Shown here: positions 1 through 64,000 of the stretch, piece after piece
How positions within the stretch are numbered: position 1 is the first letter of the stretch
How the letters are laid out: each line of letters opens with the position of its first letter
Assembly (NCBI GenBank): GCA_036563485.1
Contig: DATCMI010000001.1
Location: forward strand, 1,365,501 to 1,429,500
Length of the DNA stretch: 64,000 bases
Direction: 5' to 3'
DNA from: Sphingomicrobium sp.
GTDB taxonomy: Bacteria; Pseudomonadota; Alphaproteobacteria; Sphingomonadales; Sphingomonadaceae
Notes under the pieces: model-generated
The model's input: only the letters and a program-made list of their open reading frames with translations
What the model was told of the DNA's origin: nothing
Databases searched by the model: none
Translations under genes and position numbers: made by a program

Positions 1-22
1 TCACGCTCGAAGATGGGGCGGC

Positions 23-2083
23 TCATTGCACCTGCGTCAGGATGAAACCGTAAGTCTCGGCGATCTCGTGCAGCTTCTCCCAGCGCCCCGACTTGCCGCC
101 ATGCCCCGCGCCCATGTTGATTTTGAGCAGCAGCAGGTTCTGGTCGGTCTTATAGGCGCGGAGCTTCGCCGCCCACTTCGCCGGTTCCCAATAGGTGACG
201 CGCGGGTCGGTGAGGCCGCCGGTGATCAGCAGCGGCGGATAATCCTGCGCCTTCACCTGGTCGTAGGGCGAGTAACTGCGGATGGTATTGAACGCCGCTT
301 CGTCGGTGATCGGATTGCCCCATTCCGGCCACTCGCCCGGGGTCAGCGGAAGCGTGTCGTCGAGCATGGTGTTGAGCACGTCGACGAACGGCACGTCGGC
401 GACCACGGCGCCCCACAGGTCGGGATCGCTGTTGACGACCGCGCCCATCAGCTCGCCGCCTGCCGATCCGCCGTTGATGGCGATGCGGCCCGGCCTTGTG
501 AACTTCGCTTCGGCCAGCCCTTTCGCGACATCGACGAAGTCGTTGAACGTGTTGGTCCGCTTGTTCAGCTTGCCGTCGAGAAACCATTGGTGGCCGAGGT
601 CGTCGCCGCCGCGGATGTGGGCGATCGCGCAGGCCCAGCCGCGGTCGAGCAGGCTGATGCGGTTCGAGTTGAACACCGGCGGGATGGCGTGGCCGTAGGC
701 GCCATAGGCATAGAGGAACAGCTTGCCTTCGCCGTCCTTCTCGAACCCGCGCTTGTAGACGACCGACACCGGCACCTTCGCACCGTCGCGCGCGTCGACC
801 ATCAACCGCTCGGTCGCATATTGCGACGCGTCGTAGCCGGATGGGATCTCCTGCACCTTCAGCACCTCGAGTGCGCCGGTCTCGGGCTTGTAGTCGTAGG
901 TCGTCATCGGCGTGACCATCGACGAATAGCCGAGGCGATAGCTGGCGGGCGCGAACTCGGGATTGCCGTGGAAGAAGGCGCTGTAGCTCGCTTCTGCGAA
1001 CGGGATCCGCGTCTCCTCGCCGGCGTAGGTCCGCAGCACCAGCTGGTCGAGGCCATCGACCCGGCTGCTGATCGCCAGGTGATCGCGGTAGGAGGTTACC
1101 CCCGTCAGATAGACACCGTCGGAACCCTCGATGACGGTCCGCCACTCGCCCGGGCTCGCAATGTCCGCTTTCGCGAGCCGGAAGTTCACATGGTCATCGT
1201 TGGTGTGGATCCACAATTTCCCGTGCGCCACGTCGACATGATATTCGCGGTTCGCCTTGCGCGGCGAGATCAGGGTCAGCGGCTGCGACGGGTCGTCGGC
1301 TGAAACGAAGCGCACTTCGCTCGTCGCATTGTCGCCCGTGGCAACGAAGATCAGGCTCTTGTCCTGCGATTTTCCGAGGCCGACCGTAAAGCCGAGCTCT
1401 TCGGTTTCCTCATAGATGGTAACGGCTTCATCGGCGGGGCGGCCGAGCCGGTGGTAACAGGCGCGGTAGCTTCGCCAATTGTCGTTGACCTCGGTGAACA
1501 CGACGCCGCCGCTGTCGCTCGACCATAAAGGCTGGCCGATGCCGACCTTGGTCACCGTGTCGATGTCCTCGCCCGTCGCAAGGTCGCGAATGCGGAGCTC
1601 GAACCGCTCCGACCCATCGTAATCGGCTAACGTCGCCAGCAGCTTGCCGTCCGGGCTCACTTCCAGCGCGCCGAGCCGGAAATACTCACGCCCTTCCGCT
1701 TCGGCCGGCTCGTCGAAGATGACCTGCTCGTCCGACCCGTCGAGCTTCTTGCGGTACCAGCTGCGATATTGCGCGCCGGGCTTGAATGCCCACCAGTAGA
1801 GGAAGTCGCCGTCCTTCAGCGGAACCGAACTGTCGTCTTCCTTGATCCGGCCCTTCATCTCTTCGAACAAGGTGTCGAGCAGCGGCTGGTGCTGTCCCTT
1901 CCACTGATCGAAATAAGCGTTCTCGGCCGTCAGATAGGCGAGCACGTCCTCGTCGCCGACGTCCGGATAGTTGGGGTCGCGCAACCAATGCCACGGGTCC
2001 TCGATGGTCACGCCGTGGCGTTCGTAGCTGTACGGGCGCTGCGCGGCGGTCGGCGGGCTTGGCATTTGTGCGGGCTTGTCCAT
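23..2083 (-). CDS. ptrB: oligopeptidase B (S9A serine peptidase)
   Basis: A cytosolic serine oligopeptidase that cleaves short peptides after basic residues. The 686-residue length is usual for the family. The N-terminal two thirds look like the seven-bladed propeller. The C-terminal hydrolase domain shows the nucleophile Ser in GGSAGGELMG, the Asp in GGLTDPRVTYWEPAKW and the His in MGAGHGGKSGR, the last two being typical of oligopeptidase B rather than prolyl oligopeptidase. The open frame runs further upstream, but the Met at 2083 (MDKPAQMPSPP) is chosen because conserved sequence (RPYSYERHGVTIEDPWHWLR) begins just after it and the upstream part is low complexity. No signal peptide is present. 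It is transcribed away from the small ORFs at 2309-2576. Confidence 0.92.
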   Translation of the reverse strand: MDKPAQMPSPPTAAQRPYSYERHGVTIEDPWHWLRDPNYPDVGDEDVLAYLTAENAYFDQWKGQHQPLLDTLFEEMKGRIKEDDSSVPLKDGDFLYWWAFKPGAQYRSWYRKKLDGSDEQVIFDEPAEAEGREYFRLGALEVSPDGKLLATLADYDGSERFELRIRDLATGEDIDTVTKVGIGQPLWSSDSGGVVFTEVNDNWRSYRACYHRLGRPADEAVTIYEETEELGFTVGLGKSQDKSLIFVATGDNATSEVRFVSADDPSQPLTLISPRKANREYHVDVAHGKLWIHTNDDHVNFRLAKADIASPGEWRTVIEGSDGVYLTGVTSYRDHLAISSRVDGLDQLVLRTYAGEETRIPFAEASYSAFFHGNPEFAPASYRLGYSSMVTPMTTYDYKPETGALEVLKVQEIPSGYDASQYATERLMVDARDGAKVPVSVVYKRGFEKDGEGKLFLYAYGAYGHAIPPVFNSNRISLLDRGWACAIAHIRGGDDLGHQWFLDGKLNKRTNTFNDFVDVAKGLAEAKFTRPGRIAINGGSAGGELMGAVVNSDPDLWGAVVADVPFVDVLNTMLDDTLPLTPGEWPEWGNPITDEAAFNTIRSYSPYDQVKAQDYPPLLITGGLTDPRVTYWEPAKWAAKLRAYKTDQNLLLLKINMGAGHGGKSGRWEKLHEIAETYGFILTQVQ

Positions 2084-2308
2084 GCCCGAGCGAAAGCAAG
2101 AGCGCCGCGACGCGTCCACCCCTAATCCGCAAACCGAGCCCGCGCCGCGCCGGCCCAATGTTGGGAATTTTTCCCGCAACGGCCGTGGCGCGCTTTCCCA
2201 ATCTGCACCGGACCAAATGAAAAAACCGCAGTTCTGCGCCATTGGCACATTGTTTGAATAGTGCAGGCTACGACCCGCATGAAGCGGGAAATGAAAAGGG
2301 GAATTGAA

Positions 2309-2437
2309 ATGATCCAGTCTTCGCTCAAGCGCTCGCTCGTCGCCATCGCCGCCGCTCTTGCCATGAGCAGCGTCGCCGTCGGCGCCGCCGTCGGCCCGGC
2401 CCAGGCCGCCAGCACCAGCGTTGAAGTCCGTGCATAA
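2309..2437 (+). CDS. 42-residue putative secreted peptide
   Basis: A short ORF starting ATG at 2309. The translation begins MIQSSLKRSLVAIAAALAMS, a basic n-region followed by a long Ala/Val-rich hydrophobic core, and continues to a probable signal peptidase site at PAQAA-ST, leaving only about nine mature residues (STSVEVRA). A purine-rich stretch (AAAAGGGGAATTGAA) lies just upstream. It could be a signal-peptide-only micropeptide or the first part of a protein whose second part is the overlapping frame at 2430-2576. I do not recognise a family. The signal-peptide character is clear; that it is a real gene is inference. Confidence 0.5.
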   Translation: MIQSSLKRSLVAIAAALAMSSVAVGAAVGPAQAASTSVEVRA

Positions 2438-2576
2438 GCTGCAGCCGGCGTCGGCGACGCGCCAGGCCCATAAGTCCGCGGCGACCAAGATCCCGGCGCA
2501 GGTTTTCGGTGTCATGGCGCTGACCAGTCTCGGCACCTTCGCGACTCTCGCGGGGACGTACAGCCTGTTCTTCTGA
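2430..2576 (+). CDS. 48-residue small membrane-type ORF overlapping the upstream ORF
   Basis: A GTG-initiated frame overlapping the last 8 nt of the 2309-2437 ORF in another frame. It encodes a basic N-terminus (HKLQPASATRQAHKS) and one hydrophobic segment (VFGVMALTSLGTFATLAGTY) ending in SLFF. The stop lies inside the left arm of the hairpin at 2574-2607. The overlap suggests translational coupling. No family is recognised and it could be chance. Confidence 0.35.
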   Translation: MHKLQPASATRQAHKSAATKIPAQVFGVMALTSLGTFATLAGTYSLFF

Positions 2577-2607
2577 TCGGCGCAGCCAAGGCGCCTGGCG
2601 CCGATCA
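2574..2607. terminator. 10-bp hairpin, possible terminator
   Basis: The arms TGATCGGCGC and GCGCCGATCA are perfectly complementary around a 14-nt loop. The hairpin lies between the small plus-strand ORFs and the convergent minus-strand dehydrogenase gene. There is no clear T tract on either side, so intrinsic termination is uncertain. Confidence 0.35.
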
Positions 2608-2630
2608 GGAGATGATCGGCAAGAGGAGGG

Positions 2631-3659
2631 TTATCGTTCGTCCTGCCGGGTCTCCATCCGGTCGCGCAGAGCGCTGAGCATCACCAGGCCGGCCGCCGCT
2701 GCCGCGATCGGCAGCATCAGCGGGTTTGTCTGTGCCTGGAGCAGCAGGCTGGTCTTGCGGACGAACACATCCTGGTCGCCGCGCGTGTCGCCATCCTTCC
2801 TGGGCGCATCGAGATTGTCGCGCATGACCGGATCGCCGGGGTCGCCGGGCTTCTGCTGGATCTCGACGCCGAACTGCTCCATCGCAAAATCCGTCAGGCG
2901 CGGCGCCACCCGGCCGGCGAGCGAGATCAGCCAGCCGCTTCCGCCGACATAGATGTGGCGGCGCTGGTGTTCGCAGGCGAACAGGATCGCATCGGCAACC
3001 AGCTTTGGATCGTAGAGCATCGGCGGCAGGCGCGGCGGCTCGTCCATGTAATTGCGTGCATGCTCAGGGTAGGGCGTGTTGATCGAGCCTGGCTTGATCA
3101 GCGTGACGGATACCGGCGCGCCATCGCGCTCCAGTTCCATGCGCAGGGCGTCGGTCGCCGCCTGCACCGCTGCCTTGGTGGCCGAATAGGGCCCCTGGTA
3201 GATCATCGCCCGGTCGCTGAGCACCGATCCCATGTTGACGATCGCGCCGGCGCCGCGGGCGCGCAGGTGCCGAGCCGCCGTCAGCGATCCCATCAGAAGC
3301 CCGTGATAATTGACGTCGAAGATCCGGCGGTGGTCCTCCATCGGCACTTCTTCCATGCTGCCGTAGGTGGCGGCGGCCGCGTCGTTGACCCAGCTGTCGA
3401 AGCCGCCGAACCGCTCGATCGCCGTTTGCGCGATCCGCTCGACGTCCGCCGGGATTGATACGTCCGCGACGCATACCGCGGCTCGGCCCCCGGCGGCCTC
3501 GATCTCCGCTTGTGCTTTCTCCAATGCTTCGCGGTTGCGCGATGCAAGCACCAGCGCGGCGCCGCGCCGGGCGGCCTCCAGCGCAGTCGTAAGGCCGATG
3601 CCGCTGCTTGCACCGGTGATGACAATCACTTGTTCTTCTAAAGGCTTGAGCCGAACCAT
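2631..3659 (-). CDS. SDR-family oxidoreductase with C-terminal hydrophobic tail
   Basis: A short-chain dehydrogenase/reductase of 342 residues. The Rossmann signature GASSGIG is near residue 16, NAG is replaced by NDAAAA, and the catalytic YSATK motif follows a conserved Ser (MGSVLSD). The protein is about 90 residues longer than a classical SDR: after the fold comes a hydrophilic linker (GDPGDPVMRDNLDAPRKDGD) and a hydrophobic C-terminal segment (NPLMLPIAAAAAGLVMLSAL), suggesting a membrane-tethered enzyme. The substrate cannot be told. GGGAGAGG precedes the ATG. It is divergent from aminopeptidase P. Confidence 0.85.
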   Translation of the reverse strand: MVRLKPLEEQVIVITGASSGIGLTTALEAARRGAALVLASRNREALEKAQAEIEAAGGRAAVCVADVSIPADVERIAQTAIERFGGFDSWVNDAAAATYGSMEEVPMEDHRRIFDVNYHGLLMGSLTAARHLRARGAGAIVNMGSVLSDRAMIYQGPYSATKAAVQAATDALRMELERDGAPVSVTLIKPGSINTPYPEHARNYMDEPPRLPPMLYDPKLVADAILFACEHQRRHIYVGGSGWLISLAGRVAPRLTDFAMEQFGVEIQQKPGDPGDPVMRDNLDAPRKDGDTRGDQDVFVRKTSLLLQAQTNPLMLPIAAAAAGLVMLSALRDRMETRQDER

Positions 3660-3791
3660 CGTGCACCTCTCCCAAACCCAAGCGGCTGAGGCGGGCAGGG
3701 GTTCCTACCGACTTTCGGGCTGGTGCCGTGAGCGGTGGGCCCTTCAAGAAACTGCCGCGGTAGACTAGCTGAGGGGCAAGGGAGCCAAGCC

Positions 3792-5594
3792 ATGTCCACC
3801 TATGCCGATCGCCTCAAAGCCCTTCGCGAGCAGCTCAAAGCCGACCGCCTCGACGGCTTCGTCGTTCCGCTGACCGATGAGCATATGAGCGAATATGTCG
3901 GCAGCTATGCCCAGCGGCTTGCCTGGCTGACCGGCTTCCAGGGCTCGGCAGGCGCCGCCGTCGTGCTTCCGGAGGAAGCCGCCATCTTCGTCGACGGCCG
4001 CTACACGCTGCAGGTTCGCAGCCAGGTCAGCGCCGACGAGTGGAGCTACCAGTCGGTGCCGGAAACCAGCACCACGCAATGGCTCGAAGAGCATGCGCCG
4101 GAAGGCGCGCGGATCGGCTACGATCCCTGGCTCCACACCCGGGACTGGGTGAAGAAAGCGAAGGACGCGCTCGCCAGCCGCGGCGCCGAACTGGTCCCCG
4201 TCCGCCACAATCCGATCGACCGCGTGTGGGCCGACCGCCCTGAAGCGTCAAAGGCTCACCTGGTCGTCCAATCCGACGAGCATGCCGGCAAGTCGGCCGC
4301 CGAGAAGCGGACCGAGGTCGGCGACTGGCTGGCCAGGCACAAGGCCGACGCCGCCGTGCTCTCCGCGCTCGACTCGATCGCCTGGGCTTTCAACATCCGC
4401 GGAGCGGACGTCAGCCGCACGCCGGTCCCGCTCGCTTATGCGCTCGTCCACGCCGACGGCACCGCCGATTTGTTCGTCGCCTCGGAGAAGGTCGGTTCCG
4501 AAGTGCGCCAGCATCTCGGCAACGGCGTCCGGCTGCACGAGCGCGCCGATTTCGAAGGGGCGCTCAGCGAGCTCGGTGGCAAGACCGTCGTCGTCGATCC
4601 CGAGCGGGCCGTCGCTGCCATCTTCGATGCGCTGGAGCGCGCCGGCGCCAAGGTGCTGCCGCTGCGCGATCCGACGATCCTTCCGAAGGCGATCAAGAAT
4701 CCGGTCGAAATTGCCGGCCAGCGTGCGGCCCAGGCCCGCGACGGCGCGGTCATTTCCAAATTCCTTCGGTGGATCGACGAGGAAGCGCCCAAGGGCGAGG
4801 TAGACGAGCTGAAAGCGTCCGATCACCTCGAAGCGCTTCGCCGTGAGAATCCGGAGCTTCGCGATCTCTCTTTCGACAGCATCTCCGGCGCGGGGCCGAA
4901 CGGCGCCATCGTCCATTACAAGTCGAGCGAGAAGACCAACCGCAAGCTCGAAGCCGGCACGCTCTACCTGATCGATTCAGGCGGGCAGTATGTCGATGGC
5001 ACGACCGACATCACCCGCACGGTGCCGATCGGTGAGCCGACGGACGAGATGCGCGACCGCTTCACCCGCGTGCTCAAGGGCCACATCGCCATCGCCACCG
5101 CCGTGTTCCCGAGGGGCACGCGCGGCACCCAGCTCGACAGCTTTGCCCGGCGCCCATTGTGGGATGCTGGCGTCGATTATGCTCACGGCACCGGTCACGG
5201 CGTTGGCAGTTTCCTCTCGGTCCATGAGGGCCCGCAGCGCATTTCCCCGGCCGGCAGCGCACAGGCGGGCGGCGACGAGCCGCTGCAACCGGGGATGATT
5301 CTCTCCAACGAGCCAGGTTATTACAAGAGCGGCGAATACGGCATCCGCATCGAGAATCTGGTGCTCGTCGTCGAGCGTAAGATCGAAGGCGCCGAGAAGG
5401 AGATGCTGGGCTTCGAGACCTTGACCTTCGCTCCCATCGACCGCCGCCTGGTCGACCCGCGCATGCTCGATCCCGAAGAGCTGAGCTGGCTCAACTGCTA
5501 CCACGCCGAGGTGCTGGAGAAGATCGGACCGAGCCTATCTGGCGCGGACCTCGATTGGCTGCGCCAGGCCTGCGCCCCCATCGAGGTCGAATGA
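3792..5594 (+). CDS. pepP: Xaa-Pro aminopeptidase (M24B, long form)
   Basis: A dinuclear-metal peptidase removing N-terminal residues ahead of proline. The 600-residue, three-domain architecture resembles the eukaryotic-type cytosolic aminopeptidase P rather than the 440-residue E. coli form. Two creatinase-like N-terminal domains occupy about residues 1-300. The catalytic pita-bread domain carries the metal ligands in DSGGQYVDGTTDITRT, GTGHGVG, SNEPGYY and GIRIENL. The ATG at 3792 follows GGGGCAAGGGAG and is preferred over an in-frame start 57 nt upstream, because MSTYADRLKALREQL is the usual family N-terminus. Its stop overlaps the cupin start (ATGA). Confidence 0.93.
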   Translation: MSTYADRLKALREQLKADRLDGFVVPLTDEHMSEYVGSYAQRLAWLTGFQGSAGAAVVLPEEAAIFVDGRYTLQVRSQVSADEWSYQSVPETSTTQWLEEHAPEGARIGYDPWLHTRDWVKKAKDALASRGAELVPVRHNPIDRVWADRPEASKAHLVVQSDEHAGKSAAEKRTEVGDWLARHKADAAVLSALDSIAWAFNIRGADVSRTPVPLAYALVHADGTADLFVASEKVGSEVRQHLGNGVRLHERADFEGALSELGGKTVVVDPERAVAAIFDALERAGAKVLPLRDPTILPKAIKNPVEIAGQRAAQARDGAVISKFLRWIDEEAPKGEVDELKASDHLEALRRENPELRDLSFDSISGAGPNGAIVHYKSSEKTNRKLEAGTLYLIDSGGQYVDGTTDITRTVPIGEPTDEMRDRFTRVLKGHIAIATAVFPRGTRGTQLDSFARRPLWDAGVDYAHGTGHGVGSFLSVHEGPQRISPAGSAQAGGDEPLQPGMILSNEPGYYKSGEYGIRIENLVLVVERKIEGAEKEMLGFETLTFAPIDRRLVDPRMLDPEELSWLNCYHAEVLEKIGPSLSGADLDWLRQACAPIEVE

Positions 5595-5989
5595 CAGAGG
5601 CGCGCTCGCTCGCAGACTTCCCGATCCATCTCGGCCTCGGCGCCAGCGCCGTTGCCGAACCGCAGTTCAGCGGGATGGACTGGTACGAAGCTTATGCGGA
5701 GCGCCACGCGGAGGACATGGACGAAGGGCGGCTGGTCAGCTTGTTCCGCTTCGACGAGCCCTGGACGAGCTGGGAAATGCACCCCCACGGCGAAGAGGTG
5801 GTCCTGTGCCTGGAAGGCCGCATGACGCTCCATCAGGAAAACGCGGATGGGTCGGCGGGAAGCGTCGAGCTCGGCTCGGGAGATTATGTGATCATTCCGC
5901 GCGGCACCTGGCACACCGCCGATTGCGACGGATCCGTGACGGCGCTGTTCATTACGGCGGGGAAGGAAACCGAGCACCGGCCGCGCTGA
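5591..5989 (+). CDS. cupin-domain protein
   Basis: A 132-residue single-domain cupin. Metal-binding motif 1 is seen as HPHGEEVVLCLEGRM and motif 2 as GDYVIIPRGTWHTAD, so a mononuclear metal site is likely. The ATG overlaps the pepP stop codon by 4 nt, so the two are probably translated from one mRNA. The reaction is unknown; small cupins of this size may be enzymes or ligand sensors. Confidence 0.8.
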   Translation: MTEARSLADFPIHLGLGASAVAEPQFSGMDWYEAYAERHAEDMDEGRLVSLFRFDEPWTSWEMHPHGEEVVLCLEGRMTLHQENADGSAGSVELGSGDYVIIPRGTWHTADCDGSVTALFITAGKETEHRPR

Positions 5990-5996
5990 GCGGAAG

Positions 5997-7478
5997 CTAG
6001 CTTCGGAGGCGCGCCAACAGTCCCGGGCGCGCGATCGGTTCGAAATTGCCGCCCGCGCTTTCGGGATCCAGCGCTTCGGTCTTCGCGACTTTCTTCTCGA
6101 TGAGATTGGGGCGATCGGGCTCGACCGTGACGAGGCCGCGGCCCTTGCTGCTTGCGAAGGAGTCGATCGTCGCGATCAGCGAACCAGTGTCGGCAAAGCG
6201 CGCGGCAATCTTGTCCACGCCGACGCCGAGATGTTCGGCCAGCAGGTCGCAGCGCAGGCGGGCGATCGCGTCCTCGACGTCCGGGCGGCCGGCGGAATCG
6301 ATCATCAGGTCGCATTCGCTGTCGAGGCCCATCGACCGGTTGTTGAAATTCGCCGAACCAACCCGGAACTGCCGGTCGTCGACGATCATGATCTTGGAAT
6401 GAACGTAGATCGGCTCGCGCTCCTCGCTCACAGGATAATAGATGCGCATCCGGTTGTTCGGATCGTGCCGGCGAATACTGTCCAGGAGCTCGGCACGCGC
6501 TGGGCTCATCACCTCGTCGTCAAGCCAGCCGCGGCCGCTTGACGGGTTGACGATCACGAACTCGGGCGGGTCGTCCTCCTGGAGGCGCTCGGCGATGGCT
6601 TCGGCGATGACGCGCGACGCGAAATATTGGTTCTCGGCATAGACGAAGCGCTTCGCCTCGCGGATCATCTTCAGGAACAGCGCCTCGATCTCGCGGATCG
6701 CAGCCTTGCCGTCATATTCTGCACGGGTGCGGGCGATGGCGATCTCGACGTCCCGAAAGTCGGTCTGGAGCTGTTCGGGCCATGGGTCGCCGCTCGCACG
6801 CGGCGGATGGATCGGATCGCCCCCCGCCGCCTTCCACCGTTCGCGCGAAAGGTCGCCGAGCGCGGCAGCGACGGCGGAATCCACCGCCATGCTGGCGTCG
6901 TGCCAGGGATCGTAGCGGCGGTTGGTCGTCGGCCGGCGGCGATGGTCGTCGCCGTCGACATGGCCGCGTGTGTCCCAGCGTTCCGCGGTCATGTCGATGC
7001 CGCCGCAAAAGGCGAGCTTGTCGTCGATCACGACGATTTTCTGGTGGTGGCTGGCGCCGGTCGCGTGGGCGCCGTCGAGCTTGAAATGGATTTGCTTGCT
7101 GGAAGCCCAGCGCAGCAGCCGCAAGGCGGTCGTCCCGCGGCCGAGCAGGCTGATCGCGCCGACGTCCCACTTGAGGATGTAGATTTGCAGGTCCGGGCGC
7201 TTCTTCGGCAGCCAGGAAAGGAACTTGCCGAGTTCGGTCGGGGCGCCGTCGTCCGCATCATAGTCGAGGCAGATGCGCGTATCGAAGTCCCAGCCGATCA
7301 GCAGGATCTGCTTTTCCGCCCGCATCATCGCCTGACGCGCAATGCGGAAATAATCGGCGGCATCGACGATCAGGCTGGCGCGCCTGGCCTCCTCCGTCCG
7401 CCACTGCGTCGGGCTCTCGGCGTTCGCCTTCTTCGGTGGGGCTTTGCCTGCTCCCTTCCTGTCTATCCCGCCCGGCAT
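5997..7478 (-). CDS. phospholipase D-like / cardiolipin synthase-family protein
   Basis: A 493-residue protein with two HKD-type half sites. The first is HHQKIVVIDD with downstream GGIDMT; the second is HSKIMIVDD followed by GSANFNNRS. This is the PLDc superfamily, whose members hydrolyse or transfer phosphatidyl groups. There is no N-terminal transmembrane hairpin such as bacterial cardiolipin synthases have; the N-terminus is basic and soluble (GGIDRKGAGKAPPKK). The RBS AGGGGTGAG precedes the ATG. It is divergent, 75 bp away, from a phosphatidylcholine synthase, so the pair may work in phospholipid remodelling (inference). Confidence 0.88.
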   Translation of the reverse strand: MPGGIDRKGAGKAPPKKANAESPTQWRTEEARRASLIVDAADYFRIARQAMMRAEKQILLIGWDFDTRICLDYDADDGAPTELGKFLSWLPKKRPDLQIYILKWDVGAISLLGRGTTALRLLRWASSKQIHFKLDGAHATGASHHQKIVVIDDKLAFCGGIDMTAERWDTRGHVDGDDHRRRPTTNRRYDPWHDASMAVDSAVAAALGDLSRERWKAAGGDPIHPPRASGDPWPEQLQTDFRDVEIAIARTRAEYDGKAAIREIEALFLKMIREAKRFVYAENQYFASRVIAEAIAERLQEDDPPEFVIVNPSSGRGWLDDEVMSPARAELLDSIRRHDPNNRMRIYYPVSEEREPIYVHSKIMIVDDRQFRVGSANFNNRSMGLDSECDLMIDSAGRPDVEDAIARLRCDLLAEHLGVGVDKIAARFADTGSLIATIDSFASSKGRGLVTVEPDRPNLIEKKVAKTEALDPESAGGNFEPIARPGLLARLRS

Positions 7479-7516
7479 TCAAACTCACCCCTGACCAGCG
7501 GTCGACGCGCCCTCTT

Positions 7517-7542
7517 GGAACGCGGGTTGTGCCGCTCTCGTT
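7517..7542 (+). promoter_or_regulatory. EcfG-type (general stress sigma) promoter candidate
   Basis: GGAAC at 7517-7521 and CGTT at 7539-7542 are separated by 17 nt, matching the alphaproteobacterial EcfG consensus GGAAC-N16/17-CGTT. The -10 element lies only 11 nt before the ATG of the phosphatidylcholine synthase gene, so a transcript from here would have almost no leader. Confidence 0.5.
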
Positions 7543-7553
7543 GCTACGAAGCA

Positions 7554-8308
7554 ATGAACGATGTGAAGAAACCGGCGACGGCCGCGGCGAGAGCAGCGGC
7601 TTGGGCTGTGCACGCCTTTTCGGCGACCGGCGCGGTGCTGGCGCTCTTCGCGACCTTCGCCGTTTTCGATCAGCGGTGGACCGAAGCGATGCTGTGGCTC
7701 TTCGCAGCCCTGGTCGTGGACGGCGTCGATGGAAGCCTGGCGCGGGCGGCCAGGGTGAAGGAACTGGCCGGGCGCGTGGACGGCGACGCGCTGGACCTCG
7801 TCATCGACTATCTGAACTACGTCTTCGTGCCGTCGCTGTTCATGATCCAGGCGGGGCTTCTGCCGCCCGCTTTTGCCTTGCTCCTGGCCGCGCTGATCCA
7901 GCTGTCATCGCTCTACGTCTTCGCACGACGCGACATGAAAACGGCCGACAATTATTTCCGGGGGTTCCCGGCGCTGTGGAACATCGTTGCGCTGTACATT
8001 TTCGCAGCGGGCGTTGGACCGGCAGCCGCCGCCATCATCGTCCTCGTTCTTGTGGCGCTCACCTTCGCGCCGGTGCACGTCGTGCACCCCTTCAGGGTGC
8101 GGGACTTCGGATGGTGGCTGCCGGCGCTGTCCTTGCTGTGGGCCCTATCCACCCTCGCCTTGCTGTTCCAAATCCCGGACGAGATGCGGCAGCCGCTGTT
8201 CATCGCCTCTTCCGCATCTGCTATCGTGCTGGTGGGGATGGGCTTGCTGCGGACGGTGCACGGCGATTTACGGCTTCGGCAGTCCCCGCAACGGCCTCAA
8301 GACGGAAA

Positions 8309-8330
<22 letters not shown>
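7554..8330 (+). CDS. pcs: phosphatidylcholine synthase-like CDP-alcohol phosphatidyltransferase
   Basis: An integral membrane enzyme of 258 residues. The CDP-alcohol phosphotransferase signature reads DGVDGSLAR, then GDALDLVIDYLNYVFVP. The longer spacer and the DxVIDYxxYVFVP continuation are those of Pcs, which condenses CDP-diacylglycerol with choline to phosphatidylcholine. About seven hydrophobic segments follow. The Met at 7554 is chosen because MNDVKKPATAAARAAAWAVHAFSA resembles the family start. The ribosome site is weak (GAAG), in keeping with a near-leaderless transcript. The last 22 nt of the gene run into the antisense tRNA-Thr(GGT) gene, giving a hydrophilic tail. Confidence 0.78.
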
Positions 8331-8383
<53 letters not shown>

Positions 8384-8443
8384 ACTGTCTGGAGGACGCG
8401 CGGCCTATGGCCAAGGCCCCGCCGCGCTGTCAAGGAAAAGGGC

Positions 8444-8563
8444 GTGAAAGAGAAAGACGAAAAGGCTGAACGGCTTGCCGCCGCCCTGCGCGAGAATCTG
8501 AGGCGCCGCAAAGCCCAGGTTCGCGCCGCAGAGGAAGCCCGCAAGGATCCGGATCAGCCGTAA
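8444..8563 (+). CDS. small charged hypothetical protein (39 residues)
   Basis: A GTG-initiated ORF with a strong RBS (AAGGAAAAGGG) encoding a highly charged, probably helical peptide with the core AERLAAALRENLRRRKAQVR. I recall similar Arg/Lys/Ala-rich small proteins in other sphingomonads, but I know no function. Its stop overlaps the 3' end of the convergent dioxygenase gene by 10 nt. Confidence 0.6.
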   Translation: MKEKDEKAERLAAALRENLRRRKAQVRAAEEARKDPDQP

Positions 8564-9375
8564 TCGGCTTCCAGCAAGCCTTCGATGACATGGTGCTGGA
8601 TGATGGGCTCGAGCTCGTCGGCGATCCGGCAGGTCAGATGGTTCCGAACCACGGCCGGCAAAGCGTCATAATAGGCCTTCGTCACCTGTAGGTCGTGATG
8701 ATTGGCGTTGGTCGCGTCTGGCGCGTCGACGCCGACGACCAGCACCGGCCGCGCCTGGTTCGACCGGTTCGCGGTTCCGCGGTGGATGGTCAGCGCGGAG
8801 CGTGCTGAAATGTCGCCGCGCTGCGGCAGCTTCTGGACCGCGCGGTCAATGTAGCGCTGCCATAAGGACTTGTCGGGGAACATGTCGTCCTTAGCGCCGG
8901 TGATGTCGTCCCACTGCGTCCCGAGCGCGATTTCGAACGGCCCGTGTTCCGGACGGGTATCGACGGTGGTGAGATTGAAGGCGAGGCTGTTCAGCCGTCG
9001 GCCGGTCACCGTTGCGTCCGGCGCCTTGAAATCGCGGTGCCACGGCTGGTCCGCGGCGCCCGGGAATGGAATGTCGAAGCCGATCTCGACGATGCGATAA
9101 TCCTTGGTCAGCACCGATTCGCAGACTGCGACGAACCAGGGGTGACTGGCGATCTCCACGAAGCCGCGGATCCGCTCCGGCTGTGTCTCGACGTACCAGC
9201 GCTCGGGGCCACGCGGCAGCGCGCCGCCGGGCACCTGCCGCGCTTCCTCGTAGAGCGTCATCACGTCTTCGTAGAGGCGGTCGGCAAAGTCGGCGGAAAA
9301 GGCGCCCTTCAGCCCGATGATGCCGTCGCCGTAGAGGCCGCCCATGATCTCGGCGACGTCATATTCGTTGTTCAC
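8554..9375 (-). CDS. phytanoyl-CoA dioxygenase-like 2OG-Fe(II) oxygenase
   Basis: A 273-residue protein with the non-haem iron facial triad of the PhyH family: HRD in QPWHRDFKAPD and a distal His in TIHRGTANRS, with an Arg nearby suited to 2-oxoglutarate. Such enzymes hydroxylate unactivated carbons; the substrate is not predictable. The GTG at 9375 is chosen because GGGAG lies 8 nt before it; an ATG at 9345 is the alternative, and the farther upstream ATG would run toward the divergent threonine aldolase gene. Confidence 0.75.
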   Translation of the reverse strand: MNNEYDVAEIMGGLYGDGIIGLKGAFSADFADRLYEDVMTLYEEARQVPGGALPRGPERWYVETQPERIRGFVEIASHPWFVAVCESVLTKDYRIVEIGFDIPFPGAADQPWHRDFKAPDATVTGRRLNSLAFNLTTVDTRPEHGPFEIALGTQWDDITGAKDDMFPDKSLWQRYIDRAVQKLPQRGDISARSALTIHRGTANRSNQARPVLVVGVDAPDATNANHHDLQVTKAYYDALPAVVRNHLTCRIADELEPIIQHHVIEGLLEADYG

Positions 9376-9458
9376 GCAATCGCTCCCGTGAGTCGCGGAG
9401 GTGAACCTATCACCGGCGGCTTGCCATGCGAGTGGCATTCGGCTTGGGGAGCGGGCCC

Positions 9459-10460
9459 ATGCGATTTTTCTCCGACAATGCGGCTCCCGCGCACCCGAAG
9501 GTGCTGGACGCCATCGCCGCCGCCAACCGGCTCGACACCGCTTATGATGGGGACGAGTGGAGCCGGCAGCTCGATGCCGCCTTCTCCAACCTGTTCGGCA
9601 CCGAGGTTCGCGCCTTCTGGGTAACCACCGGCACGGCAGCCAATTGCCTTGCCCTGGCGGCGCTGTGTCCGCCGTACCGATCGGTCCTGTGCCACCGCGA
9701 GGCTCATATCGAAAATGACGAGGCCGGCGCGCCGGGCTTTTTCACCGGTGGCGCCAAGCTGAACCTGCTCGGCGGAGAGGGGGCGAAGATCGCACCCGAC
9801 GCGGTCCGCGAAGCGATCGGCCGCATTCGCAGGGACGTGCACCAGGTCCAGCCGGCGGCGATCTCCATCACAAACGCGACCGAATATGGCCTCGCCTACC
9901 GCGCCGCCGAAGTCGCGTCGCTCGGCCAAGTCGCGCGGGAGCATGGCCTTGCGCTGCACATGGACGGCGCTCGCCTCGCCAACGCGCTGGCGAGCACCGG
10001 CGAGACTCTCGCCGATACGACTTGGCGCGCCGGCGTCGACGCCTTGTCGTTCGGCTTCGTCAAGAATGGCGGGCTCAATGCCGAGGCGCTGATCCTGTTT
10101 AGAACCGAGCTTGCCGACCAGGTGGCGGTGCGGCGCAAGCAGGCGGGGCATCTGCTTTCGAAGGGCCGCTATCTGGCCGCGCAACTGCTGGCGATGATCG
10201 AAGACGGCCTCTGGCTCGACAACGCTCGTGCCGCCAATGCCGCGGCCCAGCAAATCGCCGGCGCAGCGCCCGACCGCCTCGTTTATCCGGTCGAAGCGAA
10301 CGAGATCTTCCTCAAGGCCAGCACCGAGGAAGCGGCGCACCTCCGCGGCCTCGGCTTCGATTTCTACGACTGGGCGCCGGGTGAGATCCGGCTGGTGACC
10401 AGCTGGGACCAGAAGGGCGAAGCACTCGATCGCCTCGCCGCTGCCATCGCCTCGCTGTGA
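9459..10460 (+). CDS. ltaE: low-specificity L-threonine aldolase
   Basis: A PLP fold-type I enzyme of 333 residues that cleaves threonine or allo-threonine to glycine and acetaldehyde. The family start MRFFSDNAAPAHPKVLDAI, the PLP-stacking His region CHREAHIENDEAGAP, the Asp in LHMDGARLANAL and the Schiff-base Lys in SFGFVKNGG are present. The ATG at 9459 is preferred over one at 9426: GGGGAG is correctly spaced and the protein then starts like its family. The stop overlaps the GTG start of the next gene. Confidence 0.9.
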   Translation: MRFFSDNAAPAHPKVLDAIAAANRLDTAYDGDEWSRQLDAAFSNLFGTEVRAFWVTTGTAANCLALAALCPPYRSVLCHREAHIENDEAGAPGFFTGGAKLNLLGGEGAKIAPDAVREAIGRIRRDVHQVQPAAISITNATEYGLAYRAAEVASLGQVAREHGLALHMDGARLANALASTGETLADTTWRAGVDALSFGFVKNGGLNAEALILFRTELADQVAVRRKQAGHLLSKGRYLAAQLLAMIEDGLWLDNARAANAAAQQIAGAAPDRLVYPVEANEIFLKASTEEAAHLRGLGFDFYDWAPGEIRLVTSWDQKGEALDRLAAAIASL

Positions 10461-11386
10461 GCGAAGTGCACGGGTCGACGTTCAGGTCAATCGTCCTTCC
10501 CTTCATCATCTTCACGGCGATCTGGGGCTCCACCTGGATCGTCATCCGCGACCAGCTCGGCACCGTGCCGGCGCATTGGTCGGTCGCTTACCGGTTCGTA
10601 CTGGCGACTCTTGCCATGGCATCGCTGACGCTGTGGAAGGGCGACAGCCTGCGCCTACCCGCCGCCGGCATGGTGATCGCTTTGGCGATGGGCTTCTTCC
10701 AGTTCGTCGTGAACTTCAACGCCGTGTACCTGGCGGAACATCATATCACGTCTGGGCTGGTCGCCACGGTCTTCGCGCTGCTCGTCATCCCCAACAGCCT
10801 GCTCGCCTGGGCCTTCCTCGGCCAGCGACCGAACGCACGTTTCGTGTGGAGCTCGCTGATCGCGATTGGCGGCACGGCGCTGCTGTTTGCGAACGAGCTG
10901 CGGGCGCATCCCGCACGAAGCGGCGACATCCTGCTGGGCATCGGCCTGACGCTGATCGGCATCCTTGGCGCATCCGTCACCAACGTGTTCCAGGCTCGTG
11001 AGGAGGTGAAGCGCTTCCCACTCTTCACCTTGCTCACTTATGCGATGGGCTTCGGCGCTCTGATCGACGGCGCCATCGCCTTTGCCGCTTCTGGGCCCCC
11101 GGTGTTCGACCCGCGCCCCGGCTACTGGCTCGGTCTCGGCTATTTGGCAGTCTTCGCCTCGGCACTCGCGTTCAGCCTCTACTTGCCTGTGGTGCGGAAA
11201 ATCGGCCCCGGCAAAGCCGCTTATTCAAGCGTCCTCGTGCCGATCATCGCGATGAGCTTTTCGACCTGGCTTGAAGGCTATCGCTGGACCCCCCTCGCGG
11301 CGGCCGGCGCCGCACTGGTGCTTGGCGGAATGCTCGGTGCGCTCAGCCGTGACCGAGTGAAGGTGCCGGCTCCGGACGCCGCCTGA
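10457..11386 (+). CDS. EamA/DMT-family permease
   Basis: A 309-residue membrane protein with about ten transmembrane segments arranged as two EamA repeats. The family-typical FIIFTAIWGSTWIVIR lies at the N-terminus and LVPIIAMSFSTWLEG in the last repeat. Such drug/metabolite transporters usually export small metabolites or amino acids. The GTG start overlaps the threonine aldolase stop (GTGA), so the genes are translationally coupled; export of an amino acid or its product is a guess from that context. Confidence 0.87.
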   Translation: MSEVHGSTFRSIVLPFIIFTAIWGSTWIVIRDQLGTVPAHWSVAYRFVLATLAMASLTLWKGDSLRLPAAGMVIALAMGFFQFVVNFNAVYLAEHHITSGLVATVFALLVIPNSLLAWAFLGQRPNARFVWSSLIAIGGTALLFANELRAHPARSGDILLGIGLTLIGILGASVTNVFQAREEVKRFPLFTLLTYAMGFGALIDGAIAFAASGPPVFDPRPGYWLGLGYLAVFASALAFSLYLPVVRKIGPGKAAYSSVLVPIIAMSFSTWLEGYRWTPLAAAGAALVLGGMLGALSRDRVKVPAPDAA

Positions 11387-11401
11387 ATGCGTTGAAGGCG
11401 C

Positions 11402-11632
11402 ATGCCTTCGACCGTCATCCGCCGTTTCGTCTACTGCCCGGACAATTGCGAGCTGTGGGTCGAGTTCAACAGCGGGCGCCGTTACGTCTATTCGGACGTC
11501 CCGAGCGAGGTTGCGGATACCTTCCGCAGCGCCTTCGCTAAGGGCGTCTACTTCAACACTCGGATCCGCGACCGCTTTGCGTGCCGAGAAGTGCCGCACG
11601 AAGAGGCGCCCGAGGAAGCGACGGGACGCTAG
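11402..11632 (+). CDS. KTSC-domain protein
   Basis: A 76-residue protein that is essentially one KTSC domain, with CELWVEFNSGRRYVYSDVP and the ending AFAKGVYFNTRIRDRF. The domain is known from lysyl-tRNA synthetase extensions and many small stand-alone proteins; its function is unclear, although nucleic-acid binding has been suggested. It lies 16 nt after the permease gene and is probably co-transcribed. Confidence 0.8.
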   Translation: MPSTVIRRFVYCPDNCELWVEFNSGRRYVYSDVPSEVADTFRSAFAKGVYFNTRIRDRFACREVPHEEAPEEATGR

Positions 11633-12147
11633 CGAGCAGTCCAGTCGATCCGCTCGATGTGCCAGCGGCGCTGCGCCTCGGTTGACCCCGGTACGTCGTT
11701 CACGCGACGCAGAATGATGTTTGCGGGGCGGCTGAAGCCCTCGCCGTAGAAAACGACGGGAACGGTCGTGTAGACCGAGCCGGCCGCTCCTTCCGCGGCG
11801 CCGAGGTTGCCAATCTGCAAATGTGTCGTGCGTCCGCCGAACTGGCGCGCGAACGCCTCCGCCGCTCGGCGGTCGCCCCACTCCTCGGCGGCGTTCGGGA
11901 AGTGCCCAGCCTCAAGCAAAGCGCCATAGCTTTGCACGACCTGCCCTGCCGCTTCGACGCTCTTCGGATCGATGGGCCCGCGCGGCTCTTCAAGGATCGT
12001 TCTTGAGCTTTCCTGTCTGGCAGCCGGCGCCACCGTCGCAGTAACCGGGCGCTCGCTGCCGTTCGCCGCGGCGGGTGCCTCTTCCCGTACGCCGCACGCA
12101 GCGAGACCGACGGAGAGCAAAAGCGCCGGCACCCGCGGAATACTCAT
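11629..12147 (-). CDS. putative lipoprotein of unknown function
   Basis: A 172-residue protein with a lipoprotein signal: MSIPRVPALLLSVGLAAC places the lipobox Cys at residue 18. A low-complexity Ala/Pro/Thr linker follows, then a domain with QVVQSYGALLEAGHFPNAAEEWGD, which looks like a ketosteroid-isomerase/NTF2-like helix start, and a beta-rich end (SVYTTVPVVFYGEG, RRWHIERIDW). The Met at 12147 is supported by AAGGG upstream. It is divergent from the small membrane gene at 12235 and its stop overlaps the convergent KTSC gene by 4 nt. Confidence 0.7.
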   Translation of the reverse strand: MSIPRVPALLLSVGLAACGVREEAPAAANGSERPVTATVAPAARQESSRTILEEPRGPIDPKSVEAAGQVVQSYGALLEAGHFPNAAEEWGDRRAAEAFARQFGGRTTHLQIGNLGAAEGAAGSVYTTVPVVFYGEGFSRPANIILRRVNDVPGSTEAQRRWHIERIDWTAR

Positions 12148-12170
12148 CAAACCACCCTTCTTCGATCGTT

Positions 12171-12195
12171 GGAACCGCGCGTGCGGCAGTTCGTT
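12171..12195 (+). promoter_or_regulatory. EcfG-type (general stress sigma) promoter candidate
   Basis: GGAAC at 12171-12175 and CGTT at 12192-12195 with a 16-nt spacer are an exact match to the EcfG consensus. The predicted transcript would start near 12203 and carry the RBS GAGGGAGAG ahead of the ATG at 12235. Confidence 0.6.
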
Positions 12196-12234
12196 CGTTT
12201 CGCCAGCAAAACATAGCAGAGAGGGAGAGTTTCC

Positions 12235-12444
12235 ATGGCCGACAGAGATCGCGACGAGGTTGAGCGCACGACCATCGTCGAGACGGACGGTGGCGGCGGT
12301 GGCGGCGGTGTCCTTGCCGTCGTTCTTCTCATCATCATCGTGCTGGCCCTGCTGTGGCTGTTCCGCGACAACCTCGGCTTTGGCGGCAACACGACCAACG
12401 TGAATGTCCCGGACAAGATCGACGTCAACGTAAACGGCAGCTGA
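12235..12444 (+). CDS. small single-pass membrane protein, probably stress-induced
   Basis: A 69-residue protein: an acidic/basic N-terminus (MADRDRDEVERTTIVETD), a run of seven glycines, one strong transmembrane helix (VLAVVLLIIIVLALLWLF), and a short Asn/Val-rich tail (NVNVPDKIDVNVNGS). The RBS GAGGGAGAG is excellent. The upstream EcfG-like promoter suggests membership in the general stress regulon. No biochemical function is known to me. An intrinsic terminator follows at 12480, so this is a monocistronic unit. Confidence 0.75.
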   Translation: MADRDRDEVERTTIVETDGGGGGGGVLAVVLLIIIVLALLWLFRDNLGFGGNTTNVNVPDKIDVNVNGS

Positions 12445-12479
12445 GCGCGGGCGGGATCGCGAGTCACCGTTCCAGCGCA

Positions 12480-12514
12480 CGGGCGCGGCAGCGATGCCGC
12501 GCCCGTTTGTTTTT
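12480..12514 (+). terminator. intrinsic terminator
   Basis: An 11-bp perfect GC-rich stem (CGGGCGCGGCA / TGCCGCGCCCG) with a GCGA tetraloop is followed by TTTGTTTTT. It ends the small membrane gene transcript just before hmgA. Confidence 0.88.
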
Positions 12515-12542
12515 GCAGGCTTGACGCTTTAACCGAGCCGGC

Positions 12543-13826
12543 ATGACCGATGCGCTTGATTACCTGACCGGCTTCGGCGGACATTTCGAAACAGAGGCCG
12601 TCGCCGGCGCGCTGCCCAAGGGCCGCAATTCGCCGCAGCGCCCGCCGTTCGGCCTTTATGCCGAGCAGCTGTCCGGAACTGCCTTCACCGCGCCGCGTCA
12701 TGAGAACCGCCGGTCATGGCTGTATCGGATGCGGCCGACCGCTGATCACCGGCCGTTCCAGCGCTACGAGGGAACGCCGCTGTTCGCGCCGGGGACGATC
12801 AAGGAACCGGTGGCGCCCAACCGCCTTCGCTGGAGCGCGCCGGACGACCTGCCCGCAGGCAAGGATTTCGTCGACGGGCTAGTCACCATGCTGGTCAGCC
12901 GCCCGCCGCACGAGCTCAGCGGCGTCGCGCTCCACCTCTACCGCGCGGACCGCTCGATGGAGCGCCGCGTGTTCTCTGACGCTGACGCGGAAATGCTGAT
13001 CATCCCGCAGTCGGGGACGCTGCACATCTTCACCGAGCTTGGGAGGATGGACGTCGCGCCCGGGTCCGTGTGCGTCATCCCGCGCGGAGTACGGTTCCGG
13101 GTCGATGTCGACGGACCGTCGCGCGGCTATGTCGCCGAAAACCACGGCGCGCTGTTCCGCCTGCCGGAACTGGGACCGATTGGCTCCAACGGCCTGGCGA
13201 ATGCTCGGGACTTCGAAACGCCTGTTGCCGCTTTCGAGGACAGCGATGAGCCGGTCGAGTACATCCAAAAATATATGGCGGCGCTGTGGACGACGACGCT
13301 CGACCATAGTCCCCTCGACGTCGTCGCCTGGCACGGCAATCTCGCGCCGTGCCGCTACGATCTGTCTCGCTTCAACGCGATGGGAACCGTCAGCTTCGAC
13401 CATCCCGACCCATCGATCTTCACGGTGCTGACGTCTCCCAGCGAAATGCCGGGGCGCGCCAATGCCGACTTCGTCATCTTCCCGCCGCGCTGGATGGTCG
13501 CCGAGGATACGTTCCGGCCGCCGTGGTTTCATCGCAATGTGATGAGCGAAGCCATGGGGCTGATCACCGGCGAATATGATGCGAAGGCGGAAGGCTTCGC
13601 ACCCGGCGGGCTGTCGCTGCACAATTTGATGAGCGGCCACGGGCCAGACGTGGAAAGCTGGCAAAAGGCCAGCGGAGCGGATCTGAAGCCGATGAAGATC
13701 GAAGGAACGATGGCATTCATGGTCGAAAGTTGCTGGCCGTACATTCCGACCCGCTTCGCCATGGACCGCGCGCAGCCTGATTATGACGCAGCCTGGACCG
13801 GCTTTCCGAAGGCGCAGCTGCCATGA
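12543..13826 (+). CDS. hmgA: homogentisate 1,2-dioxygenase
   Basis: Opens the ring of homogentisate to maleylacetoacetate in phenylalanine/tyrosine breakdown. The 427-residue length matches the family. Fe(II) ligands are visible in [14 protein letters not shown] (His and Glu) and the second His in [14 protein letters not shown]. The N-terminus [20 protein letters not shown] is characteristic. The stop overlaps the fumarylacetoacetase start (ATGA), so two consecutive late steps are coupled. No maleylacetoacetate isomerase gene is adjacent. Confidence 0.96.
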
Positions 13827-15073
13827 GCTGGGTCGAAAGCGCACAGGGAAGCGACTTCCCAATCGAGAACCTGCCGCTCGGCGTCTTCTCCGTGGGCGAG
13901 CGACGCCGGCGAACCGGAGTTGCGATTGGCGACTTCGTCCTCGATCTTGTCGGGATCGCCGACCTCCTCGACCAGGATTGGATCGAGGATTTGTCGCAGC
14001 CGGTGCTCAACAGCTGGCTCGCGCGCGGCCCGCAGGCGCAACGCGACCTGCGTGAGCGGCTGACGGAGCTGCTCTCCGACGAGCGCTACCGCGACGATGT
14101 CGAGCCGCAACTGGTTGGGCTGACGGAAGCGCGCATGCACCTGCCGTGCTTCGTCGGCGACTACACCGACTTCTACGTCGGCATTCATCACGCGACCAAT
14201 GTCGGCAAGCAGTTCCGCCCCGACAATCCGCTTTTGCCGAACTACAAATATGTGCCGATCGGCTATCACGGCCGCGCGAGTTCGGTGCGGGTGTCGGGCG
14301 AGCCGGTGATCCGCCCCTGCGGCCAGCGCAAGCCGCCGGAGGCCGAAGCGCCTGAATATGGGCCGAGCCGCCGCCTCGACTACGAGCTGGAGCTGGGCAT
14401 CTGGATCGGGCGCGGCAACGAGCTCGGCTCGCCGATCCCGATCGACGAGGCTGGCGACCATATTGCCGGCTATTGCCTGCTCAACGACTGGTCCGCGCGC
14501 GACCTGCAAGCGTGGGAGTATCAGCCGCTCGGGCCGTTCCTTGCAAAGAACTTCCTGAGCAGCGTCAGCGCATGGGTGGTCAGCCCCGAAGCGCTCCGCC
14601 CGTACCGCAAGCCGATGCCGCCGCGGCCGGCGGGCGATCCCGAACCGCTGCCTTACCTCAACGACCCCGCGGACCGGGAGAGCGGCGCCATCGCTATCCA
14701 GCTTGAAGCGACGCTGACCACCGAGCGCATGCGGCGCGAGGGCGTCGCGCCTTATGTCCTGTCGCGCGGATCGGCGGACGCGGCGATGTACTGGAGCGCG
14801 GCGCAGATCGTCACGCATCACAGCTCGAACGGCTGCAACCTGCAGCCGGGCGACCTGATCGGCACCGGCACACTGTCGACCGACAGCGACCAAGGCCTGG
14901 GCTCGCTGCTGGAGATCAGCCGCGGGGGCAAGCAGCCTATCGAGCTTGCCACTGGCGAGACGCGCAGCTTTCTCGAGGACGGCGATGAAGTCACCCTGCG
15001 CGCTTGGTGCGAAGCCGAAGGCGCTCCGCGCATCGGCCTCGGCGAGTGCGTCGGCCGCGTCGAGCCCGCCTAA
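13823..15073 (+). CDS. fahA: fumarylacetoacetase
   Basis: Hydrolyses fumarylacetoacetate to fumarate and acetoacetate, the last step of tyrosine catabolism. The 416-residue protein has an N-terminal SH3-like domain and the FAH catalytic fold with [16 protein letters not shown] (metal Asp, catalytic His), [17 protein letters not shown] and [17 protein letters not shown]. Its stop overlaps that of the convergent gene at 15070 by 4 nt. Confidence 0.96.
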
Positions 15074-16032
15074 GCGAGGCCGAGATTGGCGCCCATCTGC
15101 GCGGTCATCGCATAGATGCGGTCGAGCTGCGGCGTCGGTACGTTTACCCGTCTGGCGATCTCCCGGGGCGCGCCTAACAAGGCTTCGAGTTCGATCGGCC
15201 GCCCGGACTCGACGTCCTGAAGCATGGACGACTTGAATGCGCCCAGGCGTGCAGTGACCGCCATCCTGTCCTCGGCAGTCTCGCTGATCGGGCAGCCTAT
15301 CGCCGCGCCGACCGCCGCAAGCTCGTCCATCGCCTCCGCCATCCAGGCGCGGATGGCGGGATCGTCGAGCAGCTTGTCGGCGGTCGAGCGGGTCAGCGCC
15401 GATAGGGGGTTTATCGTGGCGTTGCCCCACAATTTGTACCAGATGGCGCGGCGGACATTCTCGTTCGCCTCGCAGCGGATGTTTGCCTGTTCGAACAATC
15501 CGCAGACGCGAGCAACCCGGTCAGTGATGCCGCCGTCCACCTCGCCGACGATCAGCTTGTCGGCGTGAACGACCTGAATGTTGTTCGGCGCCACTCGTCG
15601 ACAACTGGCGTGCACGACTGACCCGAGCACCTGATCCTTCGCAAACGTCGCCGCGATCGTGCCGTCAGGGTCAGCCGACTGGAGCGGTTCTTCAGTGAAC
15701 CACCAGGGCACGCCGTTGAGCATCGGCAGGATGATCGTGTCCGAAGCGATCAGCGGTGAGAGCGCTGGCGCGAGTGCGGGCAGGGCAGGCGCCTTGACGG
15801 CGACGATGAGCAGGTCCTGCTCGCCGAGTGCGCTGGCATCTCCAGCCGCATTGATCGGCACCGACTGAAGGCCGTCAGTTCGAGTGAGCCGCAGCCCCTC
15901 GGCGTTGATGAGGCGGAGTGTCTCGCCGCGGGCGAGCACGCTGACCTCGCATCCGGCAAGCGCCAGCTCGGCAGCAAGCCATCCGCCGATCGCGCCGGCG
16001 CCGACGACGCAGACGCGCATCCCTGCGGTCAC
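15070..16032 (-). CDS. ketopantoate reductase-like (ApbA/PanE) oxidoreductase
   Basis: A 320-residue NADPH-dependent 2-dehydropantoate 2-reductase-family protein. The Rossmann motif GAGAIGG is at about residue 11, the mid-region has MLNGVPWW and the C-terminal helical domain contains WYKLWGNATINPLSALT with the usual catalytic Lys and Asn. The family includes pantothenate enzymes but also many other 2-oxoacid reductases, so the substrate is open. The ATG at 16032 overlaps the stop of the upstream hybrid kinase (ATGA), making this the third gene of a signalling operon, an odd place for a biosynthetic enzyme. MRVCVV at 16020 is an alternative start. Confidence 0.82.
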   Translation of the reverse strand: MTAGMRVCVVGAGAIGGWLAAELALAGCEVSVLARGETLRLINAEGLRLTRTDGLQSVPINAAGDASALGEQDLLIVAVKAPALPALAPALSPLIASDTIILPMLNGVPWWFTEEPLQSADPDGTIAATFAKDQVLGSVVHASCRRVAPNNIQVVHADKLIVGEVDGGITDRVARVCGLFEQANIRCEANENVRRAIWYKLWGNATINPLSALTRSTADKLLDDPAIRAWMAEAMDELAAVGAAIGCPISETAEDRMAVTARLGAFKSSMLQDVESGRPIELEALLGAPREIARRVNVPTPQLDRIYAMTAQMGANLGLA

Positions 16033-18116
16033 TCGGCCGGGACGGTGGCGTCCGTGACGCGGTGGATCGCGTCTTCGAGCTTGCGCTGCGTGAACGGCTT
16101 CAGCAGCACTTCAACGCCGTCCGGACGGTCCTGGATTGCGCCGGCATCGGCATAGCCGGTGATGATCAGCGCCGGCACGCCGGGGCATAGCGAGCGCGCG
16201 GCACGGAGGAATTCGGCGCCCGAGACATTCGGCATCGCGTAATCGGTGATCATCAGGTCGAAGTTGCAATCGCCCGCTTCGAGGACCTTCAGCGCCTGGC
16301 CGGCGCTCGACGCTTCGACGACCTCATGCCCGAAGTCGGACAAGATGGCGGCGGTCGTACTGCGCACTTCGGCATGGTCGTCGACCAGCAGCACGCGGAG
16401 CGACCTCGTGTCGTCACGAACGCTCGTGTCCAGCGGCGCCGACGGCTTTTCCGCCGTTTGCTCCGGCGCCCGCGGCAGCCACAGCTCCGCGGTCGTGCCC
16501 TTTCCGACTTCGCTGTCGAGCCGGAAGGCACCGTTGGACTGCTTGGCGAAGCCGTAGACCATGCTGAGCCCGAGGCCACTGCCCTTGCCGACTTCCTTGG
16601 TCGTGAAGAACGGCTCCAGAACCTTTTCAAGATGCTCGCGAGCGATGCCGGTGCCGGTATCGATGACCGCCAGCCGCACATAATCGCCGGCGTCGAGGCC
16701 AGGCAGTTCACCGCTACGGACGTGGTGGTTTTCCGCGCAGATGGTCACCGTGCCGCCCGACGGCATTGCGTCACGGGCGTTGATGATGAGGTTCATCAGC
16801 GCAAGCTCAAGCTGTGCCTGGTCGGCGAACACCTTCCAGATCTTGTCCTCGATCTGCCAGTCGAACTTCATCAGCCCGCCGAGTGCGTGCGCGAGCAGTT
16901 CGACCACGGCATCGCGGAGCGACATCAGGTCGATGGGATGCGGCTGAAGCTGCTGCTTGCGCGCAAAGGCGAGAAGGCGACGGACGAGGTCGCTGCCCTG
17001 TTCCGCGGCGCGCTTGGTCATGTCGAGCAACCGCTGCTGCTCGGGCGCAAGCTCGGTGCGCCGTTCGATGACGCTGAGGCCACCGATCACCGCGGCGAGA
17101 AGATTGTTGAAGTCGTGCGCGATCCCGCCGGTCAGCTTGCCGATCGCATCCATCTTCTGCGCCTGCATCAGCTGGTTTTCGAGCGACCTTTGCTCGGTGA
17201 TGTCGGTCAGGGTTCCGGCGAATTCCAGCGCACGTCCGTCGCCGTCGCGAAGCAGCACGGCCTGATCGAGGAAGTGACGGTACGTGCCGTCGGCGCATTG
17301 CCAGCGATATTCGACCGAAAAGCGGCCGCTGTTCCGGCGGGCCTCGAGGCTCGCAAGCACGCGCTCCCGGTCGTCGGCGTGCAGCCGGCTTGCCCAGGTT
17401 TCTGGGTTGTCGATGATGTCGCGCTCGGAAAAGCCGGTGATCGCCTCGATGTCGCCGCTGATGTAGCTAGGCCATCGCGGCGACCGTTCGAACGGTTCCA
17501 GATAGAGAACCATCGGCAGCGACTGGATGATCGCAGCCTGCCGCTGCTCGGCGCGGCGAAGCTCCTGCTCGGCCCGCAACCGCTCCGCGTTGGCGCGAAG
17601 GTTGGCGTCGAGAAGCACGCGCTCCTGCCGCGCCTTGCGCTCGACCTCTTTCGACTTCTCGAACAGCTCGACGAAAACGGCGACTTTCGACCGAAGGATG
17701 ATCGGGTCGACGGGTTTGAAGACATAGTCAACCGCGCCCATCGAATAGCCGCGCATCAGATGCTCGGCTTCCTTGTTCACCGCCGACAGGAAAACGATCG
17801 GGATGCCCTTCGATTGATCGCGACTGCGGATGATCTGGGCGGTTTCGTAACCGTCCATGCCCGGCATGTAGACGTCGAGGAGGATGACCGCGAATTCGCT
17901 CTTCAGCAGGTGGCGGAGCGCTTCCTCGCCGGATCGCGCTTCGACCACTTCGCCGAGGTCCTCGAGCACGGTGGAGATCGCGAGCAGGTTGCGCTCGTCG
18001 TCGTCGACGACGAGCACGCGCGCTCGCTCCACCGCCTGATCGAGCATGTCAGCCGCTTGCACCTCTTCGTTGGGTGCGCGCGCTGGCATCGGGATTTCGC
18101 CCGTCGGCACGTTCAT
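16029..18116 (-). CDS. REC-PAS-HisKA-HATPase-REC hybrid sensor histidine kinase
   Basis: A soluble 695-residue hybrid kinase. The N-terminal receiver (about 33-150) has DDD, phosphoacceptor Asp in LLDVYMPGMDG and Lys in FKPVD. A coiled coil and a PAS_3-type domain (about 200-320) follow. The kinase core has the H-box GGIAHDFNNLLAAV, N-box NLIINARDAM, G1 DTGTGI and G2 GKGSGLGLSMVYG; this H-box is the HWE/PAS-linked type common in alphaproteobacteria. A second receiver (about 570-690) has MITDYAMPNVSG. No membrane segment is seen. It starts 2 nt after the stop of the poly-HAMP kinase, so a joint phosphorelay is likely. No output domain or DNA-binding regulator is adjacent. Confidence 0.93.
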   Translation of the reverse strand: MNVPTGEIPMPARAPNEEVQAADMLDQAVERARVLVVDDDERNLLAISTVLEDLGEVVEARSGEEALRHLLKSEFAVILLDVYMPGMDGYETAQIIRSRDQSKGIPIVFLSAVNKEAEHLMRGYSMGAVDYVFKPVDPIILRSKVAVFVELFEKSKEVERKARQERVLLDANLRANAERLRAEQELRRAEQRQAAIIQSLPMVLYLEPFERSPRWPSYISGDIEAITGFSERDIIDNPETWASRLHADDRERVLASLEARRNSGRFSVEYRWQCADGTYRHFLDQAVLLRDGDGRALEFAGTLTDITEQRSLENQLMQAQKMDAIGKLTGGIAHDFNNLLAAVIGGLSVIERRTELAPEQQRLLDMTKRAAEQGSDLVRRLLAFARKQQLQPHPIDLMSLRDAVVELLAHALGGLMKFDWQIEDKIWKVFADQAQLELALMNLIINARDAMPSGGTVTICAENHHVRSGELPGLDAGDYVRLAVIDTGTGIAREHLEKVLEPFFTTKEVGKGSGLGLSMVYGFAKQSNGAFRLDSEVGKGTTAELWLPRAPEQTAEKPSAPLDTSVRDDTRSLRVLLVDDHAEVRSTTAAILSDFGHEVVEASSAGQALKVLEAGDCNFDLMITDYAMPNVSGAEFLRAARSLCPGVPALIITGYADAGAIQDRPDGVEVLLKPFTQRKLEDAIHRVTDATVPAE

Positions 18117-18118
18117 CC

Positions 18119-23497
<5,379 letters not shown>

Positions 23498-23702
23498 TCG
23501 CTACTCCGGTGGCTTTTCTCCCCCCGCCCGACGTTGAATCCCAAGCGGCCCCCCGGCCGCCTAAACGAGCTTCTACTACCGCATTGAATAGCGTTCTGCT
23601 TCATAAAAAGTGAACGCGTCCGGAATGACTCGACGCCTTGCTTTGCCCTCCTAACTTTCGATAGGGTCCGGCCATGCCTCTGCACCGGATCAGGGGGAGC
23701 TC

Positions 23703-24071
23703 GTGAGGGGCTCGAACGACGAAACTCTGCGCTTCATCGGATCGAGCTTCCGGTCCGTATGGGCGCTCGAGCTGCTGCTCGTGCTCAAGGGCGACCGGCC
23801 GGCCTGGACCTGCGAGGATCTGGTGACCAGCCTTCGTGCCAGCGACCTCGTGGTCGCGAAGGCACTTGAGGGCCTTGAGGCCGCAGGGCTGGTCAGCAAT
23901 GGCGAAGCGGGCGTTCAGTACATGCCGGTGAGCGACGAGGTTTCGCTACTCGTCGAGCAGGCGGAAGCGCTCTATGCTCCACGGCCGGACGCCGTTCGGC
24001 GGGCGATCATCTCATCCTCGGCCGGCGATGCTGCCGCGTTCGTGGATGCGTTCAGGTTCAGGAAGGGCTGA
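23703..24071 (+). CDS. small winged-helix-like hypothetical protein
   Basis: A 122-residue protein starting GTG after AGGGGGAGCTC. The first 65 residues (SFRSVWALELLLVLKGDRPAWTCEDLVTSLR... KALEGLEAAGLVSNGEAG) read like a compact winged helix with a two-strand wing; the rest is helical. It could be a transcription regulator or a partner protein. Its stop touches the start of the next gene (TGAGATG), forming an operon with two small membrane proteins, all divergent from the poly-HAMP kinase 205 bp away. Confidence 0.7.
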   Translation: MRGSNDETLRFIGSSFRSVWALELLLVLKGDRPAWTCEDLVTSLRASDLVVAKALEGLEAAGLVSNGEAGVQYMPVSDEVSLLVEQAEALYAPRPDAVRRAIISSSAGDAAAFVDAFRFRKG

Positions 24072-24072
24072 G

Positions 24073-24354
24073 ATGGCGGACATCTTCCCCACAGCCGTGT
24101 ACGTGCTTTGCTTCATCACCAGCGCGGCCTCCTGCTGGCTTCTTGGACGAAGCTATATGGCGAACCGGACGCGGTTCCTGCTGTGGAGCAGCATCTGCTT
24201 CGTCTTCCTGTCGCTCAATAATCTGGCGCTGGTGCTGGACAAGGTGGTCTGGCCGACACCCGAAGTCGACCTAAGCCTCCCGCGCGTCCTGCTCTCGATG
24301 GCCGCTGTGGTGTCGCTCATCTGGGGCTTTGTGTGGGAAGTGGAGGAGCGCTGA
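24073..24354 (+). CDS. small membrane protein, DUF5985-like
   Basis: A 93-residue protein with three hydrophobic helices: FPTAVYVLCFITSAASCWLL, RFLLWSSICFVFLSLNNLAL and VLLSMAAVVSLIWGFVW. It resembles what I remember of the DUF5985 family (paired small membrane proteins with a conserved S-x-C-x-x-L pattern in the first helix); function unknown. It is the second gene of a three-gene operon. Confidence 0.7.
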   Translation: MADIFPTAVYVLCFITSAASCWLLGRSYMANRTRFLLWSSICFVFLSLNNLALVLDKVVWPTPEVDLSLPRVLLSMAAVVSLIWGFVWEVEER

Positions 24355-24355
24355 A

Positions 24356-24622
24356 GTGAGCCTCTACGACTTCCTTTCGGGTGCGGTCTGCTTCGGCTTC
24401 TTTACCTGCGCCCTGTTCTTCATGCGCTTCCGGCGCAGAACCGGTGACGGGCTGTTCCTCTTGTTTGCGCTTGCGTTTGCTGCGCTCGGGATCGGCCAGG
24501 CGCTCGTCGCCTTCAGCTCCATCCCGGACGAGAATCGTGGGTCGCTCTACCTGGTCCGCCTCGCCGCGTTTCTGCTGATCCTGCTCGGCATCTACCGCGC
24601 GAACCGGCAGCAGCGTGCTTGA
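24356..24622 (+). CDS. small membrane protein, DUF5985-like paralogue
   Basis: An 88-residue GTG-started protein with three hydrophobic helices: FLSGAVCFGFFTCALFFMRF, GLFLLFALAFAALGIGQALVAF and LVRLAAFLLILLGIYR. The topology and basic loop (FRRRTGDG) mirror the preceding gene (RSYMANRTR), so the two are probably paralogues forming a heteromeric membrane complex (inference). It is the last chromosomal gene before the island junction at 24642. Confidence 0.68.
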   Translation: MSLYDFLSGAVCFGFFTCALFFMRFRRRTGDGLFLLFALAFAALGIGQALVAFSSIPDENRGSLYLVRLAAFLLILLGIYRANRQQRA

Positions 24623-24641
24623 CTCTTTGGCCGGCAAAGTG

Positions 24642-24693
24642 AGGTGGTGCCGCTTGCGTGACTCGAACACGCGACCCCATCATTACGAATGAT
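24642..24693. repeat. attachment-site repeat, distal copy (tRNA-Thr 3' fragment)
   Basis: Identical over 52 bp to 45284-45335. It contains the CCA end, acceptor 3' strand, T arm and anticodon-stem 3' side of tRNA-Thr(CGT) but diverges at the anticodon loop (GAATGAT then CGAGCC), so it cannot encode a tRNA. Confidence 0.92.
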
Positions 24694-25371
24694 CGAGCCC
24701 TGTAGAGAGGCGCGACCGCTAACGCGCGCATTTCGGTTGCGCATCTCGTGTCGAGATAGGGAGCCTGTCCAGGATGCACTGCTCGCACAGGCCCGAAGGC
24801 GAAGCGCTCAGGATTGCCGCTGGCTGGATCGTGCTCGGCATGACGGCCTTAATGCAGGCTAGTTATCTGTGCTCCGTCTGGTGAATCCGGCTGGTGCGAT
24901 AATCGCGCGATGCATCCGCCCTTTTTCAGCGCTCACCGTGCTCCTCTTCGGGTTCTCGGCTGCGTTTTCTGTTCTACGCGTCGGCGCAATGGGTGAAGGT
25001 CTACCGTAGGGGCGAGCAACGACAAGGCCGTGAGCCTGCCGAGTTCAACATGCGCGAGCTTCGGGAACAGGCTCGGTGACTGCTCTGGCTTTAGGCACAC
25101 TTGGGCTCGCTGTTGACGCACAATCGAAAGCGACGGTTAGGCAGGCCATCTAACTAACGATTAGATGGACCGTAGGCCGACAAATAGCAGGAAAAGGCTA
25201 TTCCAGAGCCCTACCGCCGCGACTCTCTTCACAACTGGCAATCACGTAGCAAGCACGAGGCCCTTAGATGCGCTCCAGCGGGTCGGCCTCGCTGGCGTCT
25301 GAAAACAATCAAAATCTATCAAACTGGGACAGCGCAGCTGCTAATGGGGTTCACGTTGATTTAGGTTGAGA
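24694..25371. other. island left end, no confident gene
   Basis: This 680-bp stretch holds no ORF I can support. A 36-codon ATG frame at 24774-24884 has a hydrophobic middle (IAAGWIVLGMTALMQASYL) and might be a micropeptide. A frame near 24925-25079 ending in FNMRELREQAR looks like a decayed C-terminus. An 8-bp hairpin (CCATCTAA/TTAGATGG) lies near 25148. No integrase remnant was recognised. Confidence 0.5.
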
Positions 25372-26250
25372 TCAAAGGATGATCCTCAAGGTCGCGTGTC
25401 TCAGCTTTCCGGGCGCGCAAAGGAACTGCGCTTCCACCTTTATCTCCGGACGTACCCATGAAGCTCCTTTGATGTCAGTCGCAGCTAGCGCTGCAGTATC
25501 CGTCGCCAGATGCTCCATCGTGCGCCAGAAGCGCTCCCGTTCGGGTTCTGAGAGCGTTACGAACGCACTGCCGGCATACTCCAGGCCGTCACCTGTTTCG
25601 CGCGCTAGGAGCGCCGCTGATCGGGTCTTATCGCGCTTGTGCCCGATCACGACGAACTCGCCTTCGTCCATGGCTTTTGTCTTGAGCCAATCGCGTGTCC
25701 TGCCGCTCCGGTAGCAACTGCTCAGCCGCTTCGAGACGATGCCCTCCAAAGATGCTCCAGCGGCGACCTCAAAGAACTCTGGTCCATCCCCAATCATGTG
25801 CTCGGTGAGCTGGATGCGAGACTTTGGATCGTGCTCGCCAACAAGCTCCTGCAAGCGGCCTTTGCGTTCGATCAGCGGTACTCGGCACAGATCCTCACCA
25901 TCCAAGTGAATAAGGTCGAAGGCGTAGAAGATCAGCCGTTCGCGCTCGTGCGCCAACGCTGACTTCATCTCCTCAAAGTCTGACCGGCCAAGCTCGTCCT
26001 GAACGATAACCTCGCCGCCGATGATCGCCGACCTGCAGTTAAGCTTCCGAGCATCGGAAAGGATCAGAGCGTAGCAGTCGCTCCAATCGTGCCCGTTACG
26101 CGTGTACGCCGCAGAACTATCGCCAAGCACAAGCTGCGTTCGATAGCCGTCGTGCTTGATCTCGTGCAGCCACTTGTCGCCAGCGGGCGCTTGTTTCGTG
26201 AGCGTCGGCAGCATGGGTGGGACGAACCGAAGAGCGGTTCTATGAAGCAT
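25372..26250 (-). CDS. ATP-dependent DNA ligase (LigD ligase-domain type)
   Basis: A stand-alone ligase of 292 residues that seals nicks through a Lys-AMP intermediate. Motif I is EIKHDGYR, motif III FYAFDLIHLDG, motif IV EGIVSKR and motif V WLKTKA. The C-terminal OB fold has WVRPEIKVEAQF with a shortened end (GKLRHATLRIIL). The nuclease and polymerase domains of full LigD are absent and no Ku gene is in the window, so a role in canonical end joining is not supported by context; LigC-like repair is plausible. The ribosome site is weak; a Met at 26214 is an alternative start. Confidence 0.87.
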   Translation of the reverse strand: MLHRTALRFVPPMLPTLTKQAPAGDKWLHEIKHDGYRTQLVLGDSSAAYTRNGHDWSDCYALILSDARKLNCRSAIIGGEVIVQDELGRSDFEEMKSALAHERERLIFYAFDLIHLDGEDLCRVPLIERKGRLQELVGEHDPKSRIQLTEHMIGDGPEFFEVAAGASLEGIVSKRLSSCYRSGRTRDWLKTKAMDEGEFVVIGHKRDKTRSAALLARETGDGLEYAGSAFVTLSEPERERFWRTMEHLATDTAALAATDIKGASWVRPEIKVEAQFLCAPGKLRHATLRIIL

Positions 26251-26287
26251 GTTCGGAGCGACTCTTTGCTCGCGAGTCGGGTTCCAG

Positions 26288-26312
26288 TGTCTGATTCGGG
26301 TGGAAAGCGGAC
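26288..26312 (+). repeat. dispersed palindromic repeat, copy 1
   Basis: TGTCTG and CGGAC arms flank a GGGTGGAAAG core, a diverged copy of the island repeat, located between the ligase and RTX genes. Confidence 0.6.
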
Positions 26313-26473
26313 CTAAACGACAGCTCGGTGTAGGTGGCAGGAGCCTCCCCTCAAACCCGCGCTAACGATTACGCGTACGGAACAGTCTTCCGGCGGTAAA
26401 TCTTTTGCATCTGTTGCGCGGCAGAGACTTTGTAGCTCTTGCGGTAGTCTTCAGGGGATAGCTTCGAGCCCCT

Positions 26474-29341
26474 TCACAGTATCAAGTTAGCGCTGCCTAC
26501 TTGCGCAGATCCAAGTTCAATAAGCAGATCTGCGGCGCCATCGCCGTTGTTGTCCAGAGCTACGACGAAGCCGGCGGTCCCGCCCGAGTTGTAGACCCGG
26601 AGCTCACCGGCCTGACCACTGAACGCAGCGCTGCCAATAAACGTGAACGCCTGGTCGCCAGCAAACGTCGTGTTTGCATCGATCGAGCTCACATCAATCT
26701 TGTCAAGGCCGACCTGGAGGTCGCCAATCCGATCAGTCGCACCTACTTCCGTGAAGTAGAACGTGTCGGACCCCGCGCCACCCCAAAGTTCGTCGCTGCC
26801 CAAGAAACCAAGCAGTTTGTCGTCACCAGCCTCCCCGTAGAGCACATCGTTAGCCGTACTCCCGACTAGCAAATCGTTTCCATTGCCCCCGTACATGGTG
26901 ATGCTGACCAGCTGTCCGATGAGCTGATCATCGCCGTCCCAGGACCGGACCACCGCAGGATCAGCCTGGTCGCCGATTACCATTTTATCGTCGTACGCCG
27001 TGAGAGCGATGTCGCTGAATCGTTCCACGTTCTGGAATGTACCTGCGCCGGCCAAGAGCGGGAGGCCCTGATGTAAGATCGCAGTGTCGCCTGTGATCCC
27101 GTGCGTGGCGCCTACGTATGACAGGCCGACTGTGTCGAAGCCATCGCCGCCATCGACGATGTCGCCGTACCCGGACAGGATGAAGTCGTCGCCCGCACCA
27201 CCGCTAAGGATGTCAACTTCGACGCCGTTATCGAATGAACCCTCACTATTTGCGAATAGCATATCGTTGCCAGATCCGCCGCGAAGGTCGTCGGCGCCCA
27301 AGCCTCCAGCCAGTCGATCATTCCCATCGTCGCCGGAAAGGAGATCCTCATCGATACCGCCCAGCAGAGTATCATCGCCGGCCCCGCCGAAGACCACAGC
27401 AGTGCTGCTGGCTGCAATGACAACATCGCTGCCGCCGCCTCCATTAACTGTCAGGGTCGCCGCCTGCGAGTGCAGGCTCAAGGTGTCGGCGAAGTCGCTG
27501 CCGTAGAGCTGCAGGACCAGCTCCATATTACGGACGCTACCCGCGCCTAATGCGAAATCCGCGCCGACCAAGCTTCCCGTGTTCAAGGAAACCCCAGCCG
27601 CGGAGCCGAGCAGGGAGAAGGACAGGCTATCGAGGCCATCGCCGCCATCGAGATAGTCATTGTAACCACCGGACAGGAGGTCGTTACCAACGCCACCCTC
27701 CAGCCGGTCGGCAGTGCCGTCGTCGTCCGCAGCGCCGGTGTTGTCGGAGTAGAGGGCGTCGTCGCCCGCGTTGCCCTGCAGCGTGTCCGCGCCGTCACGG
27801 CCTACGAGGATGTTCGCGCCTTCCAAGCCGATCAAAGTGTCCGCAAAGGCCGAACCGCGCGCATTCTCAATGCTTTGTATATAGTCACCATTGGAGACCT
27901 GAGATCCAGCATAGAGCGTTACTGACACCCCCGATCCAGCGTTCCGGTAGTCGATGGTGTCGGACCCAGACTCTCCCTTGAATACACCGCCGACGCCCAA
28001 GCTGATGAACAGATCATCCCCGAGACCGCCTCGCGCTTCAACGCGCCCGTAGCGGGTGCTGATTACGTCATCGCCCGCGTCGCCGAGTATGAGCAGCGAG
28101 TTATAGTCACGGGATTCGGCGGCGATCACATCATTGCCGTTGCCCCCGTCAACGATGACCCATTGATCGTTGGCGATGACGACATTGTCGGCGACGTCCG
28201 TCAGCCGAACCGATGCAAGATGCTCGATGCTTTGGATCTCGGCCGCGCCAGCGGTCTGGATCATCGCCAGGGTAACCGAACCCGAAAGCCCGTTGGCCAA
28301 GGCCGCGAAGGAGAATGACAGGCTGTCGGAGCCTCCGCCGCCATCGACGCGATCGCCATAACCTGCCACAAACCTATCGTCGTGGGCGCCGCCGGTCAGC
28401 TGGTCCCGTTCGCCGCCCGCGTCACCAGGTGAGACGTAGGAGCTTCCATCGGACGACAACAGGCTTCCAAAGCCGTATGAGGCGCTGGGGGCCGCCCGGA
28501 TGATATCCGATCCTGCGCCACCGGAGAGCTCGTCAAAATCGCCGCGACCTTCGATGTAATCGTCGCCGGATCCGCCGTGGACGTATGAACCAGAGATCCT
28601 GTCATCGCCGTCACCGCCATCGACACTAGCGCCAACAATGATGTCATTGCCGCTGTCGCCATAGACGACGCCGCCAGAATTCCACGCTACCGTGATCGTG
28701 TCCGCCCCATCTCCGCCGTGAACGTCAAACCCAACGACTTGTGAAAAATCGACAATGTCGTCGCCTGCGCCCGCATCGAGGTACCCGGCGGTGGCAAAGG
28801 ATTGCTGCCCGTAGAACCGGTCTGAGAATTCTGAAGCTCGAATCCAGCGGTAGACCTCGATACCGCTGATCTTGGTCGACCCTACGACCTGATCCGTCGC
28901 CCCGACATCGAACACGATGCCGGTAGATGCGTGCTGGAACGTCAAGAACAGCTCGTCAGTGCCGACACCGCCATCAATGAGATCGCCAGCGCCGCCATAA
29001 AGGATGTCCGATCCCGCGCCGCCCATGAGTGTGTCGCTTTCGCTGTCCACATAAGGCGTGTCGGTGCCTTCAATCGAGAATAGGTCGGGACTGAAAGTGT
29101 ACTGGACAGCGCGCAGTGCGGTGTTTTCCTCGGCGCCGTAAAGGATGTCGTTGCCGTCGGCCCCGTTCAGCGTATCGCTGCCAAAGCCACCAATAAGGCG
29201 GTCATCACCGGTGCCGCCATCAAGCGTGTCATTGCCACCCACGCCAGACAGTCGGTCGTGACGCGCGAAGCCATTGATGGTGTCGTCTTCATTCGTGCCG
29301 ACGAGATTGTTGTCACCATCGTCGCCAGTGATTACCGACAT
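26474..29341 (-). CDS. RTX calcium-binding secreted protein
   Basis: A 955-residue acidic protein built almost entirely of Ca-binding nonapeptides (GGxGxDxLx), e.g. GGNDTLDGGTGDDRLIGGFGS. There is no classical signal peptide. The C-terminal 120 residues (DTFYFTEVGATDRIGDL..., DKIDVSSIDANTTFAGDQAF, VVALDNNGDGAADLLIEL) match the serralysin-type C-terminal module that carries a type I secretion signal. No protease HExxH or lipase motif is present, so it may be structural or adhesive. Non-repeat blocks with IQSIEH and NMELVLQLYGSDFADTL recur between RTX arrays. The Met at 29341 (MSVITGDDGDNNLVG) follows a G-rich RBS. No type I exporter genes lie nearby. Confidence 0.9.
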   Translation of the reverse strand: MSVITGDDGDNNLVGTNEDDTINGFARHDRLSGVGGNDTLDGGTGDDRLIGGFGSDTLNGADGNDILYGAEENTALRAVQYTFSPDLFSIEGTDTPYVDSESDTLMGGAGSDILYGGAGDLIDGGVGTDELFLTFQHASTGIVFDVGATDQVVGSTKISGIEVYRWIRASEFSDRFYGQQSFATAGYLDAGAGDDIVDFSQVVGFDVHGGDGADTITVAWNSGGVVYGDSGNDIIVGASVDGGDGDDRISGSYVHGGSGDDYIEGRGDFDELSGGAGSDIIRAAPSASYGFGSLLSSDGSSYVSPGDAGGERDQLTGGAHDDRFVAGYGDRVDGGGGSDSLSFSFAALANGLSGSVTLAMIQTAGAAEIQSIEHLASVRLTDVADNVVIANDQWVIVDGGNGNDVIAAESRDYNSLLILGDAGDDVISTRYGRVEARGGLGDDLFISLGVGGVFKGESGSDTIDYRNAGSGVSVTLYAGSQVSNGDYIQSIENARGSAFADTLIGLEGANILVGRDGADTLQGNAGDDALYSDNTGAADDDGTADRLEGGVGNDLLSGGYNDYLDGGDGLDSLSFSLLGSAAGVSLNTGSLVGADFALGAGSVRNMELVLQLYGSDFADTLSLHSQAATLTVNGGGGSDVVIAASSTAVVFGGAGDDTLLGGIDEDLLSGDDGNDRLAGGLGADDLRGGSGNDMLFANSEGSFDNGVEVDILSGGAGDDFILSGYGDIVDGGDGFDTVGLSYVGATHGITGDTAILHQGLPLLAGAGTFQNVERFSDIALTAYDDKMVIGDQADPAVVRSWDGDDQLIGQLVSITMYGGNGNDLLVGSTANDVLYGEAGDDKLLGFLGSDELWGGAGSDTFYFTEVGATDRIGDLQVGLDKIDVSSIDANTTFAGDQAFTFIGSAAFSGQAGELRVYNSGGTAGFVVALDNNGDGAADLLIELGSAQVGSANLIL

Positions 29342-29555
29342 TGCCCTGCCCCCCCTGTTCGTTTGCCAATGCTTACCCGAACCCTTTGATATGGCAAAGC
29401 TTATTGCCGACGAAGGCGGGCGCCGCATGTCCGCTTTCTACCCATTCACGGCGTGAGCGGCTTAGGCCTGCTTCCGAATTCAACAGGACACTAGCTGCCT
29501 AGTTCACTTTACCTGTCCCGGAGAGACAGGATGGGCGCGAACGCTGATAATGGCT

Positions 29556-30240
29556 TCAGAAGAACATATCCTCGTTACTAACGTTGACGCTCCCGGTGTT
29601 GATCAACAGATCGGCTGCACCATCGCCGTTCACATCGAGCGCGACGACGTACTCACCATCGCCGGCGGCGTATGAGCGTAGCTCGCCCGGTTTGCCCGTG
29701 AATGAGGAAACGCCAATCCACGTAAATGATTGATGACCTGCTATGTTGGCGTTCGCGTCGATAGACGTCAGATCAATCTTGTCGACGCCTCGTTCAAAGT
29801 CGAGAATGCGATCAGTTGCACCGAGCTCGGTGAAGTAGAAGGTGTCCGACCCTCCGTCGCCCCAAAGGTCATCACTTCCGATGAAGCCTAGAAGCTTGTC
29901 ATTGCCGGCCTCTCCGTACAGCACATCGTTCGCTGTGCTTCCAACAAGCAGATCGTTCCCATTGCCCCCGTACATTGTGATGCTGACAAGCTGACCGATC
30001 AGCTGGTCGTCGCCGTCCAGGAGCGAACAACCGCAGGCTCGAACTGATCGCCGATCACCATCTTGTCGTCGAAAGCAGTTAAAGCGATGTCGCTGAAACG
30101 CTCTACGTTCGTAAACGTACCTGCGCCTTCCACAAGCGGGAGGCCTTTGTGAAGGATAGAAGTGTCGCCGTTGATGCCGTGAGTGGCCCCAACATAGGAC
30201 AAAGCGACGGTGTCGAACCCATCACCTCCGTCAACGATGC
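29556..30240 (-). pseudogene. frameshifted, 5'-truncated RTX paralogue
   Basis: Homologous to the last ~230 codons of the RTX gene at 26474. The upstream part (DGGDGFDTVALSYVGATHGINGD to VVRSW) and the downstream part (MYGGNGNDLLVGSTANDVLYG to the stop) are in different frames. Comparison with the intact gene shows one missing C in the run near 30018 (GTCCAGGA versus GTCCCAGGA). Homology stops abruptly near 30240, where unrelated sequence begins. The proteins differ at many positions, so this is an old tandem paralogue that decayed, not a fresh duplication. The intact last 139 codons retain the secretion module. Confidence 0.85.
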
Positions 30241-30480
30241 GAAGCCTTTCGCACTGAGGACATTGCTCAGTCTCCGCAGAAGGCGAGGAACGTCCGCGCA
30301 TGCGTCGCATCGAAGTCGGCGCCGAACGGCCGGCCCGATCATCTAATCTACCTCTTGGTTCAACCACCCCCTGACTGCAGGCGCGAGAACCCCTCGGATG
30401 CTGCCAAAGCGGGAATCCCGAGAGCGACGGGTGCAACTCGCCGGGGCGCCTGTCGGTTAGCACGTCGAAAGGACATTTGA

Positions 30481-30636
30481 ATGGATGAAAACAGGCATGG
30501 TCAGGGACTTCACAATGGGCAGGAACCGCGCAGCAAATCCTCGGCGGTGAAGATGTTTGCGTACACCGCAATCGCTGTGCTGGTCGTCGGCATCATCCTG
30601 CTCGCGACCGGTGCGGTTAAGTTCGGACCTTACTAG
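30481..30636 (+). CDS. 51-residue single-pass membrane peptide
   Basis: An ATG-started ORF with GAAAGGA 7 nt upstream. It has a hydrophilic N-terminus (MDENRHGQGLHNGQEPRSKS) and one clear transmembrane helix (MFAYTAIAVLVVGIILLATGAV) ending in KFGPY. No family is recognised. The good RBS and clean topology make it a plausible gene. Confidence 0.55.
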   Translation: MDENRHGQGLHNGQEPRSKSSAVKMFAYTAIAVLVVGIILLATGAVKFGPY

Positions 30637-30674
30637 GTCCTCTCATCGAAACGTCCGCCGCCGCTCCCGGCGCG

Positions 30675-30702
30675 AGTCCGGAATGGGTGGAAAGCGGGCA
30701 GT
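30675..30702 (+). repeat. dispersed palindromic repeat, copy 2
   Basis: AGTCCGGAATGGGTGGAAAG followed by CGGGCAGT; right arm diverged. It lies just after the 51-residue membrane ORF. Confidence 0.6.
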
Positions 30703-30731
30703 CCGTGGATGCACGGAACCTCGAGAGGAGC

Positions 30732-30908
30732 CTATCGCAAAAACTGTAGGATAATGCCGACAACAACTAGCGCCGCAACTGCCATCGGGATGATAAGGAA
30801 CGCCCACCACACTAGCCCTTCTGGGCCGCCATCCTTGACCAGCAACAACGTGATCAGCGCTGCGTCAGCGAGTCCGATCGCAAGAACGACCGTCCAGTAG
30901 GTTCTCAT
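30732..30908 (-). CDS. 58-residue two-helix membrane protein
   Basis: Starts at the ATG at 30908 (MRTYWTVVLAIGLADAALI). Two hydrophobic helices are separated by a short loop (VKDGGPEGLVW), and the second helix is IIPMAVAALVVVGIILQF. A longer in-frame version would read through the dispersed repeat and begin with the spurious VRFPPIADI peptide, so it is rejected. The function is unknown. Confidence 0.55.
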   Translation of the reverse strand: MRTYWTVVLAIGLADAALITLLLVKDGGPEGLVWWAFLIIPMAVAALVVVGIILQFLR

Positions 30909-30933
30909 CAGTGCAGGATCGCAGGGGAGCTGG

Positions 30934-30962
30934 ATGTCTGCAATGGGTGGAAAGCGAACATT
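30934..30962 (+). repeat. dispersed palindromic repeat, copy 3
   Basis: AATGTCTGCAATGGGTGGAA then AGCGAACATT; nearly full-length with arms AATGT/ACATT. Confidence 0.8.
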
Positions 30963-31008
30963 GGAAAGATGCACAACGGCTTCCAAATAACCGACGCACT
31001 GGCGCACT

Positions 31009-31845
31009 TCACTCCTGCGTCAACGGGTGCGTGACCTTTTGCCACGCCTTCTGGAAAACCCCGCCCGACGATGCTGGCAATAGATCTCCAACACGATTGA
31101 ATACGGCCGGATCTGCCTTTTCTGTGCGCACAAGGTGAAGGTAAGCTGGCTCATATTGCGCAATCTCAGCCAAACGCTCGAAATCCACTACCCTTAAGGT
31201 CCTGTTGCCTAACTCGATGACCCTCTCAGCGCGAAGGTCGTGAAGCATCCGGTTGACGTGTATGGGCGTCATGCCTGTCGCCTCGGCCAGCTCCTCTTGG
31301 GTGAGGGGGAACGGGATTGCGTTGTCCAGACCTTCGCCGACGATGCGGTAGCGGATCAGCAGCTCGCAGAAGATGTGCGCAATTCGCTCTCGGGCGTCGC
31401 GCTGACCGTGGTTCACGATCCACTCGCGAAGCACCGCGGAGTCAGTCATCGTGCTCCACCACAGCGCCCGTGTTAGGTTCGAAGATTCCGTCAGCAGCTT
31501 CTCCATCTCGGCCGCTGGGATCAGCGCACAAGTGGTGCGGTTCAGCGCGAGAATGTCGTGGTCCATGGCCTCCAGCACGAACACTTCGACGTCGCAGAGA
31601 TCGCCCGGCACAAGAAAAGCCATCATCTGTCGACTGCCATCGCGAAGGGTTTTTGAGCGGGTGGCTAAGCCGCTCGTGACAAGGTGAATCTCGTCAACCT
31701 TTTTGCCAGCCGAAATGATTGTTTGGCCGCGCTGGTAGGTCTTGCTCTTGTGCTGCAACAGCTCATCTAGCCGCATCCGCTCTGATGCGGTGAACCGCGT
31801 AAGCTGCTCCAGCTTCATTGTCAGCGGATTGGACATTTGTGTCAC
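31009..31845 (-). CDS. Crp/Fnr-family transcription regulator (copy 1)
   Basis: A 278-residue regulator with a cyclic-nucleotide-binding-like beta-roll (about 25-130) and a C-terminal winged helix with LTQEELAEATGMTPIHVNRMLHDLRAE. The Cys cluster of FNR is absent, so an iron-sulfur sensor is unlikely; the effector is unknown. The sequence REWIVNHGQRDARERIAHIFCELLIR is typical of the many Crp/Fnr paralogues of sphingomonads. A second paralogue lies at 35254 in the same island. Confidence 0.87.
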   Translation of the reverse strand: MTQMSNPLTMKLEQLTRFTASERMRLDELLQHKSKTYQRGQTIISAGKKVDEIHLVTSGLATRSKTLRDGSRQMMAFLVPGDLCDVEVFVLEAMDHDILALNRTTCALIPAAEMEKLLTESSNLTRALWWSTMTDSAVLREWIVNHGQRDARERIAHIFCELLIRYRIVGEGLDNAIPFPLTQEELAEATGMTPIHVNRMLHDLRAERVIELGNRTLRVVDFERLAEIAQYEPAYLHLVRTEKADPAVFNRVGDLLPASSGGVFQKAWQKVTHPLTQE

Positions 31846-31976
31846 CTCCCCAACGAAACGCGTGAACAGTCGTAACGAGCCGTAGGCAACGGCCGCTGCG
31901 CTCTTGACGGCGCTGATATAGTTGGCTGCAGACCTACTTATGGCTGCTGCGCGTCGAAAACAGCTGGCAGCGGGAT

Positions 31977-32013
31977 AAAAAAGGCCCGCTCTCCAAGGTA
32001 CAGAAGAGCGGGC
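31977..32013 (-). terminator. intrinsic terminator (minus strand)
   Basis: On the minus strand GCCCGCTCT pairs with AGAGCGGGC over 9 bp, followed by six T residues. It ends the transcript of the small gene at 32069-32275. Confidence 0.8.
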
Positions 32014-32068
32014 GAGTCACTCAGAGAGACTAAGCGGCCAGTGCGGCGGCCGAGACAATAAACAACAC

Positions 32069-32275
32069 TTAGTCTAGGTGCTCGGTTCCTCTCGGGCCGA
32101 CGCTACGAGACCGCCGCTGGCCGCGAGCCACCACTACGCCTTCGGCAAGTGCGTTCGCCGTCTTCTCGGCAGCTTCCGGTGTAAGCTGGACGGACACGCC
32201 GTCAGGCCCTTCGACCGAAACAGCTCCATCGTCGGCATGCACGTCACTTGCCGTGTCGTAGATCTTCTTGACCAT
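32069..32275 (-). CDS. 68-residue hypothetical protein
   Basis: Starts MVKKIYDTASDVHADDGAVS and contains SVEGPDGVSVQLTPEAAEKTANAL, an amphipathic alpha/beta pattern, then a basic tail (VVARGQRRSRSVGPRG). The frame extends 14 codons upstream, but this Met is the natural start. An intrinsic terminator follows 56 nt downstream, which supports a real transcription unit. No family is recognised. Confidence 0.55.
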   Translation of the reverse strand: MVKKIYDTASDVHADDGAVSVEGPDGVSVQLTPEAAEKTANALAEGVVVARGQRRSRSVGPRGTEHLD

Positions 32276-32423
32276 GCTTCGATAATAGATGGAGGCCAGT
32301 CTGGGTTCCTGACCCAAAGGGAATGAGGTCCGCCTTTACGACCCTCTTTCCTCCTGCGCTTACTAAGGCACCGAGAGGATCCTGGTTCAACTGCTGTCAA
32401 AGTCAGGCGTGCCGACGCCTTCA

Positions 32424-32648
32424 TCAGACCCGATCTGTGGTCCTTGCCAGGCGCTGACTACAGTAGAGTTCAGCAAGCTCCTGATGCGCTGATCGGGCGG
32501 CATGTGTTCGGCTCGTTTTGGCAGCGGCGCGTTCCGCCATCTCTCTTGCTCGTAGATACTCTTCCGTCAGTTGTTTGCTGACCTCCTCGCCTGAGGCTAG
32601 CTCATCGTGAAAAACGGTAATTGGAGAGTCCAAAGAAAGGTTGGGCAT
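32424..32648 (-). CDS. small hypothetical protein (74 residues)
   Basis: MPNLSLDSPITVFHDELASG followed by a helical charged stretch (EEVSKQLTEEYLRAREMAERAAAKTSRTHAARSAHQELAELY). The composition is that of a small soluble helical protein. An ATG three codons upstream is also possible. No family is recognised. Confidence 0.5.
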   Translation of the reverse strand: MPNLSLDSPITVFHDELASGEEVSKQLTEEYLRAREMAERAAAKTSRTHAARSAHQELAELYCSQRLARTTDRV

Positions 32649-33168
32649 AGCAAGCATCGTCTAAGGTTGCCCGACGGATAACGGCGTAAGCTCATGCCTG
32701 TTGCACTATGTAATCCACATTTGCTTGAACGGCGGCGGCTGAAAGCCGACGCGCCTCGCATTCGGGAGCTTGGCCGGTCGTGTCTAAAATGGGTCGATGG
32801 CGGACTGTAGCGAGCGCTAACCGTGCTGACATGGGAGCCCAGAGCGAAGTCCAGGTGATGGCCGAATAAACGGAGATTTAACGACCCTGGGCGGGGGCAA
32901 CCGCACCACCGGGACCGAGGAGACGCACTTACACGAACCCCGCGGCTGTTTTGCCGCGATCTAAGAAGCGCTTAAGCCTTGTGTTCTCTTAAATCAGGTT
33001 GGGCCGAGTGTGTCTGGCGTTGTTAGGTGTGCTGTCGATCTTATGTCCGCACCCGACGGTTGAGAGTGTCCGCTATCGGTCAGAAATTAATGTCGGCCGT
33101 CGACATGGGCTTGATACCTGCCGTTGAGACACCATCTGCGCACACCTTCCAACACCGCAGACAGGCCC
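32649..33168. other. 520-bp region without a confident gene; possible structured RNA
   Basis: A 38-codon frame at 32694-32810 ends inside a palindromic repeat copy and is probably spurious. From 32837 GCCCAG pairs with CTGGGC at 32887-32892, and CGCGGC-TGTTTT-GCCGCG forms a perfect 6-bp hairpin at 32941-32958. The G-rich segment GGGCGGGGGCAACCGC lies between. A small RNA is possible but I cannot assign a family. Confidence 0.35.
32779..32807 (+). repeat. dispersed palindromic repeat, copy 4 (diverged)
   Basis: GTGTCTAAAATGGGTCGATG followed by GCGGACTG; arms GTCT/GGAC are retained and the core is mutated. Confidence 0.55.
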
Positions 33169-33309
33169 ATGATCAATTCAGCTTACATTCTCGCTCTGAG
33201 CGACAGCTCATACGCCCGACGACAACTCTGCCCCATGTTCTCGGGTGGCGCTTATGGCCGCGTGTCGTGCACCTTGAATGACCGTCGAAGAAGCCCGCGG
33301 GCGGGCTAA
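33169..33309 (+). CDS. candidate micropeptide family, copy A (46 residues)
   Basis: ATG at 33169, TAA ending 33309. The translation opens MINSAYILALSDSSYARRQL, then CPMFSGGAYGR, a variable part, and a C-terminal RAG. A second copy at 45007 has the same length. Over the first 29 codons the copies differ at 11 nucleotides, 7 of them in third positions; six of those seven are silent, and codon 13 stays Ser through a double change (AGC/TCC). That is the mark of selection on protein sequence. Upstream sequence is less conserved (27 of 39 identical). No family is recognised and no clear RBS is seen. Confidence 0.6.
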   Translation: MINSAYILALSDSSYARRQLCPMFSGGAYGRVSCTLNDRRRSPRAG

Positions 33310-33346
33310 GTCTCAGCGGGTGGAGAGCCGGCAAGAACGCACGCGT

Positions 33347-33805
33347 CTACTCAGTTTTGATAGATAGCTTCCGCTTAGACTTGGCCGAGTGCGCCGCTCC
33401 CGTCCGTTCTGTTTTCGGCTTCCGTCCTAAACCGATGGTCTTGGCAAGCGCTTTCCGCTGCTCCGAATAGTTCGGAGCTGTCATCGGATAGTTGTTGGTC
33501 AGACCGTAGTCTTGCCGGTACTGGTCCGGCGTCATCCCATGCGCCGTCTGAAGATGCCTCTTAAGCGTCTTCTGCTTACGTCCGCACTCCATACAGACAA
33601 TGAAGTCTGGCTTCACCGACGCCCTTATCGAGACGATTGCTGTCTTAGCGGATGGAACGGAGCTTGGATCCTTTTTCAGGCCTGCAAGGGCTGAGTGCAC
33701 CTGGTGGATTAGATTGCCCACGTCGCCCACAGCGACTGTGTTGTTAGCTACATGCGCAGCCACAATGTCGGCCACGAGTTCAGTGAGTTTAGCGTTAGTG
33801 CTCAT
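33347..33805 (-). CDS. MucR/Ros-family zinc-finger regulator
   Basis: A 152-residue MucR-type regulator. The single prokaryotic zinc finger reads CMECGRKQKTLKRHLQTAHG (Cys2-His2 with 9- and 4-residue spacings), followed by the family signature MTPDQYRQDYGL and NYPMTAPNYSEQRKALAKTIGLGR. MucR proteins bind AT-rich promoters and act as H-NS-like silencers controlling exopolysaccharide, motility and cell-cycle genes. The Met at 33805 (MSTNAKLTELVADIVAAHVANN) is the usual family start. It could silence the island's surface-protein genes (inference). Confidence 0.93.
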   Translation of the reverse strand: MSTNAKLTELVADIVAAHVANNTVAVGDVGNLIHQVHSALAGLKKDPSSVPSAKTAIVSIRASVKPDFIVCMECGRKQKTLKRHLQTAHGMTPDQYRQDYGLTNNYPMTAPNYSEQRKALAKTIGLGRKPKTERTGAAHSAKSKRKLSIKTE

Positions 33806-34061
33806 CGACACCCTCGGTTGATCATCCAAGCAAATAGGCTCTCGCGAGAGCATAGCAACTGAGCACTGTAAGTAGTGTAAAACTTTAGTATCCGCGCTCA
33901 GTCGATCGAGGTGAAGTGTGGGTTATTGCCGATAATTTAGGCTAGTCTGGCGTTCAGCAGCGAATCGCCTTTGCTGCCGGGGCGGTTTCAGCGGCTTTGA
34001 TAGCCGGTCTCATGCTCGGTTTTCGTTGGCTGTGTGGACGTAAGCGGGGCACAACGGCTGA

Positions 34062-34688
34062 CTAGGTACCTGGTTGGCTACCCCTTGCAACGCCTAGTCT
34101 TGCGAGCAGCATGTCGAAGACGACTGGGTAGATCGGCCGGACAAACTCCAACCCACCATAATAATCGTCGACCCACCGGACCGTCGCGGTGATTGCGTCA
34201 AGCCCATCTAACTTGACCCAAATGCTCTCGCCGAGGCGAGGTCGTTCAACGAACTCGACCTTGCAACCACGTGGCGTCAGATCAAAGGTGCGAGTGAAGT
34301 AAGACCCTCGGCCGGGCCGACGTAGCGAAATGTCGGCTGCGACGGACTGACGATCATGCTCGCGAGGGATGTACTTGGCCGCTGAAGGCGAGTCGTCGAG
34401 GAGAAATTGCAGGCCTCCTTTGCCGCTGCTGTACCATCGGACAATTGCATCAAGCGCACCGCAGATGCCCTTGATCGACAACCTAAGTTGAAGCCCGGGA
34501 AATAGCGCCAGATCGCTGCGTATTTTGCAGCCGTCGTAAGAGAGATCGACGACGGTCAGGCCAAAGGTCGTCTGATCGCCTAAGACGCCAAAGCCAGGCA
34601 GATCTACCACGCGCCTCGGCTTACGATTACCCTCCCGCTCGGACGGAGTTGCAGGCGCCAGCGATTGCTCGGGCGTGGACCTCACCAT
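34062..34688 (-). CDS. tandem PilZ-like domain protein
   Basis: A 208-residue protein with two PilZ-like modules. Module 1 (about 22-105) has RKPRRVVDLPGF and VVDLSYDGCKI; module 2 (about 110-200) has SLRRPGRGSYF and FDLTPRGCKVEF. Both keep the D-x-(S/T)-x-x-G loop; the RxxxR c-di-GMP loop is recognisable in module 1 only, so nucleotide binding is uncertain. Its start overlaps the stop of the upstream PilZ gene by 7 nt, so the two are translated together. Confidence 0.78.
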   Translation of the reverse strand: MVRSTPEQSLAPATPSEREGNRKPRRVVDLPGFGVLGDQTTFGLTVVDLSYDGCKIRSDLALFPGLQLRLSIKGICGALDAIVRWYSSGKGGLQFLLDDSPSAAKYIPREHDRQSVAADISLRRPGRGSYFTRTFDLTPRGCKVEFVERPRLGESIWVKLDGLDAITATVRWVDDYYGGLEFVRPIYPVVFDMLLARLGVARGSQPGT

Positions 34689-35002
34689 ATCGGCAGCTCA
34701 GGGGACTTTTCGAAAACCCCGCCGGCAACGATCCCGTCTACCCACAGCAACTTGCAATCGAGGGTGTCGCGAGGAAGGCGCATTCTGACCCTTTGCCCTG
34801 GGTGCAGCAAAGCTCGTGACCTTAAGCGGAAGCCATCGCTGGAAAGATCCTCAATTATTGCCTTCACTGCGCAGTCCTTCGAAAGCTCCAGCGTGATGGA
34901 CATTGAAAGTCTTACACGCGGCGCGCGTGGGGCATGATCGCGGCCACGCGACCTTACTCCTGGATTCTCAGAAGATGGGGCGAGGTTCGGCATCAGCTTC
35001 AC
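34682..35002 (-). CDS. PilZ-domain protein
   Basis: A 106-residue single PilZ domain. The arginine loop RAPRVRLSM and the strand motif IEDLSSDGFRLRS fit the c-di-GMP-binding pattern, followed by PGQRVRMRLP and the closing strand GGVFEKS. PilZ proteins convert c-di-GMP level into changes in motility or surface secretion. First gene of a two-gene PilZ operon. Confidence 0.8.
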   Translation of the reverse strand: MKLMPNLAPSSENPGVRSRGRDHAPRAPRVRLSMSITLELSKDCAVKAIIEDLSSDGFRLRSRALLHPGQRVRMRLPRDTLDCKLLWVDGIVAGGVFEKSPELPIW

Positions 35003-35091
35003 GTAGTGCGTCGCGGATAATCAGCTCTAAACAAACATCGTTAATGCGCCGTAGCCGCCGGCCATCGGCTGATGAGGGCTGGAGCCAAGCA

Positions 35092-35120
35092 AACGTCCTG
35101 CTTTGAGTGGAAAGCGCATG
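35092..35120 (+). repeat. dispersed palindromic repeat, copy 5 (diverged)
   Basis: GTCCTGCTTTGAGTGGAAAG followed by CGCATG; core partly kept, right arm lost. Confidence 0.45.
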
Positions 35121-35253
35121 TTGCGAAGAGCTTGGAACCTGATATGGGTTAGCGAACAACCACCTGATTATGTTAATTGGCAACCTCCAACATTCGAAGG
35201 CGGGTCGGCTGAGAGACGTCCGTGCTGCGCACAACACACGAAAGTGATCCTTA

Positions 35254-36009
35254 GTGCAGCGCCACATCAACGAATCCACGCTCGAGCCCTTCGTCGCGAA
35301 GCTCGCGTATCGCGCCGAACTCGATGCGGACGACCGGCATGCAATCCGGACGCTACCATTCACGATCAGGAGAATGGAGCGCAGCGAGTTCCTTATTCGT
35401 GAACGTGAGCTCGCCACTCATTCGTCCGTGATGCTTTCAGGCTTCTCTATTCGGCACAAGCTGGTCGCCAGCGGCCATCGGCAAATCGTTGCTATCCACC
35501 TGAAGGGCGAAGCCGTGGACCTTCAGAACTCAATGCTAAAAGTCGCAGATCACAGTGTCCAGATGCTCACCGCCGGCAAGGTGGCCATGATTCCACGCGA
35601 GGCTATCGTCGAGCTGACGCTGGCGCGGCCGAGGGTGGGCCACGCGATGTGGATCGACACGCTGGTCGACGGCTCGATCTTCCGCGAGTGGACTGCGAAC
35701 GTCGGACGCAGAGACGCCCGCACGCGCATGGCGCATCTTCTTTGCGAGTTCTCGCTTCGGTTGAAGTCCGCGGGCTTAGGCGATGAGACCGGCTACGAGC
35801 TGCCGATGACTCAGGAACAGCTTGCTGACACCACTGCCCTGACATCAGTCCACGTCAATAGAACGCTCAAAGCGTTGGAGAAAGAAGGCCTGATCAGCCG
35901 CACGAACCCTCGGATGGTGCGCATTGGGGACTGGCGCAGGCTCGCTGAGGCGGGCGATTTTGACAGCAGCTATCTACACATGCGGGAGGACGACGTGGCG
36001 TTCGCCTGA
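35254..36009 (+). CDS. Crp/Fnr-family transcription regulator (copy 2)
   Basis: A 251-residue paralogue of the regulator at 31009. The effector domain is more diverged. The DNA-binding helix reads MTQEQLADTTALTSVHVNRTLKALEKEGLI. The shared segment REWTANVGRRDARTRMAHLLCEF links the two copies. A GTG start at 35254 is the first candidate in frame and there is no strong RBS. Two palindromic repeats lie between it and the methyltransferase gene, so it is probably transcribed alone. Confidence 0.83.
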   Translation: MQRHINESTLEPFVAKLAYRAELDADDRHAIRTLPFTIRRMERSEFLIRERELATHSSVMLSGFSIRHKLVASGHRQIVAIHLKGEAVDLQNSMLKVADHSVQMLTAGKVAMIPREAIVELTLARPRVGHAMWIDTLVDGSIFREWTANVGRRDARTRMAHLLCEFSLRLKSAGLGDETGYELPMTQEQLADTTALTSVHVNRTLKALEKEGLISRTNPRMVRIGDWRRLAEAGDFDSSYLHMREDDVAFA

Positions 36010-36021
36010 AAGTTCGACGCT

Positions 36022-36050
36022 AACGTCTGCAATGGGTCGAAGGCAGACCT
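36022..36050 (+). repeat. dispersed palindromic repeat, copy 6
   Basis: AACGTCTGCAATGGGTCGAA followed by GGCAGACCT; arms GTCTGC/GCAGAC pair perfectly, and it sits 8 bp from copy 7 in tandem. Confidence 0.8.
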
Positions 36051-36058
36051 AAGCTTTC

Positions 36059-36087
36059 AATGTCTGCAATGGGTGGAAAGCGGACAT
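36059..36087 (+). repeat. dispersed palindromic repeat, copy 7
   Basis: AATGTCTGCAATGGGTGGAA followed by AGCGGACAT; close to the consensus. Confidence 0.85.
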
Positions 36088-36123
36088 GGCCCAGCGTAGC
36101 AACATGCCGTTGGAGGCCTGACG

Positions 36124-37053
36124 ATGCAGTCACCTTTTCTGTCTGGCTTGCGCTACCTCGCTGAGGGAGGCCAGGAAACGGAGCTGATGTACGGCCACGG
36201 TTTCGAATTGCCAAAGTTTGCGCTGTTTCCGCTGCTCGACGACGCCGCCGCGGTAGTTCAACTGAAAGCCATGTACGAGGCGGTGCTCCAGGTCGCGGTG
36301 CGCCACCGCATGAGCGTTATGCTTGGTGGGTTGGACTATCGCGCGAGTCCTGATTGGGCCGGATTGTTGGGGATCGATGCTGTTAGACTTGCCGATTATC
36401 AGCATCGCTCCGTCGCGTTCCTGAGGGAGGTTGCTGAACCCTATCTTGAGAAATTGCCTCACATCTTGGTGAGCGGCATCGTCGGGCCTCAAGGCGACGC
36501 TTACGAGCGCAACCAGACCGTCACAGCTTCCTCTGCCGAGGCCTACCATGGGACCCAGATGGACAATCTGGCCTCGGCGGGCGTTGATCTCGTGCAGGCG
36601 ATGACATTCACAAGCAGTCACGAGGCGATCGGGGTGATACGCGCGGCGCAAGCTCGCGAGCTTCCCATAGTCGTGTCATTTATGACCGATTCACCGGATG
36701 AACCGGGGGGACAGCGATCCTTCCGCCAAACCATTGAGGACGTTGACCGAGCAACCGACAGTTACGCGCTGTTTTACGGCATCAATTGCGCACATCCGCG
36801 GGAGTTCGAGCCACTGCTTAGGGACCAGGGCGAGTGGCTCAACCGAATAGGTCTTCTCCGACCGAATGCTTCAGCGAAGGACAAGGTCGAACTTTGTCAG
36901 ATCGGCCATCTTGAACGCGGCGATGCACGCGAGCTCGCGCAGCTGATGGGGGTGCTCGCGGCGCGGCTGCCAAACGTCAGGGTGCTTGGCGGCTGCTGCG
37001 GTACCTGGGATGAACATCTTGACCTGATCGCCGGGGCAGCGGCGTCAGTCTAA
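36124..37053 (+). CDS. homocysteine S-methyltransferase-family protein
   Basis: A 309-residue TIM-barrel methyltransferase. The zinc Cys ligands are recognisable in YGINCAHP and in the C-terminal GGCCGT. Relatives transfer methyl from S-methylmethionine or betaine to homocysteine. The usual N-terminal DGG signature is replaced by LAEGGQETELMYGHGFELPKFALFPLLDD, as in a divergent subgroup of short homologues. GGAGG lies 8 nt before the ATG. It stands alone between repeats, with no methionine gene next to it, and the substrate is unproven. Confidence 0.83.
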   Translation: MQSPFLSGLRYLAEGGQETELMYGHGFELPKFALFPLLDDAAAVVQLKAMYEAVLQVAVRHRMSVMLGGLDYRASPDWAGLLGIDAVRLADYQHRSVAFLREVAEPYLEKLPHILVSGIVGPQGDAYERNQTVTASSAEAYHGTQMDNLASAGVDLVQAMTFTSSHEAIGVIRAAQARELPIVVSFMTDSPDEPGGQRSFRQTIEDVDRATDSYALFYGINCAHPREFEPLLRDQGEWLNRIGLLRPNASAKDKVELCQIGHLERGDARELAQLMGVLAARLPNVRVLGGCCGTWDEHLDLIAGAAASV

Positions 37054-37397
37054 ACCGGGACCAATCAACGTCTGCAATGGGTGGAAAGCGGACGTTCCAG
37101 ACAATGCCGAAACACGACCCGTTTGGCATTGGCAGAGGGTCGGCTTGATGGCCTGAAAGACGAACCGTTCAAGTTCCCGCTCTGAAGGCGACAAACCCGT
37201 TCTCGGCGGAAGAAGAATGAGCTTCGAGCTCGTACGCAGCCGGCACGAAGCCATCACAAGACGGAAACTGGGTTGAAATCAGATGGGTCCAAATTGGGGC
37301 GTTCGTTAACCTTTTCCGTCCATTTTACGCGGGTGTGGCGAAGGTAAACCGAGTCTTTGATACTAGCCGGGGGGCTGATTAGAGAGGCGCACGGATC
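37054..37397. promoter_or_regulatory. 344-bp upstream region of the autotransporter gene
   Basis: Holds palindromic repeat copy 8 (37067-37096) and then an AT-richer stretch before the autotransporter gene. TTAACC near 37310 resembles a CtrA half-site and GAGTC near 37352 is a CcrM methylation site; neither proves regulation. No gene is seen. Confidence 0.4.
37067..37096 (+). repeat. dispersed palindromic repeat, copy 8 (best copy)
   Basis: Arms AACGTCTGC and GCGGACGTT pair over 9 bp with one G-T wobble, around the core AATGGGTGGAAA. Confidence 0.88.
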
Positions 37398-40300
37398 ATG
37401 GTCCGGCTGCCGGATTTTCCTTCGTCGAAACGGGACAACTTATCGGACCCGCCGAGCAGCGGCTCGACGGGCGGGGGATTACAAGTGCGTTACTTGATGG
37501 TTGGTGCGCTCACAGCATGGGCAGTTGTGGGTAGCAGCGAGGCTGCTGCGCAGCAGACTTTAACGGCGAATTTCAGCCGCGGCGCAATTGCTCAGTATTC
37601 GGGCAATCCAAATGGAACGGACGCCGGTCAGCTGTTTGGTAGCCTGGCGATCTCGTCCATGTCCGTTAGTCAGGTATCTGCAAACGGCACTTGGGGAGGC
37701 ACTCAAGGCAATGACACATCGATAACCGCAACCATCAACTTCAGCGATGGCCGCTCACCGGTGACATTCCCTGCGGCGATCAATTGGGTCAAAAATGCTG
37801 GCGCTGGCCAGTTCGACTGGATTGGCGTCACAATCGGTGCAGCGCAGACTGTCAACGATGGCTACACGCCGACGGCCGGCAAGTCGAAAACCTACATTCT
37901 TCAGTTTCCGCAAAGCTCCCTCAGCCTTGCAACCCTGCTTCCGGACAACCTCGACGGGAGCGCAAATGCGGGAGCTGCCCTCAACGCGCTTAATCAATAT
38001 TTCCCAAATGCTACGCCGCCGGTGATCACGGGGCCGTCTGGTGGAGCAGGCTCAGCGAGTTCCGTGATCAGCGTAAACGAAAATCAGCGGGCAGTGACAA
38101 CGCTTACGGCTAACAAGGCGATCACGAGCTGGACGATCGTTGGAGGTTTTGACTCTTCTAAGTTCACGATCAGCTCAGGGGGTGTGCTTGCCTTCAACGG
38201 GGCTACCCCAGCTCCCGATTACGAAAATCCGTCTGACAACGATACTAACAACACCTATGTAGTGACCGTCAGAGCCACTGATGCGAATGGAAATACGGCA
38301 ACCCAGACGATTACGGTCACGGTCTTGGACCTGGACGACACGGCTCCTGCCGTTGCTGCTCAGTCGTTTAACTATGCTGAGAACCAGTCGGCAAATGCGA
38401 CCGTAGGCACTGTGGCGGCCACGGACGCGGTGGGTGTTAGCGCGTTCCGCTTCTCGGCCAATAACAGCCAGACCAGCGCTGATGGCTATTACACCATCGA
38501 CAATGCAGGTGCGATCAGGATCACCGCTGCTGGTGTGGCCGCGGGCGTCGCCAACAACGATTACGAGATCACGCCCAACAGCTTCATCTATGGCGTGCAG
38601 GCGGGCGACGCTGCGGGCAACTGGTCGGCAGCCGCCAACGTTACGCTTAACGTCACGGATGTGAATGAAGCGGCGCCGAATGCTGCTCCGACCATCACTG
38701 CTGGCCAGTCCTTCAACTACGCCGAGAACCAGAGCTCCGGCGCTCAGGTCGGCCTTGTAGCGGCTAGCGACGACGTTGCAGTTACTGGCTTCCGCTTTGC
38801 CGCGACCGCTAACCAGACCAGCGCCGACGGCTTTTTCTCTATCGATGCAACGGGGCGCATCACGCTTACTGCAGCCGGTGCTGCCGCAGGAGTGGCCACC
38901 AACGACTACGAGATCACGCCCAACAGCTTCACCTATGCCATCGAGGCAGGAGATGCCGGCGGCCTCTGGTCAACCGCAACCAACGTCACACTCAACATCA
39001 CCGACCTGGACGACACGGCGCCGGCAATTACCGGCCCCAGCAACGGTCCGGGTGCTGCGGCCTCGGCGATCACCGTCAACGAGGGCACAACGACCGTCAC
39101 TACCCTGACGAGCAACGTCCCGATCAGCAGCTGGTCAATTGTCGGTGGCAATGACCAGGGCCGTTTCTCGATCAGCCCGGCGGGCCAGATCACCTTCCTT
39201 GCGGCTCCAGACTACGAGGCACCCGCTGATGCCGACACCAACAACACCTATGTGCTGACGGTCCAAGGTACAGATGCCAACGGCAACTCCGCGACCCAGA
39301 CAGTTACAGTGACGATTGCAGACCTCGCCGACACGGCGCCGGCAATTACCGGCCCCAGCAACGGTCCGGGTGCTGCGGCCTCGGCGATCACCGTCAACGA
39401 GGGCACAACGACCGTCACTACCCTGACGAGCAATGTTCCAGTCACGTGGTCAATCGTTGGAGGCGATGACCAAGGCCGCTTCTCAGTCGATAGCTCTGGG
39501 GCAATTACCTTTACGGCTGAGACAGACTACGAGAACCCGGTCGATAGCGACAGAAACAACACGTATGTTCTGCTGGTAGAGGCACGTGATGGCAACGGAA
39601 ACCTCGCAACTCAGACGGTTACCGTCTTCATCAGGAATGTTGACGAACTTGCCCGCCGCTTGGACGAGATCGGGGAGAATCTGCGGGGTAATCTTCGCAA
39701 CCATGCGTTCTCGAGCCTCTCGACCATGCTCCAGTACAATGAAGGGCTTCTCAACGTGGACGAGAGCTTCTGCTTTGATCCGCGACGATCGTTTTCCGGG
39801 CAGGCAAACTCAGACGACTACATTCAAGCGGCAGGCGTCAACTTCCGCAAAGATCTTACCTCATGCAAATCTCGGACTCGAACCTTCGTGGATACGGGGG
39901 TCGGCTTCACGCGGGTGAACGGTAATTGGACCACGAGAGGGCTCGCTGCAGCGGGTATCGAACAGAAGCTCGACAAACGTGTGGTGATTGGCGCTGCACT
40001 TCTCGGCACTACGTCGGCCGACAAACTCTCATCCTTCGATGACAGCCGCATCTCCGACAAGAGCCTGCAGCTGAACGTCTATGGCCGTGCTCATCTGGCC
40101 GACCAGCTCCGCTTTGGCGCGTTCGCCGGTTGGGGCAAAGCCTGGTACTCGTTCCGCCTCAATGATGATGGGCTTGCGCTTCGAGGTCGCATGACCGGCT
40201 ACCGCCACATCTATGGTGCGGTACTATCCGGTGACATACAGCTCGCCGGGACCACAATCACGACGGACGCGACTCTATCTAGGGCCTCGGAGCAACTAAA

Positions 40301-40739
40301 TTCGGCCAAGCTGAACGCCTACTACAAGGGCGAAGAAGGGTCGAAGGTCCTGTTCCTCGTTGGCAAGGTCGACGTAACGAGGCTCAGCGTTCCCGTGCAA
40401 ATCCCAATCATTTTTGGTCACGTGGACAGGGCTGAGCCGACGCGCCTAGATATCAGCCCAGGCCTGCTCTGCCAGGATACGGAGCAGGACTCGTCTTCAA
40501 TTGACTGCGGCTACCAGCTTGGCTTCAAGTTCAGGCTGGCTCCAAGCTTCAGGTGGCGAATACAGGCGCAGGCACGGCGTGAGGTGGTAGAGGGCTATGC
40601 CTCTAATCTTCTCTCCGTCGGCGTCATGAGGCACCTCGGCAAGCGGAATGAATATGCTCTCGGTCTCGATGCGGAGCGCGAGGCTCGCGCTCAACAGGCG
40701 GACAATCGATTGATGATGCGGTTTGGCGTGAGCCGCTGA
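37398..40739 (+). CDS. autotransporter with cadherin-like repeats
   Basis: A 1113-residue surface protein. A signal-type segment (YLMVGALTAWAVVGSSEAAAQ) follows a 33-residue hydrophilic extension, so cleavage near residue 55 is likely. The passenger has five cadherin-like repeats of two types: one with ITGPS(N/G)G, TLT(S/A)N, SWSIVGG and DANGN(S/T)ATQT, the other with QSFNYAENQ and NDYEITPNSF. The last about 340 residues (from RRLDEIGENLRGNLRNHAFS) look like an outer-membrane beta-barrel with alternating aromatic strands. The last residue is Arg rather than Phe. A role as adhesin is likely. It has its own promoter region and no partner genes. Confidence 0.83.
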   Translation: MVRLPDFPSSKRDNLSDPPSSGSTGGGLQVRYLMVGALTAWAVVGSSEAAAQQTLTANFSRGAIAQYSGNPNGTDAGQLFGSLAISSMSVSQVSANGTWGGTQGNDTSITATINFSDGRSPVTFPAAINWVKNAGAGQFDWIGVTIGAAQTVNDGYTPTAGKSKTYILQFPQSSLSLATLLPDNLDGSANAGAALNALNQYFPNATPPVITGPSGGAGSASSVISVNENQRAVTTLTANKAITSWTIVGGFDSSKFTISSGGVLAFNGATPAPDYENPSDNDTNNTYVVTVRATDANGNTATQTITVTVLDLDDTAPAVAAQSFNYAENQSANATVGTVAATDAVGVSAFRFSANNSQTSADGYYTIDNAGAIRITAAGVAAGVANNDYEITPNSFIYGVQAGDAAGNWSAAANVTLNVTDVNEAAPNAAPTITAGQSFNYAENQSSGAQVGLVAASDDVAVTGFRFAATANQTSADGFFSIDATGRITLTAAGAAAGVATNDYEITPNSFTYAIEAGDAGGLWSTATNVTLNITDLDDTAPAITGPSNGPGAAASAITVNEGTTTVTTLTSNVPISSWSIVGGNDQGRFSISPAGQITFLAAPDYEAPADADTNNTYVLTVQGTDANGNSATQTVTVTIADLADTAPAITGPSNGPGAAASAITVNEGTTTVTTLTSNVPVTWSIVGGDDQGRFSVDSSGAITFTAETDYENPVDSDRNNTYVLLVEARDGNGNLATQTVTVFIRNVDELARRLDEIGENLRGNLRNHAFSSLSTMLQYNEGLLNVDESFCFDPRRSFSGQANSDDYIQAAGVNFRKDLTSCKSRTRTFVDTGVGFTRVNGNWTTRGLAAAGIEQKLDKRVVIGAALLGTTSADKLSSFDDSRISDKSLQLNVYGRAHLADQLRFGAFAGWGKAWYSFRLNDDGLALRGRMTGYRHIYGAVLSGDIQLAGTTITTDATLSRASEQLNSAKLNAYYKGEEGSKVLFLVGKVDVTRLSVPVQIPIIFGHVDRAEPTRLDISPGLLCQDTEQDSSSIDCGYQLGFKFRLAPSFRWRIQAQARREVVEGYASNLLSVGVMRHLGKRNEYALGLDAEREARAQQADNRLMMRFGVSR
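39011..39115 (+). repeat. 105-bp perfect repeat within the autotransporter, unit 1
   Basis: Identical to 39329-39433, 318 bp (106 codons) apart. Both encode the start of a cadherin-like repeat (APAITGPSNGPG...). The sequence after the block diverges quickly. Confidence 0.95.
39329..39433 (+). repeat. 105-bp perfect repeat within the autotransporter, unit 2
   Basis: Second copy of the block at 39011-39115. Perfect identity next to diverged flanks suggests recent duplication or gene conversion. Confidence 0.95.
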
Positions 40740-40888
40740 CGCAATTGGCGGCGAGCTCCCTGCGGCATGGTGGAAACCGTTTGAGCAGATCATCAGCGAG
40801 CCGACGCTACCGGAGGACCTCAGAGGTGTTTAGGCCGGCTAGCTCGGTCCGCTACGGTCTACCTGCGTCGAGTGCGGACATGCCGCTA

Positions 40889-40918
40889 AAGTCTGCTTTG
40901 GGTCGGAAGCAGACATTA
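40889..40918 (+). repeat. dispersed palindromic repeat, copy 9
   Basis: AAAGTCTGCTTTGGGTCGGA followed by AGCAGACATT; arms GTCTGC/GCAGAC pair perfectly and the core is a CTTTGGGTCGG variant. It overlaps the 3' end of the GIY-YIG gene by 3 nt. Confidence 0.8.
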
Positions 40919-41539
40919 AGCCGGGCGCCGCGGACCGCCGCTGTCGACGACGATCTCAAGCTCCTTGGCGGCAGCCCTAGCGGCCCTTCTCAACGGGGAG
41001 AGCCGAGCGACGTGCTCGATACACGGGTTTCCATCGATGTTGAGCGGGAGCGCCAGGTTGCTCGCAAGGATACGCTCTTCGACTTCCCAAGGCCGATCGC
41101 AAGGATGGGCCGCGACGAACGCGTGGCGGCTCATCCAATCGTCTAGTCGCTGCTCTCCCGGGTTGGTGAACGTAAACCGCGAGCCGCTGCCAACTCGCCG
41201 GAGCGCTATCCCGAGATGCTGGCTAAGAAGGCAGCCCAAGCTCAGTCGGAGAGTAGAGCCTTCGGCATTGCCGCCAAAATGGGTCCGGAGCCGTTGCCGG
41301 ATCGTGGACCTGCTTGCCGCCTTGCCGCTGGTCGGAGGCGCCGAGGGGGAGATGCCGACATAGAGCAGTGTCAGGCCGTTGGAAGTATGACATCCGGTTG
41401 CGTCGACAGCGCCCGGAATTTCGCCGAAATACCAAGCGTAGATTCCCGGCTCCGCGGGCGCAGCAGATGGGCGCCGCAGCACGTCATCCGAAGAGAGGAG
41501 CCGCGAAGGGTTTAGTAGGGCCGTAGGAATGCTCAGCAC
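40916..41539 (-). CDS. GIY-YIG nuclease-family protein
   Basis: A 207-residue protein with a GIY-YIG fold: PGIYAWYFGEI for the first strand, LLYVGISPSAPPTS for the YIG strand, catalytic-type Arg in STIRQRLRTHFGG and a Glu in WEVEERIL. It has no separate DNA-binding domain. Family members include repair and homing nucleases, but many stand-alone versions of this type have no known role. It ends in the island repeat and has no recognisable partner gene. Confidence 0.75.
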   Translation of the reverse strand: MLSIPTALLNPSRLLSSDDVLRRPSAAPAEPGIYAWYFGEIPGAVDATGCHTSNGLTLLYVGISPSAPPTSGKAASRSTIRQRLRTHFGGNAEGSTLRLSLGCLLSQHLGIALRRVGSGSRFTFTNPGEQRLDDWMSRHAFVAAHPCDRPWEVEERILASNLALPLNIDGNPCIEHVARLSPLRRAARAAAKELEIVVDSGGPRRPA

Positions 41540-41555
41540 TGGGGGCCAGCGATGT

Positions 41556-41696
41556 CTAATTGGTCACGCGATAAAGGCCTAAGGCCTGTTGGAAAGCGAT
41601 AGCAAGGTCGGCAATATCCACGACGTTAGTTCTACCGGTGAGTTCGAAACGCATGCGTGCGGGGCGGGAGAACCAAAGATCGCGCTCTGAGTCCAT
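41556..41696 (-). CDS. 46-residue hypothetical protein
   Basis: An ATG frame (MDSERDLWFSRPARMRFELT, then GRTNVVDIADLAIAFQQALGLYRVTN) with AGGA 9 nt upstream. The sequence looks strongly protein-like, with an amphipathic helix IADLAIAFQQALGLY. The same frame is open back to the stop of the small membrane gene at 41763 and would allow a non-ATG start, so it may be the second gene of a two-gene unit or a remnant. No family is recognised. Confidence 0.45.
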   Translation of the reverse strand: MDSERDLWFSRPARMRFELTGRTNVVDIADLAIAFQQALGLYRVTN

Positions 41697-41762
41697 GTCG
41701 AACGTTCCTGCATTGTCGACCGAGCAGGCGACTACTTTGCTGTAGGGCAGCGTCGATACAGG

Positions 41763-41951
41763 TCAGTGGACCTTCGTGTCTCCGTCGGAGCTTCGCAGCA
41801 GGAGTGACGCCACCATGTACGGAATGCCGGCGAGCACGAGCGCCTGAGCTGCGGCCGCCGCCTGTTGCGGCGCACTGTCCGGCGAAGTCTGGGCCCACCA
41901 CAAGAAGACCAGAACCCCCCATACCGCACTAACAATCCCAACTACGCGCAT
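41763..41951 (-). CDS. 62-residue two-helix membrane protein
   Basis: Starts MRVVGIVSAVWGVLVFLWWA; a loop TSPDSAPQQAAAAAQ follows and then a second helix (LVLAGIPYMVASLLL) with a charged tail. The first Met after CAGGGGAATCAG gives a good RBS. It resembles the tiny membrane protein at 30732 in design, not in sequence. Unknown function. Confidence 0.6.
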   Translation of the reverse strand: MRVVGIVSAVWGVLVFLWWAQTSPDSAPQQAAAAAQALVLAGIPYMVASLLLRSSDGDTKVH

Positions 41952-42073
41952 CTGATTCCCCTGAACTACCAACGCCGCGCGACCATCGCTCGGCGCTCCG
42001 GCTTTGCACCAATTAAGACTGCTGGGCTCTAGTGCAAGAAACGGCCGAAACTCGGGTTTTTTCCGGCGACAGA

Positions 42074-42103
42074 GATGTCCGCAATGGGTGCAATGCGGAC
42101 ATC
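42074..42103 (+). repeat. dispersed palindromic repeat, copy 10
   Basis: GATGTCCGC and GCGGACATC form a perfect 9-bp palindrome around AATGGGTGCAAT. It sits just downstream of the 42107 gene's stop. Confidence 0.88.
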
Positions 42104-42106
42104 AGT

Positions 42107-42715
42107 TCAACGGTTGGAAATGCTCGCCGTGTCCGCCAAAGCGCGAAAATCGGCTAATGTCCGGTCGAAGTAGTGCAGACGCGGAGCGTCAAACGTGGCC
42201 ATATAAAGTCGGTTTCCGATCAGCACGGCTCGCGCCTCCCCCTTCCTCGGCAGCTCATCGCTGTCGATATATTCGTAGGTGAAGTACACGCCTTGTTCAC
42301 CTAGGAACCGCTCTGGCCTGGATCCGGTTAGTTTGAAGCCGCCAATCTTCTTGTATGCTCGGTACGTGCCTTCGAGGAGCTCCGGTATTTCGATGAGCAA
42401 GGTGCTCGTCGTGAACTTCGGCAACGGATCCCGCTTCTTATTGCGCTCCTTGACGAGCGGCGCCCCTGGCTCGACGCCGCCATAGAACGTTACGTCGTTG
42501 AGCTGTTCGCCGTCGAGCGTCCAAGTCTCAGCGTATCTGCCGGGTCTCTGATCTAGCCGGTTCCAGTCACGCGGCGGCGTGACCATCATGTTCGAGCCGG
42601 CAATTTCGACCGTCTTGCCTTTCTCCCGGTAAGCATTGGCATACGCCGGATGCGCACCAAGAGCAGCAACGTACAGGCCGGCGAGAGCCCACGGCCGCCC
42701 TTTGATGATCGTCAT
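42107..42715 (-). CDS. secreted hypothetical protein, third gene of M48 operon
   Basis: A 202-residue protein with a signal peptide (MTIIKGRPWALAGLYVAALGAHPAYA-NA). The mature part has VEIAGSNMMVTPPRDWNRLD and a beta-rich core (GVYFTYEYIDSDELPRKGEARAVLIGNRLYMATFDAP), as in small periplasmic or lipoprotein-like folds. Its start overlaps the M48 protease stop (ATGA). It could be a substrate, inhibitor or chaperone of the protease; no family is recognised. Confidence 0.7.
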   Translation of the reverse strand: MTIIKGRPWALAGLYVAALGAHPAYANAYREKGKTVEIAGSNMMVTPPRDWNRLDQRPGRYAETWTLDGEQLNDVTFYGGVEPGAPLVKERNKKRDPLPKFTTSTLLIEIPELLEGTYRAYKKIGGFKLTGSRPERFLGEQGVYFTYEYIDSDELPRKGEARAVLIGNRLYMATFDAPRLHYFDRTLADFRALADTASISNR

Positions 42716-43920
42716 TGCTTCCCTCCCACCGATCCTACAGTCATTTGGATCATTGCTAAGTCGGAAGCGTCCGGCTTCAGCTGGAGGTATCGCTCCAGTG
42801 CTGTCAGCCCTTCAGCTGTCCTTCCCGTTTTGATCAACGATAGCCCTAGTCCTCGATGGGCTTCGGCAAGCTGCGGTTCCAGCGCCACTGCTCTCGAGTA
42901 AAAGTCGGCCGCATGAACCAGATCGCGCGGCGCCCCCCGCATCCGAAACAGCTCAGCACGAGCGTACCAGAGTGGCGCGGTCCAGCCGTCCTGCGCGAGC
43001 GCGTTGATGAGGTATTCACTTCCGCCGAAGTCGTTCAGCTTAATCTGATCTTCAAGGAAGATAGGTAGCCATTTCGCTAGCGCCTGTTTGTACCGCTGTA
43101 CCCCTTCGGTACGCGTTTCTCCATCCGGCGCAGCCAGCTCGCTCAAATAAGCCGCTCGCTCAGCTTCAGGCGGATGGCTGGCGAAGAACGCGATTCGGTC
43201 GAACCGGGGCTTCTTCAACCCGCGCGCGGAAGCAGAAGCCTCGGTCTCAGCCATGAAGTTGCGCCAGACGCGCGTGGCAGCCTGTGGCCTTAAGTTGCTA
43301 CCGTTCAGGTAGCTGATGCCGACGAGATCTGCCTCCCGTTCGTTATCGCGGCTGAAGCGCAGCAGAGAGCCGTAGACAGATAACTCCAAATCTTGAAAGT
43401 TCCTGTGCACATTTGAACTGTTGGACATCGAGGCTAGGACAGCTGCCCAACTCAGCAGGTCGGTTCCGGTGCGACGGGCCTTGAAGCGGGCAAGGGTGTG
43501 CCGCTTTTCGAAGTGCCCAAATTCATGCCCTAGTACGGCCGCAAGCTCGGCCTCGCTTCGCGCGCGGAGCAGGAGGCCGCTGTAAACGCGCATTGTGCCG
43601 TTTGGCGACATGGTGGCGTTGAAACTCGGCTCTCGCACAATGTAGACGCGCGTTGCGTTGCAGCGGTCCGACCCGACTGCTGCACAGAGCACACTCTTCA
43701 CGTAGGCGGTAAGCGTCTCGTCGCGGATTAGCACCGGCGAATTCGCCAGCTTCTGCTCGCTCTCGTCGTCTTCTCGCCAAAAACCAATCTCGTCCACGCC
43801 CTGCGGTTGGTAAACCCCGGCGTATGGTGGAGGTGGCGGCGCGGGCTTCATCTCGGGCGCTCCACTGCCCGGTGCCGCTAGCGCCAAAGCGCTCCAAGCA
43901 GCGATGAAGGCGCTCTTCAT
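42712..43920 (-). CDS. M48-family metalloprotease with TPR tail
   Basis: A 402-residue periplasmic zinc protease. A signal peptide (MKSAFIAAWSALALAAPGSGA) is followed by a Pro-rich linker and the catalytic domain: zinc ligands HEFGH and the Glu in NEREADLVG. The C-terminal about 90 residues hold TPR-like helices (AADFYSRAVALEPQLAEAHRGLGLSLIKTG). This resembles BepA/YfgC-type outer-membrane quality-control proteases. It overlaps both neighbours by 4 nt, so three secreted proteins are made as a unit. Confidence 0.9.
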   Translation of the reverse strand: MKSAFIAAWSALALAAPGSGAPEMKPAPPPPPYAGVYQPQGVDEIGFWREDDESEQKLANSPVLIRDETLTAYVKSVLCAAVGSDRCNATRVYIVREPSFNATMSPNGTMRVYSGLLLRARSEAELAAVLGHEFGHFEKRHTLARFKARRTGTDLLSWAAVLASMSNSSNVHRNFQDLELSVYGSLLRFSRDNEREADLVGISYLNGSNLRPQAATRVWRNFMAETEASASARGLKKPRFDRIAFFASHPPEAERAAYLSELAAPDGETRTEGVQRYKQALAKWLPIFLEDQIKLNDFGGSEYLINALAQDGWTAPLWYARAELFRMRGAPRDLVHAADFYSRAVALEPQLAEAHRGLGLSLIKTGRTAEGLTALERYLQLKPDASDLAMIQMTVGSVGGKQ

Positions 43921-44672
43921 CGTTTAGCCTCAGCGTGCTTAACCGTGCTACCAGGGAAGTCCTCTAGCAGCTGGCGAACTCTCTTCTCTGCCCCGTCTGG
44001 CTCGCGCACGTCGCCACCCATCGCGAAGTCCGCGTTCAGCCACAGAAGATCCCCGGTTTTGAGGTCGACTAGCCCCGCCGCACCTTTGTGTTCGCCCGAC
44101 TTGATGGCCAACCCCGGGCCAAGCAAGGCGACAGCCTGAAGTATCTTCCGCCCCGTCGAACCATAAGCATCTTTATTATAGATGAACAAGGCATAGTCAG
44201 CATCTTCGGCTCCCGGAAGGCTGCGAATTCCCTCGCCGAGGGACGAGTCGAAGACGCCTGATTTATTATCCCGCTTCTTCGTCGGCAGTCGGTTGCCTAC
44301 GAAAAATTGATAGCTCATCACCGCCTGAGAAACCGCGTCGAATAAGTTCGTGTACTCCTCAAGCAGCTGGGCCTGTTGGCCGTAAGCCTCGGGTGCAGTC
44401 AAAACCGTGTTACCCAAGGCGGACTGGCGCTTTAGCAACGCCGCCTCGATGTTTTTTCGTGCCTGGTCAGTCCACTCGGCACGCGGTTCAAACATGCCTC
44501 CGGTGGACTGGGCGCCCACACTAACTTTCGGGCGAAACACCAGTATCTTTTTGCCGCTATTAGCGGGCAATTCAAACCCCTGCTTGATTGCAGCTCGCTC
44601 CTGCGCGCCTGCTGCGGATGCAGCATTCAGCACTAACAGCGCGGCCGCTGCCAGCTGGATAATCGATCTCAT
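43917..44672 (-). CDS. secreted hypothetical protein, first gene of M48 operon
   Basis: A 251-residue protein with signal peptide MRSIIQLAAAALLVLNAASA-AGA. The mature part carries KKILVFRPKVSVGAQSTGG, a long helical region and DYALFIYNKDAYGSTGRKILQAVALL with GLVDLKTGDLLWLNAD, a pattern I associate with periplasmic or lipoprotein-type proteins built on a GNA1162/CsgG-like fold, but this is not certain. The Met at 44672 is preferred because the signal peptide begins there. Its stop overlaps the M48 gene start (ATGA). Confidence 0.72.
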   Translation of the reverse strand: MRSIIQLAAAALLVLNAASAAGAQERAAIKQGFELPANSGKKILVFRPKVSVGAQSTGGMFEPRAEWTDQARKNIEAALLKRQSALGNTVLTAPEAYGQQAQLLEEYTNLFDAVSQAVMSYQFFVGNRLPTKKRDNKSGVFDSSLGEGIRSLPGAEDADYALFIYNKDAYGSTGRKILQAVALLGPGLAIKSGEHKGAAGLVDLKTGDLLWLNADFAMGGDVREPDGAEKRVRQLLEDFPGSTVKHAEAKR

Positions 44673-45006
44673 GTACGCCCCCCAATCACACGGCCCCCGA
44701 GCCGCACTCACAATGTGCAGGAAGATTATCAGATCGCAAGCTACAAAAAAGATGCTGGAGCCGTGCGTTACGGAGAAGCTCTTCGGGGACGCCAAGGTTG
44801 CGGTGAAGAGGTTAGCAACGACGCGGGATCTCAGGGCGATAGTGGAGCCTTGTCGGTGATCGCCGCTACGGGAGCGCCGGTGCCCTGCTTGCTGTGGACC
44901 GGCTACCAACGACGATCAATCGACCAACACTATTGCTCGTGATGCTTCTTGATCTGGTCGGTCGGGCCACCATCTGCGAACGCTTCCCGCACCCGAAGAC
45001 AGCCTA
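44673..45006. other. 334-bp region without a confident gene
   Basis: Two overlapping plus-strand frames exist: one from 44715 (MQEDYQIASYKKDAGAVR...) and a 35-codon one from 44752 (MLEPCVTEKLFGDAKVAVKR...). The second has high GC at third positions but no clear RBS. The region also carries the 5' flank of micropeptide copy B (from 44968). Confidence 0.4.
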
Positions 45007-45147
45007 ATGATCAGTTCCGCTTACATGCTCGCTCTGACCGACTCCTCTTACGCACGACGCCAACTCTGCCCGATGTTCTCGGGTGGAGCTTATGTCCGCA
45101 GCCACAGCACCTTTAAGAACGATCGGGCAGGGGCGCGGGCGGGCTAA
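45007..45147 (+). CDS. candidate micropeptide family, copy B (46 residues)
   Basis: MISSAYMLALTDSSYARRQL, then CPMFSGGAYVR, a variable segment and a C-terminal RAG before TAA. It matches copy A at 33169 in length and in the first 31 residues except at four positions, with silent changes at Ser4, Ser13, Ser14, Ala16, Arg18, Pro22 and Gly27. The 39 nt before the ATG align without gaps to copy A. It sits 140 bp from the tRNA end of the island. The role is unknown; one Cys (residue 21) is invariant. Confidence 0.6.
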   Translation: MISSAYMLALTDSSYARRQLCPMFSGGAYVRSHSTFKNDRAGARAG

Positions 45148-45283
45148 AGTCATCAGCAGGTGGATAGCGCAACAAGAACACGGCAACGGCATGGTCGCCC
45201 GCGTTCGTGCTTGCCAGGTGATTGTTGGACGGAAAGGCCAGGATCACGGTTGAACCGGAAACCGGAGTTAACCTGTTGAAATA

Positions 45284-45335
45284 AGGTGGTGCCGCTTGCG
45301 TGACTCGAACACGCGACCCCATCATTACGAATGAT
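45284..45335. repeat. attachment-site repeat, tRNA-proximal copy
   Basis: A 52-bp sequence identical to 24642-24693, covering the 3' 49 nt of tRNA-Thr(CGT) plus 3 nt beyond its CCA end. Confidence 0.92.
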
Positions 45336-45362
45336 GTGCTCTACCAGCTGAGCTAAAGCGGC
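45287..45362 (-). tRNA. tRNA-Thr(CGT)
   Basis: A 76-nt cloverleaf on the minus strand with encoded CCA: acceptor GCCGCTT/AAGCGGC, anticodon stem CATCA/TGATG with loop TTCGTAA (anticodon CGT), T arm GCGTG-TTCGAGT-CACGC. It is intact although its 3' half is the island attachment site. Confidence 0.97.
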
Positions 45363-45546
45363 TTGGCTCTACGAAAAGAGGCCGTGCGGCGGCGGCCCTG
45401 AAGGGCCAATCGTCGCGGCGGTGCCCCTAACAGCGCACCGTCTTGCGGGCAAGCGCGGAAGCGGCCGCCGAACATGCTTAACGCTTTGGTAACGCGCGTC
45501 GGCCATTTTCCGGGCTGAACTTAGGGAAGGTGGGGCCCCGGGGCGC

Positions 45547-46905
45547 ATGGACAGTTACCGCGAGCATCCGAGCGACTTCGAGCTCGGCACATCCGCCGAG
45601 GCCGATCACGCGCATGATGTCGCTGCAGCGATCGGCACCGACGAGCGCCGGATGCACGTGCGCGCCTATAATTATTGGGTCTCGCTGCTCGAGGGCCGCG
45701 ATTTTCCGTCGATCGAGGATCTCGAGCCCGAGGACCTCAACGACTTTGCCGCGCACAGCGTCCTGCTCGATTTCACCTGCGGCCGCGACAATCCGGCGGT
45801 GCCGTACATCGGCGCAGCGATCCGCGAGGAGTGCGGCCTCAACGAAGACACGCGCACCATTGCCGACGTCCCGAGCCGCTCGCTGCTTTCCCGGCTTACC
45901 GACCATTATCTGCAGATCATCGCCAACCGCGCGCCGATCGGCTTCGAGGCCGAGTTCGCCAATCAGCGCGACGAAACCATCTGCTATCGTGGCATCCTGA
46001 TGCCCTTCTCTTCGGATGGCGACACGATCGACTTCATCTACGGCGTCATCAACTGGAAGCATGTGGCCGTCACGCAGTCGCCGCGGGCCGAAGAGCCCGT
46101 CACCTCGACGGACGCGACCTCGCTCGACGGCGACTACGAACAGCCGGCGCAAGACTATATCGAAGCGGAAGTGGCAGTGGCGGACGAACCGCTGGAACTG
46201 GACCAGCCGCTCGAAACTCCAGTAGCGCCGCATCAGCCGGTACCGCATTTCTCTTGGGAAGACGGTCCGCTGAGCGATGCCGGCAGCGACGACGATGAAC
46301 TCCGGCCGATCGAAATCGACGCTGACGCGGGCCTTGCCGACCGCTTGTGGGCCGCCCGCGAGACCGCGGAAGCAGTCAAGGCCGGCGAGGGCCGGACCCG
46401 CTCCGCGCTGTACCGCGCACTCTCGCTTGCTTACGACTTCGCGCTCGCCGCCCGTGCCGACCCCGATGACTATGCCGAGCTGCTCGAGGAATCCGGCCTG
46501 AAGGCGCAGGAACGGGCGCCGATGACGCCTATTGTCAAGCTCGTGTTCGGGATCGATTACGACAAAGCCCGGCTGACCGAGTTCGCCGCGGCGCTGTCTT
46601 ACGGCATGCGGCAGGATGTCGAGCAGGGCGGATTTCAGTCCTTGATCGAGCAGCAGGCGGGTGGCCTCAAGGCGCTGGTCGCGGCGGAACGCCAGGCCCG
46701 GCGCCCCGAACCAAAGGCTGACACAAAGAGCGAAGCCGCGCGCGCTCGCTTGCGCTCGGCGCCGCCAATCACGCTCGCCCAAGTGCCGAGCGATGAGGAG
46801 TTTGCGGTCGTCGTCACGCGCCGCGGGCAGGACGGCAAGCATGAGCTGGTCGCTATCGTCGAGGACGAGGCGTTGGTCGAACGCGCGATTCGCCGCGCCG
46901 CCTGA
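45547..46905 (+). CDS. PAS_5-like domain protein
   Basis: A 452-residue protein. Residues about 25-180 look like the alphaproteobacterial PAS_5-type domain (AYNYWVSLLEGRDFPSIEDLEPEDLNDF, VLLDFTCGRDNPAVPYIGAAIREECG, ICYRGILMPFSSDGDTIDFIYGVINW). A long acidic, disordered linker follows, then a helical region (TRSALYRALSLAYDFALAARADPDDY) and a short C-terminal beta segment. No kinase or output domain is present, so it may be a scaffold or sensor. A comparably long minus-strand frame overlaps it completely, but codon use and domain content favour this strand. Confidence 0.8.
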   Translation: MDSYREHPSDFELGTSAEADHAHDVAAAIGTDERRMHVRAYNYWVSLLEGRDFPSIEDLEPEDLNDFAAHSVLLDFTCGRDNPAVPYIGAAIREECGLNEDTRTIADVPSRSLLSRLTDHYLQIIANRAPIGFEAEFANQRDETICYRGILMPFSSDGDTIDFIYGVINWKHVAVTQSPRAEEPVTSTDATSLDGDYEQPAQDYIEAEVAVADEPLELDQPLETPVAPHQPVPHFSWEDGPLSDAGSDDDELRPIEIDADAGLADRLWAARETAEAVKAGEGRTRSALYRALSLAYDFALAARADPDDYAELLEESGLKAQERAPMTPIVKLVFGIDYDKARLTEFAAALSYGMRQDVEQGGFQSLIEQQAGGLKALVAAERQARRPEPKADTKSEAARARLRSAPPITLAQVPSDEEFAVVVTRRGQDGKHELVAIVEDEALVERAIRRAA

Positions 46906-46997
46906 CCGTTCCGGCAAGCGCCGGGGTTGTTCCCCTGCGGAGGGCGGGTCTATAGGCCCGCCATCCCCGCACTACAGTCCCCGGAGCAATAACTTCA

Positions 46998-49900
46998 ATG
47001 ACGGCTCACACGCGCCTGGACCCCCCGCTGGTCGAGTCGATCCGTAAGGCCCTGACTGGAAACGCACTTCCAGGAGAGACCCAGGATTTCACGCGTGAAG
47101 CGGAGCGCGACGCAGCCGAATTCCTCGCTGAAGTCGCGGCCAAGCGCAGCCGCGGCGAGCTCGCGCTCCAGATCCAGTCCATCGGGGGCGAAGTCGGGCA
47201 TCGCAGGATGCGGATCGGCATCGTCAACGACGATATGCCGTTCCTGGTCGACTCCGTGGCTAACGCGATCGCCGCGCGACAACTGACTATCCACCGGCTG
47301 CTCCACCCCGTCGTGTGCGTCGACCGTGGCAAAGATGGCGCGCTTCAAAGCGTCGAACCGTTGTGCGGCGACAAGGAGCGGCGGGAGTCGATCATGTACA
47401 TCGAGCTCGACCGCGCCGACGCGCGCGGCCGGCAGGAGCTCGCCGCCGACCTTCGCCGCGTCCTTGAGGATGTTCGCCTGGCCGTGCGCGACTGGAAGTC
47501 GCTGCAGGGACGAATGCGCGCGGATGCGGAGCAAGCGGACGAGGAAGGCGCGGCGCTGCTCAACTGGTTTGCGGACGGCGCGATGACGCTGCTCGGATAT
47601 CAGGTTGAAAGGCCGTACGAGAAGCCGAGCGAAGCGCTGGGCATCTTCAGCATCCCCGGCGCCCCCACCGATGAGGGCGGGGCCGCGGGCGCGATGAATT
47701 ATCTGGAGAAAGGCGGCCAGGTGCCGCTGATGGCAAAGGCCGAGCGCAAGTCGACCGTTCACCGCCGCGTCCCGCTCGACCTGGTGGTGACGCCGGTCCG
47801 CGACGGCGACAAGGTCCTCGGCATCGGCGTCCATGCCGGCCTGTGGACCAGCGAAGCCTTGCGCGTCCCGCCGGAGGAAGTGCCGGTCCTGCGCGCGCGC
47901 CTGAAGCAGCTCGACCGTGACTTCGGCTTCGATCCGAAGGGCCATTCCGGCAAGGCGCTCCGCCACGCCGTCGCGTCGCTGCCCCGCGACGTCGTCATCG
48001 CCATTGAATATGCTTCGCTGCGCGAACTGGTGCTGACGGCGATGTCGCTCGCGGACCGTCCTCGGCCGGCGATCCTGCAGGTTCGAAGCATCCTCAAGGG
48101 CCAGCTCTTCACCTTCGTCTGGCTTCCGCGCGAGGAACTCAGCACCAACCGCCGGGTCGCGATTGCGGAGCTACTTGAAGAGAAGGTTGGGCGTGAAATC
48201 ACCAGCTGGTCGGTCGAACTTGGCGACGCCGACCTCGCGCTGATCCGCTTCACCCAATATATCGACGAAGATGCGCCGCAGCCGGACTCGGCTGAGCTCG
48301 ATCGCGCTGTCGTCGAAATGGTGCGCGGCTGGGCTCCGGGCGTCGAAGCCGAACTGATCGAGCAGGCCGGGGCGCCGCGGGCCACCCGCCTCGCCTTGAC
48401 GTACATCGGCGCCTTTCCGGAAAGCTATCGCTCGCGCAGCACCGCGAAGGAAGGCGCGGCCGACATCCTTCGCCTGTGCGCCCTTTCGGACGACAGTGAA
48501 CGGGGTGTCCGGATATTCCGCGCCGACAGCGATGCGCCGGGGCTACTCCGCCTCAAGACCTATCGCCGTGGCGGCCTCATTCCACTGTCCGAAGCCGTCC
48601 CGGTGCTCGAGAATTTCGGCTTCCGAGTGCTCGAGGAAATCCCGACGGCCCTGGCCGGCGGCATTGGCTTCATTCACGATTTCCACGTCGAGGTCGGTGC
48701 CGAAGGCGACATTGAAGCCATCCTGTCCCGCGTCGACGAGATCGAGCGGGCGATTGCAAACGTCCTTTGCGGCGCAGCGGAAGACGACGAGTTCAACCAG
48801 CTGGTTCTGTACAGCGGGCTCAACACGCAGGCCGTTGTCTGGCTGCGCGCCTGGTTCCGTTACCTGCGCCAGACGGGGAGCAGCTTTGGGCTGGTCACGG
48901 TCGTCGATGCGCTTCGGCGCGCGTCGCCTGCAACGCGGGCGCTTGTCGGGCTGTTCGAGGCTACGCATGACCCCACGGCGAAGAACCGCGATGAACGGAT
49001 CGGCGAATGCCGCGAGCAGCTCGACAAGTCGCTCGCCAAGGTTCGTTCGATCGACGACGACCGCATCCTTCGACGGCTTCGCGCACTGGTGCTCGCGATC
49101 CTGCGCACCAATGCGTTCGCACCGGCGGCTCGCCAAGCGCTCGCGTTCAAGATCAACAGCTCGCTGGTCCCGGGTCTTCCCGCACCGGTGCCGTGGCGCG
49201 AAATCTGGGTCTACAGCCCGCGCGTCGAAGGCATTCACTTGCGCGGCGGCCCGGTCGCCCGTGGCGGCCTTCGCTGGTCGGACCGGCGCGACGATTTCAG
49301 GACCGAGATTCTCGGGCTGATCAAGGCGCAGCTGGTCAAGAACGCGGTGATCGTTCCGACTGGCGCCAAGGGCGGCTTCTATCCCAAACAGCTGCCGCCG
49401 ATCACAAACCGCGACGCATGGCTTGCGGAAGGAACCGAAAGCTATCGCATCTTCATCCGCTCGCTGCTGTCGATCACCGACAATCTCGTCAACGACAAGG
49501 TCGTCCATCCTGAAAAGGTCGTGATTCACGACGGCGACGATCCCTATTTCGTCGTTGCCGCCGACAAGGGCACCGCGACTTTCTCGGACGTTGCCAACGC
49601 CATCGCGCTGGAGCGGAATTTCTGGCTTGGCGACGCGTTCGCGAGTGGCGGGTCCAATGGTTACGACCACAAGGCGATGGGCATCACCGCGCGGGGCGCG
49701 TGGATCTCGGTGCAGCGCCACTTCCTTGAGATGGGCATCGACGTTCAGTCGGACGAAGTCACGGTTGCAGGTTGCGGCGATATGTCGGGCGACGTGTTCG
49801 GCAATGGCATGCTTTTGTCGAAGACGCTGAAGCTCGTTGCGGCGTTCGACCATCGGCACATCTTCATCGATCCCAATCCCGATCCGGCGAAGAGCTGGGC

Positions 49901-51635
49901 CGAGCGCCAGCGGCTGTTCGAGCTGCCGCGTTCAAGCTGGGACGATTACGACAAGTCGCTGATTTCGAAGGGCGGCGGCGTTTATTCGCGGGGCGAAAAG
50001 TCGATCCATTTGAGCGCTGAAGCGCGCGAGGCGCTGGGCATCCAAGACAAGGACGTGGAACCCGCCACCCTGATCAACGCCATCCTGAAGGCGCCGGTCG
50101 ATCTGCTGTGGTTCGGCGGGATCGGGACCTACATCAAGGCTGCGACCCAAGGTCACGCCGACGTCGGCGATCCTGCCAACGACGGCCTGCGCGCGGACGC
50201 ACGCGACCTGCGCGCCAAGGTTATCGGCGAAGGCGCAAACCTTGCCATCACCCAGGCCGGCCGGATCGAGTTCGCCGAGCGCGGCGGTCGCATCAACACC
50301 GACTTCATCGACAACAGCGCGGGCGTGGACTGTTCCGATAACGAGGTGAACATCAAAATCCCGCTCAACAGGGAAATGCGGGACGGCACGTTGAGCTTTG
50401 AGAAGCGCAACAGCCTGCTGGCGCGGATGACCGACGACGTTGCCGAGATCGTCCTAGAGGACAACCGCCTGCAGTCGCTCGCCCTCTCGGTCGGAGAGGC
50501 CGGCGGCGCCAACGCTTTGCCGGCACATGTTCGTACGATCGAGCTGTTGGAAGCGGCTGGCCGGCTCGACCGCAAGGTTGAGGGCCTTGCGTCGAGCGAG
50601 GCGCTGCTGCGGCGGGTCCAGGAGAACCGCGGGCTGACGCGTCCGGAGCTCGCCGTCGTGCTCTCGCTCTCGAAGCTGATGCTTCAGGACGCCGCCGAAG
50701 AGCTGCGGCTGTCGAACGATCCGTTGATGGAGCCGGAGCTGTTCGAGGCCTTCCCGAAGCCAATGCGCAAAGCGCACGCGGAGTCGATCAAGGCCCATCC
50801 GCTCCGCAATGAGATCATCGCGACCAAAATCGCGAACCGCCTCGTCAACCGCCTCGGTCCGGGCGTCGCCCTGGACATGACAGAGGAAGAAGGCGCGTCC
50901 CTTCAGCAGGTCGTTGCTGCATTCCTCGTCACCGAGCGGCTGCTGGACCTTGAGAAGCTTTGGAAGCAGATCGAGGAAGCGGCATTGCCGGAGACGGTCC
51001 GGATCGAGCTCTTCTCGATCGCCGCGTCCAGCGTTCGTTCGCACCTCTCGGATGTGCTCCGCGCCGCCGGCGGTGAGACCAAATTGTCGAAGCTCATCGA
51101 CATGTTCGAACCCGGTGTGCGGAAGATTTCGTCGGCCGCGACGAAGCTGATCCGCGCCGAAGTCCGCAACGAAGCTGCCGGCCGGCGCGACCGGCTGCTC
51201 GCCCTCGGCGCCAGTGAAGAGATCGTGCGCGGCCTGGTTCGCCTGTATGAGCTCGATGGGGTGTTCGGGATTGCGGCGCTGGCCGCTCGCCAGAAGCTCG
51301 ACGAGCTGGCGCTGACGAAAGCCTATACGCGTCTCGGCGAAGCGCTCGGGCTGGACTGGGCGCAGCAGCAGGTCGCCCGTTTCCTGCCGTCCGACCAATG
51401 GGAGCGGCTGCTGGTCGCCGGCCTGGCCCGCGATTTCGAGCAGCTGCGCATCGAGTTCCTGGTGCGCTGCCGGGGCGATGACCTCGACGACTGTGTCGAC
51501 GGCTGGATCACGCATCACCAGGCGCGGATCGATCAGTTTCTCGAACTGGTTGCGCGCGCTCGCGCTCAAGGCCACGTCAGCGCGGCGATGCTCGCCCAGA
51601 TTGCCGGACAGGCACGCATCCTCCTCGGCCGCTAA
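46998..51635 (+). CDS. gdhB: NAD-specific glutamate dehydrogenase, large (GDH-180) type
   Basis: A 1545-residue enzyme converting glutamate to 2-oxoglutarate and ammonia with NAD, used mainly for glutamate catabolism. Long N-terminal regulatory domains (ACT-like) precede the catalytic core, where GPVARGGLRWSDRRDDFRTE and KNAVIVPTGAKGGFYPKQ carry substrate Lys residues. The NAD domain has GAVNVxD-like elements (TVAGCGDMSGDVFGNGML) and KVIGEGANLAITQAGR. A helical C-terminal domain completes the family layout. TAATG overlap couples it to the ATP-grasp gene. The symbol follows common usage for the large type. Confidence 0.95.
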   Translation: MTAHTRLDPPLVESIRKALTGNALPGETQDFTREAERDAAEFLAEVAAKRSRGELALQIQSIGGEVGHRRMRIGIVNDDMPFLVDSVANAIAARQLTIHRLLHPVVCVDRGKDGALQSVEPLCGDKERRESIMYIELDRADARGRQELAADLRRVLEDVRLAVRDWKSLQGRMRADAEQADEEGAALLNWFADGAMTLLGYQVERPYEKPSEALGIFSIPGAPTDEGGAAGAMNYLEKGGQVPLMAKAERKSTVHRRVPLDLVVTPVRDGDKVLGIGVHAGLWTSEALRVPPEEVPVLRARLKQLDRDFGFDPKGHSGKALRHAVASLPRDVVIAIEYASLRELVLTAMSLADRPRPAILQVRSILKGQLFTFVWLPREELSTNRRVAIAELLEEKVGREITSWSVELGDADLALIRFTQYIDEDAPQPDSAELDRAVVEMVRGWAPGVEAELIEQAGAPRATRLALTYIGAFPESYRSRSTAKEGAADILRLCALSDDSERGVRIFRADSDAPGLLRLKTYRRGGLIPLSEAVPVLENFGFRVLEEIPTALAGGIGFIHDFHVEVGAEGDIEAILSRVDEIERAIANVLCGAAEDDEFNQLVLYSGLNTQAVVWLRAWFRYLRQTGSSFGLVTVVDALRRASPATRALVGLFEATHDPTAKNRDERIGECREQLDKSLAKVRSIDDDRILRRLRALVLAILRTNAFAPAARQALAFKINSSLVPGLPAPVPWREIWVYSPRVEGIHLRGGPVARGGLRWSDRRDDFRTEILGLIKAQLVKNAVIVPTGAKGGFYPKQLPPITNRDAWLAEGTESYRIFIRSLLSITDNLVNDKVVHPEKVVIHDGDDPYFVVAADKGTATFSDVANAIALERNFWLGDAFASGGSNGYDHKAMGITARGAWISVQRHFLEMGIDVQSDEVTVAGCGDMSGDVFGNGMLLSKTLKLVAAFDHRHIFIDPNPDPAKSWAERQRLFELPRSSWDDYDKSLISKGGGVYSRGEKSIHLSAEAREALGIQDKDVEPATLINAILKAPVDLLWFGGIGTYIKAATQGHADVGDPANDGLRADARDLRAKVIGEGANLAITQAGRIEFAERGGRINTDFIDNSAGVDCSDNEVNIKIPLNREMRDGTLSFEKRNSLLARMTDDVAEIVLEDNRLQSLALSVGEAGGANALPAHVRTIELLEAAGRLDRKVEGLASSEALLRRVQENRGLTRPELAVVLSLSKLMLQDAAEELRLSNDPLMEPELFEAFPKPMRKAHAESIKAHPLRNEIIATKIANRLVNRLGPGVALDMTEEEGASLQQVVAAFLVTERLLDLEKLWKQIEEAALPETVRIELFSIAASSVRSHLSDVLRAAGGETKLSKLIDMFEPGVRKISSAATKLIRAEVRNEAAGRRDRLLALGASEEIVRGLVRLYELDGVFGIAALAARQKLDELALTKAYTRLGEALGLDWAQQQVARFLPSDQWERLLVAGLARDFEQLRIEFLVRCRGDDLDDCVDGWITHHQARIDQFLELVARARAQGHVSAAMLAQIAGQARILLGR

Positions 51636-52495
51636 TGCGCTTCGCCATCCTGGTTCCGGCACCGGATTATCCGGAGCCTTGGGCCTGGGCCTATGATGTC
51701 GAGGCAGCCGCGCTGGAAGCGGCCGGCGCCTCTGTGGAGCCGGTGCCGTGGACTGAAGCGGCGGACCTCTCCGGCTTCGACCTCGTCCTGCCGCTCGTCG
51801 CCTGGGGCTACCACCTCGACTATTCGCGGTGGCTCCGCTTCGTTGAGGCGGCCGAACAGCGATGTTTGCCGTTGCTCAACCCGGCGCCGCTGCTGCGCTG
51901 GAACGGCGACAAGGTCTATCTAGCGGAGCTTGGGGACAAGGGCGTGCCGACGGTGCCGACCCTGGCGGTCGAAAGCTGCTGTGACGCGGATCTCGAGGAG
52001 GCGCGGCGCCGCTTCGGATCCGCGTCGCTGGTGATAAAGCCGCCGATCTCCGCAAGCGCCACGGGCACCTACCTCCTTAGCCCGCACAACGACCTTCCCG
52101 CCGATAGCCGCGGCAAGCCGATGATCATCCAGCCGTTGATCGAGGAGATCGCCCAAACAGGCGAGTTTTCCCTCATGCTGTTCGACGGTGAGTTCAGCCA
52201 TGCGGTGGTCAAGCGGCCGAAGTCCGGCGACTTCCGGGTGCAGCCGCACCTCGGCGGCGTGACCTTACCGTCACCACCACCGCCGGGTGGCGTTGAGCTG
52301 GCGCAAAAAGCGCTCGCCTGCGCGCCTGCGAAGGCGACTTATGCGCGCGTCGATATGGTGCCGGATGGTCAAGGCGGGCTGATGATCATGGAGCTGGAGC
52401 TGATCGAGCCGGCGCTGTTCCTCGATCACGCGCCGGACCGCGGCGCCGCCTTCGTCCAATCGATCATGAGCGCTGCTCGAAAAGCCACTGCCTGA
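51635..52495 (+). CDS. ATP-grasp (RimK/glutathione synthetase-like) protein
   Basis: A 286-residue ATP-grasp protein. Segments seen include LNPAPLLRWNGDKVYLAELGDKGVPTVPT (the family's N-K-xx-x-x-L substrate loop), LVIKPPISASATGTYLL (ATP Lys), MIIQPLIEEIAQTGEFSLMLFDGE and VDMVPDGQGGLMIMELELIEPALFL with metal-binding Glu residues. It probably ligates an amino acid or a small acid; the acceptor is unknown. Its ATG overlaps the glutamate dehydrogenase stop by 1 nt. It converges with the ribbon-helix-helix gene and overlaps it by 32 nt. Confidence 0.8.
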   Translation: MRFAILVPAPDYPEPWAWAYDVEAAALEAAGASVEPVPWTEAADLSGFDLVLPLVAWGYHLDYSRWLRFVEAAEQRCLPLLNPAPLLRWNGDKVYLAELGDKGVPTVPTLAVESCCDADLEEARRRFGSASLVIKPPISASATGTYLLSPHNDLPADSRGKPMIIQPLIEEIAQTGEFSLMLFDGEFSHAVVKRPKSGDFRVQPHLGGVTLPSPPPPGGVELAQKALACAPAKATYARVDMVPDGQGGLMIMELELIEPALFLDHAPDRGAAFVQSIMSAARKATA

Positions 52496-52709
52496 TCGCC
52501 GACGTCAGGTTCGGCGGCTCAGCGGCCTCAATCCGCGCCGCGTCGATCTCCGCAACCAAAGCATTCAGGGGGATGCCGCGCTCCTTCGCGGCAGCATCGA
52601 GCGCACGCCAGAAAACCGGCTCGAGGCTGATCGACGTCTGGTGCCCGGAAATGAGCACGGATCGCTTTCGTGGCGGGGCGTAGTCCGGCACAGTGCCGAC
52701 CACGGGCAT
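52464..52709 (-). CDS. ribbon-helix-helix domain protein (RHH_4)
   Basis: An 81-residue protein with the RHH_4 pattern RSVLISGHQTSISLEPVFWR, ALDAAAKERGIPLNALVAEIDAAR, then an IRQWLFEQ tail. It is probably a small DNA-binding regulator. Its ATG overlaps the acetoacetyl-CoA reductase stop by 1 nt, so it is co-transcribed with PHB metabolism. The 3' end overlaps the convergent ATP-grasp gene. Confidence 0.82.
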   Translation of the reverse strand: MPVVGTVPDYAPPRKRSVLISGHQTSISLEPVFWRALDAAAKERGIPLNALVAEIDAARIEAAEPPNLTSAIRQWLFEQRS

Positions 52710-53431
52710 CAATACATGTGCTGGCCGCCGTTGATGGACAGCGTCGATCCGGTGACGAAACCGGCATTTTCGTCGACGAGGAACGCGACGCCGCGGGCGA
52801 TTTCCTCCGCCTTGCCGAGCCGGCCGACGGGGATTCGCGCGACGATCTTGCCGAGCACTTCCTCCGGAACTGCGGCGACCATGTCCGTATCGATGTAGCC
52901 GGGGGCGATTGCGTTCACGGTCACGTTGAAGCGCGCGCCTTCCTGCGCGAGCGCCTTTGTGAAGCCGTGGATGCCGGACTTGGCCGCGGCATAGTTGACC
53001 TGCCCATATTGGCCCGCCTGGCCGTTGATCGAGCCGATATTGACCACGCGCCCGTAGCCGCGGCTGCTCATGCCTTCGAACACCGCCTTGGCCATATTGA
53101 AGCAGCCGCCAAGGTTGGTGTCGATCACCTCCTGCCACTTCTGGTGGTCCATCCGCTTCATCGTCGTGTCGCGAGTGATGCCGGCGTTGTTGACCAGCAC
53201 GTCGACCGGGCCGAGTTCTTCCTCGACCTTGCGGACGCCTTCCTGGCAGGCGTCGTAATCGGCGACGTCCCATTTGAACACCTTGATGCCAGTGCGCTCG
53301 GTGAAGGCGCGTGCGCGTTCGTCATTCCCGGCGTAGTTTGCGGCGACCTGCATGCCCATGTCGCGAAGCGCGATGCTGATCGCTTCGCCGATCCCGCGCG
53401 TGCCCCCGGTGACGATCGCAACCCGTGCCAT
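52709..53431 (-). CDS. phbB: acetoacetyl-CoA reductase (PHB synthesis)
   Basis: A 240-residue SDR enzyme reducing acetoacetyl-CoA to (R)-3-hydroxybutyryl-CoA with NADPH, the second step of polyhydroxybutyrate synthesis. TGGTRGIG cofactor motif, NNAGITRD, catalytic Ser in NIGSINGQAGQYGQ and YAAAKSG, ending NGGQHMY exactly as in PhbB proteins. There is no PHB synthase in the window. It precedes the RHH gene in one transcript. Confidence 0.93.
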   Translation of the reverse strand: MARVAIVTGGTRGIGEAISIALRDMGMQVAANYAGNDERARAFTERTGIKVFKWDVADYDACQEGVRKVEEELGPVDVLVNNAGITRDTTMKRMDHQKWQEVIDTNLGGCFNMAKAVFEGMSSRGYGRVVNIGSINGQAGQYGQVNYAAAKSGIHGFTKALAQEGARFNVTVNAIAPGYIDTDMVAAVPEEVLGKIVARIPVGRLGKAEEIARGVAFLVDENAGFVTGSTLSINGGQHMY

Positions 53432-53459
53432 GCTGATCTCCCTGTTGTTTTGCCGACGC

Positions 53460-54464
53460 TTATTGTGCGTCGGTCCACCCGGCAAGTTCGCGGCGGACGA
53501 GGCGGGCCAGCATGTCCATGCCTTCCGATGAATCGTTCAGGCAGTCGAGCAGCGCGAACTTCTCGCCTCCGGCATGTTCGAAGGTCTCTCGCCCGCGAAT
53601 GCCGAGCTCTTCCAGGGTTTCGATGCAATCGGCGGAAAAGCCGGGCGCGGCGATGGCGATGCGCTTCACGCCTTGGCTCGGATAGGCTTGAAGCGTGGCA
53701 TCCGTCGCTGGCTTCAGCCACTCGGCACGGCCGAATTTCGATTGGAACGCGACGTCGACATCGCGGCCCATTGCTTCGGACAGCAGGCGCGCGGTCTTTC
53801 GGCAATGGCAGTGATAGGGGTCGCCAAGATCGAGCGTCCGCTGCGGCATCCCATGAAAGCTGAGCAGCAAGCGCTCCGGCTCGAAATCCAGCGCCGCAAG
53901 CTGGCGCGACAGGTTGGCCTTAAGCGCCTCAATGTAGAGCGGGTCATCGTAATATGGCGGCAAGGTCCGGATCGCCGGCTGCCACCGCATGCGGGCCAGG
54001 GCGGCGAACACGGCGTCGTTGGCCGTAGCAGTCGTTGCTGCGCAATATTGCGGATAGAGCGGGGCCGTCAGGATCCGGGTACAGCCCTCGCCGACCATCT
54101 TCTCGATCGCCTCGGCGATACCAGGATGGCCGTAGCGCATCGCATAATGGACGCTGACGTCCGGCATGCGTGCACGCAGCGCTTCGGCCTGGCGATGCGT
54201 GATCACGCGTAGCGGCGATCCTTCGTTGGTCCAGATCTGGTTGTACGCCTCGGCTGACTTGCGCGGCCGCGTCCGCAGGATGATGCCGTGAAGGATCGGC
54301 TTCCACGCGATCTTCGGAATTTCGATGACCCGCGCATCGCTGAGGAATTCGGCCAAGTAGCGGCGCACGGCACGCGCTTCGGGAGCGTCGGGCGTGCCCA
54401 AGTTGATCAGCAGCACGCCGACTTTGGGCCCGGGCACTTCCGGATGGTCTGATGGCGGCTTCAC
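53460..54464 (-). CDS. hemH: ferrochelatase
   Basis: Inserts Fe(II) into protoporphyrin IX, the last step of haem synthesis. The 334-residue protein opens KPPSDHPEVPGPKVGVLLINLGTPDAP and has TAPLYPQYCAATTA, catalytic His in LLSFHGMPQRTLDLGDPYHCHC, and EELGIRGRETFEHAGG. The GTG at 54464 overlaps the stop of the upstream molybdenum hydroxylase gene (GTGA); the longer open frame upstream is antisense to that gene's coding sense and is rejected. Confidence 0.94.
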   Translation of the reverse strand: MKPPSDHPEVPGPKVGVLLINLGTPDAPEARAVRRYLAEFLSDARVIEIPKIAWKPILHGIILRTRPRKSAEAYNQIWTNEGSPLRVITHRQAEALRARMPDVSVHYAMRYGHPGIAEAIEKMVGEGCTRILTAPLYPQYCAATTATANDAVFAALARMRWQPAIRTLPPYYDDPLYIEALKANLSRQLAALDFEPERLLLSFHGMPQRTLDLGDPYHCHCRKTARLLSEAMGRDVDVAFQSKFGRAEWLKPATDATLQAYPSQGVKRIAIAAPGFSADCIETLEELGIRGRETFEHAGGEKFALLDCLNDSSEGMDMLARLVRRELAGWTDAQ

Positions 54465-56545
54465 GAGACCGCCATAGGATCGAACGGCAGCGAGCGCATC
54501 CGCTTGCCGGTGCCGGCGTAGATCGCATTGGCGACGGCGGGCGCGAGCACCGTCGTGCCGAGGCCTGCGACTCCGCCCGGCGCTTCGCTGCTGGAGATGA
54601 TTTCGACCATGACGCGCGGTGCGTCGGCGAGGCGCAGCAGGGCAATACCGCCGTATGGCCGTGCGCGCGGCATCCCGGCCACCCACTCCGGCGAAGGCAC
54701 GTTCGCCTGGCCGAGCGCCCACACAAGGCCCGCTTCGATCTGCTGCTTGACGAGGCCCCTGTTGACGACGCGCCCGCAATCGACGGTGGCCGCGAGCCAA
54801 TCCACCTTCACCCGCTGGTCTGGCCCGACGCTTGCACTCGCGACAAGACCGATGTGCGATCCGAAAGCGGAGCAGCCGGCAATGCCCATCGTACTTCCCG
54901 CGCCTCCGCCATCCCATCGCGCGAGCCGCGCAGCACCCTGCAGGCAGCGTGCGAGCCGGCCGTTGGTGCCGAGCATCGACATGCGGAACGCCAGCGGCTC
55001 CATCCCCGCAGCATGCGCCAGTTCGTCGATGAAGCTTTCGCTAAAGAAGGTGAACTCGCGTTCCGGCGAGCCGCGCATGTAGCCGGCAGTGAACGGGAGC
55101 TTCGCGCGCACAGCTTCAATCTTCGCGTGCGGGATGGCGTAAGGCGGCTCGCCCCCGGTCAAGCTGAGGGCCTCGTGCGCGCTCTCGTTTCTTAAGCGCG
55201 CCAAGGCCGAGCTTAGCCCGTCGGCTGTAGCCACCCGCATGCTCCAGGCCGCCGTGATTCCGCCCGTGCCGGGTAGCGCTGTCATTCGCGCCATCGCCCC
55301 GGGTGAAGGCCTGTCCTGGTTCTGGCTCGCCGACTGCGACAGGGTCACTTGGACGGGGCGCCTGAGCTGTCGTGCCAGCTCGATCGCAATCGGCGCGGCG
55401 TCGGCTTCCATCGCTCGCCCCGCCGGCTCGCCCGGCGGCATCGGATAGAACGCGCGGTCGTCGCCGGACAAAAACTCGGGCGCCTGGCTGGCCGCCCACA
55501 GTTCGACGCGATCGCCGTTCACCCGTGCCGTCGCGGTCAGCGGCTCGAGACCGAGATGCTGCGACGGGACCGCATAATAGGTTGCGGCGAGCGGCCTGGA
55601 GCCGTCGATGGCACCGTCATAGTCGCCGCGGCTGAACAGCGTTTCGCCACCGCTCGAGGCCAATGCCTCCTCGAAGATGCCGCGCATGTCCGCAGCTGTG
55701 GCGGGTCCGCTGAACTGCGGGTTTGCTGCCTTGAGCGCCTGGTCGGCAGCCCACCAGGTGTCCGCCGCGACCGCAATCCAGCCATCGCGGGCGGCGATAT
55801 GGTGAATGCCGGGCGTGACGCGGAGCGCTTGGCGGTCGAAGTCCCGCAGCTTGCCGCCGGGTGGTGCGAGGCGTGCGGATGCGAACAGCATGTCCGCTAG
55901 CCGCACATCGCCAGCGAAACGCCAGATACCGCTCGTTTTCGCCGGGCCGTCCAAGCGCGGTGCGGGGGTGCCGATCAGACGCCCCTCGGCGCCCTGGCGC
56001 GGTGGGTTGCGCGGGGCACCGCGGCTCGCTGCGTCCTCGGCAAGTTCGCCGAAGCTGAAGCTCCGCCCGGCGTTCAGCACCCGGCCTTCCGCCACTTGGC
56101 ATTCGGCGGCATCGACATTCCAGCGAGCCGCTGCCGTCTCGACCAGCATTGCCCGCGCACTTGCCGCTGCATGACGCAACGGCTCCTCGAACGCGCGGAT
56201 GGAGGTCGAATTCGCGGTAATGCGGCTCTTCCCGTCACCGACCACCAGGTTGGCGTAATCGCCCGTCAGCGGCGCCGGTTCGACCGCGATCGTGTCCCAA
56301 GCCGCACCGAGTTCGTCGGCAACGATTTGCGCCAGCCCCGTCCAGATGCCCTGTCCGTTCTCCGCCTGGGGCACGGCCACCGTCACCTGTCCATTGGTGC
56401 CGAACTTGATGAACTGGCCGAATGCCGCTTCGCCGCGGTGCGTCGGCAGGCCGCCGGCCATGCCGCGGGGCCATAGCGCGAAAGCGACGATCAGCCCGAC
56501 GCCCGCACCCCCGCCGACAAGGACCGTCCGCCGGTCGACCTTCAA
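54461..56545 (-). CDS. xanthine dehydrogenase-family molybdopterin-binding subunit (IorB-like)
   Basis: A 694-residue molybdenum hydroxylase large subunit. A twin-arginine N-terminus (MKVDRRTVLVGGGAGVGLIV) implies Tat export to the periplasm. The two Ald_Xan_dh_C2-type regions contain VAVPQAENGQGIWTGLAQIVADELG, GEPAGRAMEADAAPIAIELARQL and a C-terminal VDWLAATVDCGRVVNRGLVKQQIEAGL with GVAGLGTTVLAPAVANAIY. The family normally partners a 2Fe-2S small subunit and a cytochrome; neither gene is next to it. It sits between an acyl-CoA synthetase and hemH, overlapping both neighbours by 4 nt. Confidence 0.85.
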   Translation of the reverse strand: MKVDRRTVLVGGGAGVGLIVAFALWPRGMAGGLPTHRGEAAFGQFIKFGTNGQVTVAVPQAENGQGIWTGLAQIVADELGAAWDTIAVEPAPLTGDYANLVVGDGKSRITANSTSIRAFEEPLRHAAASARAMLVETAAARWNVDAAECQVAEGRVLNAGRSFSFGELAEDAASRGAPRNPPRQGAEGRLIGTPAPRLDGPAKTSGIWRFAGDVRLADMLFASARLAPPGGKLRDFDRQALRVTPGIHHIAARDGWIAVAADTWWAADQALKAANPQFSGPATAADMRGIFEEALASSGGETLFSRGDYDGAIDGSRPLAATYYAVPSQHLGLEPLTATARVNGDRVELWAASQAPEFLSGDDRAFYPMPPGEPAGRAMEADAAPIAIELARQLRRPVQVTLSQSASQNQDRPSPGAMARMTALPGTGGITAAWSMRVATADGLSSALARLRNESAHEALSLTGGEPPYAIPHAKIEAVRAKLPFTAGYMRGSPEREFTFFSESFIDELAHAAGMEPLAFRMSMLGTNGRLARCLQGAARLARWDGGGAGSTMGIAGCSAFGSHIGLVASASVGPDQRVKVDWLAATVDCGRVVNRGLVKQQIEAGLVWALGQANVPSPEWVAGMPRARPYGGIALLRLADAPRVMVEIISSSEAPGGVAGLGTTVLAPAVANAIYAGTGKRMRSLPFDPMAVS

Positions 56546-58200
56546 CGGGCGTACTGTGCCTTTAGCGCTCGCCGGTCGATCTTGCCCGTGCCCAGACGCG
56601 GCAGCGGCGCGTCGGCGAAGATGATCCGGTCGGGAACCTTGAACTTCGCAAGCCGCTGCTCGAGGTGATTGCGGAGCTGCTCTTCGTGGAGCAGCTCGCC
56701 GTCCTTCGTCAGCACGATGGCGACCGGCACTTCACCGAGCCGCTCGTCGGGCGCTCCGAACACGCAAGCCTCGGCCACGGCCGGGGAGGCGTAGATCTCG
56801 GCCTCCACTTCGGCAGCTGAAATATTCTCGCCGCCGCGCAGGATGATGTCCTTCTTGCGGTCGACGATGAACAGATAGCCGTCCTCGTCGAGGTAACCGA
56901 GATCGCCGGTGCGGACGTAACCGTCGCTTGTGAACAGCGCCGCCGATGCCTCGCGGTTGCGCCAATAGCATTCGATATTGGCAGCGGTCCGGATGCCGAT
57001 CTCGCCCACTTCATTGGCCGGCAGATGCTCGTCTCCATCGTCGAAGATCGCGATTTCGACCAGCGGCGCCGGCCGCCCGGTTGAGCCCGGCTTGTCGGCA
57101 TAATTGCTCCAGAAGTTGATGCATCCGACGGCGTTGGTCTCGGTGAGGCCATAGCCCAGCGCCGGCTGCGCATTCGGGAACTCCTCGCGCAGCCGCTCGA
57201 CATGGCTGACCGGGCGCGGGGCACCGCCGGCGGTAATGTCCCGAAGCGATGACAGGTCGTATTTGTGGCGGTCCGGGTGGGTCATTAGCTCGAGGCTCAT
57301 CGTCGGGACCCCGACGAAGTAGGTGATCTTTTCCTTGTCGATCAGCCGCAGCGCTTCGCCGGCGTCCCACTTGGGCATAATCACCATGCAGCGGGCGATC
57401 ACGAAGCTGTTCAGCATGACCGGCACTTCGCCCGTGACGTGAAACAAGGGCACGCTCAGCAACGTGCGCGGCGGGCTCGTGGGCGCCTGGCCGGCCGCCG
57501 TCAGAAGCCCGAGCAAGACGATCAGCCCGGCCGCGTAGGAATAAGTGCCGGTAACGACCGCCCGGTGTGTCGACACCGCACCTTTGGCATCGCCGGTCGA
57601 GCCGGAGGTGAAGAGGATCGTCGCATGGTCGTTCGGGCCGACCTCGGGGAGCGGGCATTCGCCGGCGCCGAGCAATTGTCCAAGCGCCTGCTCGATCGGC
57701 TGGTCGACTTCGATGCTGAGGATGTCCCGCCCGTGGCACCGCTCGCCGATGCGCTTCGCGCGCGGCGCATCGGCAATGATCAGCTTGGGGTCGGCGAGGA
57801 GGATCGCATGCTCCATTTCATGCGCCTGCCACCAGCCGTTGAGCAGCGTCGCGACACCGCCCGCCTTGGCGATGGCCATGTAGCTGACGATCCAGCTCGG
57901 GCAGTTGCGCATGGCAATGCCGACCGGATCGCCTTTGGCGACGCCGCGGGCCACGAGCCCATGCGCAACCCGCTCGGACAAAGCGTCGAGCTGGCCGAAC
58001 GTAAGCCGTTCGCCGCCGGCAACGATCGCCTCGGCATCGGCGTTGAGAGCGCAGAAAGCACGAAAGAAGCTCGGAAGGGTCGGTGGGAAGTTGGCAACGA
58101 TCGCGCGGCCCTGCTCGTCCTTGTCGAGCACCAGACGCCCGCCGGCCCCTGTAGCTCGGGCCAGTTCCTCGTCGAAACGTCTGTCCAGCTCACTGGGCAT
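56542..58200 (-). CDS. acyl-CoA synthetase (class I adenylate-forming)
   Basis: A 552-residue ANL enzyme activating a carboxylic acid to acyl-CoA through acyl-AMP. P-loop TILFTSGSTGDAKGAV, A5 YGLTETNAVG, hinge TGDLGYLDEDGYLFIVDRKKDIILRGGENI and the C-terminal catalytic Lys in GTGKIDRRAL. The substrate is uncertain, probably a medium/long-chain or aromatic acid. It is the first gene of a minus-strand operon with the molybdenum hydroxylase and ferrochelatase genes. Confidence 0.9.
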   Translation of the reverse strand: MPSELDRRFDEELARATGAGGRLVLDKDEQGRAIVANFPPTLPSFFRAFCALNADAEAIVAGGERLTFGQLDALSERVAHGLVARGVAKGDPVGIAMRNCPSWIVSYMAIAKAGGVATLLNGWWQAHEMEHAILLADPKLIIADAPRAKRIGERCHGRDILSIEVDQPIEQALGQLLGAGECPLPEVGPNDHATILFTSGSTGDAKGAVSTHRAVVTGTYSYAAGLIVLLGLLTAAGQAPTSPPRTLLSVPLFHVTGEVPVMLNSFVIARCMVIMPKWDAGEALRLIDKEKITYFVGVPTMSLELMTHPDRHKYDLSSLRDITAGGAPRPVSHVERLREEFPNAQPALGYGLTETNAVGCINFWSNYADKPGSTGRPAPLVEIAIFDDGDEHLPANEVGEIGIRTAANIECYWRNREASAALFTSDGYVRTGDLGYLDEDGYLFIVDRKKDIILRGGENISAAEVEAEIYASPAVAEACVFGAPDERLGEVPVAIVLTKDGELLHEEQLRNHLEQRLAKFKVPDRIIFADAPLPRLGTGKIDRRALKAQYAR

Positions 58201-58270
58201 CAGCGGTCGGCGCTCCTTTGCCTTTACGTAAGCCCGCCTTATGAGGCGCTGAACATCCCTGGGGAAGTCC

Positions 58271-59149
58271 TTGCAGACCTACGACGATAATCAGTTCACG
58301 AAGTTCACGGACCTCGGCCTTTCGCCCGTAGCGCTGCACATCGGGTCGTTCGACCTAAGGTGGTACAGCCTCGCCTATCTGGCCGGCATTTTCATCGGCT
58401 ATTGGTACTTGCTGAAGCTGCTGAAACAGCCGGGTGCGCCGCTTGCCCGCCGCCATGCCGACGATCTGGTCTTCTATGCCGCGCTCGGCATCATCCTTGG
58501 CGGCCGTCTCGGCTATGTGTTGTTTTATAACCTCGGCGAATATCTCCGAAATCCCATCGAGATCATCAAGCTGTGGGACGGCGGCATGTCCTTCCACGGC
58601 GGGGTTGTCGGAACGTCGCTCGGCATCCTCTATTTTGCGCGCAAGGAGAAACTCTCCTGGCTCCGCGTCCATGATTATGTGGCGTGCTGCGTGCCATTCG
58701 GCTTGTTCTTCGGGCGCCTCGCCAATTTCGTGAACCAGGAATTGTGGGGCGCGGCGACCCAGGTCGCCTGGGCCGTCCGCTTCGTCGAAGTGACGCCTTA
58801 TGGCGCCGTCTTGGGCCCGCCGCGGCACCCGAGCCAGCTTTACGAAGCCGTGCTCGAAGGCCTTGTCCTGTTCGCGATCCTCGCCTGGATGTTCTGGAAG
58901 ACGCAGGCGCGGTACGAGCCGGGCAAGCTCGTCGGCGCATTCACCTTCTTCTACGGCCTGTTCCGCTTCGGCGTGGAGTTCATCCGCGAACCGGACCGGC
59001 AGCTCACCGGCTTTGCACAGTCGACGGGGCTCCACATGGGTCAGTGGCTATCACTGCCGATGATCGCACTTGGCCTTTATCTGATGCTCACCGCCAAGAA
59101 GCGGCGCGTCCGCGTCGAGCCGACACTAGGGACGACCAGCGTCGCGTGA
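58271..59149 (+). CDS. lgt: prolipoprotein diacylglyceryl transferase
   Basis: A 292-residue membrane enzyme that attaches diacylglycerol to the lipobox Cys of prolipoproteins. [14 protein letters not shown], the [13 protein letters not shown] signature and [16 protein letters not shown] are all present in seven hydrophobic helices. No ATG fits; the TTG at 58271 with GGGGAAG 5 nt upstream is taken as start, since [19 protein letters not shown] precedes the conserved region by the usual distance. Its stop overlaps the next start (GTGA). Confidence 0.94.
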
Positions 59150-60123
59150 ACCCGCTCGAGCGCGCGATCCGCGATCGAATCAAGGCTGAAGGCCCGATCA
59201 CCGTCGAGGCCTATATGGAAGCCTGCAACGGATATTATTACGCGACCCGCGATCCGTTCGGAGCGAGCGGCGACTTCACGACCGCGCCGGAAATCAGCCA
59301 GATGTTCGGCGAGATGGTCGGCGGCGTCCTTGCCGACTGCTGGCGCCGCGCCGGCGCTCCGGCGGATGCCGCGTACGCCGAACTCGGCCCGGGCCGCGGC
59401 ACCCTTGCTGCGGATGCGCTACGATTGCTCAAACCTGCCGGGTTCACCGGGCAAGTGCATTTCGTCGAGACGAGTTCGATCCTGCGCGACGCGCAGGCGC
59501 TGACCGTCGCGGACGCCGAGTGGCACGACAGCATCGACGGGCTGCCTAAGCGGCCGCTGCTGCTTGTCGCCAATGAGTTTCTCGACGCCTTGCCGGTCCG
59601 CCAGCTCGTCGGCGGCGTAGAGCGGCGCATCGTCCTTGCTGCAGGCGGCCTCGCATTCGACCGCGACGGTGAGGTGGACGAAGTGTCGCCGGCGCGGGAC
59701 AGCGCCGTCGGGGTCATTGCCCGGCATGTGGTTGCGCACGGCGGCGCGGCGCTGATCATCGATTATGGTCATGAGCGTTCCACCACCGGCGATACGCTGC
59801 AGTCCGTACACGCGCATGGTTTCGCGCCGGTGCTGCAGCGCCCCGGCGAGCAGGACCTGACAGCCCACGTCGATTTCGAAGCCGTGACCAAGGCCGCGAG
59901 GGGCGCGGGGGCCGAAGTGACGCCGGTGGTGCGTCAGGGCGAATGGCTGATTTACCTTGGCATCGAAGCTCGCGCGCAGGCGCTATCGCGCGCCAACCCG
60001 GAGCGCGCGGATGAAATCGCGGCTGCGCTGCATCGCCTCACCGCGCCCGGCGAGATGGGCGCACTGTTCAAAGTCATCGGCATCCATGCACCAGGCTGGC
60101 CGGCCCCGGCAGGCCTGGCATGA
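59146..60123 (+). CDS. MidA/NDUFAF7-type SAM-dependent methyltransferase
   Basis: A 325-residue class I methyltransferase of the family that in mitochondria (NDUFAF7) methylates complex I subunit NDUFS2; the bacterial role is not settled. Motifs: [22 protein letters not shown] site [38 protein letters not shown]. The GTG start overlaps the lgt stop. Conserved linkage of lgt, this gene and pgeF-like genes is common in alphaproteobacteria (recollection). Confidence 0.88.
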
Positions 60124-60623
60124 ACACGCGGGACGCAACCGCGGCCGACTTGCCGGCGATCGACTATGTCTTCCGGCAAAGCTTCTGCGACACATTCGCG
60201 CATCTCTATGCGCCCGAAGATCTCGCCGCCTTTCTGGCGCAGTTTACGGATGAGGCTTGGCGGAGGGAGTTCGAAGACCCCGGCTACGCCTTCCTGGTGG
60301 CCGAGGCGCATGGCGCTGTCGTCGGATATGTGAAGCTCGGCACATCGACCCTTCCCGTCGAAACGGAGGCGCGTGCCATCGAACTGCGCCAGCTCTATGT
60401 GCTCAAGGCCCACCACGGCAGCGGCCTCGCTGCGGCGCTGACCGCCTGGGCGATCGGCGAGGCCCGCCGGCGCGGCTGCGAGGAAATCTACCTCACCGTC
60501 TACACCGACAATCATCGCGCCCGCCGCTTCTACGAACGCTATGGATTCGGGGCCGTCGGCCGCTACGATTTCATGGTCGGCAGTCAGGCAGACGAGGACA
60601 TCATCATGCGGCTGACGCTTTGA
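60120..60623 (+). CDS. GNAT-family N-acetyltransferase
   Basis: A 167-residue acetyltransferase. Acetyl-CoA is bound by the loop LRQLYVLKAHHGSGLAAALT (motif A with its Q/R-x-x-G-x-G/A variant); the C-terminal strand is IYLTVYTDNHRARRFYERYGFGAVGRYDF. The acceptor is unknown. It overlaps both neighbours by 4 nt in the lgt operon. Confidence 0.85.
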   Translation: MNTRDATAADLPAIDYVFRQSFCDTFAHLYAPEDLAAFLAQFTDEAWRREFEDPGYAFLVAEAHGAVVGYVKLGTSTLPVETEARAIELRQLYVLKAHHGSGLAAALTAWAIGEARRRGCEEIYLTVYTDNHRARRFYERYGFGAVGRYDFMVGSQADEDIIMRLTL

Positions 60624-61387
60624 GCGAAGTCGAGGTCATCCACGCCGTTTCGCTCGGCGGCTTGCCGCATGGGTTCCTCGGGCGTCGCGGCGGTGTCTCG
60701 ACCGGCGAGTTGTCGGGTCTCAACGTCGGCTACGGAAGCAAGGACGACCGTGACGCGATCGCCGAGAACCGGCGGCTCGCCATCGACGCCGTTCTCCCGG
60801 GGGCGGAGCTTGCGACTGTCCACCAGATACACTCTGCGAATGAGGTTGTCGCGGAACGCCCGTGGCCGCAGGAGCAGCGGCCGCATGCCGACGCGCTGGT
60901 CACAAGTCGGCCAAACCTGCTGCTCGGCATCCTCACCGCCGATTGCGCGCCGGTGCTGTTCGCCGATGAGCAGGCCGGCGTCATCGGCGCAGCACATGCA
61001 GGTTGGCGTGGCGCCATTGTGGGCGTCACGGATTCAACCATCATCGCCATGGAGCGGCTGGGCGCCCGCCGCGAGCATATTCATGCGGCGGTCGGCCCCT
61101 GCATCGCGCAGACATCCTATGAAGTGGACGAGGGCTTTCGCGCCCGCTTCGTCGAAGAGAATGAAGAAAATGCGCGATTCTTCGGTGGGTCTGCCGAGGG
61201 CAAACTGCATTTCGACCTCGAGGGCTATGTCGTCCACCGGCTGATCGCCGCGGGCGTCGGGGAGGTCGAAGCGCTGAACCTCGACACTTATTCCGATCCG
61301 GATCGCTTCTACAGCTACCGCCGGGCAACACATCGCCGGGAGGCGGATTACGGGCGTCAGATCTCGATGATCGGCCTTCGCGGATGA
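60620..61387 (+). CDS. pgeF: laccase-domain protein, PgeF/YfiH type
   Basis: A 255-residue member of the polyphenol oxidase/YfiH family, proposed to edit peptidoglycan precursors (UDP-MurNAc-Ser) or to act on nucleosides. Metal site residues appear in TVHQIHSANEV (His), LTADCAPVLF (Cys) and AAHAGWRGAIVG (His); GPCIAQTSYEV is a family signature. The TTG at 60620 overlaps the GNAT stop and keeps the operon pattern; it starts before the conserved HAVSLGGLPHGFLGRRGGVS. The stop overlaps the transporter start. Confidence 0.88.
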   Translation: MSEVEVIHAVSLGGLPHGFLGRRGGVSTGELSGLNVGYGSKDDRDAIAENRRLAIDAVLPGAELATVHQIHSANEVVAERPWPQEQRPHADALVTSRPNLLLGILTADCAPVLFADEQAGVIGAAHAGWRGAIVGVTDSTIIAMERLGARREHIHAAVGPCIAQTSYEVDEGFRARFVEENEENARFFGGSAEGKLHFDLEGYVVHRLIAAGVGEVEALNLDTYSDPDRFYSYRRATHRREADYGRQISMIGLRG

Positions 61388-62802
61388 GCGCCGCCAAGCG
61401 GTCGGAGCAGATCGGCCTCTGGGCTGGCCTGCTTGCCTTCGTGCTGATGCTGACGCTTCCCGCGCCGGCCGGCATGCCGCCGCCCGCATGGCGCACTTGC
61501 GCGCTCGTCGTGCTGATGGCGACTTGGTGGATGACGCAGGCGCTGCCGCTTACTGTCACCGCCTTGCTGCCGTTCCTGGTCTTTCCCCTGTGCGGCGTGA
61601 TGGGCGCGGGCGATACCGCCGCCGCTTATTATTCGCCGATCCTCTTCCTCGTGCTCGGCGGCGCGATCATCGCCCTGGCGATCGAGCGCACCGGACTTCA
61701 CCGCCGTCTTGCGCTCGCCATCGTCGAGCGCGGCGGCTCGACGCCCGCGGCGGTGCTGTTCGCCTTCATGACGGCGACGGCGATCATCAGCATGATCGTT
61801 TCGAACACCGCCACGACGTTGATCATGATGCCGATCGCGGTGGCCGTGCTTCGCGCTGCGAAAGTGCGCGAAAGCCACACGGACGGGTTCGCCGGCGCGC
61901 TGGCCATGGGCATCGCTTTCGCGGCCTCGATCGGCGGTCTCGCGACATTGGTGGGGTCTCCCACCAACGCGATCGCCGCCGGGATTATCGAGCGGTCGAC
62001 GGGGCTGCGCATCAATTTCCTGACATGGGCGCTTTACGGCGTTCCGCTGACGGCGGCGGCAATCCCGTTGTGCTGGTGGATCCTCATGCGTGTGCAGAAG
62101 GTGGAAGCGAGCGACTTTGATCCCCATGAGGCGCTGAGCGGGATCGGCACCGCTGGCGAATGGAGCACCGCCGAAAAACGGCTGGTCCCGCTGATCGGCG
62201 CGGTCGTGATTGGCTGGGTGGCGATCCCGTTCCTCACGCCTTTTCTGCCCAAGGATTCGCTGACCGACGGCACCATTGCCGTCCTTGGCGCCTTGTTGTT
62301 GTTCATCATCCGGGACGGCACCGGCCGGCCGATCCTCAACTGGCACGAAGCCAATCGGGCGCCCTGGGACGTGATCATGCTGTTCGGCGGCGGCCTCGCA
62401 CTCGCTGCGGGGATGGGCGCCTCAGGCCTCGACGAATGGCTCGGCACGGCCCTGCAGCCGCTTCGCGCCGTCGACCCGCTGGTCGTCGCCTTGGTGCTTG
62501 TCGCCATCGTGATCGCCATCACCGAATTCGCATCGAACGTCGCCGCGGCGAGCGGCATCATCCCCGTCGTCGGCGGCATCATCGCAGCCACAGGAACCGA
62601 TCCAATCTTGCTCGCTCTACCTGCCGCCTGGGCGGCGAGCTGGGGGTTCATGCTTCCATCCGGCACCGGACCCAACGCCATCGCCTGGGCAACCGGCCAC
62701 ATTGCCCTTCCGCGAATGCTCAAGGCAGGGCTTCTCCTCGACCTGGCTGGCGTTCCGCTGATGGTCGGGATCGTCTGGGTAATCGCAGCGCTTCTCGGTT
62801 GA
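61384..62802 (+). CDS. SLC13/DASS-family anion transporter
   Basis: A 472-residue divalent anion/sodium symporter with 11-12 hydrophobic helices. The two substrate-site repeats are seen as VSNTATTLIMMPIAVAVL and ITEFASNVAAASGIIPVVGG, and the family signature GGLATLVGSPTNAIAAGI lies mid-protein. It likely carries dicarboxylates or sulfate. It overlaps pgeF by 4 nt, the last of five overlapping genes. Confidence 0.88.
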   Translation: MSAAKRSEQIGLWAGLLAFVLMLTLPAPAGMPPPAWRTCALVVLMATWWMTQALPLTVTALLPFLVFPLCGVMGAGDTAAAYYSPILFLVLGGAIIALAIERTGLHRRLALAIVERGGSTPAAVLFAFMTATAIISMIVSNTATTLIMMPIAVAVLRAAKVRESHTDGFAGALAMGIAFAASIGGLATLVGSPTNAIAAGIIERSTGLRINFLTWALYGVPLTAAAIPLCWWILMRVQKVEASDFDPHEALSGIGTAGEWSTAEKRLVPLIGAVVIGWVAIPFLTPFLPKDSLTDGTIAVLGALLLFIIRDGTGRPILNWHEANRAPWDVIMLFGGGLALAAGMGASGLDEWLGTALQPLRAVDPLVVALVLVAIVIAITEFASNVAAASGIIPVVGGIIAATGTDPILLALPAAWAASWGFMLPSGTGPNAIAWATGHIALPRMLKAGLLLDLAGVPLMVGIVWVIAALLG

Positions 62803-62945
62803 AATCGCCTGTTGCGGGCGGTAATTGCCGGCCCATCCGGCGAGCCGGTGGAGATGCATCCTGCGGAGGTTAGGATGCGAGCGCCCTGGCTTCCTCGCTG
62901 ATCGGTTCCCGCCTCCCTGGGAACGACGGTTCGAGGATTTGAACA
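62803..62945 (+). promoter_or_regulatory. structured 5' leader of the sulfhydrylase-family gene
   Basis: In 143 bp, GCATCC/GGATGC (11-nt loop, near 62855-62878) and GTTCCC/GGGAAC (8-nt loop, near 62905-62924) form clean hairpins, with GCCGG/CCGGC further upstream. GAGGA precedes the ATG. The layout resembles a riboswitch or attenuator leader, but I see no match to the SAM-I, SAM-II or SAH consensus. Confidence 0.35.
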
Positions 62946-64000
62946 ATGACCGACTCTGTCTCTCGGAAGCCCAAGCGGGCCGCCACTCATATCGGCAATC
63001 ACAAGCTCGACCCCGCGACCCTGATGATGGGCCACGGGTTCGATCCGGCGCTGTCGGAAGGCAGCTTGAAGCCGCCGATCTTCCTTACCTCGACGTTCGT
63101 GTTCCAAACCGCGGCGGAGGGTAAGCGCTTCTTCGAAGGCATTACCGGCAAGAGCGACGGCACCGGCAAGGCCGAGGGCCTCGTCTATTCGCGGTTCAAC
63201 GGGCCCAATCAGGAGATTCTTGAGGACCGGCTCGCCGTGTGGGAAGACGCCGAAGGCGCGCTGTCCTTCTCCAGCGGCATGACGGCCATCACGACCCTGG
63301 TGCTCGCGGTCGCCAATCAGAATGACGTCATCGTTCATTCGGGGCCGCTCTACGCCGCCAGCGAATCTGTGATCGACAAGATCATGGCGAGGTTCGGCGT
63401 GCGCTATGTCGACTTCCCAGCCGGCGCGACGCGCGAGGAACTCGATGAGGTGATGGAACGCGCGAAGGCGATGGCTGCCGACACCGGCGGCAAGGTCGCG
63501 CTCATCTATCTCGAAAGCCCCGCGAACCCGACCAACGCGCTGGTCGATGTGGAGGCGGTGCGCGCCGCTTGCGACGCGGCGTTCGGGGCCGATCGCCCGC
63601 CGATCGCGATCGATAATACGTTCCTGGGGCCCTTGTGGTGCAGGCCGCTGGACCACGGCGCCGACGTGTCGGTCTACAGCCTCACCAAATATGTCGGCGG
63701 GCACAGCGACCTCGTCGCCGGCGCGCTGGTCGGCAACAAGGCGGTGCTCGACAAGGTCAGGCTGATCCGCAACCCGATGGGCGGCATTTGCGACCCGAAT
63801 ACCGCGTGGATGCTCATGCGCAGCCTCGAAACGCTCGAACTCAGGATGAGCCGGGCCGGGGAGAATGCGGAGAAGGTCTGCGCTTTCCTGCGCGACCACC
63901 CGAAGGTCGAGAAGGTGGGCTACCTCGGGTTTCTCGAGCCCGGGTCGCGGCAGAAGGACATTTACGATCGCAATTGCCTCGGCGCGGGCTCGACCTTCTC
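62946..64000 (+). CDS. cystathionine gamma-synthase-family PLP enzyme (3' end outside window)
   Basis: The first 351 codons of an open frame running off the window. The family signature is present: PPIFLTSTFVFQTAAEGKRF, YSRFNGPNQEILEDRLA, SSGMTAITTL, IDNTFLGPLWCRPLDHGADV and the PLP Lys in SLTKYVGGHSDLVAGA. It has an insertion (TGKSDGTGKAEG) typical of the alphaproteobacterial CGS-like subgroup rather than classical MetB/MetZ. The reaction is probably trans-sulfuration or direct sulfhydrylation in methionine synthesis, but subgroup specificity is unknown. Confidence 0.88.
   Translation, partial: MTDSVSRKPKRAATHIGNHKLDPATLMMGHGFDPALSEGSLKPPIFLTSTFVFQTAAEGKRFFEGITGKSDGTGKAEGLVYSRFNGPNQEILEDRLAVWEDAEGALSFSSGMTAITTLVLAVANQNDVIVHSGPLYAASESVIDKIMARFGVRYVDFPAGATREELDEVMERAKAMAADTGGKVALIYLESPANPTNALVDVEAVRAACDAAFGADRPPIAIDNTFLGPLWCRPLDHGADVSVYSLTKYVGGHSDLVAGALVGNKAVLDKVRLIRNPMGGICDPNTAWMLMRSLETLELRMSRAGENAEKVCAFLRDHPKVEKVGYLGFLEPGSRQKDIYDRNCLGAGSTF

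Follow-up and report, generated by a model that had tools for sequence, protein, structure and literature searches.

The two diverged copies of a 46-codon ORF in a low-GC genomic island next to a tRNA-Thr gene are best explained as a lineage-restricted orphan small gene that has been duplicated within this island and is found, among the genomes searched, in this genome only (probability of about 0.5). Each copy runs from ATG to TAA and encodes 46 amino acids (Table 1); the two products share 70% protein identity and have computed pI values of 10.3 (copy A) and 10.0 (copy B). The chances that these ORFs are translated are about even. Their earlier interpretation as a coding micropeptide family is partly supported: a coding signature exists in codons 1 to 29, but a family is not supported.

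Table 1. Features of the window (the whole 64-kb stretch of DNA that was analyzed)
Feature	Coordinates	Strand	Remarks
Low-GC genomic island, 20.7 kb, containing both copies	24642..45335		GC content and bounding repeat
Left 52-bp perfect direct repeat of the tRNA-Thr 3' part (attL-like)	24642..24693		
Whole duplicated block, copy A (5' flank, ORF, 3' flank)	33130..33338	+	Block-pair alignment
Copy A, 46-codon ORF	33169..33309	+	Translation MINSAYILALSDSSYARRQLCPMFSGGAYGRVSCTLNDRRRSPRAG
ROS/MUCR transcriptional regulator, convergent with copy A	33347..33853	-	
Unassigned ORF divergent from copy B, adjoins an M48 peptidase ORF	43917..44672	-	Start set at ATG 44672; a longer TTG start is also listed
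Whole duplicated block, copy B	44968..45179	+	Block-pair alignment
Copy B, 46-codon ORF	45007..45147	+	Translation MISSAYMLALTDSSYARRQLCPMFSGGAYVRSHSTFKNDRAGARAG
Right 52-bp repeat (attR-like), overlaps tRNA-Thr(CGT)	45284..45335		
tRNA-Thr(CGT), apparent island insertion site	45287..45362	-	

The 141-nt frames of copies A and B differ by 30 substitutions, 13 of them in third positions, and by no indels, so that the start, the length, and the stop codon are shared; the two copies have no other open frame in common. The counts with which an earlier note had described this duplicated ORF are confirmed. The ORFs are of equal length and identical at 76 of 87 nt across codons 1 to 29. Of the 11 changes in this segment (1, 3, and 7 in the first, second, and third codon positions), the seven in third positions include six silent ones, at codons 4, 14, 16, 18, 22, and 27, and Ser13 is retained through a double change (AGC/TCC in the two copies). 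Upstream of the ORF, 27 of 39 nt (11 + 12 + 4) are identical. The coding signature that the same note had read from these counts holds for codons 1 to 29 but does not extend to the whole ORF. In codons 1 to 29, a segment picked post hoc, after inspection of the data, Nd is 5 and Sd is 6, with a dN/dS of ∼0.22 and a permutation P value of 0.0054 for the absence of a stop codon together with an Nd no higher than observed (0.0093 when the absence of a stop is taken as given). Over the whole ORF, dN/dS is ∼0.77, not significantly below neutral, and the respective permutation P values are 0.074 and 0.19. In codons 30 to 46, dN (0.65) exceeds dS (0.23), although the excess over 1 is not significant (Fisher P = 0.20). 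Protein-like constraint is restricted to codons 1 to 29.

By rounded counts, replacement changes affect 5 of 66 sites in codons 1 to 29 versus 16 of 37 sites in codons 30 to 46 (Fisher P = 5e-5), whereas silent changes are alike in the two parts (6 of 21 versus 3 of 14; P = 0.71). This concentration, like the drop in conservation right after SGGAY, would fit the precursor of a peptide that is secreted or modified, with a conserved leader (codons 1 to 27) that ends in Gly-Gly and a fast-changing core (codons 28 to 46). Such a precursor is nonetheless most improbable. No C39 peptidase, the enzyme that usually processes double-glycine leaders, is encoded anywhere in the genome, whereas 8 of 14 control genomes have one, and Pfam recognized no peptide-modification enzyme in 15 other island ORFs (ORFs such as those at 29999-30571, 32134-32424, and 41632-41922 were outside the scan). 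In addition, the terminal codons, RAG-stop, are kept in both copies, and the sequence in front of the GG is no clear match to the classical double-glycine leader pattern.

The similarity between the two loci is not limited to the ORFs. The block pair of ∼210 bp shows 78% identity over 213 columns (E = 1.2e-37), which exceeds chance, and the homology continues beyond both ORF ends, reaching positions 33338 and 45179 on the 3' side of the stop codons; unlike the 141-nt frame, the 3' flanks align only with gaps. Identity along the block is patchy (11/11, 12/21, 4/7, 76/87, 5/6, 18/36, and 12/12), with complete identity in the 11-base stretch 29 to 39 nt upstream of the ORF, at the far end of the 39-nt upstream segment. 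The conserved stretch CACCATCTGCG is seen at the two loci. The earlier claim that the frame is better conserved than its surroundings is therefore true in part only: it is borne out by codons 1 to 29 but not by codons 32 to 43, where just 18 of 36 positions are identical, a lower share than in the upstream flank.

An intergenic segment copied in a decaying island, with an incidental ORF and with identity patches that reflect chance or DNA-level constraint, is a serious possibility. Such a noncoding copy would be consistent with the duplicated block overrunning both ORF ends, the identity patches not being confined to the frame, the dN/dS of the whole ORF not being significantly below neutral, the absence of accepted relatives elsewhere, and the presence in the island of a second diverged duplication, that of an RTX-repeat segment whose copies are separated by a one-base gap. 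Codon usage, which is weak in both ORFs, points the same way. Copy A falls into the 2.3rd percentile of true 46-codon gene windows and copy B into the 12.6th percentile, with 23% and 7.5%, respectively, of the off-frame windows scoring at least as high. For comparison, a duplicated coding segment of this island (77% identity) has 81 of its 110 changes in third positions, compared to 13 of 30 for the 46-codon ORF. A noncoding origin is, however, at odds with the silent skew of codons 1 to 29, with the indel-free frame, and with the simulations on a 180-nt core, which was delimited post hoc to end at the stop codon: only 0.68% of 20,000 shuffled and mutated runs produced an ORF of 46 or more codons, from ATG to stop, that both copies shared, and none of these runs also had an equal silent skew.

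Two copies of a structured or regulatory RNA gene, with a transcript closed by the terminal stem CCAUCUGC/GCRGGUGG, would also account for the conserved stretches outside the ORF. The consensus of the two sequences retains this 8-pair stem, apart from one change on a single side, and in copy B the stem is strong (pair probability of about 0.87), but its pair probability in copy A is 0. The folding z-scores are +0.35 and −0.86 for the whole blocks, −1.5 for the alignment, and −1.08, +0.41, +1.99, and −1.50 for the sub-fragments, the last value, from copy B, being in favor of an RNA. Changes on both sides affect only 2 of 32 consensus pairs, and the two sequences show neither folding better than that of shuffled ones nor covariation, which has little power with two sequences only. 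Rfam matches in both regions are far under the cutoffs, at which nothing was recovered beyond the two tRNAs. An RNA function is very unlikely.

For the preferred reading, a duplicated orphan small gene, the phyletic distribution was surveyed by protein, profile, DNA, and degenerate-pattern searches of targets from the organism's own genome up to class-level samples, as well as of species-level genome contigs, viral contigs, plasmids, and phages. The genus, family, order, and class samples overlap, and in some genomes only a part of the first-look candidates was scored. Profile matches were found in 0 of 70 other genomes of the genus at E ≤ 0.01, 0 of 396 of the family at E ≤ 0.001, 1 of 395 of the order, and 0 of 384 of the class. 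The single order-level match (in genome G536; E = 7.1e-4) covers 27 residues, mostly of the variable tail, in a frame that we take to be RuvC, and was rejected. Weak matches with E values from 0.067 to 1 in 24 of 99 other genomes (30 matches, 6 of them with an internal stop) were taken as chance by their scores. The DNA profile of the two blocks revealed no further copy among 78 loci, the best other match (E = 0.15) being the locus in genome G013 that also gave a 25/28 DNA match to the stretch around the copy A ATG; this match lies inside another gene of G013, an opposite-strand ORF of 187 aa, and was rejected. No homologue was accepted among the genome and viral contigs or, with copy B as the query, among the plasmids and phages, and no third member was accepted in the organism's own genome or in any sample searched. 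Pfam, NCBIfam, and PHROGs gave no family match at E values up to 10, 5, and 5, respectively. The strings RRQLCPMFSGG and VRFPPIAD do not occur in the literature searched, in which, by titles and the beginnings of abstracts, nothing else was judged relevant. The earlier note had spoken of a micropeptide family and named many homologues with low dN/dS as the result that would support it; none was accepted outside this genome, where there are two paralogues. The result that it named as refuting, frameshifts or stops in homologues, was likewise not seen, there being no homologue to inspect. A conserved small-protein family is not supported; with no relative accepted elsewhere, the pair can for now be called a candidate orphan small gene but not a protein family.

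The island is bounded by repeats identical at 52 of 52 positions, a direct repeat as expected for a tRNA-targeted island. As the window holds no more than these two occurrences of the repeat, copy A marks no inner att site, and this option was rejected. Of the four matches to the tyrosine integrase domain (PF00589) in the genome, none lies within the window, and the island therefore looks immobilized. In three relatives (G102, G044, and G107), extra partial copies of the same tRNA-Thr are found nearby. Copy A adjoins the MucR-type regulator, and the attachment site of the tRNA island is also adjacent to the pair.

If translated, each copy would yield a basic peptide of ∼5 kDa with a computed pI of about 10. 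A structure model, itself weak (mean pLDDT of 59.6, pTM of 0.25), places a helix at residues 2 to 20 with low-to-moderate confidence. Together with the LCPMFSGGAY segment, this helix might form a small binding surface for a protein partner from the host or the island; the peptide could then act as a small cytosolic modulator, with a basic tail (residues 30 to 46) that is free to drift. This partner-binding mechanism is, as a whole, doubtful. Still less probable is a young peptide pair restricted to a single lineage, in which the N-terminal half is constrained and "leader-like" and the basic C-terminal half evolves fast, and which might act as a secreted peptide or a partner-binding modulator. 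Against a translated gene, no sigma-70-like promoter was recognized in either of the 601-base regions scanned, and by-eye inspection revealed no clear Shine-Dalgarno sequence upstream of either copy.

If the copies are translated, they would make it possible to study, on a small scale, a gene of very recent origin, with a pair of paralogues in this genome and no member accepted elsewhere among the targets searched. At present, the case mainly shows the reach of two-copy comparison: a coding-like signal in a chosen segment is compatible with a full frame that lacks support and with the lack of homologues. Similarly to other tRNA-targeted genomic islands, this one carries a 52-bp tRNA 3' repeat at both ends, a low GC content, and a mixed gene content, but the PF00589 integrase is absent from the window. 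The pair resembles double-glycine leader peptides in that a conserved N-terminal part containing GG precedes a variable part; it differs from them in that the genome encodes no C39 peptidase and the leader pattern is not clearly matched. The closest general class is that of lineage-restricted small ORFs (ORFans) on genomic islands, with which the pair shares its short length, lack of accepted homologues, location in a low-GC island, weak codon bias, and uncertain translation. In contrast to these ORFans, it comprises two diverged paralogues within one genome, which makes a small selection test possible.

The two 46-residue ORFs (copies A and B) lie where the earlier note placed them and are 70% identical at the protein level. 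In codons 1-29, the codon table gives 76 of 87 identical bases, with 11 changes distributed as 1/3/7 by codon position; six of the third-position changes are silent and Ser13 is retained in both copies via a double change. These counts, like the 27/39 identical bases in the 39 nt 5' of the ORFs, agree with that note. Window self-comparison revealed that the repeat extends beyond the ORF (33130-33338 and 44968-45179, 78% identity over 213 columns, E 1.2e-37). Identity within this duplicated block is patchy, both upstream of the ATG (11/11 at positions -39 to -29, 12/21 at -28 to -8, and 4/7 adjoining the ATG) and inside the frame, where the well-matched codons 1-29 are followed by 5/6 identical bases in codons 30-31, 18/36 in codons 32-43, and 12/12 from codon 44 to the stop. 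The homology goes on 3' of the stop with small gaps, and the frame itself contains no indels between the copies. Protein and DNA searches of the 2.33-Mb genome found no further copies, only short 14- to 21-base matches besides A and B. The genome would fit with the sphingomonads referred to in the earlier note.

Coordinates of the duplicated ORFs and of the repeats that bound the low-GC segment
Feature	Positions	Remarks
Copy A ORF	33169-33309	ATG to TAA, 46 residues
Copy B ORF	45007-45147	ATG to TAA, 46 residues
52-bp perfect direct repeat, left	24642-24693	bounds low-GC segment
52-bp perfect direct repeat, right	45284-45335	covers 3' part of tRNA-Thr(CGT)

Both copies are located in the low-GC part of the window (GC per kb 0.555-0.618 across 25-45 kb vs 0.61-0.69 outside), and the segment between the 52-bp repeats is read as a 20.7-kb tRNA island. 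Partial extra tRNA copies are found close to the same tRNA in three relatives' genomes (G102, G044, and G107), which suggests that this tRNA is a recurrent insertion site. The window encodes no PF00589 integrase, all four PF00589 matches of this genome being outside it. Pfam matches in 15 other island ORFs comprise an ATP-dependent DNA ligase, RTX-repeat proteins, a GIY-YIG protein, an M48 peptidase, two Crp-like regulators, one ROS/MUCR regulator, two PilZ proteins, a homocysteine S-methyltransferase, and a cadherin/Ig-like surface protein. Copy A is convergent with the ROS/MUCR gene, its block stopping 8 bases before the stop codon of that gene, and the copy B block ends 104 bases from the right 52-bp repeat. 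Neither copy looks like a leader ORF, since at both loci the first recognised gene beyond the 3' end lies on the opposite strand.

The island contains other repeats. Part of an RTX-repeat protein is duplicated (26672-27161 and 29751-30239, 77% identical), with mainly third-position changes and a one-base gap between the copies. A near-identical 28- to 29-bp repeat (30934-30961, 36057-36087, and 37065-37093) encodes NVRFPPIADI in one ORF (30732-31007), a string known from sphingomonad hypothetical proteins; the papers searched do not mention it, and locus L073 of G107 has an 80% match to 36018-36087. Internal repeats (70-80%) are seen at 38211-39626 within the 1113-aa cadherin/Ig-like ORF (37398-40739). 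The M48 peptidase, with TPR-like repeats, is the middle one of three consecutive minus-strand ORFs (42107-44672), and the two ORFs flanking it have no Pfam or NCBIfam match.

Translation of the ORF copies is given about even odds (probability near 0.5). Of 20,000 simulations that used shuffled sequence, 0.68% produced a shared ATG-to-stop ORF of at least 46 codons, none of them with a matching skew toward silent changes as well, and no second frame is open in both copies. The coding reading is plausible for codons 1-29 (Nd 5, Sd 6, dN/dS ~0.22; permutation P 0.0054, or 0.0093 given no stop), although this segment was picked after the fact, which counts against it. It does not extend to the whole ORF, which has a dN/dS of ~0.77 and a permutation result short of significance (P 0.074, or 0.19 given no stop); in codons 30-46, dN is 0.65 vs dS 0.23, an excess over one that is not significant (Fisher P 0.20). 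With the RTX-repeat duplication as a yardstick (18/11/81 changes by codon position), codons 1-29 resemble it, whereas the whole ORF (9/8/13) does not. Codon usage also counts against coding: in a ranking with true 46-codon windows taken from 13 ORFs of the island, copies A and B fall at the 2.3rd and 12.6th percentiles, respectively.

With respect to an RNA or DNA reading of the block, folding of its whole length gave z-scores of +0.35 (A) and -0.86 (B), and sub-fragments gave -1.08 and +1.99 (A) and +0.41 and -1.50 (B). The two-sequence consensus fold has a z-score of -1.5 against column shuffles, with two-sided changes in 2 of 32 consensus pairs; its closing stem is strong in copy B (pair probability about 0.87) but absent from copy A (0). 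At the Rfam cut-off, only the two tRNAs were detected, the matches in the copy A and B regions being far under it.

No relatives were accepted outside this genome, so the micropeptide family proposed in the earlier note is not supported in the sets searched. In overlapping samples, with some genomes having only part of their first-look candidates scored, profile searches found no matches in 70 other genomes of the genus (E 0.01), 396 of the family, or 384 of the class (both E 0.001), and one weak match (E 7.1e-4, cut-off 0.001) among 395 of the order. This match was rejected: it is limited to positions 20-46, which belong largely to the variable tail, and the frame concerned is taken to be RuvC. 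When 99 other relatives were searched at the protein level, the only hits had E values of 0.067 to 1 (24/99 genomes). Pattern searches demand exact words, which divergent relatives may escape; with this limit, a peptide pattern matched 30 stretches in genome_contigs (described as covering 84,980 species) and 8 stretches were matched in viral contigs, with no relatives among them (by tblastn for the former), a second pattern for CPMFSGGAY in genome_contigs and two patterns in viral contigs matched nothing, and a further pattern recovered only the two window copies across 397 family genomes. Protein and DNA searches of plasmids and phages with copy B found none, and Pfam, NCBIfam, and PHROGs had no match for the ORF.

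The favoured reading is a small orphan gene, translated at about even odds, with constraint on the first 29-31 residues of its product. The constrained part would probably comprise a helix and the LCPMFSGGAY segment; binding of a partner by these elements is the mechanism proposed, at a low probability. The structure model is weak and is used as a hint only. A leader-and-core peptide precursor would agree with the change in the rate of replacements from codon 30 onward (Fisher P 5e-5). It is nevertheless rated very improbable, because no C39 peptidase was matched in the genome and no peptide-modification enzymes were recognised among the island ORFs scanned.
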